Part shown: one piece after another, positions 1 to 64,000 of the stretch
Numbering within the stretch: the first letter of the stretch is position 1
Layout: each line of letters starts with the position of its first letter
Source of the DNA: Spinacia oleracea
Taxonomy: Eukaryota > Streptophyta > Magnoliopsida > Caryophyllales > Amaranthaceae
Direction of reading: 5' to 3'
Assembly: GCF_020520425.1 (NCBI RefSeq)
Contig: NC_079487.1
Location: 109,216,141 to 109,280,140 of the forward strand
DNA length: 64,000 bases
Translations under genes and position numbers: made by a program
The notes under the pieces: model-generated
Seen by the model: the letters and a program-made list of their open reading frames with translations, nothing else
Told to the model about the DNA's origin: nothing
Databases searched by the model: none

Positions 1-690
1 TGAAAATGACAAAAATAACCTCAAAATGTAAAAAAATAAGAACTGTCATCTTCCCACTTGATCTGTTAATGACGCTTATAAGTTGAAGAAAGAACGTTGT
101 TAATGGCGGATGAAATCCTTGGATTTGGACTTTATCATCCCTGAAATCAACCATCATCATCATGTAGACCTAATAGTTTTTTGACAAATGAAATTCTTCG
201 TATTCAGTAGAGATTTCTTAATTCGAAATTATAAACATAGATGAACAATTATTCCTCCTTAGTGATTTTAAGAAAAAAAAATTAACACAAATTTGTACTA
301 TAACTTAAAAAAACTAAGGTTTTCAATCTGGAATTATTTTTTAAAAGTATTAAAACAAGCAAAGACTATGTTGAATGAAAATTGAAGGTTTTGAGAGCCA
401 TGACCATCGCTTGTTTCAACTTTCAAGTAGCACAGACTGCACAGTGGGGGCCTGACAAGAGGTTAATTATCTTTTTTTTCTTTTTCATTTTTAGTCTCAG
501 TACAAAAAACAGGGGAGTATATGATACTATATTTCATTTTTTTCAACTTTTAAAAAAATATAAAGGATAGTTATGACATTTCAAATTTTGCACAAAGAAA
601 TTAATTTTCTGCATTTAAAAACTGTGCAAAATAATTATTTGCCCAAAAGTTAGGTTGGAGTTGGATGATCGATCAATTTACCAATAAAGT
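1..690. other. AT-rich intergenic DNA, nothing recognised
   Basis: Only short AT-rich frames are open here. I see no conserved protein, RNA gene or transposon terminus. Confidence 0.6.
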
Positions 691-697
691 CCCATTA

Positions 698-815
698 TAT
701 GCATTAATAATCTAACATGTGATTCTTGTTGTTTGTTGATCGACATGCAATTGGGTTAGGTTGCAACAATATGTTGTATGAGCATTCAATTTTAGTAGAT
801 TGCCATAATGATATA
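698..815 (+). repeat. Upstream block duplicated at 4125-4240
   Basis: This block shares long stretches with 4125-4240: the run starting ATGCATTAATAATCTAACA, then GTGATTCTTGTT, then TTGCAACAA and a GCATT(C/G)AATTTTA motif in the same order. Each copy lies upstream of a knottin-type start (intact at 1609, relic at 4984), so it looks like upstream DNA of a tandemly duplicated gene. The first copy was later separated from its gene by two MITEs. Confidence 0.6.
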
Positions 816-817
816 TA

Positions 818-1120
818 CTATCTCTGTTTTCTATTCACCTTATTTCCACTTATTTCATGAAAAATAAATTCTGTTAAGTTCAGATAAGATAAGTTCAGGA
901 AAAGTTCATTGGGTCATTTAATCTTTCACACTTTTTCATTAGTACATTAATTTTTTCTCATTTTCCCAATATCAGAATTTGATAAAAGTGAAATTATTAT
1001 TAAAAAAAAAAGTAATTTGTCTTATTTAAATAAAAAAATAGAGGAATCTTAATGTACATTAATAGTCATTAATAAACATATAAAAAGCCAAACGTAAAGA
1101 ACAAAAAGAAACGGAGAGAG
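818..1120. mobile_element. Stowaway-like MITE
   Basis: The ends are imperfect inverted repeats: CTATCTCTGTTTTCTATTC on the left, and CTCTCTCCGTTTCTTTTTG when the right end is complemented. A TA flanks each side (816-817 and 1121-1122), as expected for Tc1/mariner-type MITEs. It has no coding capacity. Confidence 0.7.
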
Positions 1121-1175
1121 TAGTTGATTACAAATTTAAGTGTTTTTAATTTATTTTTATTTTAATCATTTATTA

Positions 1176-1444
1176 CTCCCTCACTTATTTAAGGGATACA
1201 CTTGCATTTTCCGGCCGTATTTACACTTGCCATTTTTAGTAACTTATCAACCCCATCATCTAATTAAATAATCTATCTACACCCCATCCCACCCCCAATC
1301 CCCTAAAATAACATGGTCCCCACTTGTTTTACTTATTAAAATATCTACTCAACTCCACTTGTTTTATTACTTTATTTCATTCCATTCTTTTTCTTTAATA
1401 CCCGTGTCCGATCAAGTGTATCTCTTAAATAAATACGGAGGGAG
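1176..1444. mobile_element. Stowaway-like MITE, family with a copy at 37047
   Basis: Left end CTCCCTCACTTATTTAAGGG and right end AATAAATACGGAGGGAG are inverted repeats, with TA on both sides (1174-1175, 1445-1446). The interior (TTTTCCGGCCGTATTT, AGTAACTTATCAACC, GTGTATCTCTTAAATAAA) matches the outer MITE at 37047-38018. Confidence 0.85.
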
Positions 1445-1513
1445 TATGAAATAGACTAATTTAAAAAGTGTAAAGATCATTTTAAAGCGAAAGCAATAGT
1501 CTACTAGCTCGGT

Positions 1514-1520
1514 TATAAAA
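1514..1520 (+). promoter_or_regulatory. TATA box of the knottin gene
   Basis: TATAAAA lies 89 bases before the ATG at 1609, inside GGTTATAAAAGGTGG. The duplicated locus keeps a very similar GGTTATAAAAGGAGC near 4247-4260, which supports a functional role. Confidence 0.65.
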
Positions 1521-1608
1521 GGTGGATGACCAGAGCTAGCTTTAGTTTCATCTCATCTGCAAATCTGCAATACAATAAATAATAGTTTTAAAAAACAAAT
1601 CAATAAAG

Positions 1609-1947
1609 ATGACAAAGTTCCTCTTGTTCCTAATAACCTTTGCCATCGTTGCCATGGCATCATCCACTACTAATGCTGGCCGGATTGAATTTGGCGGGCA
1701 GCAGCAGCTCCCGATTTCTAACATCATGCTTCAAGAAATCGGCGAGAAACTTGAATATGGTTGTGTTCCGGGTGGATCTGTTTGCATTACAAACAATTGT
1801 TGTGCAGGAAACAATTGCAAACCGATCTCTGGTACAGCTATGGGCATTTGTCGTTGGTGCCCACCAGCTGGGTTTCCTTGCGGTGCGTTGGATAAATGTT
1901 GTCGTGGTTTATCATGTGATGGTTTCTTTAGTGGCACATGCCGTTAA
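1609..1947 (+). CDS. Secreted double-knottin (cystine-knot) cysteine-rich peptide, probably defence-related
   Basis: A 112-residue single-exon ORF. Residues 1-23 form a typical signal peptide ending in ...TTNA. Residues 24-50 are a cysteine-free spacer or propeptide. The rest holds 12 cysteines in two six-cysteine blocks. Block one is Cys52, 59, 64, 65, 70, 81 (C-x6-C-x4-CC-x4-C-x10-C); block two is Cys84, 91, 97, 98, 103, 111 (C-x6-C-x5-CC-x4-C-x7-C). Both match the knottin pattern of plant C6-type antimicrobial peptides known from Caryophyllales, but two knots in tandem joined by only two residues (Arg-Trp) are less usual. The start is fixed by the signal peptide and the TATA box 89 bases upstream. 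Secretion to the apoplast is inferred; antimicrobial versus protease- or amylase-inhibitor activity cannot be decided from sequence. Polyadenylation signals follow at 2078-2087. Confidence 0.85.
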   Translation: MTKFLLFLITFAIVAMASSTTNAGRIEFGGQQQLPISNIMLQEIGEKLEYGCVPGGSVCITNNCCAGNNCKPISGTAMGICRWCPPAGFPCGALDKCCRGLSCDGFFSGTCR

Positions 1948-2077
1948 TTAACTACATCAACTTACATCCACGAGTGACCTTGTTGTATCATGATTAATTC
2001 ACGTATGTTGTTTTCATTAATCCATGCATGTCAGTTGCACTTGCTTGTTTGTTCATCAAGTGTATGTACGTTGCTAC

Positions 2078-2087
2078 AATAAATAAA
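2078..2087 (+). terminator. Overlapping polyadenylation signals of the knottin gene
   Basis: Two overlapping AATAAA hexamers (2078-2083 and 2082-2087) lie about 130 bases after the stop codon, a normal distance for a plant near-upstream element. Confidence 0.5.
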
Positions 2088-2099
2088 ATGCTCCTACTA

Positions 2100-4120
2100 G
2101 ATCTCCATGATACTAGTATGTACGTAGTAGGAGATTATGTGTTACTTATATTAAATAATTATGTTTATGTTTCTTTTTAAATTAAGTTCATGATAATTCT
2201 AAGGTCATTGCAATTCGCATTTTATTTTTACTTTCTTATGACTACTTTTTTAGAGTTTTGCTCTTTTTGTTCTTATATCTTAATTTGGTAGCTAAGTTAT
2301 TTAATTAATTATCACATGGGCTTTAAAAACTAGTCATTAACTAAATGAGCCAAATTTGAAGACAAGTTTACGAGACTACAAACACGCTCACATGGACGGA
2401 CCCATGCGAAAAAAAAAAGGTGTGTTTCTTCATTTAAGAGTTGCCTACTCCCTTAGTTACATTTTCGGGATTATTTATTAAGATAAACGTATATACAACT
2501 ATCTACTTTGAGAAAGGATAGGAGTACACATGGTGTGCAAGGTCATAATAAGTTATCAAAAAAAAATTGCGACAACCCATTTTTATGGGTTCATTTTAAT
2601 CATAAAAAGTTCAAAATAATTAATGTTTTTTTTCACCTTTAACTATGCTTTTTCGGTGATTCGTTGCCTTTATGGGAACTATCAGATAATTAATCCCCGT
2701 TAGAAAAAAAGGAGTTGGTTGTTGGAAATGTACGTCATGTATTATTTTTTAATTTTGTACTATATAGTTTTATGATTACACAAAGTCTTACAATAAACTT
2801 AAAGATACCATAAAATGTTTAACGATCCCTAAATATCTTTTTTATTACCGTATGTTTAAACTTGTAAAATAGTAACGATATCTAAAAATAATAACTACGA
2901 CAAGTTGTAATAAATGGTTTAGATCATAACTTCGAAGAGTTGGCTATAATTAATTACTAAGTTTGGCTACGATTACAAGGGATCATTAAACTTTTGAAGA
3001 AATTAAATTTAAATAAAATCAAATTCAAGTAAAATAGATGCGTAACTCCTAACATTTTCATAAACATATAAGTTATTTAATTTCTTGTTATAATATAAAT
3101 TACGACCACCGCCGAAATTGGAAAAGGTAGCTAGAACACAATATTTTATAACTTTATCTACGATTATTAAGGATCATTTCATCTTTAAAGAAATATTATT
3201 CAGAATTCTCAAACTAAATAAAATTAGAATGAAAGTTTTTTGGTTGTAATGACTTATGTGCTGATACCTCCTTGCTACATTGGTCACTACTACGCTGCTG
3301 TAACATCTACTATAACTACACACACCCATTTCGATTCTTGTTAAGAGAAAAAATAACCAATTTTTTAATTGTAACAAACCATATCATGGGATGTCATGAA
3401 AATGTCAAAATGTTGGATGTTTTTCTTCACCTTTAGATATGATTTTTTTAAGTTTAAAGATATATTTCATGGGATCATTTTAGCTATAGGCGAATCATAA
3501 GGGTAGATGTAAAACAGTCCCATCGCGCAAAACACGCCCTTTAATTTGGTCCGCCCAAAACGCACAAATAACCCATTTAATCGTCGGAAAATCATGAACA
3601 ACCGTCATTTAATCACCAACCTTTCGTCTTCAACCTTTGTTGTATTGTAAGGAATGAAGAACAATATATTATTCTTGGAACGGGCTTGAAGAACAAGATT
3701 GTACAAGCTTTAGATTTAAGAAGTCGGACAACTTTCCGATTGTAGGAGGAATTGAGATCGTTCGTTTTACATGGAGAACCCTAAAACCCGAATTAATTTA
3801 TTTCAATGAAGAACAAATGAAAAATCAGATGAACCCTAAAGCCGCAAAATAATTTATTTTAATTAATGAAGAACAAATTAATAAACTAAGCCTAAAACCC
3901 CTGATTAATTTATGTCAATGGAAGAACAAATGAAAACCAAAAGAACAAATGAAAATAAATATTATTAAATAAAATGTCTTTAAATTGTTTTCATTACATG
4001 CTTTCATAAAATTAAATATTTTTAGAAAAACATATTAGAGATAATTATAGTCAAAGTTATATCTCGAAAAAACGTGTTAGTAAAAATATACTAGTAGCAA
4101 TTTTTTTGAAGCAATAGAGT
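2100..4120. other. AT-rich intergenic DNA, no gene seen
   Basis: Short open frames only, none with recognisable sequence. Two related imperfect segments occur (around 2930-3060 and 3130-3240, each with an ACGATTA...AAGGATCATT motif and a following AAATAAAAT stretch), suggesting an old duplicated non-coding repeat. No terminal repeats could be assigned. Confidence 0.5.
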
Positions 4121-4124
4121 AAAA

Positions 4125-4240
4125 TATGCATTAATAATCTAACACGTGATTCTTGTTTACATGCAGTTGTGTTAGGTACGGTTGCAACAACATTGTACGA
4201 GCTAGCATTGAATTTTAATTAGGTGATTGAAATAATGAGA
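4125..4240 (+). repeat. Second copy of the knottin upstream block
   Basis: Matches 698-815 in order and orientation and is followed by a TATA-like GGTTATAAAAGG. It lies about 740 bases before a degraded knottin start at 4984, the intervening DNA holding an (AT)n tract and a MITE. Confidence 0.6.
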
Positions 4241-4267
4241 TATAGGTTATAAAAGGAGCTTAAATTA

Positions 4268-4271
<4 letters not shown>

Positions 4272-4334
<63 letters not shown>
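4272..4334. repeat. (AT)n microsatellite
   Basis: About 30 uninterrupted TA dinucleotides directly after the TATA-like motif of the duplicated knottin locus. Confidence 0.95.
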
Positions 4335-4337
<3 letters not shown>

Positions 4338-4671
4338 ATCTCCAATAAAAATACAAAATAATCCTAACATTTATAAAGCTTTATACTTTGATTACTATTC
4401 ACCCAATAGTGCATTTACGTGCATGCCCCTCATTTCCTTCTTTGTTTTATTTTGTCTTATTCTTAACAATAGAGCATTTACGATTTCACCCTTCCATTGC
4501 TATACAAAATGTATTATTTTCTTTGGGTATAATTTCCTATATATTGTACCTTCGAACTATCAATTAAAACACATATGGTTTCTATTTCCTGTTACATGTA
4601 AATCCAACATCTAACTTTAACATATCATTTCTAACATTTACCATAAATTGTAAGTTCCTAGCTTTTAAGTA

Positions 4672-4930
4672 CTCCCTCTGACTCTTAATATTCGCACCGT
4701 TTCGACTGGACACGCTTGCCAATGCACAACTTTGACCATCAATATCTTTAACTACATATTATAAAAACTTATAAAATTATTAATATTTTGAAAATATATA
4801 TTAAGATGAAGCCAACAATATATTATATACTAACATTTGTTTTTATATACTAGAAATAAAATAGGGTCAAAGTGAATTATTTAAATAGTGAAAAAATCAA
4901 AACGGTACGAGTATTAAGGGACAGAGAGAG
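4672..4930. mobile_element. Stowaway-like MITE
   Basis: Left end CTCCCTCTGACTCTTAATA and right end TATTAAGGGACAGAGAGAG are inverted repeats, with TA on each side. The interior holds CGCTTGCCAATGCACAACTTT, close to the MITE nested at 37159-37416 (CGTTTGCCAATGCACGATTT), so both belong to one family. Confidence 0.85.
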
Positions 4931-4983
4931 TAACATTTTTACAAAAATAATTTTGGACGATCCAACAACTAGTAAGACTTAAG

Positions 4984-5065
4984 ATGACAAAGTTTCTCCT
5001 CGTCGTCCTACTAACATTTGCCCGTTGCGATGGCATCCATTACTTTATTAATTTATGCCACCTTT
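4984..5065 (+). pseudogene. Relic of a second knottin gene (signal-peptide part only)
   Basis: The stretch beginning AAGATGACAAAGTTTCTCCT parallels the start of the intact gene at 1605 and would encode a similar signal peptide (Met-Thr-Lys-Phe-Leu-Leu). Bases gained around CCCGTTGCGATGGCATCC shift the frame, and nothing resembling the cysteine blocks follows. With the duplicated upstream block at 4125-4240 this is best read as a decayed tandem copy. Confidence 0.65.
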
Positions 5066-5270
5066 CCTACCTCCCTTCCCACTTACTCTGATCTAGCTCC
5101 TTCTTTTCTATGGTTGATTTCAAACTTTCTCATCTTATTGGGCCGAAAATGGTCTAATTATTTTTAAAATTACACTATTTTCATCCTGTTGTCCAAGTAT
5201 TTAATTCTTCTTGTTAATCATTTGTTGACATTATAACTGATCCAAAACTAAATCTAAAGATACATTCATA

Positions 5271-5540
5271 CTACATCTGTTTCAAAGTGATGTTTTGAGC
5301 TACTATTTGCACAAATATTAAGATAAATAGAAAAGGTGTGTAAAAAAATAGGTAAATATAATAAAATATGGATAAAGTAAGATACATGTGTAAAAAGGTG
5401 GGTGGTGTAAGAGAAAGTGAGTGAAAAATTGTAAATGTTGTGGATTAATTTTCTCGTTCGAAAATAGAATAAAGTATAGTATGAAGAACATTATGAAACA
5501 AACTAAAACGAAAAGCGTAAAGATCATTTTCAAACGGAGG
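5271..5540. mobile_element. MITE, family shared with 53377-53684
   Basis: Left end CTACATCTGTTTCAAA and right end TTTTCAAACGGAGG are weak inverted repeats with TA at both sides. The interior (GCACAAATATTAAGATAAAT, AATATAATAAAATATGGATA) recurs at 53400-53470. The open frame on the minus strand inside it is not a gene. Confidence 0.65.
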
Positions 5541-5777
5541 TAATATATATTAAAATGACATACAAAGTAATTAATACCAGTAAGTTGCAACAATGTTTGT
5601 TTGCTTTAGGGCGAATAAGAGGTGAAAAAAAAAAAGTAAGTTTAATCGGATAAAGTGTGTGAAATTTAGGTGATTTACATGTTGTGAATTAGAGATCCGC
5701 AAACTAATTTGTGATAATACTTAATGATGAATGATATTGAAGAATGGTTAAGCAAAAAAAAAAACTAAGCATAACAA

Positions 5778-5793
5778 AGTGAAGACAAAATAA
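5778..5793 (+). repeat. Left target-site duplication of the first LINE
   Basis: AGTGAAGACAAAATAA is repeated exactly at 18011-18026, right after a poly(A) run. The 12 kb between them is therefore a single LINE insertion plus what later landed in it. Confidence 0.85.
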
Positions 5794-5816
5794 ACAACCA
5801 AAATTAAGTGAGAGAC

Positions 5817-5931
5817 TGTTACGGAAGGATGATGAATTAGAATTGGACTACAATTCTAATATTGGTATATTAGTTCTAGAGTTTAAGCTAGATTTGGATT
5901 CCTAAGTATTAGTGGTAGTATTAGATTATAA
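5817..5931 (+). repeat. 5' LTR of copia element, left half
   Basis: Identical to 14036-14150. It begins TGTTACGGAAGG and is broken after ...TTAGATTATAA by the Helitron. Confidence 0.95.
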
Positions 5932-6204
5932 CTAGTATAGTACCCGTGCGATGCACGATTTATGATCTAAATATTATTTTTTCATGAAATCTGAACTATA
6001 GTTATATACAATTGTCTTATGAATAGTTCTTATAGATATTATTCTAATTAAAATCTAAATCTACCACACTTGAAGCAAATTTGTTGGAGAACCTCCTATT
6101 CCACACAAAGATTATTTTGACCCTGTTCATCACCATGTCAACATATATAAAGTTATTTTCATAAATCTTTACTCTGATAATATATAATAACATATAATAC
6201 TCGA

Positions 6205-6254
6205 TATACCATCTACCAATTACCCGATTATATACCATCTACCAATTACCCGAT
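6205..6254. repeat. Short tandem duplication
   Basis: ATACCATCTACCAATTACCC occurs twice in direct succession with a 27-base period, inside the Helitron. Confidence 0.8.
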
Positions 6255-6327
6255 CAATTAACATATGTCCACACTATCTACTTTATTCAGGTAGAGATGA
6301 CTCTGAAGTGGGGTGCGTGCAGGAGAT

Positions 6328-6457
6328 GGTCCCTCCACTTTCATACCCGCCTAACAATGTCATCTCCGTCTCCGCTACCCACGATAGTATATGGTCCCTC
6401 CACTTCCATACCCGCCTAATAATGTCATCTCTGTCTCCGCTACCCACGATAGTATAT
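6328..6457. repeat. 65-bp tandem duplication
   Basis: Two copies of a 65-base unit starting ATGGTCCCTCCACTT and ending CACGATAGTAT, differing at only a few bases. A third partial start (ATGGTACGC) follows. The open frames across it are repeat-driven and not genes. Confidence 0.85.
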
Positions 6458-6897
6458 GGTACGCATCCCCATCCCAACCCCAATCACCACCTCGCTGGAT
6501 ACAAAATAAAATTTATCCCACCTTCACCCCCCAAATATATACACCCGCCTCAAACTCACCTCTAGATCCAACAAAATTTACTATTGTGGATGAATTTTGA
6601 CGTAGTGTGTTATTTAAGTAATTTTGTATCAAATATGATCAATGATTCATCTTAAGAAATAAATAAGATCAATGATTCATCTCAAACTCACCCTAGACCC
6701 AACAAATTTATTTTATTTGGTAGGAGAGTTTTGAATTTTAAAACACTGTTCTTTTCTATAATTTAATCCGATTGTCTGATTCAAGCGATTGAGTGTAATA
6801 AGCAGAATATATAATATACATGTTAGTAGTGAAAAGATGTAGATATATTCATAATCAATTAGATGAAAGATAAGCTAGGAAGACGTTTCCAATCTAA

Positions 6898-7137
6898 GGC
6901 TCTGTTTTGTTCAACTTATTTTCATTTATTTTTAAAAATAATTTCACATAAGTTCAATCAAGTTCAGATAATCACAGATGAGTTAAATTCTGGAAAAATA
7001 AAGGTTGATTTACGTATCAAAATATTAATTTTGTACAAATTTTATACATAAGTGATATTGCATTCGTTGGATTAACCTATTATATATTCTACGGCTAAAA
7101 AAAATATTATTAACAAATAACTTAACAAAGCGCGCCT
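6898..7137. mobile_element. Possible MITE with GGCTCTGTTTTGTT-type ends
   Basis: The left end GGCTCTGTTTTGTTCAACTTA and the complement of the right end (GGCGCGCTTTGTTAAGTTA) are imperfect inverted repeats. Flanking trinucleotides are TAA and TTA, so a Tourist-like origin is possible but not proven. Confidence 0.4.
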
Positions 7138-7284
7138 TAATACGAAGTGTTTTATTTAAGTAATTGTTTATCATTTATGATAAATAATTCATCTTAAACA
7201 CCACATTTTTTATTGCATACTAACCCTTATACTTTTGAGCATATATTGATTGACATTAATTTTTTTTAAATAATTCTTAAACTA

Positions 7285-7530
7285 CTCCCTCCATCCCAAT
7301 TTAAAGTGTTCATTTATCATGACAAATAATTTTAGTATAAGTTTTGAAGTGTGGTTATCAATTATTATTTTATTGAGAAATTAAAGTAAATAGAATGCAA
7401 GATAGTGATTTTTTTAATTGATGAGAGAGAGTGTGAGACCCTGGTTTTAGCAGTGGGAAAAAAGAAGTAATAATATAATTGCATGTGGGCCCTTTCCTAA
7501 GTACTAATGTCCCAAAAGTAAATTGGGGTT
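7285..7530. mobile_element. Degenerate Stowaway-like MITE
   Basis: The left end TA|CTCCCTCCATCCCAATTTAAAG is clear. The right end has decayed to ...AAGTAAATTGGGG, so the boundary is approximate. Confidence 0.5.
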
Positions 7531-7641
7531 CATGACTATAATTCATATATGACTATAAACCATAGTCCACCAGTTGTAGAATTTGATTTTGGTCATATTG
7601 TTCATAGTATTTGAGGAAGCACATACCAATTTTACACACTA

Positions 7642-7978
7642 CCTCCGTTTCTAAATGTTCTTTACGCTTTCCGTTTTAGTTCGTTCCTGAAAGGTTTTTA
7701 CACTCTACTTTATTCCATTTTTAGCATATAAATTTTACATTCATTATTTCATTTGGCGCACTACAACATACAACTTTGAATATTGTGTATTATGTGAGTC
7801 TATCATAACTTACCCACTCACAATACTTTAATATGAATTTTCATCCACTCACATAGTCACGTTGTTGGACAATTAATAGCCACTCATTTTCCCATTTGTT
7901 ACCCCGCCATCACATGTTCACCAAAGTTCCTTAATTACCGTGCAAATAGTGAACTTAAAGATATTTTAGGAACGAAGG
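7642..7978. mobile_element. Stowaway-like MITE
   Basis: Left end CCTCCGTTTCTAAATGTTC and right end TTTTAGGAACGAAGG are imperfect inverted repeats, with TA on both sides (7640-7641, 7979-7980). Confidence 0.65.
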
Positions 7979-8339
7979 TAGTACTCGATCAGATATATTT
8001 CATTTTATACATTTTCTTAAAAGAATTCTTGTAACGATATGTATAATTTAGTAATAGTCATATTTTAATTTCAACATATTATTATTTGTGAAGCTGCATA
8101 TTTAAATATGTTCAAAATGCTATCCGTTTTTCTTGTAATATTAAAATATTTTTTTAATTACCATATTCATATGTTACTTTTGAAAATGATTTATTTTTAA
8201 AGAATATATAAAAAAAATATATTTTTGAATTTAGAAATATCAAAAGATATTTTTCATGAAGTATTTTTACGATTACTATAACAAAAATTAAACTAATGAA
8301 AATAAATATATTTTTATAATTAAAAATAATTATTTTAAT

Positions 8340-8414
8340 TAAAGGAGAGGTAAATTATGGAGTGACGTTTATCATCATCACATTAATTTTCTCTCTTTTA
8401 ATATAGTATATAGA
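8340..8414 (-). mobile_element. Second Helitron-like 5' end inside the Helitron
   Basis: On the minus strand this reads TCTATATACTATATTAAAAGAGAG and continues with an AATTAAAATAATTATTTT-type tract, closely parallel to the true 5' end at 9283 down to about 9180. It marks either an internal older Helitron or a 5'-end duplication. Confidence 0.65.
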
Positions 8415-8529
8415 TAGTTATCTTACTCATCGTTGGCATGCAACTTTAATATTCTAATTGTAAATGTTATTTTTCAACTTATATGCCAATAAAGACATTA
8501 AAAAAATCTGTATCTTTTATGACAACCTA

Positions 8530-8764
8530 ATAACGACGGGTAAAAATCCCGTAGCAAAAGGGCTTTTGCGACGGGGGTAACAACCCAACAAAGATGGGAA
8601 CAACCGTCGCAAATGTATTTTACGACGGGCTAACGACGGGATTTTCCATTAACGACGACTCTCTTTTATTACGGGTTTGCGACGGAAAATCCCGTCGTTA
8701 ACCAACAATTATTTGTCTTTAGCGACGGGATTTCCTGTCGTTAATAGTACAATTTCTTGTAGTG
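8530..8764 (-). mobile_element. CACTA (En/Spm-type) transposon terminus fragment
   Basis: Complemented, the block begins CACTACAAGAAATTGTACTA at 8764, the standard CACTA terminal repeat. It is followed by many subterminal CGACGGG/CCCGTCG motifs in both orientations, the pattern bound by CACTA transposases. No matching left end was found, so it is a fragment. Confidence 0.75.
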
Positions 8765-9283
8765 TGGAATAACTATATTAATTGAGTAAAAGTCATCCCT
8801 TCATTTATACGTACCTATTAATTGAATAATTATTTTGTTTAAATTTTAACATATCTTAGTCCACAATATTATGTTTTGAACACTCGATCACCTTAAATAG
8901 TATGAAAGTATCCTCACAATCATATTAGTTTATAAGACTATATATACTATATTATTTTCTGGTTTTTACATAATACTGCAATGAAGCGCAATTAGTTTAT
9001 AAGTGACAAAAACGTATCGATAATACAGTTTTCCTTATATATCTCCCATAATTTATTCTCCGGCTAATTATCTTCCTTATTATTTCATTCTAAAGTAGAA
9101 ACAGGTCTATGATTTATGTACCATATATTTTATACAGTATGAGACCTTTTTAACAAAAATAAACCAAAGAAAATAATATAGTTTTATAATTAAAATAATT
9201 ATTTTAATTAAAAGAGAGGCAAATCAGAGAGTGACATTTGTCAGCTCCACATTGATTTCCTCTCTTTTAGTATAATATATAGA

Positions 9284-9398
9284 TGTCAGGTCATCCTAAG
9301 GCTAGCAGGAGTATAATTCGTTATTATCTTGTACTATATATATTTCGCTGATTCATCAATATAATTCAAGGCTTTAAGCATTAATAATAACCTTGTTA
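9284..9398 (+). repeat. 5' LTR of copia element, right half
   Basis: Identical to 14151-14265 and followed at once by the primer-binding site. Confidence 0.95.
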
Positions 9399-9415
9399 TG
9401 GTATCAAGCCAGATA
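9399..9415 (+). other. Copia primer-binding site
   Basis: TGGTATCAAGCCAGATA directly after the LTR resembles the initiator-tRNA(Met) complement used by most plant copia elements (TGGTATCAGAGC). Confidence 0.75.
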
Positions 9416-9444
9416 ATCTCTCACGTATAAATTTTTCTTTTCCA

Positions 9445-12400
9445 ATGACGGGAGGTGACGAACAAACCCCACCCAACCCGACAAAACGTATAACTTTTGA
9501 CTCTCCATTTTACCTAGGCAGTCAAGATCGTCCGGGTGATTTTATTACTCCAACTCGTCTTCGCAATAACAACTATGATGAATGGGCCGATGATATTCAA
9601 ACCGCGTTGGAAGCACGACGAAAATTTGAGTTCCTAGATGGCACCATCACGGCTCCAATCCCACCTTGCACTCAATCGGATTGGAATACAATTAACGCCA
9701 TGCTCGTTTCTTGGATTACAAACACTATTGACCCCGTGGTAAAATCTCAATTAACAAAATATAGAGATCCTAAGCGTTTATGGGATCATCTTAAGCATCG
9801 TTTTTCGGTTGTTAATGGCCCTAGAATTCAACAACTTAAATCTTCTATAGCCCGTTGTGAACAATCAAAGTCTATGACTATCTCTCAATATTATGGTAAA
9901 CTGAATGCCTTGTGGGAAGATTTAAACAATCTTGAACCTATTATTACTTGTATGTGTTGTTCAAATTGTTCCGCTGCAGATAAACATGTGAAAAGACGCA
10001 AAACGGCTAAGTTACATGAATTTTTGATGGGCTTATATGCTCCATATTATGCCCAACAACGTACGAATATATTGTCACAAGATCCACTGCCTTCCCTTGA
10101 TCGCGCATACCAACTAGTTACACAAGACGAACGGGTCAGGCTAGCCCAGCCCACACCAGTCAACCCACCTGTAGAGCCTGCAGGATTTGCCCTCCGAGCA
10201 ACAGTCGGCACTGAAAAACCAAGGGGCCGCAATGATCTGCCATATTGTTCACATTGTCAAAAACATGGTCATGACAATTCTTCCTGTTGGGCCTTGCATC
10301 CTTGCCATCATTGTAATAAGCATGGCCATGCTCCTGAGAATTGCTATGTGATTGTTGGATATCCAGAAGACTCAACAGAACAGCCCAAAAATAATGGTCC
10401 AAAGTCTGGCCGTGGCAGGTTCAGTTCACGTGGGCGCAGAGGAGCAGGAGGTCGTGGGCCTGCTCGTGCACATACGGCCCAATCAATTGAAGACTCTTCT
10501 GGACAGCACATGGATAATAGCTCCCAAGCAATTCAAAACACTCAGACACATCTTTTCTCACCCGAACAATGGCAGGCACTTGCTGGCCTTCTCGGGACCA
10601 CCAAAATTCCCGAAAATCGTTTAAATGGTAAGTTTACTACTGATTTATGGATTATTGATACTGGAGCCACCCATCATCTCACAGGTGACAAGTCTTGGTT
10701 ATTTGACATTTCAAATATTATTTATGATTGTCCCGTCGCTCTTCCCAATGGAAATACTGTGAATGCTACACACGAAGGGTCGGTTCGGCTATCAGAAAAT
10801 ATTACTCTGAAAAATGTGCTATATGTTCCACAATTACACTGCAATTTACTCTCTGTTTCTCAATTAAACGATAATTTACAGAGTGTTGTCAAATTTAATT
10901 CTTCTATGTGTGCTATACAGGACCCCACGGAGATGGTAATTGGAACGGGAGTTAGACGAGATGGACTTTACTACTTTGGAGAAGCTGAGTCGGCGCATCA
11001 TGTTTCGGTGAATGGGGAAACATCGTCATTGAAGTTGTGGCACAAAAGGATGGGGCACCCCTCAGAAAAAGTAGTAAAGTTACTTTCTCCAATTCTTAAC
11101 CTTAAGGGCAGTTTAAATAAAGCATGTGAAGTTTGTTTTCGCGCTAAGCATCATAAAGACAAATTTCCTATTAGTGACAATCGAGCTAGTCGTATTTTTG
11201 AGAAAATTCATTGTGATTTGTGGGGATCATATAGACATGCTTCTTCTTGTGGAGCTCGTTATTTTTTGACTATAGTTGATGATTTCTCTAGAGCTGTATG
11301 GGTTTATTTGTTGGATGACAAAACTGAGGTGTTTCGTGTTTTCATGAATTTTATTGCACTGGTTGATCGACAATTTTCTCAAAAAAATAAAATTGTGCAA
11401 AGTGATAACGGCACAGAATTTAATTGTTTGCGTGATTATTTTTCTATAACTGGAATTTTGTTCTTCTCTTCCTGTGTCGGTACACCACAACAAAATGGGA
11501 GGATTGAGAGAAAGCATAAACACATTTTAAATGTCGCACGTGCTTTAAGATTTCAAGCAAAACTACTCATTTATTTTTGGGGAGAGTGTGTCCTTGCGTC
11601 CGCACATTTAATTAATAGAACTCCATCACCTTTATTAAATAACAAAACCCCATTCGAAACTTTATTTGGTTTTCCACCCTCATATGATGCCATACATACT
11701 TTTGGTTGCTTGTGTTTTGCTCATAATCAAAAAACGAAGGGGGATAAATTCGAGAGTAAAACTCGAAAGTGTATTTTTTTGGGGTATCCATTTGACAAGA
11801 AAGGTTGGACGGTTTATGATCTAGATAAAAATGAATTCTTTGTATCTCGGGACGTAAAGTTTTTTGAGGACATGTTTCCGTTTGCAAACCCGGAAGATGT
11901 TAATATTGATCCACATAATATTGCTCCAACATTTAGGGAGAGGGAAATTGATCTTGATTTTCGCGAGAATTTGGATGATGCTATTAATGATGAAACACCA
12001 AACCCCCTTACCCCACGTGAACATTCTACTTTACTACACTACCAACCCATTGTCTCTCCTCTCCCTGGCCTTCTCGCTGAAACACCAAGCCCAGCCCAAA
12101 ATTATGTTGATCCATCTTCTATCTTATCTCACATACAACCCAACCTAGATCCAGAACAAGCTGACTTATCTCAGCCCAACACGGATTCTAACCCCATTAT
12201 AACGGACCTAGACACTCACACAACTATTCAGCCCACACCTAATCCAATACCATCCGCTACATTACTAGATGATCCTTCATCCGATTTGGGCCGAGGATTA
12301 AGGGAGAAAAATCTCCCATCTTGGTTGCGGGACTATGTGACTCATACAGTGATTGCAGAAAGTCCATCTCCTTCTACTCCGTCTCCACATCTCTCCTCAT

Positions 12401-14028
12401 GTACTCCTTATCCCATGGCACATTATATTAATTGCAACAATTTCTCTGTAAATTATCGTAAGTTTTTGGCAGCAATTATTTCTGGTAAAGACCCAAAGAC
12501 TTTCAAGGAGGCTATGCGGGATGATGGATGGAAAAAATCAATGCAGGAAGAAATTCAGGCCTTAGAGGATAATGGGACATGGACCCTAGAGGAACTTCCT
12601 CCAGGAAAACGTGCTTTAGGAAGTCAATGGGTCTACAGAACCAAATTCTTCTCAAGTGGTGACATTGAACGTCTCAAATCCAGATTGGTTGTTTTGGGAA
12701 ATCATCAACAAGCAGGTATTGACTATAATGAAACTTTTGCTCCGGTTGCCAAGATGACCATTGTTCGTGCTTTTCTTGCTATAGCTGCTTCCAAAAATTG
12801 GGAACTTCATCAGATGGATGTTCATAATGCCTTCCTCCATGGTGATCTTGAGGAAGAGGTCTACATGAAATTACCTCCTGGTTTTCAATGCTCTAACCCA
12901 AAGTCGGTATGTCGCCTACGCAAATCCTTGTACGGCCTGAAACAAGCTCCTAGGTGTTGGTTTGAAAAATTGGTACATGCTCTTAAAGAATTTGGCTTTC
13001 TTCAATCTTATTCAGACTATTCTTTATTCACATACACCAAAGGTTCCGTCCAAATAAATGTGTTGGTTTACGTTGATGATCTTATTATTTCTGGGAACGA
13101 TTCTGCTGCAATTACTACATTTAAGTCATACTTGAGTGACTGCTTCAAAATGAAAGATTTGGGCTATTTGAAATATTTTCTCGGCATTGAGGTTGCCCGG
13201 AGTGCTTCAGGTTTATTTTTATGTCAACGAAAGTATACTTTTGATATTATCACTGAAGCAGGACTATCTGGTGCTAAACCTTCTGGATTCCCAATTGAGC
13301 AAAATCACCGTCTCAGTCTTACAGAAGGTCCGCTCCTCACAGATCCCGAGGCATATCGTCGCCTCGTAGGGCGACTTGTTTACTTGGCTGTTACTCGCCC
13401 CGATCTTGCTTATTCCGTACATGTCTTGTCTCAATTTTTGCAGGAACCCCGAGTCGCCCATTGGGATGCTGCGTTGCGAGTTGTTCGTTATCTCAAAGGC
13501 ACTCCGGGTCAAGGCATTCTCCTACGTGCCGATAATGATTTAAATCTTCAAGGTTGGTGCGATTCAGATTGGGCAGCTTGTCCGATTACTCGTCGATCCC
13601 TAACCGGTTGGCTCGTTTTTTTGGGCAAATCACCTATTTCATGGAAGACTAAGAAGCAACACACAGTTTCACGCTCATCAGCAGAGGCAGAATATCGTTC
13701 TATGGCAGCTCTAACCTGCGAACTTAAATGGTTGAAGGGCTTACTTTTGAGCCTCGGAGTTCATCATCCTAAGGCTATTCCGCTCTTTTGTGATAGTCAG
13801 TCTGCCTTACATATTACAAAAAATCCAGTATTTCATGAACGAACCAAACATATTGAGATCGACTGTCATTTTGTTCGAGATGCAGTGACCGAAGGGATTA
13901 TTGCACCGTCATATGTTGCTACAACATCTCAGTTGGCTGAAATTTTTACCAAAGCTCTAGGCAAGAAACAGTTTGACTTCTTGTTGTCCAAGTTGGGCAT
14001 TCATGATCCACACCATGCTCCAACTTGA
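9445..14028 (+). CDS. Ty1/copia Gag-Pol polyprotein, intact
   Basis: 1527 codons without interruption, in copia order. An N-terminal Gag domain is followed by two zinc knuckles (CSHCQKHGHDNSSC and CHHCNKHGHAPENC, C-x2-C-x4-H-x4-C), then an arginine/glycine-rich stretch. The aspartic protease has DTGA near residue 405. The integrase has an HHCC zinc finger (about 532-570) and a D,D,E core, with conserved DNGTEF and PQQNGRIERKH. Reverse transcriptase carries YVDD near residue 1209, and RNase H includes SSAEAEYRSMA and a C-terminal NPVFHERTKHIEIDCHFVRD. The stop codon overlaps the polypurine tract. Every key catalytic motif is present, so this copy could be autonomous. Confidence 0.95.
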   Translation: MTGGDEQTPPNPTKRITFDSPFYLGSQDRPGDFITPTRLRNNNYDEWADDIQTALEARRKFEFLDGTITAPIPPCTQSDWNTINAMLVSWITNTIDPVVKSQLTKYRDPKRLWDHLKHRFSVVNGPRIQQLKSSIARCEQSKSMTISQYYGKLNALWEDLNNLEPIITCMCCSNCSAADKHVKRRKTAKLHEFLMGLYAPYYAQQRTNILSQDPLPSLDRAYQLVTQDERVRLAQPTPVNPPVEPAGFALRATVGTEKPRGRNDLPYCSHCQKHGHDNSSCWALHPCHHCNKHGHAPENCYVIVGYPEDSTEQPKNNGPKSGRGRFSSRGRRGAGGRGPARAHTAQSIEDSSGQHMDNSSQAIQNTQTHLFSPEQWQALAGLLGTTKIPENRLNGKFTTDLWIIDTGATHHLTGDKSWLFDISNIIYDCPVALPNGNTVNATHEGSVRLSENITLKNVLYVPQLHCNLLSVSQLNDNLQSVVKFNSSMCAIQDPTEMVIGTGVRRDGLYYFGEAESAHHVSVNGETSSLKLWHKRMGHPSEKVVKLLSPILNLKGSLNKACEVCFRAKHHKDKFPISDNRASRIFEKIHCDLWGSYRHASSCGARYFLTIVDDFSRAVWVYLLDDKTEVFRVFMNFIALVDRQFSQKNKIVQSDNGTEFNCLRDYFSITGILFFSSCVGTPQQNGRIERKHKHILNVARALRFQAKLLIYFWGECVLASAHLINRTPSPLLNNKTPFETLFGFPPSYDAIHTFGCLCFAHNQKTKGDKFESKTRKCIFLGYPFDKKGWTVYDLDKNEFFVSRDVKFFEDMFPFANPEDVNIDPHNIAPTFREREIDLDFRENLDDAINDETPNPLTPREHSTLLHYQPIVSPLPGLLAETPSPAQNYVDPSSILSHIQPNLDPEQADLSQPNTDSNPIITDLDTHTTIQPTPNPIPSATLLDDPSSDLGRGLREKNLPSWLRDYVTHTVIAESPSPSTPSPHLSSCTPYPMAHYINCNNFSVNYRKFLAAIISGKDPKTFKEAMRDDGWKKSMQEEIQALEDNGTWTLEELPPGKRALGSQWVYRTKFFSSGDIERLKSRLVVLGNHQQAGIDYNETFAPVAKMTIVRAFLAIAASKNWELHQMDVHNAFLHGDLEEEVYMKLPPGFQCSNPKSVCRLRKSLYGLKQAPRCWFEKLVHALKEFGFLQSYSDYSLFTYTKGSVQINVLVYVDDLIISGNDSAAITTFKSYLSDCFKMKDLGYLKYFLGIEVARSASGLFLCQRKYTFDIITEAGLSGAKPSGFPIEQNHRLSLTEGPLLTDPEAYRRLVGRLVYLAVTRPDLAYSVHVLSQFLQEPRVAHWDAALRVVRYLKGTPGQGILLRADNDLNLQGWCDSDWAACPITRRSLTGWLVFLGKSPISWKTKKQHTVSRSSAEAEYRSMAALTCELKWLKGLLLSLGVHHPKAIPLFCDSQSALHITKNPVFHERTKHIEIDCHFVRDAVTEGIIAPSYVATTSQLAEIFTKALGKKQFDFLLSKLGIHDPHHAPT

Positions 14029-14035
14029 GGGGGGG

Positions 14036-14265
14036 TGTTACGGAAGGATGATGAATTAGAATTGGACTACAATTCTAATATTGGTATATTAGTTCTAGAG
14101 TTTAAGCTAGATTTGGATTCCTAAGTATTAGTGGTAGTATTAGATTATAATGTCAGGTCATCCTAAGGCTAGCAGGAGTATAATTCGTTATTATCTTGTA
14201 CTATATATATTTCGCTGATTCATCAATATAATTCAAGGCTTTAAGCATTAATAATAACCTTGTTA
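14036..14265 (+). repeat. 3' LTR of copia element (230 bp)
   Basis: Begins TGTTACGG and ends ACCTTGTTA. It is preceded by a G-rich tract and followed by the GAGAC duplication. The ends are TG...TA, not TG...CA. Confidence 0.95.
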
Positions 14266-14286
14266 GAGACTGATGGATGAATTTCC

Positions 14287-17200
14287 ATGTGTCATGTTCG
14301 GTACTTTAATGAAGTAGTGTGTGCGGAGGAAAAGGAGGGGGGTGTTCCTAGAAGTGAGAGACTGATGGATGCATTCCGTTCGGCTATAGATGATTGCGGG
14401 ATGAGAGACCGTGGGAGTATTTTTACTTGGAAGAGGGGCACTTCAGTAGCAACTTTCAAGCGTGAAAGGCTGGACAGGTTCTTAGCGGACGTAAATTGGT
14501 GCTCGACGTTCCCGTTCTTTGAGGTGCGGAACTTTCCTATATACCGTTCAGATCATGCACCGCTTGTACTGACTGCTAGTAACACATGTGAAAGAGGTTG
14601 TAGCAAAAAGCAATTTAAGTTTGAAGCCTTGTGGCTCTCAAACGAAGAGTGTGGCTCGGTTGTGGCACAGGCATGGGCGAAAAGCATTGGGGAACAAGCT
14701 TCTCAAAGGCTCTCGGTGTGTGCCGAAAGTCTCTCGGCATGGGCAGCTCACACTTTTGGTGATGTGAAAAGGAAAATAAAATCCACAAAAGAGAAATTAC
14801 GGTTAGCTCAAATTAGAAATCCTGATGCAGGTATGATTGCTATGTGCACGACGCTATCCGAAGAGCTTGATGAGTTGCACAAATTGGAGAAATCTTATTG
14901 GCACGCAAGAGCTAGGGCGAACGAAATGAGAGATGGAGACCGCAACACAGCTTATTTTCATCAAAAGGCAAATCAACGTCGACACTTTAATACCATTAAG
15001 GGGCTGCTGGATGAAGATGGTATTTGGCGATCAAAAAAGGAGGAATTGGAGGAAATTGTGGAGCATTATTTTTCTAATTTATTCACAACAGATTATCCCA
15101 GCAATTTCGACCAAGCAATGGAGGGTGTGACTACAGTGGTCTCTGATGATATGAATGTGAGATTGAATGAGGAACCTTCAGATGATGAGATAAAAAATGC
15201 TTTGTTCCAAATGCACCCTAACAAGGCCCCCGGACCGGATGGTATGCATGCTCTCTTCTTCCAAAAATTTTGGCATATCGTGGGTGTTGATATTATTAGC
15301 TTTGTAAAGAGATGGTGGCGAGGTCTAGTTAATTTGCAGGAGGTTAATAAAACATGTGTCGTATTGATTCCGAAATGTGATAGCCCAAAGCGGATAACGG
15401 AATACAGACCGATAAGTTGCTGCAATGTGTTATATAAGATTATCTCGAAAACAATGGCTAATAAGCTTAAACCTTTTTTGGATAAAATTGTCTCTATTAA
15501 TCAGAGCGCTTTTGTCCCGAAAAGGTTGATTACGGATAATGCCCTTGTGGCTTTTGAGATTTTCCATGCAATGAAGAGGAAAGGGGAGGGAAAGGATGGT
15601 AATGTAGCTTTGAAGCTTGATATGACGAAGGCATATGACAGAGTGGAATGGAGTTTTCTGGAGAGAGTGATGTATAAGATGGGGTTTGATGATAATTGGG
15701 TACGACGGGTGCTTGACTGCCTCTCTAGTGTGTCCTTTTCTTTCAAAATCAATGGGAGAATCTCCGGCTCAGTAACTCCTTCTCGCGGCCTCCGTCAAGG
15801 GGATCCGATTTCTCCGTATTTATTTCTGTTTGTTGCAGATGCTTTTTCACTCCTTATATCACATGCTGCTACTGAGAGAAGGATCCACGGGGCCAAAATT
15901 TGTAATGGAGCCCCCAGAATATCTCATTTATTTTTCGCAGATGATAGCATTTTATTCGCAAAAGCTACGGTTAGTGAATGCTCCGTGATAGCTGAAATTA
16001 TCAGCAAATATGAGAGAGCATCTGGTCAAAGTGTCAACCTTAATAAAACCGATGTAGTCTTTAGCAAGTGTGTAAGTGCAAATCGAAGGAAGGAGATTGT
16101 GGATATTCTGGGGGGTAAGAGAGGTAGTACAACATGAGAAATATTTAGGATTGCCAACAATCATTGGAAAATCAAAGAAGGTGGTGTTTGCAAGTATCAA
16201 GGAGAGAATATGGAAGAAGCTTCAAGGGTGGAAGGAGAAATTGTTATCAAGGCCTGGTAAGGAAATTTTGTTGAAAGCAGTGGCACAAGCAATCCCAACA
16301 TACATGATGAGCATATTTAAAATTCCGGATGGTTTGTTGGAGGAAATTCATTCTATGCTTGCTCGATTTTGGGGGGGTTCTCATGGGACTACAAGGAAGA
16401 TGCATTGGCATAGATGGGAGTCTCTTTGTAAACCTAAATCAATGGGGGGGATGGGGTTCAGGGATTTGAGGGTGTTCAAACAGGCTTTGCTGGCCAAACA
16501 AATATGGCGCCTGTATTCCAATCCTAATCCTCTGTTGCTCTCGGTGTTAAAGGCTCGTTACTTCAAACATGGGTCTATTTTGGAAGCTTTTAGGGGCTAT
16601 GATCCCAGTTACTCATGGCGGAGCGTCTGGGGTTCGAAAGCGCTTCTGTTGGAGGGTCTAAAATGGAGAGTGGGGAATGGTAGGTTGGTGCGGGTTTGGT
16701 TGGACTCTTGGCTTCCTGGGAAACCGTCGACAGCAGCCCCATCTCATGGCCCGAGTTATGATCCCTCGCTCATGGTTGCTGATTTAATCGATGAGGATTA
16801 TGGAGTATGGAGGTATGACATGATCAAAGATATGTTCACACCAGGAGATGCAAGTCGTATTCTGCAGCTACCATTGTCTATGAACTTACCATGCGACAAG
16901 CTGTTCGGGTGGCCATCAAAGAACGGGGAGTACAATGTTAAGTCGGGATATTGGCTGGGGCGTATGGGACATATCCAAGATGCTGATGCGAGCATATCTA
17001 GCAATGAGAAGGAGATATGGCGTACTGTTTGGAGTTTGGGCGGTCCACCGAAGCTATCCCATTTTGTGTGGCAAGCATTTAAGGGAAGTATGGCTGTAAA
17101 GGAAGAGCTATGTAGGAGACACATTGCATCTGATGAGCTGTGCTGCTGCTGTGGAATTGAGGTAGAGTCCATTGTCCATGTGTTGTTCGAGTGCGATATT

Positions 17201-17977
17201 GCAAAAGAGGTCTGGGAGAATAGCGAGTTCAATGCGCTAATCATAGCTGCTCCAAAGGATTCCTTTGTGAAGATACTGCTCTGGTTGACAAGCAAATTGG
17301 ATAGGTCGAAGCTAAGGGAGCTGCTAGCACTTGTTTGGTCTGTCTGGTTCTTACGCAACAAGCTGATTCATGCGCAGGAGGTCCTAAATGTTGATATAAT
17401 TGCAAGGGGCTTCGCAAGACTGGTCGAAGACTACGGTGTATATGCGAGAAAGGTGCACTGTGGGTCTGTTCTTGCGGGTTTACGGTCTGCATCATCTTGG
17501 GTGAAGCCTCCAGTAGGTAAAATTAAAATCAATGTTGATGCGCATATTCTAGCTAGTTTCTATGTTGGTCTAGAGGTAGCTGTTAGAAATGACAGAGGAG
17601 AGCTAATGCTTGCAGCAACCAGGCGCATAGAAGGGGAAATGGATGTGGAATTAGCTGAAATTGCAGCAGTAAGGTATGGTATGATACTAGCTAAGAGGTT
17701 TGGGTATGATAGAATATGGGTGGAAGGGGATGCAATGAATGTGGTGCGAACTATTGACAGTAACATAAAAGGCGAAGCCCCGGCATGGCTACTCTACGAT
17801 GATATTTGCAAGCTTTCTTCTCAATTTGAAGGTTTTATTATTTCTCATGTGAAAAGGGGAGGCAATACGGTAGCCCATCACATTGCTAGATGGGATACTC
17901 GTGGTAGTTCAGAATTAGTTTGTATGAATTCTTTTCCCCAAAGTGTCTCTACTTTGGTCGATTTTGATCTGAAATAA
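14287..17977 (+). pseudogene. LINE ORF2 remnant: endonuclease end, reverse transcriptase, RNase H
   Basis: Two overlapping frames (14287-16137 and 16076-17977) make up the 3' part of a plant L1 ORF2. The first holds the endonuclease tail (FNEVV…, RSDHAPL), then RT motifs (NKAPGPDGMHALFFQKFW, YRPISCCNVLYKIISK, DMTKAYDRVEW, GLRQGDPISPYLF, FADDSILF). The second carries the rest of RT (KYLGLPTIIG), the C-rich reverse-transcriptase-associated zinc finger (about 17130-17190) and a plant-type RNase H-like domain (INVDAH…, WVEGDAMNVV). Two single-base lesions are visible: a missing base near 14301 breaks the expected GDFNEV motif, and an extra G in the run at 16110-16115 shifts the frame. The element is also 5'-truncated, so it is inactive. 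Confidence 0.9.
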
Positions 17978-18010
17978 TATGCCTAGCCTAACTTTTCCCT
18001 AAAAAAAAAA

Positions 18011-18026
18011 AGTGAAGACAAAATAA
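18011..18026 (+). repeat. Right target-site duplication of the first LINE
   Basis: AGTGAAGACAAAATAA, identical to 5778-5793. Confidence 0.85.
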
Positions 18027-18447
18027 TTTATCGTGGGAAAACCGAGTAATAGGAGAAAAATCCATCTATCTACTAGAAATAATGATGAATATTTACAAAA
18101 AGAATATATATTTACAAAAAGATTATCAAGATTAACAAAAAGATTATATAACCAAGCTTCAATTCACCTCATAACTATCTCTCACTTAAATCTTAAGTGC
18201 ATGAGCTTTCAATAAGGAATTTATCTCTCTTAATTATTAAATTAACAATGTACTCCGGTATACGTAAAACAAGCATACTAGTACATACTTCGTATATTGC
18301 TAGGGTATATGTACGGGATCATATCCAGAGAGGGCAGAACATCAATGACAGAGCAAACCCTGACACCCAGGGCACGCCCAAGTCAAAGAAAGACTCTAAA
18401 CCCCAAGCCAAGTATATGCAGCCCAGGCAGATCAAACCTCCCCAGAT

Positions 18448-18557
18448 CACGTGTAAAGACACAGAGCAGAGCTAGGCAAAGCTGCATCAGTCCAAGAAGG
18501 GACCTGCAGGCTAAACGACAACGACAAGGAATAAAGTACATCGCCGTCATACACGTG
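18448..18557 (+). promoter_or_regulatory. Two G-box/ABRE-type motifs in the LTR U3
   Basis: CACGTG occurs at 18448-18453 (ATCACGTGTAAA) and at 18552-18557 (TACACGTGGCGG). The second contains ACGTGGC, the ABA-response element consensus. Both lie upstream of the LTR TATA box, and identical copies exist in the 3' LTR. Confidence 0.5.
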
Positions 18558-18595
18558 GCGGCATCTGAGTAGGCCAAAGTACAGAATAGTACGCC

Positions 18596-18604
18596 TATAA
18601 ATAG
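18596..18604 (+). promoter_or_regulatory. LTR TATA box
   Basis: TATAAATAG in the context CGCCTATAAATAGCACCC. The expected transcription start (R boundary) is 25-35 bases downstream. Confidence 0.75.
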
Positions 18605-18816
18605 CACCCACATCATTCATGATGGGACAGATTCTTACACACGGTACTTGCTCCACCTTCTCTCTATATTCCCTCTCTAAAGACTTCTTACCTATTTGCT
18701 GACTTAGGCATCGGAGGGGGTTTCCTCGGTTAAACCCCCGAGGTTAGCTCACGTTTGCTCTGCTTGACAGGGCCAAGGCACTCCGGAACGTCCTCCCAGT
18801 TCCACACCCGGAACAA

Positions 18817-18832
18817 GTGGCGCTAGAAGGAG
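18817..18832 (+). other. Gypsy primer-binding site
   Basis: TGGCGCTAGAAGGAGG begins two bases after the LTR end; TGGCGC starts are usual for plant Ty3/gypsy elements. Confidence 0.7.
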
Positions 18833-18877
18833 GGGACTTCCCAGACCTTGCCTCTAAAAGACCTACCCTCCCACAAA

Positions 18878-21800
18878 ATGACTGAGTCAAGCGAACCGAT
18901 AATCCAGCAGATAGAACCACCCACCTCTAGAAACAACCAGAGAATCACAAACGTACCTTTGTTCGGCATGCCTCAGAGTCTTGGTCCGCCAAGAGAGACA
19001 CCACAACCCAGAGCTATGGCAACCCCCAGCCAGGGCCAGGGCATCCCAGTTCCAACCAGTGCCTCACTAGCACGGTTGGGGGCACAGTTCTCACCCGACC
19101 AGATGCGCACAGCCATAGAAGTCCTGACCTTCCTTACCCAGACAACACCGCAAGCCCAGGTCGTGAGGACAGCCCCAGAGGTTGAGGTTGAGCAGAGGAG
19201 GAAACGTCCCAGACCCCAAAACAGTCCGAACGTCTGGAGGAGGAATCTGCAGCAGGAGATGGAAGGGGCTGACAGCCAGGAATATGAGGCAGAAAGTATC
19301 ACACCTAGCAGAGCTCAACCCAGAGCGAGAACCGAACAAGCACCCAGCCAGAGGCACCACTCCGGGTCAGGTATGCCAAATCCCACCCGAGCAATAGTTA
19401 AACCTGATAATTCCCCTTTCTGTGATGAGATACTCTCGGAAAAAATGGAAAAGATAAAAATGCCCACCTGCAAATATTCCGGAAAGTCAGACCCAACGAA
19501 TCACCTCTCTGCCTTTGGAGGACACATGATGCTATATACCAACACAGACTCTATGTGGTGTAAGGTTTTCCCTTCCACTCTGGAGGGGATGGCACAGAGC
19601 TGGTTCGGTAAAATACCCAAGGGCACCATAACCTCTTTCCGGCAGTTAGCCATTTTGTTTCGCACCCAATATGTGGCAAACATTGCCAGAGAAAGGATGA
19701 CAGGGGAGCTGATGTCAGTCATCCAAGGACCTCAGGAATCTCTGAGGGAGTACATATCCAGATTCAATATGGAGGCATCGAATATACCCAAGTTACAGCA
19801 AGAGGTAGCAGTCCTGGCGATGATGACTGGTCTGCGGGATGGAGAATTCAAGAGTTATCTGGGCAGAAAGTCATTCACAACTCTGGCAGAGGTACTGGGG
19901 AAGGCAAATGAATTCATAAAAAGTGAAGAGATTGGCAGAGCAACCTCACGACGATATGTAGCAAGTGAGAACAATTACGGTAGTCAGAGCAGAAAAGAGC
20001 CATACAAAAAAGAATACCCAGACAAAAGGGAAAATCAGCAGCCCAGAAAAGATTGGCACGGGCAGGTCAGAGGAAGGGGTAGTGAGTTCAAAACTGAAAA
20101 GCGAGGCAAATTCAACGAATACACTCCTCTAGTTGCATCCAGAACCCAGATTTTTGCTATCAGCAAGGAGGATGAGAAGTGGCAGAGACCACCGAAAATG
20201 TACAACAAATACAGGGACACGAAGAAGTACTGTGATTTTCACAAGGATCATGGTCATCTCACAGAGGAATGCACTCACCTGAAAGATAACATTGAGGACT
20301 TGATCCGAAGGGGGTACCTAACACAATTTAAGGCAAAGAGCTCATACAGCAGGACCTACGAAAGCAGGGATGATGAGGGTCGATTTGATAACAGGAAGAC
20401 AGAGCAAAAACAGAACCACCCAGCAGAGCAGAAGAGGTCGAATGATATACTGGTCATAACAGGAGGACCAGTCTACGCTGGTACTACAGCCAGCGGTGCT
20501 AAAGCCAGTGTGAACGAATTCAAACACCAGGTTAATTACCACAACTCAGGAAAATGGCCTGCCCCTCCAAAAATCCCACAGTGCACTTTTACAGAAGATG
20601 ATTGCAAGGGCATAATTTATCCCCATGATGACCCAATGGTGTTAGCTCTGGATGTGGCTAACAGAAAAGTCCATCGAATCCTGATAGACGGAGGAAGCTC
20701 TGCAAACATTCTATTCTGGCCAGCTTTCCAAGAGCTGCAGATTGAAGAGAAGCACGTAAAGCCAGTTAGCTATCCAGTAATTGGTTTCACAGGAGCAACG
20801 GTGATACCAGAAGGAATAGTTAGCTTACTTGTCCAAATTGGGCAGGGGAAAGATATCAAGGATGTCATGGTTGATTTCATGATAGTCAAGGTACCCGCAG
20901 CGTACAATGCCATTCTGGGCAGACCATTCATTCATGATGCAGGAGCAGTAGTGTCTACTTATCACCTCACCATGATGTACACAACGAATGATAACAGATC
21001 AGCTAAGGTCAGGGGAAACCAAGAGCAGGCTAAGAGATGCTACCACACAGCCCTGAAACAACCACCCAGACCCCCGCCCCTGGCAGAGGCAGACATTCCC
21101 TTGTCCAGAAAGAGAAAGAGAGCAGAGCGTAAAAAAGACGCACTACTGGACATGGAGAATTTTGAGCATCGTGAAGAAGGACTGTTAAAACCAGCCCCAG
21201 CAGAAGAAACAGAGGAGATAGAGCTGGAAGAAGGAGTAGAGGACAGAACAGTCCGAATTGGCACAGATATAGACCTTTCCCTGAGGGTAAATATCATTGA
21301 TCTGTTGCGAGAGCACGCAGACATATTTGCCTTCTCTGCCGACGAAATGCCAGGGATTGATCCCAACGTCATGGTCCACAGGTTGAATGTTAACAGAGAA
21401 GTCAGACCGGTAAAACAGAAGAAGAGAACTTTTTCGACAGAGAAGAATGTAGCCATCCAGGAAGAGATCAGCAAACTGTTAGCAGCCAAATTCATAGAAG
21501 AGTGTGACTACCCGGAATGGTTGGCTAATGTCGTGATGGTAAAGAAAGCAAATGGTCAATGGAGGATGTGCGTAGACTTTACAGACCTAAACAGGGCTTG
21601 TCCAAAGGATTGTTACCCGCTGCCTAGAATAGACCAACTGGTGGATTCCACCAGCGGGCATGCCCTGCTGAGTTTCATGGATGCCTTTTCGGGCTATCAC
21701 CAGATCAGTTTGTTAGAATCAGACCGGAAAAAAAGCCGCCTTCATCACAGACGCCGGAGTTTACAACTACAGGGCTATGCCATTTGGCCTAAAGAACGCA

Positions 21801-24404
21801 GGGGCCACATACCAGAAACTGGTAGACAAAATATTTGCAGGACAAAAAGGCCGAAACGTGGAGGTGTATGTAGATGATTCCATAGTCAAGAGCAAAAAGG
21901 AGGGCGATCACATTAAGGATCTGAAGGAAACTTTTGCAACATTGAGGCAATTTGGTATGAAATTAAACCCAAAAAAATGCGTGTTCGGTGTTAAGTCTGG
22001 AAAATTTTTGGGATTCCTGGTCAGTCAAAGAGGAATTGATGCCAACCTAGAAAAAGTAGAGGCCATACTCAACCTACCAGAACCAAGAAACATACGAGAC
22101 ATCCAGAGGTTGACTGGGAAAATGGCAGCACTCACCAGGTTCATCAGCAAGTCCGCAGACAAGTCTCTCCCCTTTTTCCAGGTGCTAAAGGGAAACAAAA
22201 CATTTAAGTGGGGAGAGGAGCAAGAGAAAGCATTCAAGGAGGTGAAGAACCATTTGAAAAGCCTCCCAACCATAGCCAGACCAGAAGTGGGGGACATATT
22301 ACAGCTATACATCTCTGCCTCCAAGAAAACTGTAGCAGCAGCTCTGGTAGTCGAGAAGGATAAAATCCAGCAGCCAGTCTACTTTGTCAGCCACATCCTC
22401 AACCCAGCAGAACAGAGGTACCCCCTGATTGAAAAAATGGCCTTCGCCATCATGATAGCTGCCAGAAAATTGAAACCATACTTTGACGCGCATAAAGTGC
22501 AAGTGTTGACTAATCAGCCTTTAGAGAAGTCATTGCAGAGGCTAGATACCTCTGGTAGACTCCTGAAATGGGCAGTGGAACTCTCAGAATATGACATCGA
22601 GTACAAACCCAGAACCGCCATAAAAGCACAGGCACTGGCAGATTTCATTGCAGAGGCATCATACGAGGAGGAGGAAGAACCATTGGGGACTTGGCAGATC
22701 TCAGTAGACGGCTCCGCCGCAGTCACAGGGTCGGGCGCAGGTATCATAATGGTGTCACCAGAAGGCAACATTTTCGAATATGCTATAAAATTTAAATTCA
22801 AAGCTTCAAATAACGAAGCAGAGTATGAGGCGGCAATCGCAGGAATCCAGATGTGCAAAGCAGCAGATGCTAAGAAAATAGTGCTCAAAACCGATTCACA
22901 GCTGGTGGCCAGCCAATATAGAGGCGAATATGAAGCCAGAGAACCGTCTATGCAGAGGTACTTGGCCTTGATGAAAGAAGCAGTAGCCCAGCTAGAAAGC
23001 TTTGAGATTCAACTGGTTCCCAGGGCAGAAAACAGTCAAGCAGACGCCCTATCTAAGTTAGCAAGTTCGACATTACAGGACTTGGAAAGAACAGTGATGG
23101 TAGAGGTCCAGGAAGAAAAGAGCATTGACAAAAAGCCTGTAGTCAACTTCATTGACACTGAGCCACAGTGGTATGACAGTATAGTCTCATACAAGCTGGG
23201 AAGGGGCCTTCCCACGGCAGAGCAAGAGCAGAAAAAAGTAAAACGAAACGAGCATTGGTTCGTCATTTACCAGGGTAAACTGTACAAGAAATCATTTTCG
23301 TTGCCACTGCTGAGATGCATATCAGCAGAGGAGTCGCAACGAGTCATTGAAGAAATACACGAAGGAATATGTGGAAACCACATAGGCGGCAGGACATTAG
23401 CCTTGAAAGCTCTCAGAGCAGGATATTATTGGCCAACCATGGTAAGTGACTCTCAAGCATATGTTAAAAAGTGCGACAAGTGCCAGAAATTCGCCCCAGT
23501 GATCAACCAACCCTCTAATGACTTACAGCCAATCATCAACCCCATACCATTCGCCCAGTGGGGAATGGATATTCTGGGACCATTCACAGCAGCAAGCGGG
23601 GGAAGAAAATTTCTGATCGTGGCAGTTGACTATTTTACTAAGTGGATCGAAGCAGAGCCCACTAAAAGCATAACAGCCAAACGGATGAAGGATTTCATCT
23701 GGAAGAACATTGTGACAAGGTTCGGCATCCCAGAAAGTTTGGTCTTCGATCATGGAACACAGTTCGACTGCACTCCTATAAAGGATTATTGCGCTGAACT
23801 AAGAATAAAATTCGCATACGCATCTGTGTGCCATCCCCAGAGCAATGGTCAGGCAGAGGCAGCAAATAAACAAATCCTGGGAGCACTGCGAAAGAAGGTA
23901 GAAGATTTTAAGGGTGCATGGGCCGACCTTATTCCAGAGATCTTATGGTCCAACAGGACCACTGAAAAAGAAGCAACAGGAGAAAGTCCTTACAAACTAG
24001 CTTTTGGGGCTGAGGCGGTCCTGCCTGTCGAAGTGGGTCTACCTAGCTTTAGAGTGCAGTACTATGAGGAAGGCACTAATGAGCAGCGTATGAGAGAAGC
24101 GTTAGATCTCTTACCAGAAGTCAGGCTGCAAGCAGAGCTCAAGTTGGCAGCAAACAAAGAAAAAATGAGCAGGGCATACAACAAGAGGGTAAAGCACAGA
24201 CCCATGCAGGTGGGGGATCTGGTCCTCAGAAGAACAGCTGCCACTGGAAAGGGAAAGGCAGAGGGAAAATTCACTGCCAATTGGGAAGGACCTTACCAGA
24301 TCACAAAAGAAGTAGCCCCAGGCTCGTACCATCTAATGACGATGGAAGGAAGAGAATTGAAGAACAGCTGGAACGCCAACATGCTAAAGAAATACTATGT
24401 ATAG
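18878..24404 (+). CDS. Tat-lineage Gag-Pol, broken by one extra A at 21728-21734
   Basis: The first frame (ATG 18878) contains the Gag domain (YSGKSDPTNHLSAFGGHM…), a zinc-finger-like CDFHKDHGHLTEEC and the protease (DGGSSANIL near 20690). It also holds the start of reverse transcriptase (VDFTDLNRACPKDCYPLPRI, MDAFSGYHQI). In a run of seven A the frame is lost and it stops at 21877. RT continues in another frame from about 21735 (RAMPFGLKNAGATYQ, YVDDSIVKSK). It is followed by RNase H, a second archaeal-type RNase H (WQISVDGSA…, NNEAEYEAAIAG) and integrase (H/C zinc finger, D,D,E with FDHGTQFD and NGQAEAANK). The second frame ends at 24404. One base separates this from a continuous polyprotein, in an element whose LTRs show no differences, so a homopolymer sequencing error or a fresh mutation are both possible. 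The first in-frame ATG in good context sets the start. Confidence 0.9.
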
Positions 24405-24590
24405 ACACAAGAAGTTAATATTATAACAAGGCAATAGAAGCCAAAGTGAATCTCTTTTCTTTTGTAACTTTCCACGCTTACAAGCATAATAAAAATTGGC
24501 CCAGCTACCTTCGATGAGAAGAAAGCGCGTCAGGTCTCTTGGAAAAATAAAAGGTAAACGGCTAAAACTCGGAGAGAAACGCTACCCACG

Positions 24591-24619
24591 AATAACTTGG
24601 TCTGATCAACCAAGTTATT
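24591..24619. other. Perfect 11-bp inverted repeat
   Basis: AATAACTTGGT and ACCAAGTTATT face each other across a 7-base loop, 187 bases after the pol stop. A 3' UTR hairpin is a reasonable reading. Confidence 0.7.
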
Positions 24620-24660
24620 GGGTAAGTTTTTTCTCAACGAGATTTAAGCGAAAACGTTTC

Positions 24661-25100
24661 GCGAGTTTTGTCCTGGCCAAAGCCAGGACAATTCAATAAT
24701 ACGCAGCCAAAGTAGGCTGGAATAAATATGAAGATACTTCTTGAGCTTTGTCCTGGCCAAAGCCAGGGCAACTCAATAATGCGCAGCCAAAGTAGGCTGG
24801 AATAAATATGAAGATACTTCTTGAGCTTTGTCCTGGCCAAAGCCAGGACAATTCAATAATACACAGCCAAAGTAGGCTGAAATAAATATGAAGATACTTC
24901 TTGAGTTTTGTCCTGGCCAAGACCAGGACAATTCAATGATACGCAGCCCAAAGTAGGCTGGAGCAAATTTGAAAACACTTCTCGGTTTTTGTCCTGGCCA
25001 AAGCCAGGACAATTCAACAATACACAGCCCAAAACAGGTCGAGGCGAATATAGAAATACTTTTTGAGTTTTGCCCTGGCCAAAGCCAGGGCAATCAAGCA
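24661..25100. repeat. Six-copy 80/81-bp tandem array, each unit with a hairpin
   Basis: The core TCCTGGCCAAAGCCAGG recurs at about 24671, 24751, 24831, 24911, 24992 and 25073. Each unit has the stem TGTCCTGGC / GCCAGGACA around CAAA. Copy six has TGCCCTGGC / GCCAGGGCA, a paired change that keeps the stem. Copy two has a G-T-type mismatch and copy four a shortened stem. The array lies between the pol stop and the 3' end of the antisense gene. Confidence 0.92.
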
Positions 25101-25412
25101 TGCAAAGCAGGCCAAATGGAAATATGGGGGAAACAAAACAGTAAAAAATAGCAAGCAAAAAGCAACAAGGTAAAACGCAGCATAGGCACGACGAGTTAAC
25201 AAACAATGGGACCGGCGGCTATACCTCAAAAACTTATGCAATGTACAGCCCTACAAAAATGGCCACTGTTGATCAAAACTAAAAACGATAAATATTATTC
25301 CCAGAAACAAATTCTTACTCTCCACGCAGGGAGGACAAAAACTACCAAAAGAAATAAACTATGCATTGGCTGAGGTAGTGCAAGATGAACATGGGGACAG
25401 CCGCCTGTGCCA

Positions 25413-27071
25413 TTATTGCCCAACATCATCTTCAGCATCAGACAGAGGCAATTCCCCAGGGTGAACATTTTCAACACAATGATCAGGCACCCCATCATCC
25501 TCTGGCACCACACCGCCTGCAGCCAGAGACGCTTGCTCGGCCTCCCTCTTCTTTCTCAGAAGTTCAACATGGAGCCCAGCCAACCAAGCAGCTTCGATAG
25601 GAGACCAGTCAAGATCAGGATGCTTTTCTTGCACTATTAGCGAAGCAGCCTTCCACCCGCCATCATAGCTCTGAGTGCGCAGAGCATACTGCTCATCTGA
25701 CCGACGGAAGTCGCGAATGGCAGCCGCAAGTTGATCTTCGATGGAGTTCTGCAGTTGGGCCATCTCATTATCATGAGACTGCTCAACAGAGAGAAAGTCT
25801 TGCTGAAGAGTCTCAATTTTCTGCTGTCCGGTGACCAGATCAATTTGGGCCTGGGAAAAGCTAGCCTGCAGCTGATCACGCTCTTCAGTAACAATCTTCA
25901 ATTGATCATTAGCCGAAGTGAGACAGGTCGATGATAACTCCAGATCAGCAGTTAGCTCCTCAATTCTCTTCTTCTGGGCCTCCATGTGAGCAACGTTGGC
26001 AGCAAGTCGTTTCTGGTAAACTATGAAAACTTCTGTCAACTCACGAACAGCGTTGCCACACTAAGAACATAGAAAAAGAGACAAGCATTATAAGTTAGTG
26101 CATAACAAAAGAAAACAAACCAATGTACCAAAGGAGAAGAGAAGTAAACCAAGTATACCTCCATGACCTTCTGGCAGGCATTCGCCCCAGGAGTATACAA
26201 ACGCTCTTTGGGCAGGTCGCTGGGCAACTGCAGACCTCTTAACATCCTCAGGGCAAGCGTCCCGCCTTTCTCAGGGTAGTTCCCATATAAGCTTTCTGAT
26301 TCGGACACATCCCAGCGCGGGACAAAAGTACGATCCAAAGCAGCAGGACCAGAGAAGATAGCAGCCAGCTCAGGATCGGCCTGGGGACGAATGTCGAGAA
26401 ATTCTTTCTCAACGAACTCCTTATGCCGACCCGTGATATGCAGGTCAAGATCATCAGCAGCCAGATCACTTCCTTGAAGCTCGTGCTCCAAAAACTGTCG
26501 AAGAGAGCTACCAGAAGTGTTGCTACGATGGGGATCAGCCGCAGAAGGGGAGGCTCGAAGTTGCTCAGCTCCGCTATCAAACCTAGGTTGTTTCCCAGGA
26601 CGTTGAACAAAAGGCGGCTCCTCAGCTTCGATATCCACAGGTTCCGACGCAGAGCCCGAACAACCTGGCTGGTCACATACCTCACCAGCCACTTCCCCAA
26701 AATCATGGCCTGCACCCTCTGTCGGAGCTTCGAGCCCAGCCTCGAAATCGGCTCGGTCACGACGAGAGCCTGACAGAGCACCACGATGGGAAGCTCCGCG
26801 AGAGGTCTGCCCTCGACGAATAGGAGTGCTCGCAGAACCAGTGTTTGTAGAGGAGACCACTCGAGACACTCTGGGAACGATCCCAGAACCGCCACCCCGA
26901 CCAGAACGGCGTGTAGAACTTCTCCTGCTGCCCTCTATTTGGTCAGCCAAAATTTGATACCCATTCGCAGCAGGATCGGGGGGAGCAGCGCAGATGAAAG
27001 AACCATCAGCCCGAACACCCAATTCCTCAAGATTCAAGAATTGACGACCTAAAACAAAAAAAAAAGGAGTA

Positions 27072-27111
<40 letters not shown>

Positions 27112-28529
27112 GCACAAAGAGAAAAGAAAACATGAAGTGAAAAAATAACACAGAACTAACCTTGAGGGTGAGTAGAACAAAGAAACATAGCGGACAGCAC
27201 GTCATTCCGCAGAACATAACTTGAATGCGGAAGCCAAACACGAGGCAACCGCCCAACCTCTTTACCAGCAGCATTTAACTTGGGCTCAGATGAAAAATGC
27301 TCAAAAGCCCTCTCCTCCAAGACAGCACCATCCAAAATCTCGACTCCCTCTAGCCGAGTCCGAGGTCTAACAAAGCCCCGAGCAACAGGAAAGTCAGCAG
27401 GGACAGCGAGCCAGTAAAACCTATCCTTCCACTCCTTTTGGCCAGTAGGCATCCCATGGCAGGTCAATCTTCCACGATTGCAATAGATAGAAAACCAGCC
27501 AATCTTGTTCCCAGTACCGCTGTTGCGCAGATGATGGACTCGCTTGCAGAGAGAAAGGGTCTCAGGAAACTCCAAAAACCGGCAGACCCAAATATAGCTG
27601 ATCAAAGTACGAACAGCGAAGGGATGGAGCTGAGCTAAGCAAACGTTGAAGGCACGAAGAATCTTCACCAGGGTAGGATCCAGAGGAAAGCGCAGACCAA
27701 AATCCAGACTATAGGCATAAACGCCTATGCACCCCTCTGGTGGATGCGTAATCCGAGCATCATCGTCTGGCACGATGAGTCGATAACCATCAGGCAGACC
27801 ATAAAACTCTTTACCAACAACAGCGTGATTCTCTTTTCGCGCATCATCAGTCCACTTAGTGTTCAGCTTCGCGTGTAAGGGACCAAAAGCAGAGGCTTCA
27901 GAAAGGTAGGGTGTCGAATCCCCAGGAACGACATTCTCTTCCACGTAGTTGGGAAAAGGCCTCATCTCATTCACCTGGGCCAAAATATCCTCCCCACCAG
28001 CTTGCCCACCCACGGAAATAGTGACACGGTTGGCCATCATAGAACGAAAAATAGATTCCCGGCGTCTGTAAACACGCAAAGACAGTTCAGACTCATTAGC
28101 TCCAGCAAGCTGTTCAAAATCATCTAACCAGGCCTGTTCAGACAGAGGCTGAACATCAAGCCCTGGGGGGACATTGGACGGCGGATTTATCCTAACTATC
28201 CGCGACAGATAATCATGGCGCATCTCCCTAAGAGTTTGACGTAAAGATGGGGACAGGTCGGCCGTAGAGTCAGGACACCCAGAATCACCCGCATCTGGGG
28301 GGGGCGGCTCCTCCCCAGAGGATTCATCGTCAGAGGACAAAGGAATCACAACAGGCACAGAGCGAGACAAAACATCATGCATTGATTTGGTTCTGTGCTC
28401 AGCAGAAGCCCGAGTCTCCTCATCAGAAGATAAAGAGACAGAGGAGGGAGAAGAGGTAACATAAGAAGCAGAGGAAACGCTTTTAGCGCCCGAGCTACTA
28501 AGGTTTTGGCTATCAGATGCATCAGACAT
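25413..28529 (-). CDS. Antisense three-exon gene inside the gypsy element (PF04195-like 'putative gypsy type transposon' protein)
   Basis: Minus-strand exons 28529-27161, 27048-26159 and 26060-25413 join with GT-AG introns (111 and 98 bp) in phase to give about 968 residues. The N-terminus (MSDASD) is serine- and acid-rich. A conserved core follows: GVYAYSLDFGLRFPLDPTLV, QLHPFAVRTLISYIWVCRF, GRLTCHGMPTGQKEWKDRFYWLAV. This resembles the plant 'putative gypsy type transposon' domain found in antisense ORFs of Tat elements. Exon 2 is basic and low-complexity (GRGGGSG, RRGQTSRG). Exon 3 encodes a long heptad-like coiled coil (HMEAQKKRIEELTADLELSS…) and an acidic tail. Intron 1 contains a long poly(T) in the sense direction. 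Function is unknown. No stop or frameshift interrupts it, unlike Gag-Pol. Confidence 0.8.
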
Positions 28530-28559
28530 TATGAACTGAAAGTCACAGGACAAGGGAAA

Positions 28560-29295
28560 AGGGCACAAAAGTAAATAACAAAAAAAAAAAAAAAAAAAAA
28601 AAAAAGAAAAAATAAAAAAAAAAAGATGGGGAAAAGCTACTCAACAATGGCGGAAGTTCAAAAACGACTTAACAATGGCGAAAAATACCAGAAATTGAAA
28701 CCCCAAAGACACTAAAATCAAGCGAACAACAAACAAAGGTCATGCAAAAGAATCGAAAAAACAGCAAAAAATAGAAACTTACCGGAAAAAGAAGATAGAG
28801 TTAGAATCAAAAGAAACACAGCAACGAAAACCTCCCTTCGCGAAATGGCAAACGAAAACACGAGGGGCAAATGACCACCACAAGCAACAAGAACACTAGC
28901 AATCGACCGGAAAAGTGACGGCAAACACAAAAATGTGCGAAAGATCGAATTTTGAGAAGACTTCTGCAAATAACAAGCAACGGAAAATGAGAGCACTCGA
29001 GTGTTTTTCTCAGAAACACCAAGGAGAGAGAAGGTAAGAAATGAAGATGAAGAAGGAAGGAAGTTACCTTTTCTCTTTAAAAGCCAAAGAAGAACGGCTG
29101 GGATGCGAGCAACGATACAGTTGCACAAGCAGGATGAAGGACACGTGTAGACCTCAATACAACCAAACTTAATCATGATGAAGGACGGCCCAGATTGAGC
29201 GACGATTCCAATCGACTCTTCGGATGGGCAACGCGTGGCACGAGGAAAAACCGGTTAAAATCCCCAAAGATTTCTTACCATTCAGAAAGCCCGCC

Positions 29296-29337
<42 letters not shown>

Positions 29338-29430
29338 GATCTACTCTGGAGGGACTGGTAGGAAGAAAATACACAGCCAGGACAAAAGCAAAAAACCAAC
29401 AAAACAAGCATTGCAGCCCCAAAGAGTCCA
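28560..29430. other. Probable 5' leader/promoter region of the antisense gene
   Basis: Contains two long A runs on the plus strand (about 28579-28605 and 29297-29332). Minus-strand GGTAAG- and GGTAAC-type donors near 28785 and 29065 could mark leader introns. No conserved coding sequence is seen. Confidence 0.4.
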
Positions 29431-29586
29431 GATCAAGGACAGAAGAGCAGACCTGACTTAAAAGGTCAGCTCTACTCTTGAGGGACTAGTTGTACGGGGT
29501 CATATCCAGATCAAGGACAGAAGAGCAAACCTGACTTAAAAGGTCAGCTCTACTCTTGAGGGACTAGTTGTACGGGATCATATCCA
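29431..29586 (+). repeat. 78-bp tandem duplication spanning the 3' LTR boundary
   Basis: GATCAAGGACAGAAGAGCA starts at 29431 and again at 29509. The first unit runs through GGGACTAG into TGTACGGGGTCATATCCA, that is, the first 18 bases of the LTR with one change, before the second unit begins. The true 3' LTR starts at 29569. Confidence 0.85.
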
Positions 29587-30074
29587 GAGAGGGCAGAACA
29601 TCAATGACAGAGCAAACCCTGACACCCAGGGCACGCCCAAGTCAAAGAAAGACTCTAAACCCCAAGCCAAGTATATGCAGCCCAGGCAGATCAAACCTCC
29701 CCAGATCACGTGTAAAGACACAGAGCAGAGCTAGGCAAAGCTGCATCAGTCCAAGAAGGGACCTGCAGGCTAAACGACAACGACAAGGAATAAAGTACAT
29801 CGCCGTCATACACGTGGCGGCATCTGAGTAGGCCAAAGTACAGAATAGTACGCCTATAAATAGCACCCACATCATTCATGATGGGACAGATTCTTACACA
29901 CGGTACTTGCTCCACCTTCTCTCTATATTCCCTCTCTAAAGACTTCTTACCTATTTGCTGACTTAGGCATCGGAGGGGGTTTCCTCGGTTAAACCCCCGA
30001 GGTTAGCTCACGTTTGCTCTGCTTGACAGGGCCAAGGCACTCCGGAACGTCCTCCCAGTTCCACACCCGGAACA
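29569..30074 (+). repeat. 3' LTR of gypsy element
   Basis: Identical to 18310-18815 and followed by the GTATA duplication at 30075-30079. Confidence 0.97.
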
Positions 30075-30079
30075 GTATA

Positions 30080-30860
30080 CATATGAAAATCCAAAGGTCA
30101 TAAACAATCAACGCCGATTGATCAAAACATAAAGAATGCAGCCGACGGAAACAAGCTGGGACTGGCACATGCAACTTATCCATCGGGCGCTGGTTTACAC
30201 GGTAGTGAAGAAGTTCGCCACTGCCTTACCCGGTGAAAAACAGACGTAGTACTATATAGTGGTAAGTTCAATGTTCATTTTCAAAAAAAATTAGCTCCAC
30301 GAATGAAAAAAATAGTAAGTGTTTCGGGTATGAAATAATAGGTTTTGGATGAAGGCTCTTTCGTTGATGTGGAAAATCTAACTATTTTTTTATTGTATGG
30401 AGTCCAAGAATACCTGCACACGAGTAAGATTATCAGCCTCGGGGGTGTTTCCGATGAAAGACCATTCGATGCCTAAGTAAACACTTGGTTCGGATCTAGA
30501 GAGAGTTCTCAAGAGAATTGTAATCGTGAAGGAAATAAATGTACCTTGATACATGCGCTAAGGCGATATATATAATGTTTGTGTAGCAGTAGCTGGGGCT
30601 TGACTACAAATGGGTCTTGGGCCACTTAAATTAGCGTAGAGCCTAATGAATGGAGCTGACTTAAGTTATGTTAGCCAAGTGGGCTTTTGGGGAGCATGCC
30701 CAATTGGTAGCCAATTGGACACGTACCCCAAACAACATGCCTCCCAAATCCATTTCATGCAAGATTTAATGAATGGGTATCCATATGCAACTTGACGGTT
30801 TTGAAGTCCAAAAGTCCGGGCATTTAATTCAAAAAGGAAGTTTGAATTAGTGCACTGATG
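30080..30860. other. Intergenic DNA, no gene recognised
   Basis: Moderate GC near 30100-30240 with a 38-codon ATG frame (30136-30249) of unknown nature. The rest has no recognisable coding or transposon ends. Confidence 0.5.
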
Positions 30861-30862
30861 AC

Positions 30863-30865
<3 letters not shown>

Positions 30866-30914
<49 letters not shown>
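30866..30914. repeat. (ATT)n microsatellite
   Basis: About 16 ATT repeats. Flanking copies of TTTAATTCAAAAAGGAAGTT lie on both sides (about 30820 and 30913), so the repeat sits between two arms of a short direct duplication. Confidence 0.9.
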
Positions 30915-30985
30915 TAATTCAAAAAGGAAGTTCGAAATTGTGCATTATTGACGGTTTAATTGTACTACTGTACGATATTATTATA

Positions 30986-31436
30986 CTCCCTCCGTCCCAA
31001 AATTATCTTCCTGTTTAACCAATTTCACGGTTTTTAAGAAAAATATTTGGAGTGGATAAGTCTAATAATTGGATTGTACTTGTATTGGAATAAGCAAAAT
31101 GGTCCCCTCATCTTTTGCACATGGATCCTAATCAAAATAGTTTAACCAATAAGAATACAATAATATTTATTCTCAACCAATCAAAATGCTCAGATTTAAA
31201 GCACACAGATTCAACACAAATAGGGGTAATACGGGGTCATTTTTTCCATCAAATGGTCCCTTCCTCTTTTTCTGATTTTTGTGGTATTAAATTAGTTTTC
31301 CTTGATTTTCTTTTTAATTTTAGTGGTCCCAAACAAGGGTAAAGTGAAAAGTTAATACATCTATAACTAGAAACAGGAAGATAATTTTGAGACGCTCATT
31401 TAAGAAAGTAGGAAGATAATTTTGGGACGGAGGGAA
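30986..31436. mobile_element. Stowaway-like MITE (451 bp)
   Basis: Left end CTCCCTCCGTCCCAAAATTA and the complement of the right end TTCCCTCCGTCCCAAAATTA are near-perfect inverted repeats, flanked by TA (30984-30985, 31437-31438). Confidence 0.85.
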
Positions 31437-31520
31437 TATATAACAATCTAATACACCCGTATTAATATAAGCAGTATCATTATATTTACATTTTCTTCGT
31501 ATCGTCCATACTAGTAATGA

Positions 31521-32060
31521 AAAACAGAGGAATGCTACATCGCTGGTGGACAGCGACAAAAAGAGCCCATACCTAGAGCAAAATGGTATTTTCGCTACAT
31601 GAGTTGAAAAGTCAAACAAATTACTAAATATCGGCAATATGACAGTAATTGATAAAACAATGACAGTATTTTAATACAACAATGACAGTATTTATGTAAA
31701 CGATGATAATACTTATATAACACTTGTATACATATTTTTATCTATTCATTTAATATGCAACGCTTCTATCTATTCATTTAAGTGACCCCTTTACTTTTTC
31801 TATTTCATTACACTTGTATACATAATTTTCTTTTTTTGGGTGATTGTGACAGTATTTTAATACAACAATGACAGTATATATATAACAATGACAATACTTA
31901 TATTACCGATGACAGTATATAAGAAGTTAGCAACACTTGTACACATTTATTTAAGTGTGGGCCATCTTTCCAAATTTTTTTATTTTTTATTTTTTATTTT
32001 TTTAGGGTGGGTATGGGTCTTTTTTATCGCTGGTGGACAGCGATGTAGCATGCCTCTGAA
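31521..32060. mobile_element. Element with about 45-bp terminal inverted repeats that are themselves palindromic
   Basis: The left arm reads CAGAGGAATGCTACATCGCTG then GTGGACAGCGACAAAAAGAGCCCATACC. The right arm is its inverted copy (GGTATGGGTC…ATCGCTGGTGGACAGCGATGTAGCATGCCTCTG). ATCGCTG...CAGCGAT makes each arm fold back on itself. The interior is AT-rich with repeated CAATGACAGTAT motifs and has no ORF. Possibly a non-autonomous Mutator-like or foldback element; no target duplication could be fixed. Confidence 0.65.
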
Positions 32061-32385
32061 AAACACGCAATAAGAGGGAATAGCGAGACGTCAGTGATGA
32101 GATATTCCGTACGGTTAGACACTTGGTAAACATGCAGTAAGTTGGACAGCCTCCAATCTGCCTTATTTCACTAAACCTTGGACATTAAGTTTAATTAATT
32201 ATTTACTCCACTTATTACTGCACGAACGAGTATGGAACCATCTTCGACTTGTATAGTTCCAGACCAGCTTCAGGCCAGGATCGGAGAGGCCAGCCCATGC
32301 CCAGCTGAAGACGTGGACCCCAAGTAAATAAAAAATGAAAAAAAAAACTTAAAGATGAAGCGAACTACGCCGAAATATCGAGTGG

Positions 32386-32403
32386 TTCGGGAACATTCCA
32401 GAG
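32386..32403 (+). promoter_or_regulatory. Heat-shock element in the DREB2 promoter
   Basis: TTCggGAAcaTTCcaGAG gives four alternating pentamer cores, three perfect and the last GAG for GAA, on a correct 5-base period. It is about 130 bases upstream of the TATA box. A second, imperfect set (GAAGCTTCTGAAAATTTC, about 32562-32579) lies just after the TATA box. Confidence 0.65.
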
Positions 32404-32404
32404 A

Positions 32405-32411
32405 ACGTGTC
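32405..32411 (+). promoter_or_regulatory. ABRE-type motif in the DREB2 promoter
   Basis: ACGTGTC fits the ABA-response consensus ACGTGKC and directly adjoins the heat-shock element. Confidence 0.5.
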
Positions 32412-32529
32412 AAACAACCAGCCGCTAAAACTCATGACACACGCCTTAAAAGCCCACGTCATCGCATCAAATTATTTATTTTCCAAAATATCCGGTTTTG
32501 ACCAGAAATATCTAAGTCCAGAAAAGTTT

Positions 32530-32537
32530 TATAAATA
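32530..32537 (+). promoter_or_regulatory. TATA box of the DREB2 gene
   Basis: TATAAATA in TTTTATAAATAGCC, about 230 bases before the first ATG at 32759. Confidence 0.7.
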
Positions 32538-32758
32538 GCCTTCACGATTCTCTTGGCTGAAGCTTCTGAAAATTTCTGGTTTCTGCGCGCAATACAAACC
32601 ATACTTCTATACCACTCTTTTACTTTCTCTCTCATCAAAAACAAAATCCAAAAAACTTAACAAAAATCGAATCGATCGAAAAACAAATTGCCAAATCTTA
32701 ATCGTATAAGAAGAACAGCGGATTTGAAAACCGATTTTGGGTGTTTCGCAGTCGTCGT

Positions 32759-34686
32759 ATGTCCTCGGAGATTTCCGAAAGGTTGGTTTGATTTTTCATT
32801 TTTGTTTCATCAATTTGTTCGTGATTGTTGATTTATCGTTATTGTTCAGGAATTTGTGGGATTCTTTTTAGTTGTAAGAGTTGGAATTTGAGAAAAATGT
32901 TCGTTTTTAAGGTTGATTTTTTATTTCTTTCCTTAGGGTTTGAGTTTATTTGTTAGTTTTTGTTGTCTGTTTTGTGATGCGAAATGAACACTTTGGTTAA
33001 AGAACTGAAAAAATCTTTGAACTCCTTAGGGTTAGGATTAACTTGTTGATTTAGGGTTAGGGTTTCCACTTGAAATTTCGAATTGCGTATGTTATTTGTT
33101 GATTGGAACACTAATGAATGGAACGGTGTATCAATTTTGGGGGGAAATTGTTTAGCTTCATTTTATGCTTTGATGATGAATATCTGACTGTTGAAGTAAT
33201 TGTTGATTTAGGGTAAGGTTTTACTTGAATTTTCGAATTGCGTATGGTATTTATTGATTGGAACACTAATGAATGAACTGGTGTATCAATATGGGGGAAA
33301 TTGTTTAGCTTGATTTTATGCTTTGATGGTGAATATCTGACTGTTGAAGTAAATAGAAAAACTTAGCCTGTGATCTCGTTTGTTGCAGATTGTGAACGAA
33401 GTAGTTGTGTCGGGGGCAGTGGAGACGGGTTTTGATTCTAATTTGCATCGCCCTTGTTTGAATTATTCCTTCCAGAGGTGGTAGTTGCTGTTATAAATTG
33501 AATTTAGTTATAATTTTAACTCGGAAATTATCTTTAATTTGCCAGGATGGGCACTTTCCATTACGACAAAGCTTCCTCTAACACACATTGTTCTTCTTCT
33601 GTACCCTTTGATTGCACCAGGAGAAGGAAGACTCGGAGAAGGTGTGATGGAACTGATTCTCTGGCTGATACTCTTGCCAAATGGAAAGAAATCAATGAGA
33701 AACTCTGTGAACAAAAGGAAGATGGCAAGCCTGTTAGGAAGGCGCCTGCAAAGGGGTCGAAGAAAGGATGTATGAAAGGCAAAGGTGGACCTGAGAATTC
33801 CCTTTTTAAATACAGAGGAGTTAGACAGAGGACTTGGGGTAAATGGGTAGCTGAGATTCGAGAGCCGAACAGAGGTAAAAGACTTTGGCTCGGTACTTAC
33901 CCCACTGCCCTTGAAGCTGCATTGTCTTATGATGAGGCTGCTCGTGCTATGTATGGTGAAAGTGCTAGATTGAACTTGCCATATTACCCTGCACCAGTAA
34001 GGGAGGATTCCAGAGATGATTCTGCTAGTGCCTCATACACAACAGCTACTACGACTAGTGCCTCATACACAACAGCATGTACAACTTCTGGTAATAACTC
34101 TGATGTCTATGTTGGAGAGCAATGGGATGGTGTAACGGGTGGTGCTACTGTTAAGCGAGAAGACATTGAAGGTGATTCTGAGTTTGATTTTAAAAATGCT
34201 TCAGCAGGTTTTAAGGTTGGCACCCCAGGTACTCCTGTTGATAAAGAAGAGAAGGCAGTTGTTGATAACGGTGAAGGTGACCAAGGTGGCATTGACATCA
34301 ATGACTACTTGCATAACTTGACAATGGATGAAATGTTTGACGTTGATGAATTACTTGGAGCTATAGATGCTGGCCCTGTTTCCCCTGTAGGTAATACGAC
34401 AACACAAGGACATGATGCATATGGTGCTTTCAGATCTCAAGTAGAGAACAATAGTATACAGCTAGAGAGGCCGGAGAGCTGGTCGAATCACGAACAAAAT
34501 CCGAATTACTTTCATCTGTTTCAAAATCAAGATGATGTCAACTTGTACGGAAGTGTGAATAACAGTGATCAAGGCTACAATGGGGTTAACTATGGGTTCG
34601 ACTTCTTAAACCCTGACAGACAAGAGGATTCTTCTCTACCAGTCGAAGATCATGGCTTTCTGAATCTCGGAGAATTGGGGTTTTAA
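32759..34686 (+). CDS. DREB2A-like: DREB2A-type AP2/ERF transcription factor
   Basis: The main exon (33546-34686) encodes, from the ATG at 33547, 379 residues. They include a basic nuclear-localisation stretch (RRRKTRRR, 25-32), the DREB2-specific [16 protein letters not shown] block (69-84) and one AP2 domain (88-145: [20 protein letters not shown]…) with Val14 and Glu19 of the DREB subgroup. The C-terminus is acidic and Asn/Ser-rich, with a tandem [11 protein letters not shown] repeat near 156-177. DREB2 proteins bind DRE/CRT (A/GCCGAC) sites and activate drought and heat genes. An upstream mini-exon (32759-32781, MSSEISE plus two bases) joins across a 764-bp GT-AG intron exactly in frame to the 33547 ATG, giving a 387-residue form; I prefer that start. 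Heat-shock and ABRE motifs precede it. The mini-exon is inferred from splice signals and frame, not from a transcript. Confidence 0.9.
33389..33477 (+). other. Candidate 89-bp frame-breaking cassette exon in DREB2
   Basis: A good acceptor (TTTGTTGCAG at 33379-33388) and a donor (CAGAG|GTGGTAG at 33478) bracket 89 bases inside the first intron. If included after the mini-exon it gives an immediate TGA. Its length is also not a multiple of three. This matches the logic of the alternatively spliced exon of cereal DREB2 genes. Confidence 0.5.
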
Positions 34687-34689
34687 CAG

Positions 34690-35770
34690 TGGTGATGGGC
34701 CTCTTTGTACAGCAGCAATGGTGAAGAAATCATAATGTAGCTTCATGTAGCAAAAAACTCAGAATGGTATTTTGGTGTCTAGTTTGAGTTTGTTGGGTGC
34801 TCCAATTAGTTTCACTTGGTTCATTCTGGAACCTTCATAACTGAAGCAAAGCTTATTCTCAATAGGTTTTTGATATAAGAGACATAAGCTCTGTTCTTTC
34901 TTTTTTCCTCTTGTTCTTGCTAACAATGAACATTTAGGACTAGTGATGTGAAGCTTGAATACTTTTTTGAGGGAATGTAATTCTTTTTTGTACAAATCAA
35001 CTTTGCTGACCTTGCCTGAAACAAGCTACACTGACATCCTTTTGCAGTTCCATTCCTACATTCAACTTTTGGTGTTTGCCTTAATCTTCTTTTGCGCGAT
35101 TTGTTGTAACTGTGAACTTTTACTCGAGTCACAATTTTTCCAACAGAATATGCACTTTCCCTGAGTGATTGTAAATTGTGGTGCATTTTGGCTAGTTTTG
35201 TTGTGAAATGTACAGCCACGACTAGGCACCCTGAGTTGCTATAATTTTCGGTAGAGGGCTTTCTTATAGAGGCTTGTGTTTTATGTAAGTCTTTGCCTCT
35301 CGGAATTAATGTTAATTATTTTGACTTGGTTGGCATGTTGAATGCTCCATGTAGAAACGTTCAAACAGAACCAATTTTTGTTCATTCTTTTGCCATATAA
35401 ATGGAATTTGGGTACTTCTGATGTCTCTACGAATGATCTGGTCCTGTGTTCTGAAACTACGTTAAGCACAATGTTATTGCTTGTCTGAATGTTCTGTTGC
35501 AATCCAGATTTCACTGTTGTAATCATCCTTATCAAAATTAGTCATGGAGCCTTGTTAAAGTGTTTTAATTTGCTTAAATGTTATACGAGTAATTTTTTCT
35601 TTTTTCTCAAAATCATAATTTGTTCTCTTCATGTTTGATCAAGGTTCCTGAATAGAATGGTCAGGATTTACATTAGTGTCCGTACTCCGTAGTTTGATTT
35701 TTGGTCGAAAACATAAGTTTCACAACCTTTATTTTCCAGATCAAACTCTTGATATTTTGTGGTTCACATT
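34690..35770. other. DREB2 3' flank, no further gene
   Basis: AT-rich with short frames in both strands and no recognisable product. It likely includes the DREB2 3' UTR in its first few hundred bases. Confidence 0.5.
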
Positions 35771-35772
35771 CA

Positions 35773-36113
35773 GGCTTCGTTTGGTAGGGCGTAAAACGTT
35801 TTCATGTAAAACGATTTCCCTTTTTCAATCATTTTACGTTGATTGGTTGGATAAGAGATGGAAAACAATTTTCCATGACTCCGTCAAAAGTAGAACACCC
35901 TTTTTCCATTTGAAATGAAGGAAAACCACTTTTCTTTCTTTCCTCCTTACCTCCCTCTCCTTTCTTCCCCTCAATCTTCACCATCTTCTCCCATTTTTCT
36001 TTAAGTTACCAAACAAAGGAAAACTAGTTTGGAATTGTGCTTTCCCTTGAAAAATATTTTCCATGGAAATTCATTTTACAATGAAAACGTTTTACGTCCT
36101 ACCAAACGGAGCC
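35773..36113. mobile_element. Tourist-like (PIF/Harbinger) MITE, 341 bp
   Basis: Ends GGCTTCGTTTGGTAGGGCGT and (complemented right end) GGCTCCGTTTGGTAGGACGT. Flanking TCA on both sides (35770-35772, 36114-36116). The same family occurs at 58386-58722. Confidence 0.85.
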
Positions 36114-36311
36114 TCAAGCATTTTACATTGACAAATAAAAAAAGTACTTATATAACAAATTAAAGCTTAATTTGACAAGAATAACAAAAGAAAATAACTT
36201 ATATTTCTTCATTAGTTAACTCATTACATTATACAAATTCACTTCTACACATCATCACACATTAAACAACATCCTTGAACAAAGAGCACTCTATCATTTG
36301 AGAACTTGGAA

Positions 36312-36749
36312 TTATGCAGCAGAAGAGATATCAATGGACTTGACCTCATGCTTCTTTTCCTCCATTTTAGGCACAGTGACGGTAAGAACACTATTCTCCA
36401 TATTCGCCTTAATCTCCTCCATCTTCGCATTCTCCGGCAGCCTAAACCTCCTTAAGAACTTTCCAGAACTCCGCTCGACACGGTGCCACTTTTCATTCTT
36501 ATCCTCTTGCTCTCTGTTTCTCTCCCCGCTTATCTGGAGCACCTTTCAGTCTTCCACCTCAACCTTCACCTCCTTCTTCAATCCGGGTAAATCCGCCTTG
36601 AAAACATGGGCCTCCGGAGTCTCTTTCCAGTCGATTCGAGTGTTCACAATCGCAGCAGTGTCTCCTCCGGTAGAGGAGAGAGGCCGAGAAAGGGTGTTGA
36701 AGGGATAAACAGAGAGTTGTAGTTCGTTCAGAGAATGATTCCATTTCAA
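36312..36749 (-). pseudogene. HSP17/18 class I-like: Class I cytosolic small heat-shock protein with one in-frame stop
   Basis: A single minus-strand frame covers 145 codons. The alpha-crystallin domain is nearly complete: [27 protein letters not shown], then [45 protein letters not shown] and the C-terminal SIDIS. The codon at 36546-36548, directly after VEVED, is TGA, where the family has a sense codon before VLQISGER. No frameshift is present. The N-terminal arm lacks the usual MSLIPS.F start and is divergent. The product of the first part would be only 67 residues without a complete chaperone fold. A heat-shock-type motif lies upstream. Single recent nonsense mutation or sequencing error are the options. 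Confidence 0.85.
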
Positions 36750-36821
36750 AAACTGATGTTTCTTGAATAGGCGCGGTAAGACTAGAATAGGAAATCAGAG
36801 GAGTTGAGTTTCAATTGTACT

Positions 36822-36835
36822 CTGGAACCTTCCTA
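36822..36835 (-). promoter_or_regulatory. Heat-shock element upstream of the sHSP
   Basis: CTGGAACCTTCCTA matches 12 of 14 positions of CTnGAAnnTTCnAG, the form common in class I sHSP promoters. It is about 75 bases from the ATG, with no clear TATA between. Confidence 0.5.
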
Positions 36836-37158
36836 CAATCCTACGTATTTGGGATTTTGGGCTTCTCAGTTAACCGAATCTGCTATTTCTGTATTTTGGG
36901 TTATGGACTTATGGCCAATCGATAAAATATTTGGGCTTCAATCACATAACACAAATAGTCTTTTTTTTTTTTTTTTCCTTTTTGTTCTTTTTGTTCTTTT
37001 TGGTGAATACACAAATAGTCTACTTGGTCACTTGACTTGGCAGATACTCCCTCCGTATTTATTTAAGGGATACACTTGTCTTTTCCGGCCGTATTTATTT
37101 AAGAGATACAGTTGTCATTTTTAGTAACTTATCAACCTCACTATCTAATTATATAATA

Positions 37159-37416
37159 CTTCATCCGTTCTTTTTTAAATGACACAATTATTTAGGCACG
37201 TTTGCCAATGCACGATTTCAAACATTAATATCTCTAAATGTGTATCGGAAAAAATTAAAAAAATTTGATATTTAAATAATATTTACTGATACGAATCTAA
37301 TAAGACCCACACGACTATGTTTTTTTCTTATGTATAAACCACAAAAGGAAGTCAAAGGTGTTTGTGTGAATATTGTCTAAAACCTCATTGTGTCATGTAA
37401 ATAAGAACAGAGGAAG
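37159..37416. mobile_element. Stowaway-like MITE nested in 37047-38018
   Basis: Ends CTTCATCCGTTCTTTTTTAA and ATAAGAACAGAGGAAG are imperfect inverted repeats with TA on both sides. The empty site is seen in the relative at 1176-1444. Confidence 0.85.
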
Positions 37417-37615
37417 TATATATAATTTACCCTATGACCCACCATCCTATTAAACAAATAATTTCATAATTCCACCCCACCTCTCACCCCACCAAAATAA
37501 CATGATCCCCACTTGTTTACTTACTACAATATCTACCCAACCACACTTGCTTTATTATTTTATTTCATTCAATTCTTTTTCTTAATATCCGTGCCCAATC
37601 AAGTGTATCTCTTAA

Positions 37616-37999
37616 GGGCATGCTTGGATTGAGGGTAAAGGGGTAATAAAAGTCAAACTAAGGTAATTGAAGGTGATGATGAGGGGTTGAAGTGGTGGCA
37701 AAGGGAACAAGCTAGTGTTGGCAAGAAGAAAATAAAAGGGAAGGGGGAACAAATACCCTCATTATGGGGGGAATAGTTACCCACCATCCCACTAGGGTGA
37801 TTATTACCCTCATTTAGGGGATAATTACTTCCCCCCTTCCTCCCTTCTCCTCACAACACCACCACTACCACAACTTCTCATCACAATACCACCACACCAC
37901 CCCCCTTGCAACCACTTCAATTCAACTTCATTGTCCTTTTATTATGGTGGTTTGACTTTCATTACCCCATAATCCATTACACCCAATCCAAGCGTGCCC
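37616..37999. mobile_element. Tourist-like MITE nested in 37047-38018
   Basis: Ends GGGCATGCTTGGATTGAGGG and CCCAATCCAAGCGTGCCC with a TAA duplication (37613-37615, 38000-38002). The relative at 1176-1444 has the intact CTCTTAAATAAAT site, which proves the insertion. Confidence 0.92.
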
Positions 38000-38056
38000 T
38001 AAATAAATACGGAGGGAGTAATAAAGAGATTTTTTTTAACAAAAAAATAAAAATTA

Positions 38057-38308
38057 CTCCCTCCGTCCCAGATTAGTTGTTACATTTACCTTTGCACAAA
38101 GTTTTAGATGATAAGTAGTTGTTTGGTTATCAATTGTTATTTTATTGAAAAAGTAGATGTGATAGGAGTTAGTGGGGTATTTTTTTAATTGAATGAGAGA
38201 GTGTATGAGGACAAAAAAAATTTAGTGGGAAGAGAGAGACAATATAATAATTGTGGGGTCATTCCTAATTTAGAAGTGTAACAACTAATCTGGAACGGGC
38301 GAAAAAGG
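38057..38308. mobile_element. Stowaway-like MITE, right end degenerate
   Basis: Left CTCCCTCCGTCCCAGATTAG and right CTAATCTGGAACGGGCG are inverted repeats. The last bases of the right end have decayed. Confidence 0.7.
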
Positions 38309-38895
38309 AAAGTGTAATAACTAATTTGGGTTTACTAGGTTACTTATTTAGCCTACTCCGTAAAGCGATAAATATGTTAAGTTATTTATTTAGCCTTACT
38401 AGGTTAATTACAATGTACTATATATATATATGTGGGAATAATGAGAACGACAAGATTTGAGCCGTATTTGTCATTGACAGATACTCCGTATTAACGAGCC
38501 GGACATAAAGTTGTCCGAGTATGACTCGTTTACTTAACGAGTTTAAATTTTTTGTTCTGCCTTATTTATGAACTTATCAAATAAGTTTTGACCGAACCTA
38601 TTCACAAGGTGTTCATGTGATACGCAGAGGGAGTACTTTGGCAGTGTTGAATACTCCCTAAGTTTTTCAGTATATGCTCTACTGAGTTTCTAACTTTTAT
38701 CAATTTGATAAAATGATTCGATGCGCAAAACCAGTTGAAGGTGGACCTCTTTTCTATCTTCAATTCAACACCTATATGATTCTTAATAAGACTAGAGGAA
38801 AAAGATTAAAAGAATATGCAACTTTCTGCTGAAAAAAATATGCAATAAAGCTATACTTGTAATACAATATATATGCTCAAATGCTCAATTAACTA

Positions 38896-39209
38896 TTCCC
38901 TTTGTTCCTTTATGTTCTTCCCATTTGGAAATTGGTGTGAGAATTAAGAAAATGGAATCTTGTAATGATTGGGTGTAAGAGTAATGATTGAATGTAAGAG
39001 AAAGTAATAAAGAACTGAAAGAGAGAACATATTTTTAATAAAGTAATAAAAAATCATAAAAGTGGGGTTGGGTGGTTAAATAGGGAAATAGGGAAATAAG
39101 GGATGGTGGGGAAATTTATTGTAAAAAGTAATGTCCAAAAATAGAAATGGGAAGAATATATAGGAACGCCCGAAATAGAAACGGGAAAAACGTTTAGGAA
39201 CAGAGGGAG
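38896..39209. mobile_element. Stowaway-like MITE
   Basis: Left TTCCCTTTGTTCCTTTATG and right CGTTTAGGAACAGAGGGAG with TA flanks (38894-38895, 39210-39211). Confidence 0.8.
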
Positions 39210-39235
39210 TAATAACTATCTACTCATGGTGAGTA

Positions 39236-39364
39236 CTCCCTGTCCTTTTATGTTTGTCTCGACTCTTTCTATTTAAAGTGACCATAAGTCCATTAAGTAT
39301 GATTGTCCCTTTATAATTTACAAAATGATCATAATCCCTTTTTTCCATCCTCGTATTTATAAAA
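39236..39364. mobile_element. Left part of a Stowaway-like MITE cut by a Helitron
   Basis: TA|CTCCCTGTCCTTTTATG starts a typical MITE, but the sequence runs directly into a Helitron 3' end at 39365. I could not find its right half further on. Confidence 0.5.
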
Positions 39365-41392
39365 CTAGTTGTTGGCCCGCGCGCTAGCGCGCGCGGTCCC
39401 CCAAGTTATACAAATCTATCTTCCGAAATATTATATAAATTATAAGCCTAACTACGCAATGGAAATAGTTGGGACGACATTTAGACATAGACGGTAACAT
39501 AGTTAATTACAAATTTTAAGTTATCAGCCTAAATGCAATGGGTATTTTCTAGGAACATGAAAATCCCACCATATAAGTTAGTTTAAATACTAATACAACA
39601 CAATACTAATAAAACACAATACTAATTTACTTTCACACATACAATACTACAATAGCGTGCATGAGCATGCTATGCAAAAAGGAGATGTCTCTAAAAGCAA
39701 CACTCCTCGACCGCAATGAGGGGAATGATGCTCAAATTTTTCATAGGGGTGTTCACACAACCACCGAAATGAGTGGGTGATTAATAAGTGGAGATGTATG
39801 AAATTTAATTCTCTGAAAGAATCACAAATGTAAGTCATTCCTCAAGGAAGATTTATTTTTTCCGATGTTGTACTACCTTAGCCAGTAACTTCCTTTTCTT
39901 CTTGCCAAATTGATTCTAAAAAAATTCAGCAATTCTCTTGACGAATTTCTTTATGGACATTTACCCATAGTCTGCAAGAAAGTATTTCTGGAAACAAGAA
40001 TATGAAGTAAGAAGATAAGCATTAATAGAGTATCTCGGTTTAAAAATATACGCTTTCATATCTAAATGAAAGTTCATGGTACAACCAAGGCTATTTCTGA
40101 TACTACTATGCCAACAGCTTGCTTTTACTGGTATGTATCAATAGCTCGCGCTCCCCATGTCATATCTGATACTACTATGCGACAAAACCTCAGTTTTCTC
40201 GTGCTTTTGTGTATATGACGCGCGACTATGCATTCATTTTGTGTATGACTATGGCCATTACCAAAAGTCTCATTTAAAATAAGTCACATCACCCAATTAT
40301 TTATAGTTGATGTTTATTAGGAATTTAGGATATGTACTTCTAAAATTAGAAAGTTTTCTACAATGGTAAAGGCGTTCAATAGTTTATTTTGTCAAATTCC
40401 ACACTACAGGTTTATCTAGAGAGTGAAACATGTGCTCCAAATATCAGGAATTTACCACATAGATCTCACAAGTACCATTCATCCAAGTAACTAAAGAAAA
40501 TCCAGTATAATATGTTTCTGTTAGTTGAAAAGTAGGGAAGGCTAAAATGCTAGTACTTGCAAAGGTAGACAAAGACAAACATTAAGCAAGAATAGTACAG
40601 AGTACGGAGTATTGTTTATGTTTTGGCTTATAATGCCTATTTGTCTCCTTTCGAATATGTCTCTAGCACTTCATTAAGCAGCAATACTATGAAATAATAT
40701 CAATGTTATTTCAATAAAACAGATCTTGCCTGCAAAATATAAGTTAAAAGAAAAAAGCAGGAGGATCACAAGAAGCTTCCACCATAAATTCAAAATTATC
40801 AGATATCTCAACCACTCAAGAGTAAATGTCTAAGAAAATACTCTATATCTCAAGAAAATTCATTAGTATAGGTGGCCAAAATAATTTGTTGCAAATCCAT
40901 ATATTTTAGCGGACATGCTCCCTAACCACCACCAACATGGAAATTTTCGAGGTTTTACATATTGCGTCTGCTTCTAATATCAAACAACAAGATCCTTAGT
41001 TTATCCAGCCATTGATGATCTATATGTATATAAGCCCTCAATGCAAAAGCAAAAGCAGCACCCTCTTCTCATTAAAGTAGAAGCTAGAACACAAAAGTAT
41101 AAAAGTAAAGGATTGAAATACCTCAAATCTGCTATCATGAGGAACAAAGTCAGTGGTACTTCATCATTAGCTGTCATTGTTGAAAGTTTTTGTGGAAGAA
41201 GACCTCTACAGAGGAGAGGCCACATAAAGGAAATTATAGCAGCGAAAGCTCTCCACTCCATTCTCCATATTCTTTTTAAAGCGTCCTTGTACTCTAATAA
41301 CAACCCTCAACTTAAAAGAGTGAAGGAGAGTAAGGAAGAAGAATCAATATATTCCAAGATGGTTACCTTAGGTAAGAACTATACTTGAGAAG

Positions 41393-41675
41393 AATCAATA
41401 CACAGAGGAAGCAACCATCAAGTGTAATAAAGCTACAGTGACTATACAAACCTATTATTAACAATATTTCTCTGATGCAACACAGAGGTAACAACCATCA
41501 AGAGTAATAAAGCTATACAGACCATACAAACCTATGATTAACAAGATTTCTCTGATGCAACACAAAAGAAACAATCATCAAGAGTAATAAATCTATACAG
41601 ACCATAAAAACCTATGATTAACAAGATTTCTCTGATGCAACACAAAAGAAACAATCATCAAGAGTAATAAAGGTA
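41393..41675. repeat. 80-bp tandem repeat, about 3.5 copies
   Basis: TTTCTCTGATGCAACACA occurs at about 41468, 41548 and 41628, an 80-base period, with flanking CCATCAAGAGTAATAAA units. No ORF or hairpin function is apparent. Confidence 0.85.
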
Positions 41676-42189
41676 AATGGCCATACAAGCCTATGATCAA
41701 GTCACGTACGATGAAAGTTCCTTTCTCTACTGCTTTACATATCACGCTGGAAAACCTGCAGATAGTGCCACCTGAAATTACTGAATTAATATAATGAATC
41801 AAGGGATTGAATATAGATAATGTCTCAATCCCACCTAAATACTGAATCAAGGAAAATCAAGGGATATCTCTTATTCATTTACATTAATGAATTAATATAA
41901 AACACACATTGTGTCATAATACAACTTATGGCCCATGTTCAGCTAGCCATGGAGCAGATAATATAAAATAGATAATGTCTCTACTATAAAACTAAAAACA
42001 ATCAATTAAATATGGGGACTAAAAAATCAAGTTCATTAGCAGTACAAGTCAACATTGAGGATAATAACACACCCTTTTTTGTGCCAATCGCCAATCTCAG
42101 AATCTAATGCCAAAACCAATGCTTTAGTCGTCGCATTTTCTATCTTTCAGCTATCTGCATATATTTCAACAATTGATCAACAACTAATA

Positions 42190-42960
42190 CAATCAACTAA
42201 ATGGGAGAATGGTTATGTCAGCATGTGCTCCAACAACAACAGGGACATTGACCTCTACAAGAACAAAAGAAATTAACAAAATCATATAAGTGCAACTACG
42301 GACCACTGGGAAACCATTCAATCTACTTCCAACCGTTCCCTTCATGGACAATGTGGGATTGAAAATGTCAGCAACACATATTAAATGTAAGTAAATTGGC
42401 AGACGGGCCTCACATGATGTTACGATATGACTTAATGGCAATACCTGCAACTGGAAGGCCAGCCTTTGTAGCATATAAAGTATTAGCCCTGAGCACATCC
42501 AGAGTTGTCACACCAAACAACTTCTTGGGATCATAAGTTCCAGCTTTCTTGAATACCTTAGAGGCAATAGGCATTGTTGAGTTCACAGGTTTGCAAACCA
42601 TGTTGACAATAGCCTAACCCACAGGAAGCCACCAGTTAGGCATCGTATGCATATTTTGGTCACCCATCATTAAAAAAAGAAACTAAAGGGGGGGGGGAGT
42701 TAAAGAATAAGATTGTACTCACATTAGGGCAATACTTGGCAACAAATTTGCAGAGATTTGACACAATATCGACATTGATGTTAAAGTGGTCATCACGTGT
42801 CATACTGGGCTTTCTGGGCACACCAGCACAAATGATAACAACATCCGATCCCTCTAGTCCTTCTCCAATTGGTTGTCCTTTGCATAACCAACAACTTGGT
42901 TTTCCTTTGCATTACCAACAACCTATGCAAAAAAATAAAAAATAAAAAAAATCATCAACA
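42190..42960 (-). pseudogene. mMDH-like: Mitochondrial-type malate dehydrogenase exon fragments
   Basis: Three exon pieces in order on the minus strand. 42905-42725 encodes [20 protein letters not shown] then [26 protein letters not shown] and ends at a GT donor. About 42616-42430 encodes [19 protein letters not shown] then [19 protein letters not shown]. Near 42265-42195, VEVNVPVVVGAHADITILPF. These align to the NAD-binding and catalytic middle of plant mitochondrial MDH (MTRDD loop, GVTTLDV). The active-site segment reads VVVGAHAD where the family has VVGGHAG, and the N- and C-terminal parts are missing. Introns are retained, so it is not a processed copy. It most likely rides in a Helitron. 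Confidence 0.8.
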
Positions 42961-43502
42961 CAGAGTCATGAAAGTCTGAACCCCATCCTACACTTGAAAC
43001 AATCAACAATAAAAAATACTCACTAAGAATACTAAGCGACTTAAGAAGACACAAAATATCAATATCGATTCACATCAACAGAAATATATAAAATTAGCAT
43101 GCCAAAACGCACTTAATAGGACCTGTATTGTGTATCTTCACCAGCATATTGCACTCATCAAGCACATTACATCGCATCAGTTTGAAGTGAGAATCCTTGA
43201 TAAGATCAAAGGTCCTCAACGAGGTATTCTTTCCATCTACTGACGATTAGAAGTATCCATTTTTTATAAAACGTTCATGCACTTAATAGTTAATAGTAAT
43301 GGAGTTTAATCAATAATTGACCCCGAATGAAATGATCCATCACCCAGCTACCAAAATCAAACCTAATCACAATAGAATGATGTGTGATCATTACCTAGAA
43401 ATCGTGAATCTACCATTAAACTCCAGGTACCACCAGAAACCCTAACCATTCATAATTCAACAAAACGACCATTAAAAATAAATCCGCAAAATGTAGCTAA
43501 TT

Positions 43503-43518
43503 ACAATATACAACACTT
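43503..43518 (+). repeat. Left target-site duplication of the second LINE
   Basis: ACAATATACAACACTT, repeated exactly at 50453-50468. Confidence 0.92.
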
Positions 43519-43934
43519 TATCTCTCTAAAAACACATCAAGGAAGGGAAAGTAAAAAACTTTATCTCTCTAAAAAATAAGGAGAGTAATTCTCTCCCTCA
43601 AAGGGAGATCATTGGGGTGCAACCCCTCTTAAGCGGTCAAGTATAGCTATAATCCTAAACCCCTCAACCAAAGTAAGCGTTCCATTAATTACCTGCAACA
43701 TATGTTCCATCTTTAAGCTTACTTCATTCAATTTTGAGCTAGCTTCATTAAATCCTAAAGCAATCGGTTTACTGTTTCAACTGCCTTATTGTCCAAACTT
43801 GGCAAATAAAAACCCACTAAGCAATGCATAAAAATTACACCAAACATCAATCTCTTTCATATAGCAATCCCTATCAAGAAAGCGATAGCAATCAAATTAC
43901 ACCTAGTTCCTAAACCAAGTCCAGCAACCAACAA

Positions 43935-46262
43935 ATGGCCAACCAAAACCCAAACAACCAAAACCCCACAGAAAGGAAAATTATCCTTACTAGAAGAGGC
44001 CCAAGAATTACCCCACCACCAAATAGCCTTCACCCAGCAGATAATAGATACAACAATGCAATTATGGGTGGATTCAAAGATTCAAGAGAATTCTCTGAGA
44101 ACAAAATCCAAAATTGGGTTAATGAGTGGATCAAAAGAGATAACATAGTTGTTGAGAAGGTTGGGAAGAAACTGTTTCTTTTCTTCTGTGAAGATGCTGA
44201 AGACTGTATTAATCTACTCAACCTCAACCAGATTAACTACGACAGTGCACTACTAGTTTTGAAACCGTGTTTTTTTGGTGCAACCCCTGGATCAATGAAA
44301 CCAACTGAAACAGCCCTATGGGTGCGGTTTGAAGGACTCCCCTTCCTCTATGTCAGACCTGCTGTTGTTATGAGGATGGCGTCCAAACTAGGGCACACAC
44401 TCTTAGTGGAAATGCCAGATGAGGAAAATCGAGCGAGACCACACCTGAAGGCAAGAATCAGAATTAATTTAAGTAAACCTCTGGCTCCAGGGTGTTATTT
44501 TGAGTATGAGGAAGGACATCTTGCATGGGTAAGCTTTCGTTATGAAAAAATCTTTAGATTCTGTAAAAAGTGTGGTAGGGTAGGCCACAAAACTATTGCA
44601 TGCAAAACACCAATTAAAAAAGCAGAGGAAGACATTATGGAAATGATGAGAAGTATGAACGAGGGGGATGAGAGTGTAATATTTGATGATAATGAACTAC
44701 CCCTGTTCACAAATAAAATTCGAGGGCTTGCTCCCACTCGGAAATATACAACAACCATTCCAAATTTAACAGGGGAACCTCGAAGCCCTAGAGTGTCGAG
44801 TAGTAGTGAAGGGAAAAACAGTGATGAAGATATGGATGATACATCCGATTCATCGAATAGCTCTGGCGGATCTAATGACCCTGATACACCGGGAAACCAG
44901 TCAGATGCTAACAGGGGTGAAGAAGATGAAGGTGCTAACCAATACGGTGCAACGTCATTCAGAATGACAGTGCCATGCAACATGTTCACACATAAGGAAG
45001 GGCACAATGGTAACTTACTACAAATGTGCAACCTAGATGACAAAGGTAAGTGCATAATTAATGATGCATTAATGAGTTCAGAGGAATGTGAAGATAATGT
45101 GGGGGCCCTGTCGGGAATTATTCCGAACATATGTCCAAAAGATGATGTCACCTTTCCCAATCTGGAATTTTCATTCCCAAATATGCCTTGTCCAGATATA
45201 GAGCATAACATACACCCTTTTGGGCTATCCAATCTCCAACTTGAGGCTATGGGCCCATTAGGTGAAATCTTTGGCCCACCTGTTCCTAAAACACAAATAA
45301 ACCAAGTCCAAGGCCGACCAAGCCAATTCCTTGAACAGAAAGTTCCAAATAATCCAACCCAACCAATAATTGAAAATGACCCAATGGATCCCATTTGGGA
45401 GGATATAAACCTTGCTGACCTACATGAACCACAATCAATCAAACTCACATTTTCATCTATACTAGAAGTATGGTCAACTGAATTACCTCCCCTTAATTCG
45501 GATTCAATTACCTTAACCTCAACCGACAGACTTAGCCCACTATCACCATATCTCCTTGACCCCTTCATACCAATCCCTAATCCAACTACCATCAACCGCC
45601 AACAACACCCTTTCAACAACCCATCTAATCACATATCACCATATCCTCACTTTGAATCAGAAACATCATCAGATTCAGAAACATTCTCAGCCATGGTTGA
45701 CTCCCCCAACTCCCACCTTCTACACAAAAAAAGGAAGCCTTACATCCACTGCATCACCCCATACCCATCAGAAAATGATTCATCAGAACCATCAGACCAT
45801 GAGACTCATGATGAGATATCCTCCCTGCAGAAAAGCTCAACCAAAACCCCAAAAGTGTACCACCCATCATCTCCAAACCCAACCAAGCAACCTTCAACCA
45901 TCCAAACCTTTGAGGAAGGGAAAGTCCCCAAGAGCAAAAAATTGTGGACTTCAAAGGGATTACTAGCAGGAATGTTACACAAAAGTAATCAAGCATGGGA
46001 AAATCTGAACAAAAGAAAAACATTATCCAAAAATGGAGTGGTTACGGATAATGTAGGGAAGAAAAGGGTTGGCAAGGCAATCAGTAAACTACCTTGCACT
46101 GGGGATAAAAAAAGGAAGATGGAGAACAAGAAAGGTGATGCTGCAGAACTCAAACTGAATGAAGGAATCAACGAAGCTGTGGTAGATACATCACTGTCAC
46201 TTGGAAAGATCTGTTGTGGAGTTGGAGTGGGCGCCCCAAAGGCCCACCCCAATGAAATATGA
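43935..46262 (+). CDS. LINE ORF1: nucleic-acid-binding protein (DUF4283-like plus CCHC knuckle)
   Basis: 775 codons, intact. After a short Asn/Pro-rich start, residues about 45-190 resemble the DUF4283 domain of plant LINE and transposon proteins (ALWVRFEGLPFLYVRPAVVM, LKARIRINLSKPLAPGCYFE). A zinc knuckle CKKCGRVGHKTIAC follows near residue 212. The remainder is long, acidic and Ser/Pro-rich, and ends in a lysine-rich tail (GDKKRKMENKKGD). Plant L1 ORF1 products package the LINE RNA. The stop codon overlaps the ORF2 start in ATGA, so ORF2 translation may depend on termination-reinitiation. Confidence 0.9.
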   Translation: MANQNPNNQNPTERKIILTRRGPRITPPPNSLHPADNRYNNAIMGGFKDSREFSENKIQNWVNEWIKRDNIVVEKVGKKLFLFFCEDAEDCINLLNLNQINYDSALLVLKPCFFGATPGSMKPTETALWVRFEGLPFLYVRPAVVMRMASKLGHTLLVEMPDEENRARPHLKARIRINLSKPLAPGCYFEYEEGHLAWVSFRYEKIFRFCKKCGRVGHKTIACKTPIKKAEEDIMEMMRSMNEGDESVIFDDNELPLFTNKIRGLAPTRKYTTTIPNLTGEPRSPRVSSSSEGKNSDEDMDDTSDSSNSSGGSNDPDTPGNQSDANRGEEDEGANQYGATSFRMTVPCNMFTHKEGHNGNLLQMCNLDDKGKCIINDALMSSEECEDNVGALSGIIPNICPKDDVTFPNLEFSFPNMPCPDIEHNIHPFGLSNLQLEAMGPLGEIFGPPVPKTQINQVQGRPSQFLEQKVPNNPTQPIIENDPMDPIWEDINLADLHEPQSIKLTFSSILEVWSTELPPLNSDSITLTSTDRLSPLSPYLLDPFIPIPNPTTINRQQHPFNNPSNHISPYPHFESETSSDSETFSAMVDSPNSHLLHKKRKPYIHCITPYPSENDSSEPSDHETHDEISSLQKSSTKTPKVYHPSSPNPTKQPSTIQTFEEGKVPKSKKLWTSKGLLAGMLHKSNQAWENLNKRKTLSKNGVVTDNVGKKRVGKAISKLPCTGDKKRKMENKKGDAAELKLNEGINEAVVDTSLSLGKICCGVGVGAPKAHPNEI

Positions 46263-49200
46263 GAGTACTATCATGGAATTGTAGAGGACTAAAATGTGCG
46301 GACAACTCTACAATTCCCTTTCTACAATGGATGGTCCGCAGGTTCAAGCCACAAATTCTCTTCTTAATGGAAACAAAGTGTGCAGCTTCGAACCTTAACT
46401 GGCTTTTGCGTGGATATGGGTTTAATAAAAGCTTTGGTGTAGACTCAGTAGGCCGAAGTGGAGGATTAGCCATGTTTAGTTCCCCCACAGTAGATGTTAA
46501 TCTTAGTGCTTCATGTTGTAATTTCATTTCCTGTAATGTTGTAGATGTTTGGAGAAATGAATGGTCCTTAATTTGCCTTTACGGGGCTCCGGCCGTTTCA
46601 GATAGAGCAGGAGTGTGGAACAAACTGTCAATAGAAAGGAGATCACTCAACAATAAGGTAATCATCATAGGGGATTACAACCAAGTGGATAAATATGAAG
46701 ACAAAATAGGAGGAAGTCATATAATTGCTGGGTGGACAGAATTCATTCTTTGGAAAATTGAGAATGGTTTAATTGATGTGCCATTCACAGGAGTCAATTT
46801 CACTTGGTGCAACAATAGAAAAAGAGGTCAATCACTTTACGAAAGGCTAGACAAAGGTTTATGCTCTGAAGAATGGAAAGATTGTTTTCCAGAAGCATCA
46901 ATTCTAAACCTTCCTATTCTCATTTCTGACCACTCACCTATAATCCTAGAGCTGAAACCAGACAAAGGAAGAAGGAAAAGACCCTACAAATTTGAAACTT
47001 GGAGTCTGAAATTTGAAAACATGAAGAAAGAGTTAGTGGAAGAATGGCAGCAGACTTCTCATGGCTCCCCTATGTACAGATCGTCGAGGAAATTAGGCCA
47101 AATTAAATCAAAATCCTTTACCTGGTGCAGAAAGTACAAGAAGGAAAATAATTTAGATTGGGAAGAAGTCACAAAGAACACAGGGGAGATGCAACAAAAG
47201 ACAACAGCCACGGATAGTACTTCAACCTCACAGATGCAACTCGAGCTTGAAATTGAATCTAGGAAAAAGCAGGAAGAAGTCATTCAATCTAAGTTGGAAT
47301 ACTGGAAGCAGAGGTCAAGGATCAAGTGGAATACATGGGGGGATTCTCCCTCTACTTTGTTCTACAGATCAGCTAAGCAGAGAACAAAACATAATGAGAT
47401 ATTCATAATCAAAGATGATGATGGTCAATGGGTATCGGATAAGAAAGATGTTCAACACCAATTTACCAAGCATTTCTCACAACTATTTCGTGCTTCCAAT
47501 CAACAGGATGAACCAAGAAACTGTGTACAGGAGTTCGAAATTCAATGGGATGGTATGAAACTCAAAGATAACCACATCAGATTGCTGAACGTACCTTTCT
47601 CAAATGAAGAAATCAAAGTGGCAGTCTTCTCAATAGCAAGTAACAAGTCTCCAGGACCTGATGGGATTCCAAGTGAGGTTTTTCACAAACTTTGGGAACC
47701 AATTTCTGTTGACATTCTATCAGGAGTTCACACATTTTTCAGTAACCAGAAGATTCTAAAGGAATGGAACAATACCTTCATTACACTTATCCCAAAAGTC
47801 ACTAACCCTACCTCAGTTGGTGAATTTAGGCCAATTAGCCTGTGTAATGTAGTCTATAAGATAATTTCGAAGTGCCTTACAACCAGACTACGACAAGTCA
47901 TGCCACAGGTGATAGGCCCATACCAAAGTGCCTTTGTTCAAGGGAGGTTAATGGGAGATGCAGGTTTGGTAGCCCACGAGTTCATTACCCATATTAAGAG
48001 GAAAAAACATGGCAAGCAACCATTGGCAACTATTAAAATCGATATGAACAAGGCATACGACAGAGTGAGATGGGATTTTCTTAAGAAAATACTACAAGGT
48101 ATGGGATTCCCGGAAAATTGGATTAACATGATAATGGAATGTGTGACAACAGCAAGATATCAGGTGCTGATCAATGGTGAGCCATCAAACATTATTCGGC
48201 CAAAGTGTGGCTTGCGACAGGGGGATCCCTTGTCCCCCTACTTGTTTATTCTGTGTATGGAGGTTTTATCATGGCAAATAAGAGATTTAGAAAACAACAA
48301 CCAGGTCAAAGGAATTAAAATAGCGAGGAGAGCTCCATCAATTTCACACCTTTTTTTCGCTGATGATGCGTTGTTCTTTATTCATGCTGATAAAGATGGT
48401 TGCGAAAACATCAAAAAAGCACTGAATTCGTTCTGTGATTTATCAGGAGAGGTAATCAATTTGGCAAAATCGTCTATTATTTTCAGTCCCAACATTGGTA
48501 CAAATGAAAAGAATGAGCTTAAAGATTCCATGGCCATCACTCTTAAGGAGAACATTGGAACGTACCTTGGATCACCAATCTCGTTCTCACCTTCAAAGAT
48601 TAAAGATTTTCAGTTTGTTTGTGATAAAGTATCATCAAGGATTTCATCTTAGAGTGCGTCCTCACTTACTCAGGCAGGGAAACTGGTTTTGATTAATGGA
48701 GTTCTGGCATCCTTATGCAACCACATTATGTCCATTTTCCTGTTACCAAAAAAAATTACGAACTCTCTTGATTCTATGATTAAAAAAATTTTTTGGAGGG
48801 CACGAGGAAAAGAAAATGGGATGCATTGGCGAAATAAATGGATTCTGGAAAATCCCAAAGGGATGGGAGGTCTTGGCATTCGAAATGTGTCTATGTTCAA
48901 TAGAGCTCTTCTCTACAAATATGCATGGAGGTGTGAGATGAATAAGGACAGCATTCTTGCAAGAATTTATAAGGGGAAATATGGTTGCCTCCCACTGAAT
49001 GCTGGTAACACTGGCATTATTAAACCCCACTGGTCTTGGGGGTTTAAGGGTATATGTAGAGTAGCAAAAGAGTTCCATAAAGGAACGAGATGGAGATTAG
49101 GTTCTGGAAAGGACATTAACACAATCAAAGACAGGTGGACTCAAGGGTGTAATGTCAATTTTAAACCACAGATCTCTGAAGATAGAAGAAAGGAGTTATC

Positions 49201-50407
49201 CACAGTAGATAGCCTCATAGACCCAGAGAGAAGAGTTTGGAATCAGAATGTCATTTGGAATAGCTTCCCAAGATCTGATGCTCAAAGTATACTAAACACT
49301 TACATACCGGAAGTCAAAAGCAATGATGAACAATCATGGGCCTTCACACCTTCAGGGAGGTACACTGTAAAATCTGGGTATGCTTTCCTAATTAATGAGT
49401 GTGAAATGCATGGAAAGTATAGAGACACCAGTAAAATCTGGAAGCATTTTTGGGTCATCAATACACTCCACAAGTGAAAGGTGTTCATATGGAGGCTATG
49501 CAACAACGCACTACCAACAAAAAAAAATATCAATCAAAGAGGGATCCCAGTTGATCCCATCTGTGTGTTCTGTAACAAGGAACAAGAGAATGCAGCTCAC
49601 CTATTTCGTGATTGCGAATGGGCGACAAGAATGTGGCTTTCTAGCCCGTTGGGCATCAACACGAGGGCTGGAAATACAACATCAATCAAGGACTGGACCA
49701 TGCAGTGGATTACAAAAATAACCAAAGATGATATACCTTATTATGATACTACTAACAATTTCTTTGCAGGTTTTTGGGCAATTTGGAAGCACATGAATAA
49801 AGTCATCTTTCGAGGGGTAGATCCTAATCCAAACACTGTCATGGAGTCAATGCAACAATGGACCAAAAATGCACATATGGCTTCCCACAACAGAGTGGAT
49901 CATCACATGGAACCACAAAGGAGAGCTGGGATTGATAATGACTTCTATAGTTCCATTGGTATGAGGGATATAAGCAATACTTCGGTTACAGCAAATGTAG
50001 ATGGAGCATGGAAAGTGACTGATACCAAAAGAAACAAGTGTCAGGCAGGAATTGGATGGAGAATTTTCAACAAAAACACAGATGATACCCTGCATACAAT
50101 GAGCAAGCCAATAAGATGTACGTCAGCAACAGACGCAGAAGCTAGAGGCATCCTACTACTGCTAAAGTGGCTCAAAGATAAGGATTACAAGGAGATTAAC
50201 ATCTACACAGACTGCAAGTCGCTTATTGGATTCATGAAGGATATCAAAGAAGCTCCTAACTACCTTAAGAACATCATTGAGGATATTCTCAATTTAGGTT
50301 ACTCTTTTAATTATTGTAAAATTTCTTATGCTAGTAGACAAGCTACGTTGGACGCCCATAAACTTGCTATCCATGCAAGGGTGAGTGGTCTCCAACAAAG
50401 CAGCTAG
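46259..50407 (+). pseudogene. LINE ORF2: endonuclease, reverse transcriptase, RNase H, with two stops
   Basis: One frame of 1,382 codons interrupted by TAG at 48650-48652 and TGA at 49475-49477, with no frameshift. It begins MRVLSWNCRGLK, the standard start of the L1 apurinic-type endonuclease (METK, IIIGDYNQV, SDHSPI). RT follows: NKSPGPDGIPSEVF, FRPISLCNVVYKIISK, IDMNKAYDRVRWDFL, GLRQGDPLSPYLF, FFADDALFF. After the first stop come the RT tail (QAGKLVLINGVL), a zinc-finger-like C..C..H..C region (CVFCNKEQENAAHLFRDC), and a plant RNase H domain (VTANVDGAWK, TDCKSLIGF). Both stops fall where tryptophan is usual in relatives, so each fits a G-to-A change in TGG. Confidence 0.9.
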
Positions 50408-50452
50408 GTTTATTGTTTTAGTGCCTGTCAAAAAAAAAAAAAAAAAAAAAAA

Positions 50453-50468
50453 ACAATATACAACACTT
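50453..50468 (+). repeat. Right target-site duplication of the second LINE
   Basis: ACAATATACAACACTT directly after the poly(A) tail. Confidence 0.92.
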
Positions 50469-51500
50469 AAAAATTCGAAACATTAGAAAACAAGTTTTAC
50501 CAAACTAATACCTCCATAAATTCAATCCATAAACCCAGAAAAGAAAGAGAAATCGCAGATGATAGAGATAGATACAGTCCAATTTGACTGATCTGTCTTT
50601 CTGCAGCAAGCTACCCCAGTCAACAACAATCAGCGGTTATTACCCAGGAATTGTCCTCAGTTGTGTCAGCTTCATTACTCACGAGGAAGAAGAACAATTA
50701 ACAAATGCTCAATCAAATAATCTCTAAATCAACCAATTGATTGAGAACCAAAATAAAAAAAGAATCTTAAACCCTAAAATATTGAAAATCAAAATCCCAA
50801 TTAACTGCTAAATCAAAGATAAGAAGGTAATAATATGATTCTTGAAACTCAATATATTTAAAAGACAATAATCCAAGGACATTTGAACCAAGAACAAAAA
50901 ATATCCCAAAAATTCATAAACATTCATTTGCACTGAAGATTAGTAATTAGTTTTAAAACCCAAAAAAAAAAGACACACACAATAATTTAGGGACATTTGA
51001 ACCAAGAACAAACAAAATCGGAAATTTGAATGAAGCAGTTGAACTAAGAACACCAAAACCCAAAAATTCCAACCCAACCAAGATCAAATCTAAAATCGGG
51101 AATTCATGTGAAAACCAAAAACGACATCCAGATCTAATGGAAGACAAAAAAACAGGAACACTAAAAGAGCAAGAGAGAATACCTTCGAGATATTTTTCAT
51201 ACTAAATCGCAATCCTAGGTTTCAGAACGGGGAACACCTTGCTAAGAACAACGTTGATCAAAGATCGAAGAAGAGAAGGGTAAGATCCAAGAAGAGAAAG
51301 GTAAGATCGAAGAAGTGAAAGGTGGCCATGGCAGATCTAGTTACTGCCATGAGAGAGAATAGGAGAAGGAAAGCTGAAGAAAGGGAGAAGAATCAGTGAA
51401 GAGGGAGAAGGGAAGCATGAAGGAAACGTAGATGATGAGAGCAACGTGGCAAGATCCGGGAAGAAGGGTAGATCAGTAGTATTGGGATAGAGGTGGGGGC
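50469..51500. other. Continuation of the DNA into which the LINE inserted
   Basis: Joins in sequence to 43502. Purine-rich near 51230-51440 with repeated GATCGAAGAAG-type motifs. No coding region recognised; it may be captured gene leader DNA. Confidence 0.4.
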
Positions 51501-51660
51501 AAAATGGTCATAGCACTATTGCTGCAATAGTAACTTGAACTTTGCATGTTTTAAAGTGTTAGGATTTGCTTTATTAAAACTTGAGTGTAAATTGTACACA
51601 TGAATTGATAAAATAGATCCATAAGAAAAGAAATTGAGTGAATGCAAACGGAAAAACACA

Positions 51661-51907
51661 CTCCCTCTATTTCTAAATGTTTTTCCCATTTCATTTTGGT
51701 ACATTTGTCCATGTATATTTTACATCGTTAATATCTCTAATTATGTATTATTAAAAATTATAAAATTTTCATATTATTAAAGTACACATCGAGACGAATC
51801 AAATAATACCCTAAATGACTATATTTTTTTTTCTTATATATTGATTCTGTGCAATTGTGAATAGTGTCAAGATTCCAAATAGGAAAAACATTTAAGAGCT
51901 AAGGAAG
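51661..51907. mobile_element. Stowaway-like MITE
   Basis: Left CTCCCTCTATTTCTAAATG and right CATTTAAGAGCTAAGGAAG are imperfect inverted repeats. TA is present on the right and CA on the left. The interior resembles the 4672 and 37159 elements. Confidence 0.65.
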
Positions 51908-52079
51908 TACTAAAATAAAAATGGCGCAAACTCAAAGGAACACCGTCACTCCATTATGTTATGGACTCACGGAAGAAGTATAAATCAATATCTGATATGT
52001 ATTTCAAGATACATATCACCCTACTAAATGACAAAATAGGCTAAAGACAAATGTTAAAGGACAAAATCAATTTATTTTT

Positions 52080-52175
52080 TTGAAAATGACATCCGTTTTT
52101 GAAATATGACATCTATTTTTGAAAAATGACATCCATTTTTCCAAAATGGCATCTGTTCTTTAAAAAATGGCACAT
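52080..52175. repeat. Short tandem repeat, about 24-bp unit
   Basis: TGACATC(C/T)(G/A)TTTTTGAAA-type units occur four to five times in a row. Confidence 0.75.
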
Positions 52176-52179
52176 ATTT

Positions 52180-53376
52180 TGATGTTTGTCTTATCCCTAT
52201 TTTATCATTTAGTGGAGTAATATATATCTTAAAATACATACCATATATTGGCCTCTTCGCCCTCCGGACTCACGAGGGAATACTATAGTCTCTAGACATA
52301 AGTGTAGTCAAGTGCTAGATATGCAATCACCCTTTTTATTGGTACAATACTCGCGTAGTACAGTTCAATCATTCATAAAAAATTCAGACTTGTAAATTTA
52401 GTCAGAACTTTTAAATTTTGTGGTATCTAATTTATAGGCTTTTTGGGCCCTTGGATATTATCTACAGGCCCCCATTAATCTGAAACGTCGCTTTCTTCTG
52501 CCCAGAATTGCTAGCAATATTACAAACCCAGTTTTTACTCTTTTCAGGCCAATGGACTTTTTTTTAAGATTAAAAAATAAAAAAAATTTCTTGGATGAAC
52601 AACGTATGATAAAACATAATTATCCTCCTAAACAAAACCTCAAGGGAAAAAATATTTTGGATTACTTTTAAACAAAGCAATATGGCCAAATAATCAACTT
52701 AAGCATTTTATATAAGTACGGAATGTCAATCTAAGCTTATTGACACTCATTATGCCTAGACGATTTTGCCTAATGTACTCAGTGGTGTTTCATAGGTTTT
52801 ATGTTCGCTAAATTTTGTTTCTTACTTTTTTTTCAAGCTAATAGATTTGTACATGCATGAAACTTCTCCTATTACAAGTTTACAACCATAGCTATATATA
52901 TGAAAATCAAATAACCTAATATATTGTCTTATTAGCTACTACTCGGTATTATATATATGAAGAATTATAAGAATATTAAATAGAGGTAGGTAAACCAGAC
53001 ACATAAACATAGAAATAAAAAGGCAAAAAAATACAAGTATTTCATTGATGACTCTACGGCTCTACCAAGCAATAATACAATACAATTATACAACCGGCCA
53101 ACTAATAACTAAGAAATTGGTATATCCGTTAATTTTCTCTCTCAAGATAACATTTTAACATCGATTATAACGGAACGATATTTAAAAATAACATCGATTA
53201 ATACAACCTAATCAAAATTATATTCATTCTAAATTGTTCTGTAGTTTTTTTTACCCTTATGATAGCTTGATATTTTCGCCTAATTTATTTAGTGATTTCT
53301 CCAACTTTAAACTAAATTTAATTGTGATATTCTAATATATTCTCAATGAATTATATTAATCACTATATATTTTTAT
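52180..53376. other. AT-rich intergenic DNA
   Basis: No gene seen. Contains the first of four dispersed AGAGGTAGGTAAACCAGACA copies (about 52981). Confidence 0.5.
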
Positions 53377-53684
53377 AATGATCTTTACAATTACTATTTG
53401 TACAAATATTAAGATAAATGAGAAAAAAAATGTGTAAAAAGATAAGTGGATATAATAAAATATGGATAAAGTAAGAAAAAATAAAAAAGTGGGTGGGTGG
53501 GTGGGTGTAAAAAAGTGAATAAGGCAAGAGAAAGTGAGTGGAAATATGTAAATTTGTGGGGTAAGGGGGGTAAGATACTAAGATGGTATATTTTCATGTC
53601 CAAAAATACTACTCCGTATACACAATTTAAAGAACATTACTCCGTATGAAACATATTAAAATCAAACGTGTAATGATCATTTTG
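53377..53684. mobile_element. MITE related to 5271-5540
   Basis: Shares AAATATTAAGATAAAT and ATATAATAAAATATGGATA with the 5271 element. Ends TAATGATCTTTAC and GTAATGATCATTTT are weakly inverted. The ORF across it is a shadow. Confidence 0.5.
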
Positions 53685-53889
53685 AAATGCAATTTGATAG
53701 GAAATTAGAAAGTTTGAGGTGTTTGAGATGTTTAATTTGGGTGACCATATCGTTCCCTTCTTTAGAAGATATTTATACAATCAGCTAGCTAGTCCCATTC
53801 ATGCCATAGGACACTTATTTAACTGTCATGCTATACTTAATAGTATGTTAATAGGGAAGGAGATGGATGACATAACATGTAGGTTGGAT

Positions 53890-53985
53890 ATTAATTAACT
53901 GTAAGACAATCTTACAAGAGTTTGTAACATTTTGGAATATTGATTAACCGTAAGACAATCTCACAAGAGTTTGTAAAATTTACCA
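53890..53985. repeat. Tandem duplication of about 47 bp
   Basis: GTAAGACAATC(T/C)(T/C)ACAAGAGTTTGTAA occurs twice in succession. Confidence 0.75.
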
Positions 53986-54003
53986 TTCATTTTAATTAGG
54001 AAG

Positions 54004-54303
54004 CACTAAAAATATTATTTTATAGACACGAGGAATTTTGTCTCTAAATAGTCCAAGTCCGTATCAAAATGATGATTAAAGACGAATTCGAGACGCAAGT
54101 AGGGCGCCCTATAGAGGGCGTCTCAAAAATTTTGAGACGGAAATTTTGGTAAAACCATTACAAATTTGAGACGAAATTTTTTGAAACTATATATATATAA
54201 TACCATCTCAATTTTAATTTAGAGACAAAATATTAGTAATCCGCCTCAAGTTTGAGATGTTTATAGTATCCGTCTTAAAATTCGTTGCATAAAATTTGTA
54301 GTG
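54004..54303. mobile_element. CACTA-type MITE, 300 bp
   Basis: Starts CACTAAAAATATT and ends AAAATTTGTAGTG (complement CACTACAAATTTT). An AAG duplication flanks both sides (54001-54003, 54304-54306), and GAGACG/CGTCTC subterminal motifs lie inside. All are CACTA hallmarks; there is no coding capacity. Confidence 0.85.
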
Positions 54304-54309
54304 AAGAGA

Positions 54310-56190
54310 TTTTTAAGAAAAGCTTACAATTCATTTAATCAGAAAAAAGATGCCTTATCTCATGAAAATCCTTCAATCTTTACATCAGTCATGAAAAGAA
54401 CAATGATGTACAATATAATTTCACAATTGTATGGAGAAATAATAACATTTCGAGTAAATTGGAGAAAGAACTTTAGTTTTTTTTTTTTTGATATATAGCA
54501 AGAACTTTAGTTAAAGGAGTATAAAGTAGCTAATAATTCATATAGCAAAATGTGAAATAGTACCATGTATGTTGTCACAATCTAAATGTTTTTCATAAAA
54601 CTCCAACTAACAATGGGACCAACATTGAGTAACTACGCTAACAATTTTCACATCAATAATAGATAGAGGTAGGTAAAATAGACACACATAAATGTAAAGT
54701 TCTTAAATACACACAATTAAATGGTGATAGCACCTAATATTATTTCTAACTAACAATTCGTCGTTATTATTAATAAGGTCTTGACCTATTTATTAAGATT
54801 GATCGCATATGTATTGTAGGTATCAGGTTCGAATTTACCCTCACCCCTTTATAATTTACATTGTCTTTATAACCGGAAAAAAATTGTGTCTTTACTTCTC
54901 CCACAACGATGTACTCCGTATATCATTTCTTACTACTCAGCATAATCATTGTTCATTATAATTGTAACACTTCACTATCACATTTTTCATGCAATACACC
55001 CCGATTTTATTTTCAAACAAAACTTACCAAAATCCACAAATTCAAGTGGCTCATGTATTCGATCTAAGAAAAGGAGGTCTATCAATTCTGCAATATTCTA
55101 TATTATCCCTCTATGAAATAAATAAATAAAAATACTTCATAAAAGTTATATAAAGGGAAAAGGAATATTATATTAAATAGAGGTAGGTAGGCCAGACACA
55201 TAAAGCTAAATAATAACAACTTTATCAAATAATATTAAAATTCACTTAATTAACAACTAATTATTACGACGACATAAAGTGCAATTTATGATGGAATGAA
55301 GAAGCGATGGTGAAACTTCTAGTACGTAGATCCCTACTCTCATGGTTCTCCATTCCCATTATAATCACATTATCAATAAGTGTAATCTCTTATTGTTTGA
55401 CATGATTAATTGGTAGGTTATTATGGGTATAAGTCTTTTTTTAGATAATAGGATTGTGTTGATAGTTGGTGAGTTGCTTTTTTTTTTACATAGAATAAAT
55501 TTCCATAAATTAATATTATTTACATGCATAATACAATTTAAACAAGCTAAAACACTAAGGTCTTTACGGACCATAACACAAACTAAATACATAATGCTAG
55601 AAAATAACAGGGTATGTATGTAGTACGATCGATCTCCTCGTTTATTGAAGTCACAATTCTTACACCACCTGTGTGTTTATGTCTGTGATTCCCTTATAAG
55701 TTCTTAGGATGACTTGCGATACTTGAAAGACAAGGAAAGAAACAGAAGAGTAAAAATGTCACGGTAGTTGGAGAAATATTGTGAATTGAACACACGAATA
55801 TTGAGAGAGAAAAAAATGTCAGACAATTCTTTTTGTAATATCAATAACTTATTTTCTTCTCCATAACAAGGATAGACAATTCGTATTAGATTGAGATAGG
55901 TGAGCCAAACATACACAGAAAATCATAGAAAGTCTTTCATCAAAATCAAATATTAATTCATTCAATTAACAATTAGTTTCGAATTATCCCATCAAATTAG
56001 TTTCGAATTATCCCATCCTAGGAAAAATAAACGGTATCCACGGTATAACATTCCAACATCATGCTTAGTACGAAATACCTGAAACGACAATACTTCGCAT
56101 CATATAAATCTGGCGTTTACATCCGATATTATCGAATGTTCGTAAACTATTACACTTTATCGCTCGTCTTTTAGATAACACTACATCATC
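54310..56190. other. AT-rich intergenic DNA with dispersed repeats
   Basis: Contains three more diverged copies of the AGAGGTAGGT...CAGACACATAAA motif (about 54664, 55175, 55893) and a 25-base tandem duplication near 55972-56021. No gene seen. Confidence 0.5.
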
Positions 56191-56198
56191 GCCCATTT

Positions 56199-56209
56199 CC
56201 TATATATAT
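56199..56209 (+). promoter_or_regulatory. Probable TATA box of the CLASSY-like gene
   Basis: CTATATATATT precedes a CT-rich stretch with CTTCTTCAATC, a plausible transcription start near 56230-56240. Confidence 0.45.
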
Positions 56210-56229
56210 TTTTCTCCCCAAACAAAACT

Positions 56230-59200
56230 CTTCTTCAATCTAGCTTCATGCATCTTTACTTAGACAATCAAAATCATTCCGATTCCACCCTTCCAACAAA
56301 CCCTAAAGACAAGAAAATAAAACACAAAAAGAGAGAATATTTTACAAATTTTACAAATTTTCAACTTCCAATACCACAATTTTCTACATTATCCTCGTCC
56401 CCAAAAACCAAAACATTAAGATTTCCCAAAACTCAAGAAAAAAAAAGTAAAAGAAGAGGGGAAAAGAGAAAATAACAAGAAGGGACAGTGAGGTCCTTTT
56501 ACCGCGGGATTCCCAACGACTTTTTCATAATATCAGTGCGTTTTTTAGCCATTGGAAAAACCAACTTTTTTTCCTCTTCCCGTATTTTCATGCATAAACT
56601 TTACAGAATCTCAATCCCAAATTCCGTGCCTCCCTTTGATTTCTCCGCTTTTTTTCATTTACTTTCTACTAAAATCACTACTTCTTGTGGAAAAAAGTAA
56701 GAAAATTAAACTCCCTTTGATCAATCGTCATTTCTGCTCTGAAAATCAGTGGGTTTGTACTAAATTCATGATACCCAGGTAATTAAATTTAGTGTATTTG
56801 TAATTTTTTGTTCTTTTTTGTTTAATTTGATGATGATTGTAAGTGGGTTTAGTAGCTTTTGTTGGATCTGTGCGGCGGCGTTGAGGTGGGTTATAGACTT
56901 ATGGTGGTTGTGTAATGCAGCAGGGCTGGGGCGGTGGTGAGTGAGGCGAGGAGAGAGATAGAGACGGTGGTTGTTGTGTTTTGGAGGACAAAAGAAATGG
57001 TGGTGATTAAGTTGATATTAATGATTGATTTATTTATTAGAGTGATTTTGATATACTAATGGTGGATAGAGGAATGCTCTGTTTTCTCTGTCCTCTTCTC
57101 GACAACCTAGCCTCTACCACCACCGCCTCGCACCACCGCTACCACCACCCACCAACTATCCACTACAGCCTTCTAATCACCACTCCCCCGCCCGTGCTTG
57201 ATGGCAGTAACTCAAATTGAATTTCTTCGACTGACCGGTGGAGAAGCTTTCTTCCTAATTTGTTTAATTAATTTGCTTTTGGGTATTTTTAAGTACTAAT
57301 TTGGTGGTTTTTTTTTTTTTTTTTTTTAACAAATTAAAGTAAAATTTGGATTCTGGATATTTCCATTTGTGTGTGATTTATTACCTTTTAATCTTTGGTA
57401 TTAACTAGCTTTTTCAAGTAATGATCTTTTTGTGCTCCCCTTTTTGGTTTTATATGCTCTATTTTGCTAATTTTTATTCACACCAACAAAAATTGAGCCT
57501 TTTCTCTTTCTTTTGTTCTCTCTTTCTGAGTTTGATCGATCCCATAAGGATTGTTATTCATCCTAACGGCCGATTCAGGTTGTCCGTCTGTTTTTCTTTT
57601 CCGTTTCAGGTTGTCTATATTTTAATAAAAAAAATGAAAACATTCTCAAAAGCTAGATTTTGGTTAGTAGATTTTGTTTTATTTCATGATTTTTTAATGT
57701 GGGATTGAGTTATTTTATTCATATAATGGAGAAATATTATTGTTAATATGATAATTATTGTTGTCTGTTGATGATTTTGGTAGGTGAAGTGTGGACTTAA
57801 GAGTGAAGGAGCTTCTCTGCTGTGCTGACATTGCCTTGTGGTCCTCGTGTAAGAACTGTTAAATCTTTCATTTCTGTTTCATGGAGTACTTATTAATAAA
57901 TTCTCAAACTTTTTTTAAAAATTTAATTTTTGTATTTGAGGGTGGGTCAATTAACCCAATTGATGCCATCGTTGTTTCTTTCGGTACAAATAAGTCACAA
58001 GGGCCGCATAAATTACAGATGAGTAAAAAGGTTACAAATGAGTAAAGAGGATTTGAATGTGTGACCTATCGTACGTAGAGTCGTAGACCTTATTGTTATT
58101 AGATTTATGAATGTTGAAATCCACACACTAATTATTTTCAAAGAAGTTTTGTGCATGAGGTAAAAAAGTAAATCAATATTCAATAGATGTGGGGTTTGTA
58201 CGAGAGCTAGCCACAAAGGACAATCAAGCACTGATGTAGATTAGATTCGACCCCATGTTTTTCCGGTTTTGGACACCATTATTGCTTTTGTGACTTCTAT
58301 GCAGCACATCTTATCACTGTCAGGTTTCTAGTGATGGTTAATTGAAACTTAATCTTATCACTGTCAGGTTTCTAGTGATGATTTAGACTCCGTTTGGTTT
58401 GGTGTAAAATATTTTCAGTGCAAAATGATTTTCCATAAAATATTTTTCATGGGAAAACACAATTCCAAACTAATTTTCCTTTGTTTGGTTCATTAAAAGA
58501 AAATAGGGGAAGATGGTGAAAATTGAGGGGAAGAAGGGAGAGGGAGGTGAGGGGGAAAGGTGGAAAAGTGGTTTCCCCCCTTTCAAATGGAAAAGTTTTT
58601 TCCACCTTTGAGTGAGTTATAGAAAATTATTTTCCATCTCTTGCCAAAACAAACAACGTAAAATGATCGGAAAAGGGAAAATCGTTTTCCATGAAAACGT
58701 TTTACACCTACCAAACGGAGCCTTATTGAAACTTATGTTTACGGATTAAAACTGATTTGACCTAATCCCGTATTATTTTGTTATGTTGAAGTGAAAAGAG
58801 CTTGGATGGAAGACAAATCATGATAGGCTCACACTGTAACTACTCCGTATAACCGTATAACCTTTTGCGCGAGAGGGGTGCCTTTTTTTAATTTTTTATT
58901 TTAAGGGTGACCTCTTTACTTGTTTTAGGGATAGCTTTTAATCTCTCACAAGTAATTACTAATTAGTGTGAGATGGCTGTAAGTGGAAATGGACACATAA
59001 TTGTTAATGTATTAAGAAAAACATCTTTAATTCTTCCTAGTTCTTTAAATTAGATCCTTCCGAGAAGTGGTATAGTACTTTTATTGGGGTTAACAGCCGA
59101 AAGTGTGATTACTACTTTGCTTCAATTTTCTCTTCTCTGTTGCCCCCCTACACACTAACTATTTTACTCAAACAATAGTGGGAAAAAAAGGATTACCTAA

Positions 59201-59361
59201 AGCAAACTTTACCAAGAGTTTATTCATGATTTCATTGCCCGTAGTTTAATGATAACTCCTTTCAGCTAATTGTTGCTAACATTTGTGTGCTCCGTGACAG
59301 GAGAAATGCTTCTAACATAAGTTTTTGAACACCTGCAGTTTAAGCATATCAAGGGCACACA
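56230..59361 (+). other. Predicted 5' leader of the CLASSY-like gene with two introns
   Basis: Splice signals suggest leader exons of about 56230-56778 (donor CCAG|GTAATT), 57784-57848 and 59301-59361. A five-codon upstream ORF (ATG at 59306) lies in the last one. A poly(T) run at 57307-57328 and a Tourist-like MITE fall in introns. This layout is inferred only from splice motifs. Confidence 0.4.
58386..58722. mobile_element. Tourist-like MITE in a leader intron of the CLASSY-like gene
   Basis: Ends GACTCCGTTTGGTTTGGTGT and (complement) GGCTCCGTTTGGTAGGTGT, with TTA flanking both sides (58383-58385, 58723-58725). Same family as 35773-36113. Confidence 0.85.
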
Positions 59362-62300
59362 ATGAGAAAAAGAAGTCTTCATCTGTCTTTACATCCTTTC
59401 GATGAACTTCGTAAGAAACAATCTCTCCTCCTTCACTTTCTAATTGTTTTTTTGTAATGAAAATGAAATTGATCTTGCTTTATAGTAACACGGATTGCAG
59501 TATTATGTTATGGATTTTGCTGTATGATATACTTTTACAAACATCTAACCATCATATGAGTACCTTATGTAGAACTATAGTGTAGTTCCATTGTTTGTTA
59601 ATGAAATGGATTAAAATTGAAGTAATGATTTTGTTATTCTTTTCTACTATGTTGCAGCCTTTGAGGTATTTTATCAAGGTCTATGGAAAAGTGTGGAGCG
59701 TTTAAGAATCATTAACGGGGCAATAAACTTTAACTTCTTGGACCATGGATATTTATTCGAGGAAAAGAGTTTCCTTTCTACCTTAAGGCTACGGCCAAGA
59801 AGAGCAACTATGACGGACTGTACCTGTGTACTAAGACCTGGTGCTGATGTTTCTGTGTTTTCAACGCCTGATAATGCGGAAGAATCATCTGAACAATCCC
59901 CTACAGTAAGTCTCCTCTCCTCTTTCTCTCCCCCCCGCCCCCAAGAAAAAGTGGATTACTATTGAATTTCTGCATTGTTCAAAGTTGAGAGCACCATGTT
60001 GATTATTTACTTCATTGAAATTCAGGACCGTTACTGCCATTTATTATTGTCTACCAAAGCGGTTGTGAATGTCATTTGCCGCTATGCTATTCTGCTTTCT
60101 TGGAAAAAGTTTTCTAGGCATTAGTTTGTTTTCATGTAATTATTTGATCATGTGAGAAAACATGTTGTGATCAACCAAGTTACTCCGTATTAAATATTTT
60201 TTAAACCTTCTATTACTTAGTACAAAATAACCGGCTTTGGTTTTTCACTTGAGAAAACTTGAAATCTTTATTCTAGAAGGGAACTCCCGAGGTCTTTGAC
60301 CTTTTGGTGTCCCCAATTGAATAGTCTATAACGCCCCTGTCTATTACAAATTACATATATTAATTATTACAATTCCCAAATAAATATTTAAGTACACATC
60401 GCGTGCATATAGGATTAGTAAACCCTTATTAGAACTTGGATCTATCAAAACTAATTAGCCGTTATCTGAACTTTTTTCAGTTGTAAATTGAACTTGAGTA
60501 CTCGTTATACCTTGTTTGAACTTATTAGGTGAAACAAAGTCTTAAACTCATTGACCACTCTTTTGAATACAGGGATGGTTTGATGCAAGAATAGCTTCCG
60601 TTGAGAGGACACCGCATGAATGTGAATGCAACTGCAAGTTTTACGTGAAATTCTACTACATCAGTGACAGTGCTGGAACAGACAGAAAAAAACTAGGCAA
60701 GGAAATTCAGACTGTTGGGATTGATCAGATATCTGTGTTTCAAGTTCTAGAGCAAAAGCCTTCGGAAAATACACATTACAGGTGGCACCTGGCGGAAGAC
60801 TGCACTTCATTGTCAAGGACTAAGTTATTTCTATCCAAGTTTGCTTCTGATATTTCTTGGCTTCTTGTGGCATCCGTTCAGAAGCAGACTTCATTCGACG
60901 TAAGAGCAATAGAAAGGAAAATAGTGTATCAAATATTGGACACAAGTTTCAGCCCTTACTCAACTTCTGTCCATCTAAGTGGTGTCAATTTCAGGACAGA
61001 TGGCGAAATCATGTTCTCAACTGTTTTCCCGTTTGTTCCGGCAGACAATCAAGTACTGCCACTTGTCCATGAGGCGGAGGAGGAGGAAGATCCACTTGCA
61101 AGATATGAGCTTACGGAGTTGAGGCGATCAAAACGTAGGAATGTTCAGCCTGAGAGATACTTGGGTGAGATTGGTCTTGAGGTGACTGATACTACATCAC
61201 TCAGAATAGGGTACAAGTTTTGGAATCAGGATGACTTGGCCATTGTGCTTGTAAATAATGAAGATGATGATATTATTACTGGTCGTCCTGTTTTAGAAGA
61301 AGATCCTGATAATCCGGATTTTGAACATGCTATTGAGATATATTCGGGAGATTCTCGTCACATTGGAGAAGAGAATCTGATTAGGAGCGAGGGAGAGAGT
61401 ATGGATGAAGACGGACTACTATTACTGCGGAAGCGGAAATATGTCAAAAGAAACAAAGGAAAGAATGTTGAAAACATTCAAGGAGAGAATCAACTTGCTA
61501 TTGTTCCTCTTCATGATGAAAGCAATCAAATGCCCCGTGAACAAAGTCATCTCCTTAATGAGATCCGACCAAATCCTCTCGATATTGATGATGATAACGT
61601 CCCCTTAAAATTCTACCAGAGAAGATTTAGAGAGCGGAGAGGAACAGCCGCAGCTGGACGCACCAAGAAGATCTCAGAATTAGATGATTTTGATAATGAA
61701 CCATCACGTGGAAGAAGGAGCATGAATAATAAACAATATGACAAGTTTAGGCATCGGGCATTTGCTTCTTCTAGAAGCGATAAGCGATCTGAGGATCCTT
61801 CGAGAAAAAAGAAACCATTGGATATTTCTGCATACAAAGACCTTATATCAACTTACATGAAGAACATACAGTTGACAATAGAGAATAAACAGCCAATTTC
61901 TACTGATGCATGGAAAAATCTTCAAGGAGCATCGTCTATGTATGAGAAGAAGGCTGCTGATGAAGCTCGACCCCCTGAGGAGGAAGAAGAAGAGGAAGAG
62001 TCCGAAACTGAGATGTTGTTTAAAGAAATGGATCTTTGTTTGGCTTCAGCTTATTTTGAAGAGGTACCAAATCTTTTATATGCTGCTAAAAAAAACCCAT
62101 TTTTGACCAAAAGTAAACTCTTATGTAATAATAAGCTTTTGCAACTTAATGGTGCAGAATTCAAAAGCTGAAGATGTTGATGAATCAACAGAGAAGTTCT
62201 TCAAAAATGATGGCTCTTGTCAGCATGTGTACACCATAGATGATGAGATCGGGATTCTATGCCGGTTATGTGGATATGTAATCACTGAAATCAGAGATGT

Positions 62301-64000
62301 TACACCAGAATTTGTAAGTGATTTTGAGGCTAAGTATTTAAGATATCTTCTTCAACTATAACATTTTAAAGGCATTGCATACTTGCATAGCATTACTGAG
62401 AAACATTTCAGCATTTTTATTTAACTTCTTTCTTTATAATTTCCTCTTTCTGGTTCACATCAGATGCGACCATCAGGATTTACAGCAAAACATGACAGAA
62501 ATGATAAGACTGAAAAGGATGATACGGAGCACAAGTTGCTAGATGAGGCGTGTGCTGATCTTGTCTACAATCCTGCTTCCTATGAAACTCTTGTGTCTGA
62601 ATCAAACGACAATGTGTGGGGTCTAATCCCGAGTATAAAGAAGAAATTACATGATCATCAGAAAAAGGCATTTGAGTTCCTTTGGAGAAATCTTGCAGGG
62701 TCGTTGATACCTTCAGAAATGGAACCGGCAGGCAAGAAAGTGGGCGGTTGTGTAATTTCTCACGCTCCTGGTGCCGGGAAAACCTTTCTTATCATTGCAT
62801 TCCTTGTAAGTTACTTGAAGCTATTCCCGGGAAAGAGACCTTTAGTTCTTGCACCGAAAACAACGCTTTATACATGGTATAAGGAAATTATAAAGTGGGA
62901 ATTTCCTGTCCCGGTGTATCAAATACATGGCCGAAGAACGTATAGAGATAGGATTTACATGCAAAAAGTTGGAACTGCCTCATCAACTGTCGTTCCAAAC
63001 GGAGATATCATGCATGTTCTTGATTGCTTGGAGAAAATACAGAAGTGGCATGCTCACCCTAGTGTGCTTCTCATGGGTTACACCTCGTTTTTGTCCCTCA
63101 TGCGAGAAGACTCAAAGTACGCTCATCGTAGGTATATGGGTCAAATTCTTAGGGAAAGTCCCGGGATTTTAATACTTGATGAAGGGCACAACCCGAGAAG
63201 CACAAAGTCCAGGCTGAGGAAAGCTTTAATGAGAGTCGACACAGAATTCAGAATTTTGCTCTCGGGAACTTTGTTTCAGAACAACTTTGGTGAGTATTTC
63301 AACACCCTTTGCTTGGCTAGGCCGAAGTTTGTCGACGAGGTGCTTCGGGTACTCGACCCGAAGTACAAGAAGAAAATAAAGGGGCAGAATAAAACGCGAA
63401 CTTCCATTGAAAACCGAGCCAGGAAGGTATTCATGGATATCATTGCAAAGAAGATTAACTCAAATGAAACAGGAGAAAGAGCTGATGGACTAAACATGTT
63501 GAAGAACATGACGAATAAGTTTATCGATGTATATGAAGGTGGGGGCTCAGAAAACTTGCCGGGTCTTCAGCATTATACCCTAATGATGAAGCCAACTCCT
63601 TTGCAGCATGAAATCCTAGTGAAACTTCACAAGTTCATGAATGTGGCTCGAGGTTTTCCTTTAGAGCTCGAGCTCATGATCACCCTTGGATCAATCCATC
63701 CATGGTTGATTAAATCTGCTGTTTGCGCAGGAAAGTTCTTAAGCTCGGAGGAGCTACAAAGTCTAGACCAGTTTAGGCTAGACCCTACAAAAGGGTCGAA
63801 GGTGAAATTCGTCCTTGGACTTGTTCAAAGGTCTATAATAAGGAGAGAAAAAGTTTTGATCTTTTGCCATAACATCGCACCTATCAACCTTTTCCTTGAA
63901 CTTTTCGAGAGGATATATGGTTGGAGAAAAGGTAACGAGGTTCTCGTACTTCAAGGAGACCTCGAGCTCTTTGAGAGAGGAAGAGTAATGGACAAATTCG
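59362..64000 (+). CDS. CLSY1-like: SNF2-domain protein CLASSY 1/2-like (RNA-directed DNA methylation), 3' end outside window
   Basis: Five exons with GT-AG junctions in phase: 59362-59410, 59658-59905, 60573-62063, 62158-62313, and 62464 to beyond the edge; about 1,160 residues are visible. The N-terminus (HLSLHPFDEL, PFEVFYQGLWKSVERLRI, DCTCVLRPGADV, WFDARIASVERTPHECECNC) follows the CLSY1/2 pattern. A long acidic and basic linker comes next, then CRLCGYVITEIRD. The helicase core has the Walker A-like HAPGAGKTF (about 62764), LAPKTTLYTWYKE, ILDEGHNPRS (DEGH box, about 63178) and LLSGTLFQNNF. The right end stops at LELFERGRVMDKF, so helicase motifs V-VI are cut off. CLSY proteins recruit Pol IV with SHH1 to make 24-nt siRNAs in the nucleus. 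The start is the first ATG in frame with the conserved N-terminal block. Confidence 0.92.

What the first reader, a model, noticed from the sequence alone, without database searches (positions are those of the whole stretch)
32759..33546. DREB2 with a candidate poison exon like that of cereal DREB2 genes
A mini-exon joins in frame to the main exon across 764 bp. An 89-bp segment with good splice sites inside the intron would give an immediate stop if included. Stress-controlled skipping of a frame-breaking exon is established for grass DREB2 genes; I do not know it as described for this type of plant.
Basis: partly seen in the sequence, partly recalled or inferred. Interest (0 to 1): 0.75.

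Follow-up and report, generated by a model that had tools for sequence, protein, structure and literature searches.

The report
Spinach DREB2 gene's switchable leader exon
A spinach stress-response gene carries a small optional exon beside its start codon that appears to be used in a related plant too, but it probably tunes or re-starts the protein rather than poisoning it as the similar cereal exon does.

Summary
The window is spinach; the gene is its DREB2A/C-type factor. The mini-exon junction is right: the spliced protein equals NCBI 'DREB2C isoform X1 [Spinacia oleracea]' over 387 residues. The 89-nt segment is not distinguishable from chance by its splice sites: good acceptor, poor donor, 323 of 500 shuffled introns hold as good a cassette. 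Homology rescues it: a DREB2 of an unnamed relative (P0005) begins with the translation of this segment, 17 of 26 residues, ending at the exon border (score 84 against at most 41 elsewhere in the window). So the exon is probably real in the spinach family.

'Poison' is the weaker half. Inclusion ends the first ORF after 9 codons, but the main exon has its own well-placed start codon and the DREB2 frame is open through the cassette: an upstream ORF or new N-terminus rather than certain loss. The disabling form needs a second in-phase acceptor at 33621, used in P0005 and, by inference, in quinoa isoform X4. No spinach RNA was seen; stress control is untested. Papers seen here describe regulated DREB2 cassette splicing as grass-only, while noting other splice forms in lily and Arabidopsis.

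The parts
32386..32398 (+). heat-shock-element-like TTCnnGAAnnTTC upstream of the TATA box
   Evidence: in the window this orientation occurs at 2 places (32386, 34824) and its reverse complement at 1 (36456); function inferred
32530..32537 (+). TATA-box-like TATAAATA
   Evidence: transcription start not mapped
32759..32781 (+). coding part of exon 1: ATGTCCTCGGAGATTTCCGAAAG, MSSEISE(R); the only ATG in 32500-32781; weak context
   Evidence: junction equals NCBI spinach isoform X1; leaders of this kind in 24 of the 120 listed proteins, spinach's own P0001 included (two regex false positives removed by eye)
32782..33545 (+). intron 1 (764 nt) of the skipped form
33043..33352 (+). tandem duplication (unit about 155 nt) inside the intron, ending 36 nt before the cassette
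   Evidence: CTGAC branch-point-like site at 33340, 48 nt before the cassette
33389..33477 (+). candidate cassette exon, 89 nt (92 nt if the GT at 33481 is used, same phase); reads [30 protein letters not shown] in the DREB2 frame, stops after 2 codons in the ATG1 frame
   Evidence: homologue spliced in P0005; not seen in spinach RNA
33546..34686 (+). main exon; own start ATG 33547 (379 aa), AP2 domain
33621..34686 (+). main exon from the candidate alternative in-phase acceptor (75 nt downstream) that removes [25 protein letters not shown]
   Evidence: 5th of 44 acceptors; equivalent point joined to an exon-1-type leader in 8 of 120 listed proteins, 2 of them NCBI 'isoform X2', and to the cassette in P0005; use in spinach not shown
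33772..34686 (+). first DREB2-frame ATG (MKGKGGPEN, 304 aa) left if the cassette is joined to the 33621 acceptor
   Evidence: quinoa isoform X4 (P0009) starts at the same residue

Best explanation
A conserved leader-exon switch, not a plain poison exon. Skipping joins ATG1 in frame to the main exon and gives the 387-aa protein (shown as an NCBI gene model). Including the cassette turns ATG1 into a 9-codon upstream ORF (shown from sequence). If the main acceptor at 33546 is used, ribosomes that pass the weak ATG1 or re-initiate start at the strong ATG 33547 and make an 8-aa-shorter, otherwise complete DREB2, probably in lower amount (inferred). If the cassette is joined to the in-phase acceptor at 33621, that start codon is lost and the first DREB2-frame start left is MKGKGG, a 304-aa N-truncated form (inferred; P0005 shows this join in a relative, where an initial M in the cassette frame gives it a new N-terminus instead). 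Stress may shift the ratio, as in grasses; untested.
For: Exact isoform X1 in the public spinach annotation, on a contig of the same length as the window's contig C1. Leaders of the MSSE..R type joined to the main exon or to its second acceptor in 24 of 120 listed proteins, P0001 included. P0005: cassette peptide, 17 of 26 identical, same phase, border exact, joined straight to the KRK acceptor, so most likely a spliced sequence. Quinoa isoform X4 (P0009) and Silene LOC141605733 isoform X2 (P0027) start at MKGKGG, as the cassette + second acceptor form predicts. Start contexts, lack of an ATG in the cassette, open DREB2 frame.
Against: No spinach RNA seen with the cassette; the 5 sequences clustered under P0001 could not be opened one by one. 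Only one clear cassette homologue (P0005; one contig, species unnamed). Two directed searches of the protein collection found no further one, though they scored only 12 and 2 candidates. Splice-site scores are no better than shuffles, the donor is weak, and the best acceptor of the region is a different one, 33476. X4-type models could also come from another first exon. Silene P0024 (MCGGFLGVLIQRW-KRK) resembles a cassette end, but its 3 best places in the unbiased scan lie elsewhere; against the cassette alone 13 of 2000 shuffles score as well.
Confidence: 0.6

Rival explanations
1. Grass-type poison exon: inclusion under normal conditions makes a non-functional mRNA, stress triggers skipping and functional DREB2.
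For: Same topology as rice, where a 53-bp exon 2 breaks the frame and is skipped in heat (PMC5222869, passage); first ORF stops at once, 82 nt before the last junction; HSE-like site in the promoter.
Against: Strong main ATG just downstream and an open DREB2 frame through the cassette; very short uORFs seldom trigger decay (recalled); no stress data.
Confidence: 0.2
2. Constitutive alternative leader or low-level splicing noise: the cassette is an old 5'-leader exon included at some rate without regulatory consequence.
For: Weak donor, shuffle control not significant; plant introns often yield minor isoforms (recalled).
Against: Residue-level conservation with P0005, exact border, length difference of two whole codons (from the sequences).
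Confidence: 0.17
3. No cassette in spinach: the segment is a decayed relic of an exon still used in relatives.
For: No spinach protein with it in the protein searches; weak donor.
Against: Acceptor AG, donor GT and the open DREB2 frame are all intact.
Confidence: 0.03

Closest known systems
Alternatively spliced grass DREB2 genes (OsDREB2B, ZmDREB2A, WDREB2, HvDRF1, LcDREB2)
   Same: Frame-breaking cassette early in the gene, upstream of the main AP2 exon; inclusion breaks the frame of the first ATG (rice as told in PMC5222869).
   Different: Different size (53 bp in rice); here a strong main ATG follows and the DREB2 frame is open through the cassette. Spinach has EIREPNRG; the LcDREB2 paper says NRG is conserved in its subgroup 1 but not in subgroup 2, where the grass splicing clade lies. 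Spinach also has MYG, which that paper gives to subgroup 3, so the markers disagree. Independent origin possible, not tested.
Lily LlDREB2B-L / LlDREB2B-S
   Same: Insert in the coding part that leaves a short ORF and, ignoring it, a truncated DREB2 (passages).
   Different: 198-bp insert; low-level, and the paper concludes the gene is not regulated by alternative splicing.
Arabidopsis DREB2A and DREB2B splice forms
   Same: Eudicot DREB2 with alternative splicing.
   Different: As cited in PMC5852537: alternative 3' site in exon 2 removing the RIM (DREB2A), intron retention in severe heat (DREB2B); no leader cassette mentioned there.

Membership tests
DREB2 (A-2) AP2/ERF factor, eudicot DREB2A/C type | single AP2 domain with [16 protein letters not shown] and EIREPNRG (motifs as defining features: recalled) | tested here: met
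   Pfam AP2 E 3.3e-15, one stretch; motifs in the translation; P0001 annotation
Grass-type spliced DREB2 | cassette exon between start-codon exon and main exon | tested here: inconclusive
   position and splice dinucleotides met in sequence; use shown only in a relative (P0005), not in spinach
Grass-type spliced DREB2 | inclusion removes the functional ORF | tested here: not met
   with the 33546 acceptor the 379-aa ORF stays, strong ATG 33547; lost only with the 33621 acceptor
Grass-type spliced DREB2 | stress shifts splicing to skipping | not testable with these tools
   no RNA reads available
Grass-type spliced DREB2 | belongs to the clade of spliced grass genes | tested here: inconclusive
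   EIREPNRG speaks against subgroup 2, MYG points to yet another subgroup; no tree was built

The most novel reading that the evidence does not exclude
Eudicots of the spinach order have their own, independently evolved DREB2 splice switch: a leader cassette combined with two in-phase acceptors gives a 2 x 2 set of mRNAs that toggles an upstream ORF, the N-terminal 25 residues and the start codon of a stress master regulator, so cassette control of DREB2 is not confined to grasses.
Probability: 0.35. Interest if true: 0.7.

Novelty: new variant of a known kind. Interest (0 to 1): 0.5.

Why it matters
Two papers seen here present regulated DREB2 splicing of this kind as special to grasses. A leader cassette in spinach and a relative would make the question testable outside grasses: whether plants reached the same control point twice. 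It could be checked in spinach RNA reads.

Tried and rejected
Splice-site scoring as proof of the cassette: rejected, not above shuffles. Directed protein searches for more cassette copies: P0005 residues 1-45 found only itself among 12 candidates; the spinach cassette frame found only P0001, over 37% of the stretch, among 2 candidates. The N-termini of the 120 listed proteins (of 2889 found) were printed and read by eye; eight were scanned against the window. Of these only P0005 hit the cassette; for P0024, P0062, P0094, P0114, P0080, P0104 and P0003 the 3 best places lay outside this intron. Cassette in spinach paralogues: none in up to 1500 nt upstream of the AP2 frame in L002-L006 and L008 (best score 30, against 84 in the gene itself, L001); the script found no AP2 frame in L007 (an earlier script stopped with an error).

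Literature: ten searches answered, listed/found: 2 of 2, 40 of 170, 25 of 63, 22 of 23, 20 of 40, 15 of 27, 20 of 1,100, 8 of 30, 12 of 43, 15 of 25. No listed title or start of abstract describes a DREB2 leader cassette in a eudicot; unlisted papers and subscription journals were not seen. Of PMC5382683 I read the outline and sections 3, 10 and 25; of PMC5852537, PMC4746569, PMC8087716, PMC4324062, PMC13388132, PMC7411622, PMC8483784, PMC7540533, PMC7765832, PMC5222869, PMC3591102 and PMC9144462 only found passages; none whole. PMC4746569 reports DREB2A and DREB2B up-regulated in heat-treated spinach; whether either is this gene was not determined. The Matsukura, Egawa, Qin, Liu and Vainonen papers were not seen and are known only through others.

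Full report
What is there. The gene at 32759-34686 (+) encodes a DREB2 factor with one AP2 domain. Its spliced product is identical over 387 residues to NCBI 'dehydration-responsive element-binding protein 2C isoform X1 [Spinacia oleracea]'. The window lies in an 894-Mb genome, C1:109216141-109280140, and the length of C1, 136,525,004, equals the contig length recorded for P0001. The mini-exon is therefore not a guess: it is the public gene model. Of 78 matches in the genome only this one is full-length; the next best covers residues 42-168 at 61% identity.

Exon 1 is old. Of the 120 proteins listed (of 2889 found), 24, spinach's own P0001 included, have a short leader of the kind [31 protein letters not shown]: 16 joined to the main start, 8 joined further in, at the KRK patch (P0117 and P0079, false hits of the regular expression, removed by eye; at least P0042, P0046 and P0070 look alike but were not counted; one search gives the same 24 once P0079 is dropped). 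They come from several eudicot orders (names; order assignment recalled). Two of the KRK forms are NCBI 'isoform X2' (Humulus P0110, Benincasa P0103). So relatives use two in-phase acceptors; in spinach the corresponding sites are 33546 and 33621, 75 nt apart, ranking 3rd and 5th of 44 candidates.

The cassette. Judged alone it fails: acceptor 2nd of 44, donor 16th of 74, 323 of 500 shuffled introns as good, and another pair in the real intron scores higher (the frequencies are recalled approximations). Judged by homology it passes. P0005, a 376-aa protein on a 1556-nt contig of source 'lgn' (that this source is assembled public reads is recalled), starts MIVLVVLGAVETNFDCVLHHPCSKISFQ and goes on RKRKTRRRRDES. 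The spinach cassette in the DREB2 frame reads [30 protein letters not shown]. They share 17 of 26 aligned residues, the phase, and the border; from IV to the border R the lengths differ by two whole codons. In six frames of the window this is the top match at 84, next 41; no shuffle of 5000 exceeds 38. In spinach an intron lies between SFQ-R and the KRK patch, so P0005 most likely records a spliced mRNA in which the cassette is joined to the second acceptor. Its species is unknown; from the KGSKKGCM motif on, among 21 proteins compared, it is nearest to P0004 (78.7%) and quinoa P0002 (78.2%). Its initial M may be an ATG or a predictor's alternative start.

What inclusion does. In the ATG1 frame it gives MSSEISERL and TGA. 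ATG1 has C at -3 and T at +4; the main ATG 33547 has A at -3 and G at +4 in either splice form; the cassette has no ATG; the stop is 83 nt before the main ATG and 82 nt before the last junction. Hence cassette + 33546 should still make the 379-aa protein by leaky scanning or re-initiation (inference), while cassette + 33621 leaves MKGKGGPEN, 304 aa, as the first DREB2-frame start. Quinoa 'isoform X4' (P0009, 308 aa) and Silene LOC141605733 'isoform X2' (P0027, 362 aa) begin at that residue, as this form predicts, although another first exon could do the same.

What is known. Rice includes a 53-bp exon 2 normally and skips it in heat (PMC5222869, passage). The LcDREB2 paper places the spliced DREB2 genes of its tree in one Poaceae clade and says Brassicaceae genes did not exhibit it (PMC5382683, sections 3, 10 and 25). 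[quoted passage not shown] No listing in the ten searches described a eudicot leader cassette; the lists were capped (see Tried and rejected). NCBI's isoform labels for spinach, quinoa, amaranth and Silene show that annotation pipelines already see alternative forms; their exon content could not be read here.

Verdict. A real exon with fair probability, a conserved architecture with high probability, 'poison' with low probability, stress control unknown.

Noticed in passing
34620-34786; loci L009-L015: A piece of this gene's 3' end (169 aligned positions: last codons plus 3' UTR) sits at 89% identity in 7 of 7 fetched copies of a dispersed repeat. The copies are 96-99.6% alike over their long shared stretches (about 800-2645 nt; one short 136-nt piece at 91%) and all 7 end in a near-palindrome followed by CTAGT, which looks like a Helitron that captured the fragment (Helitron hallmarks recalled). 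Total copy number not obtained.
   Followed up: partly
36312-36794 (-): Small heat-shock protein (HSP20, Pfam E 2.1e-20 for the downstream half; the upstream half had no Pfam match) with an in-frame TGA ([14 protein letters not shown]), next to the DREB2 gene: probably a pseudogene.
   Followed up: partly
33043-33352: Tandem duplication (about 155-nt unit, 89-97% in blocks) in the DREB2 intron just upstream of the cassette; could affect its splicing.
   Followed up: no
32386-32410: TTCnnGAAnnTTC heat-shock-element-like site at 32386 and an ACGTG core at 32405, upstream of the TATA-like box at 32530.
   Followed up: no
9391-24404 and 43914-50407 (+): Long open frames that look, by reading only, like retroelement polyproteins and reverse transcriptases; no family search was run on them.
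   Followed up: no
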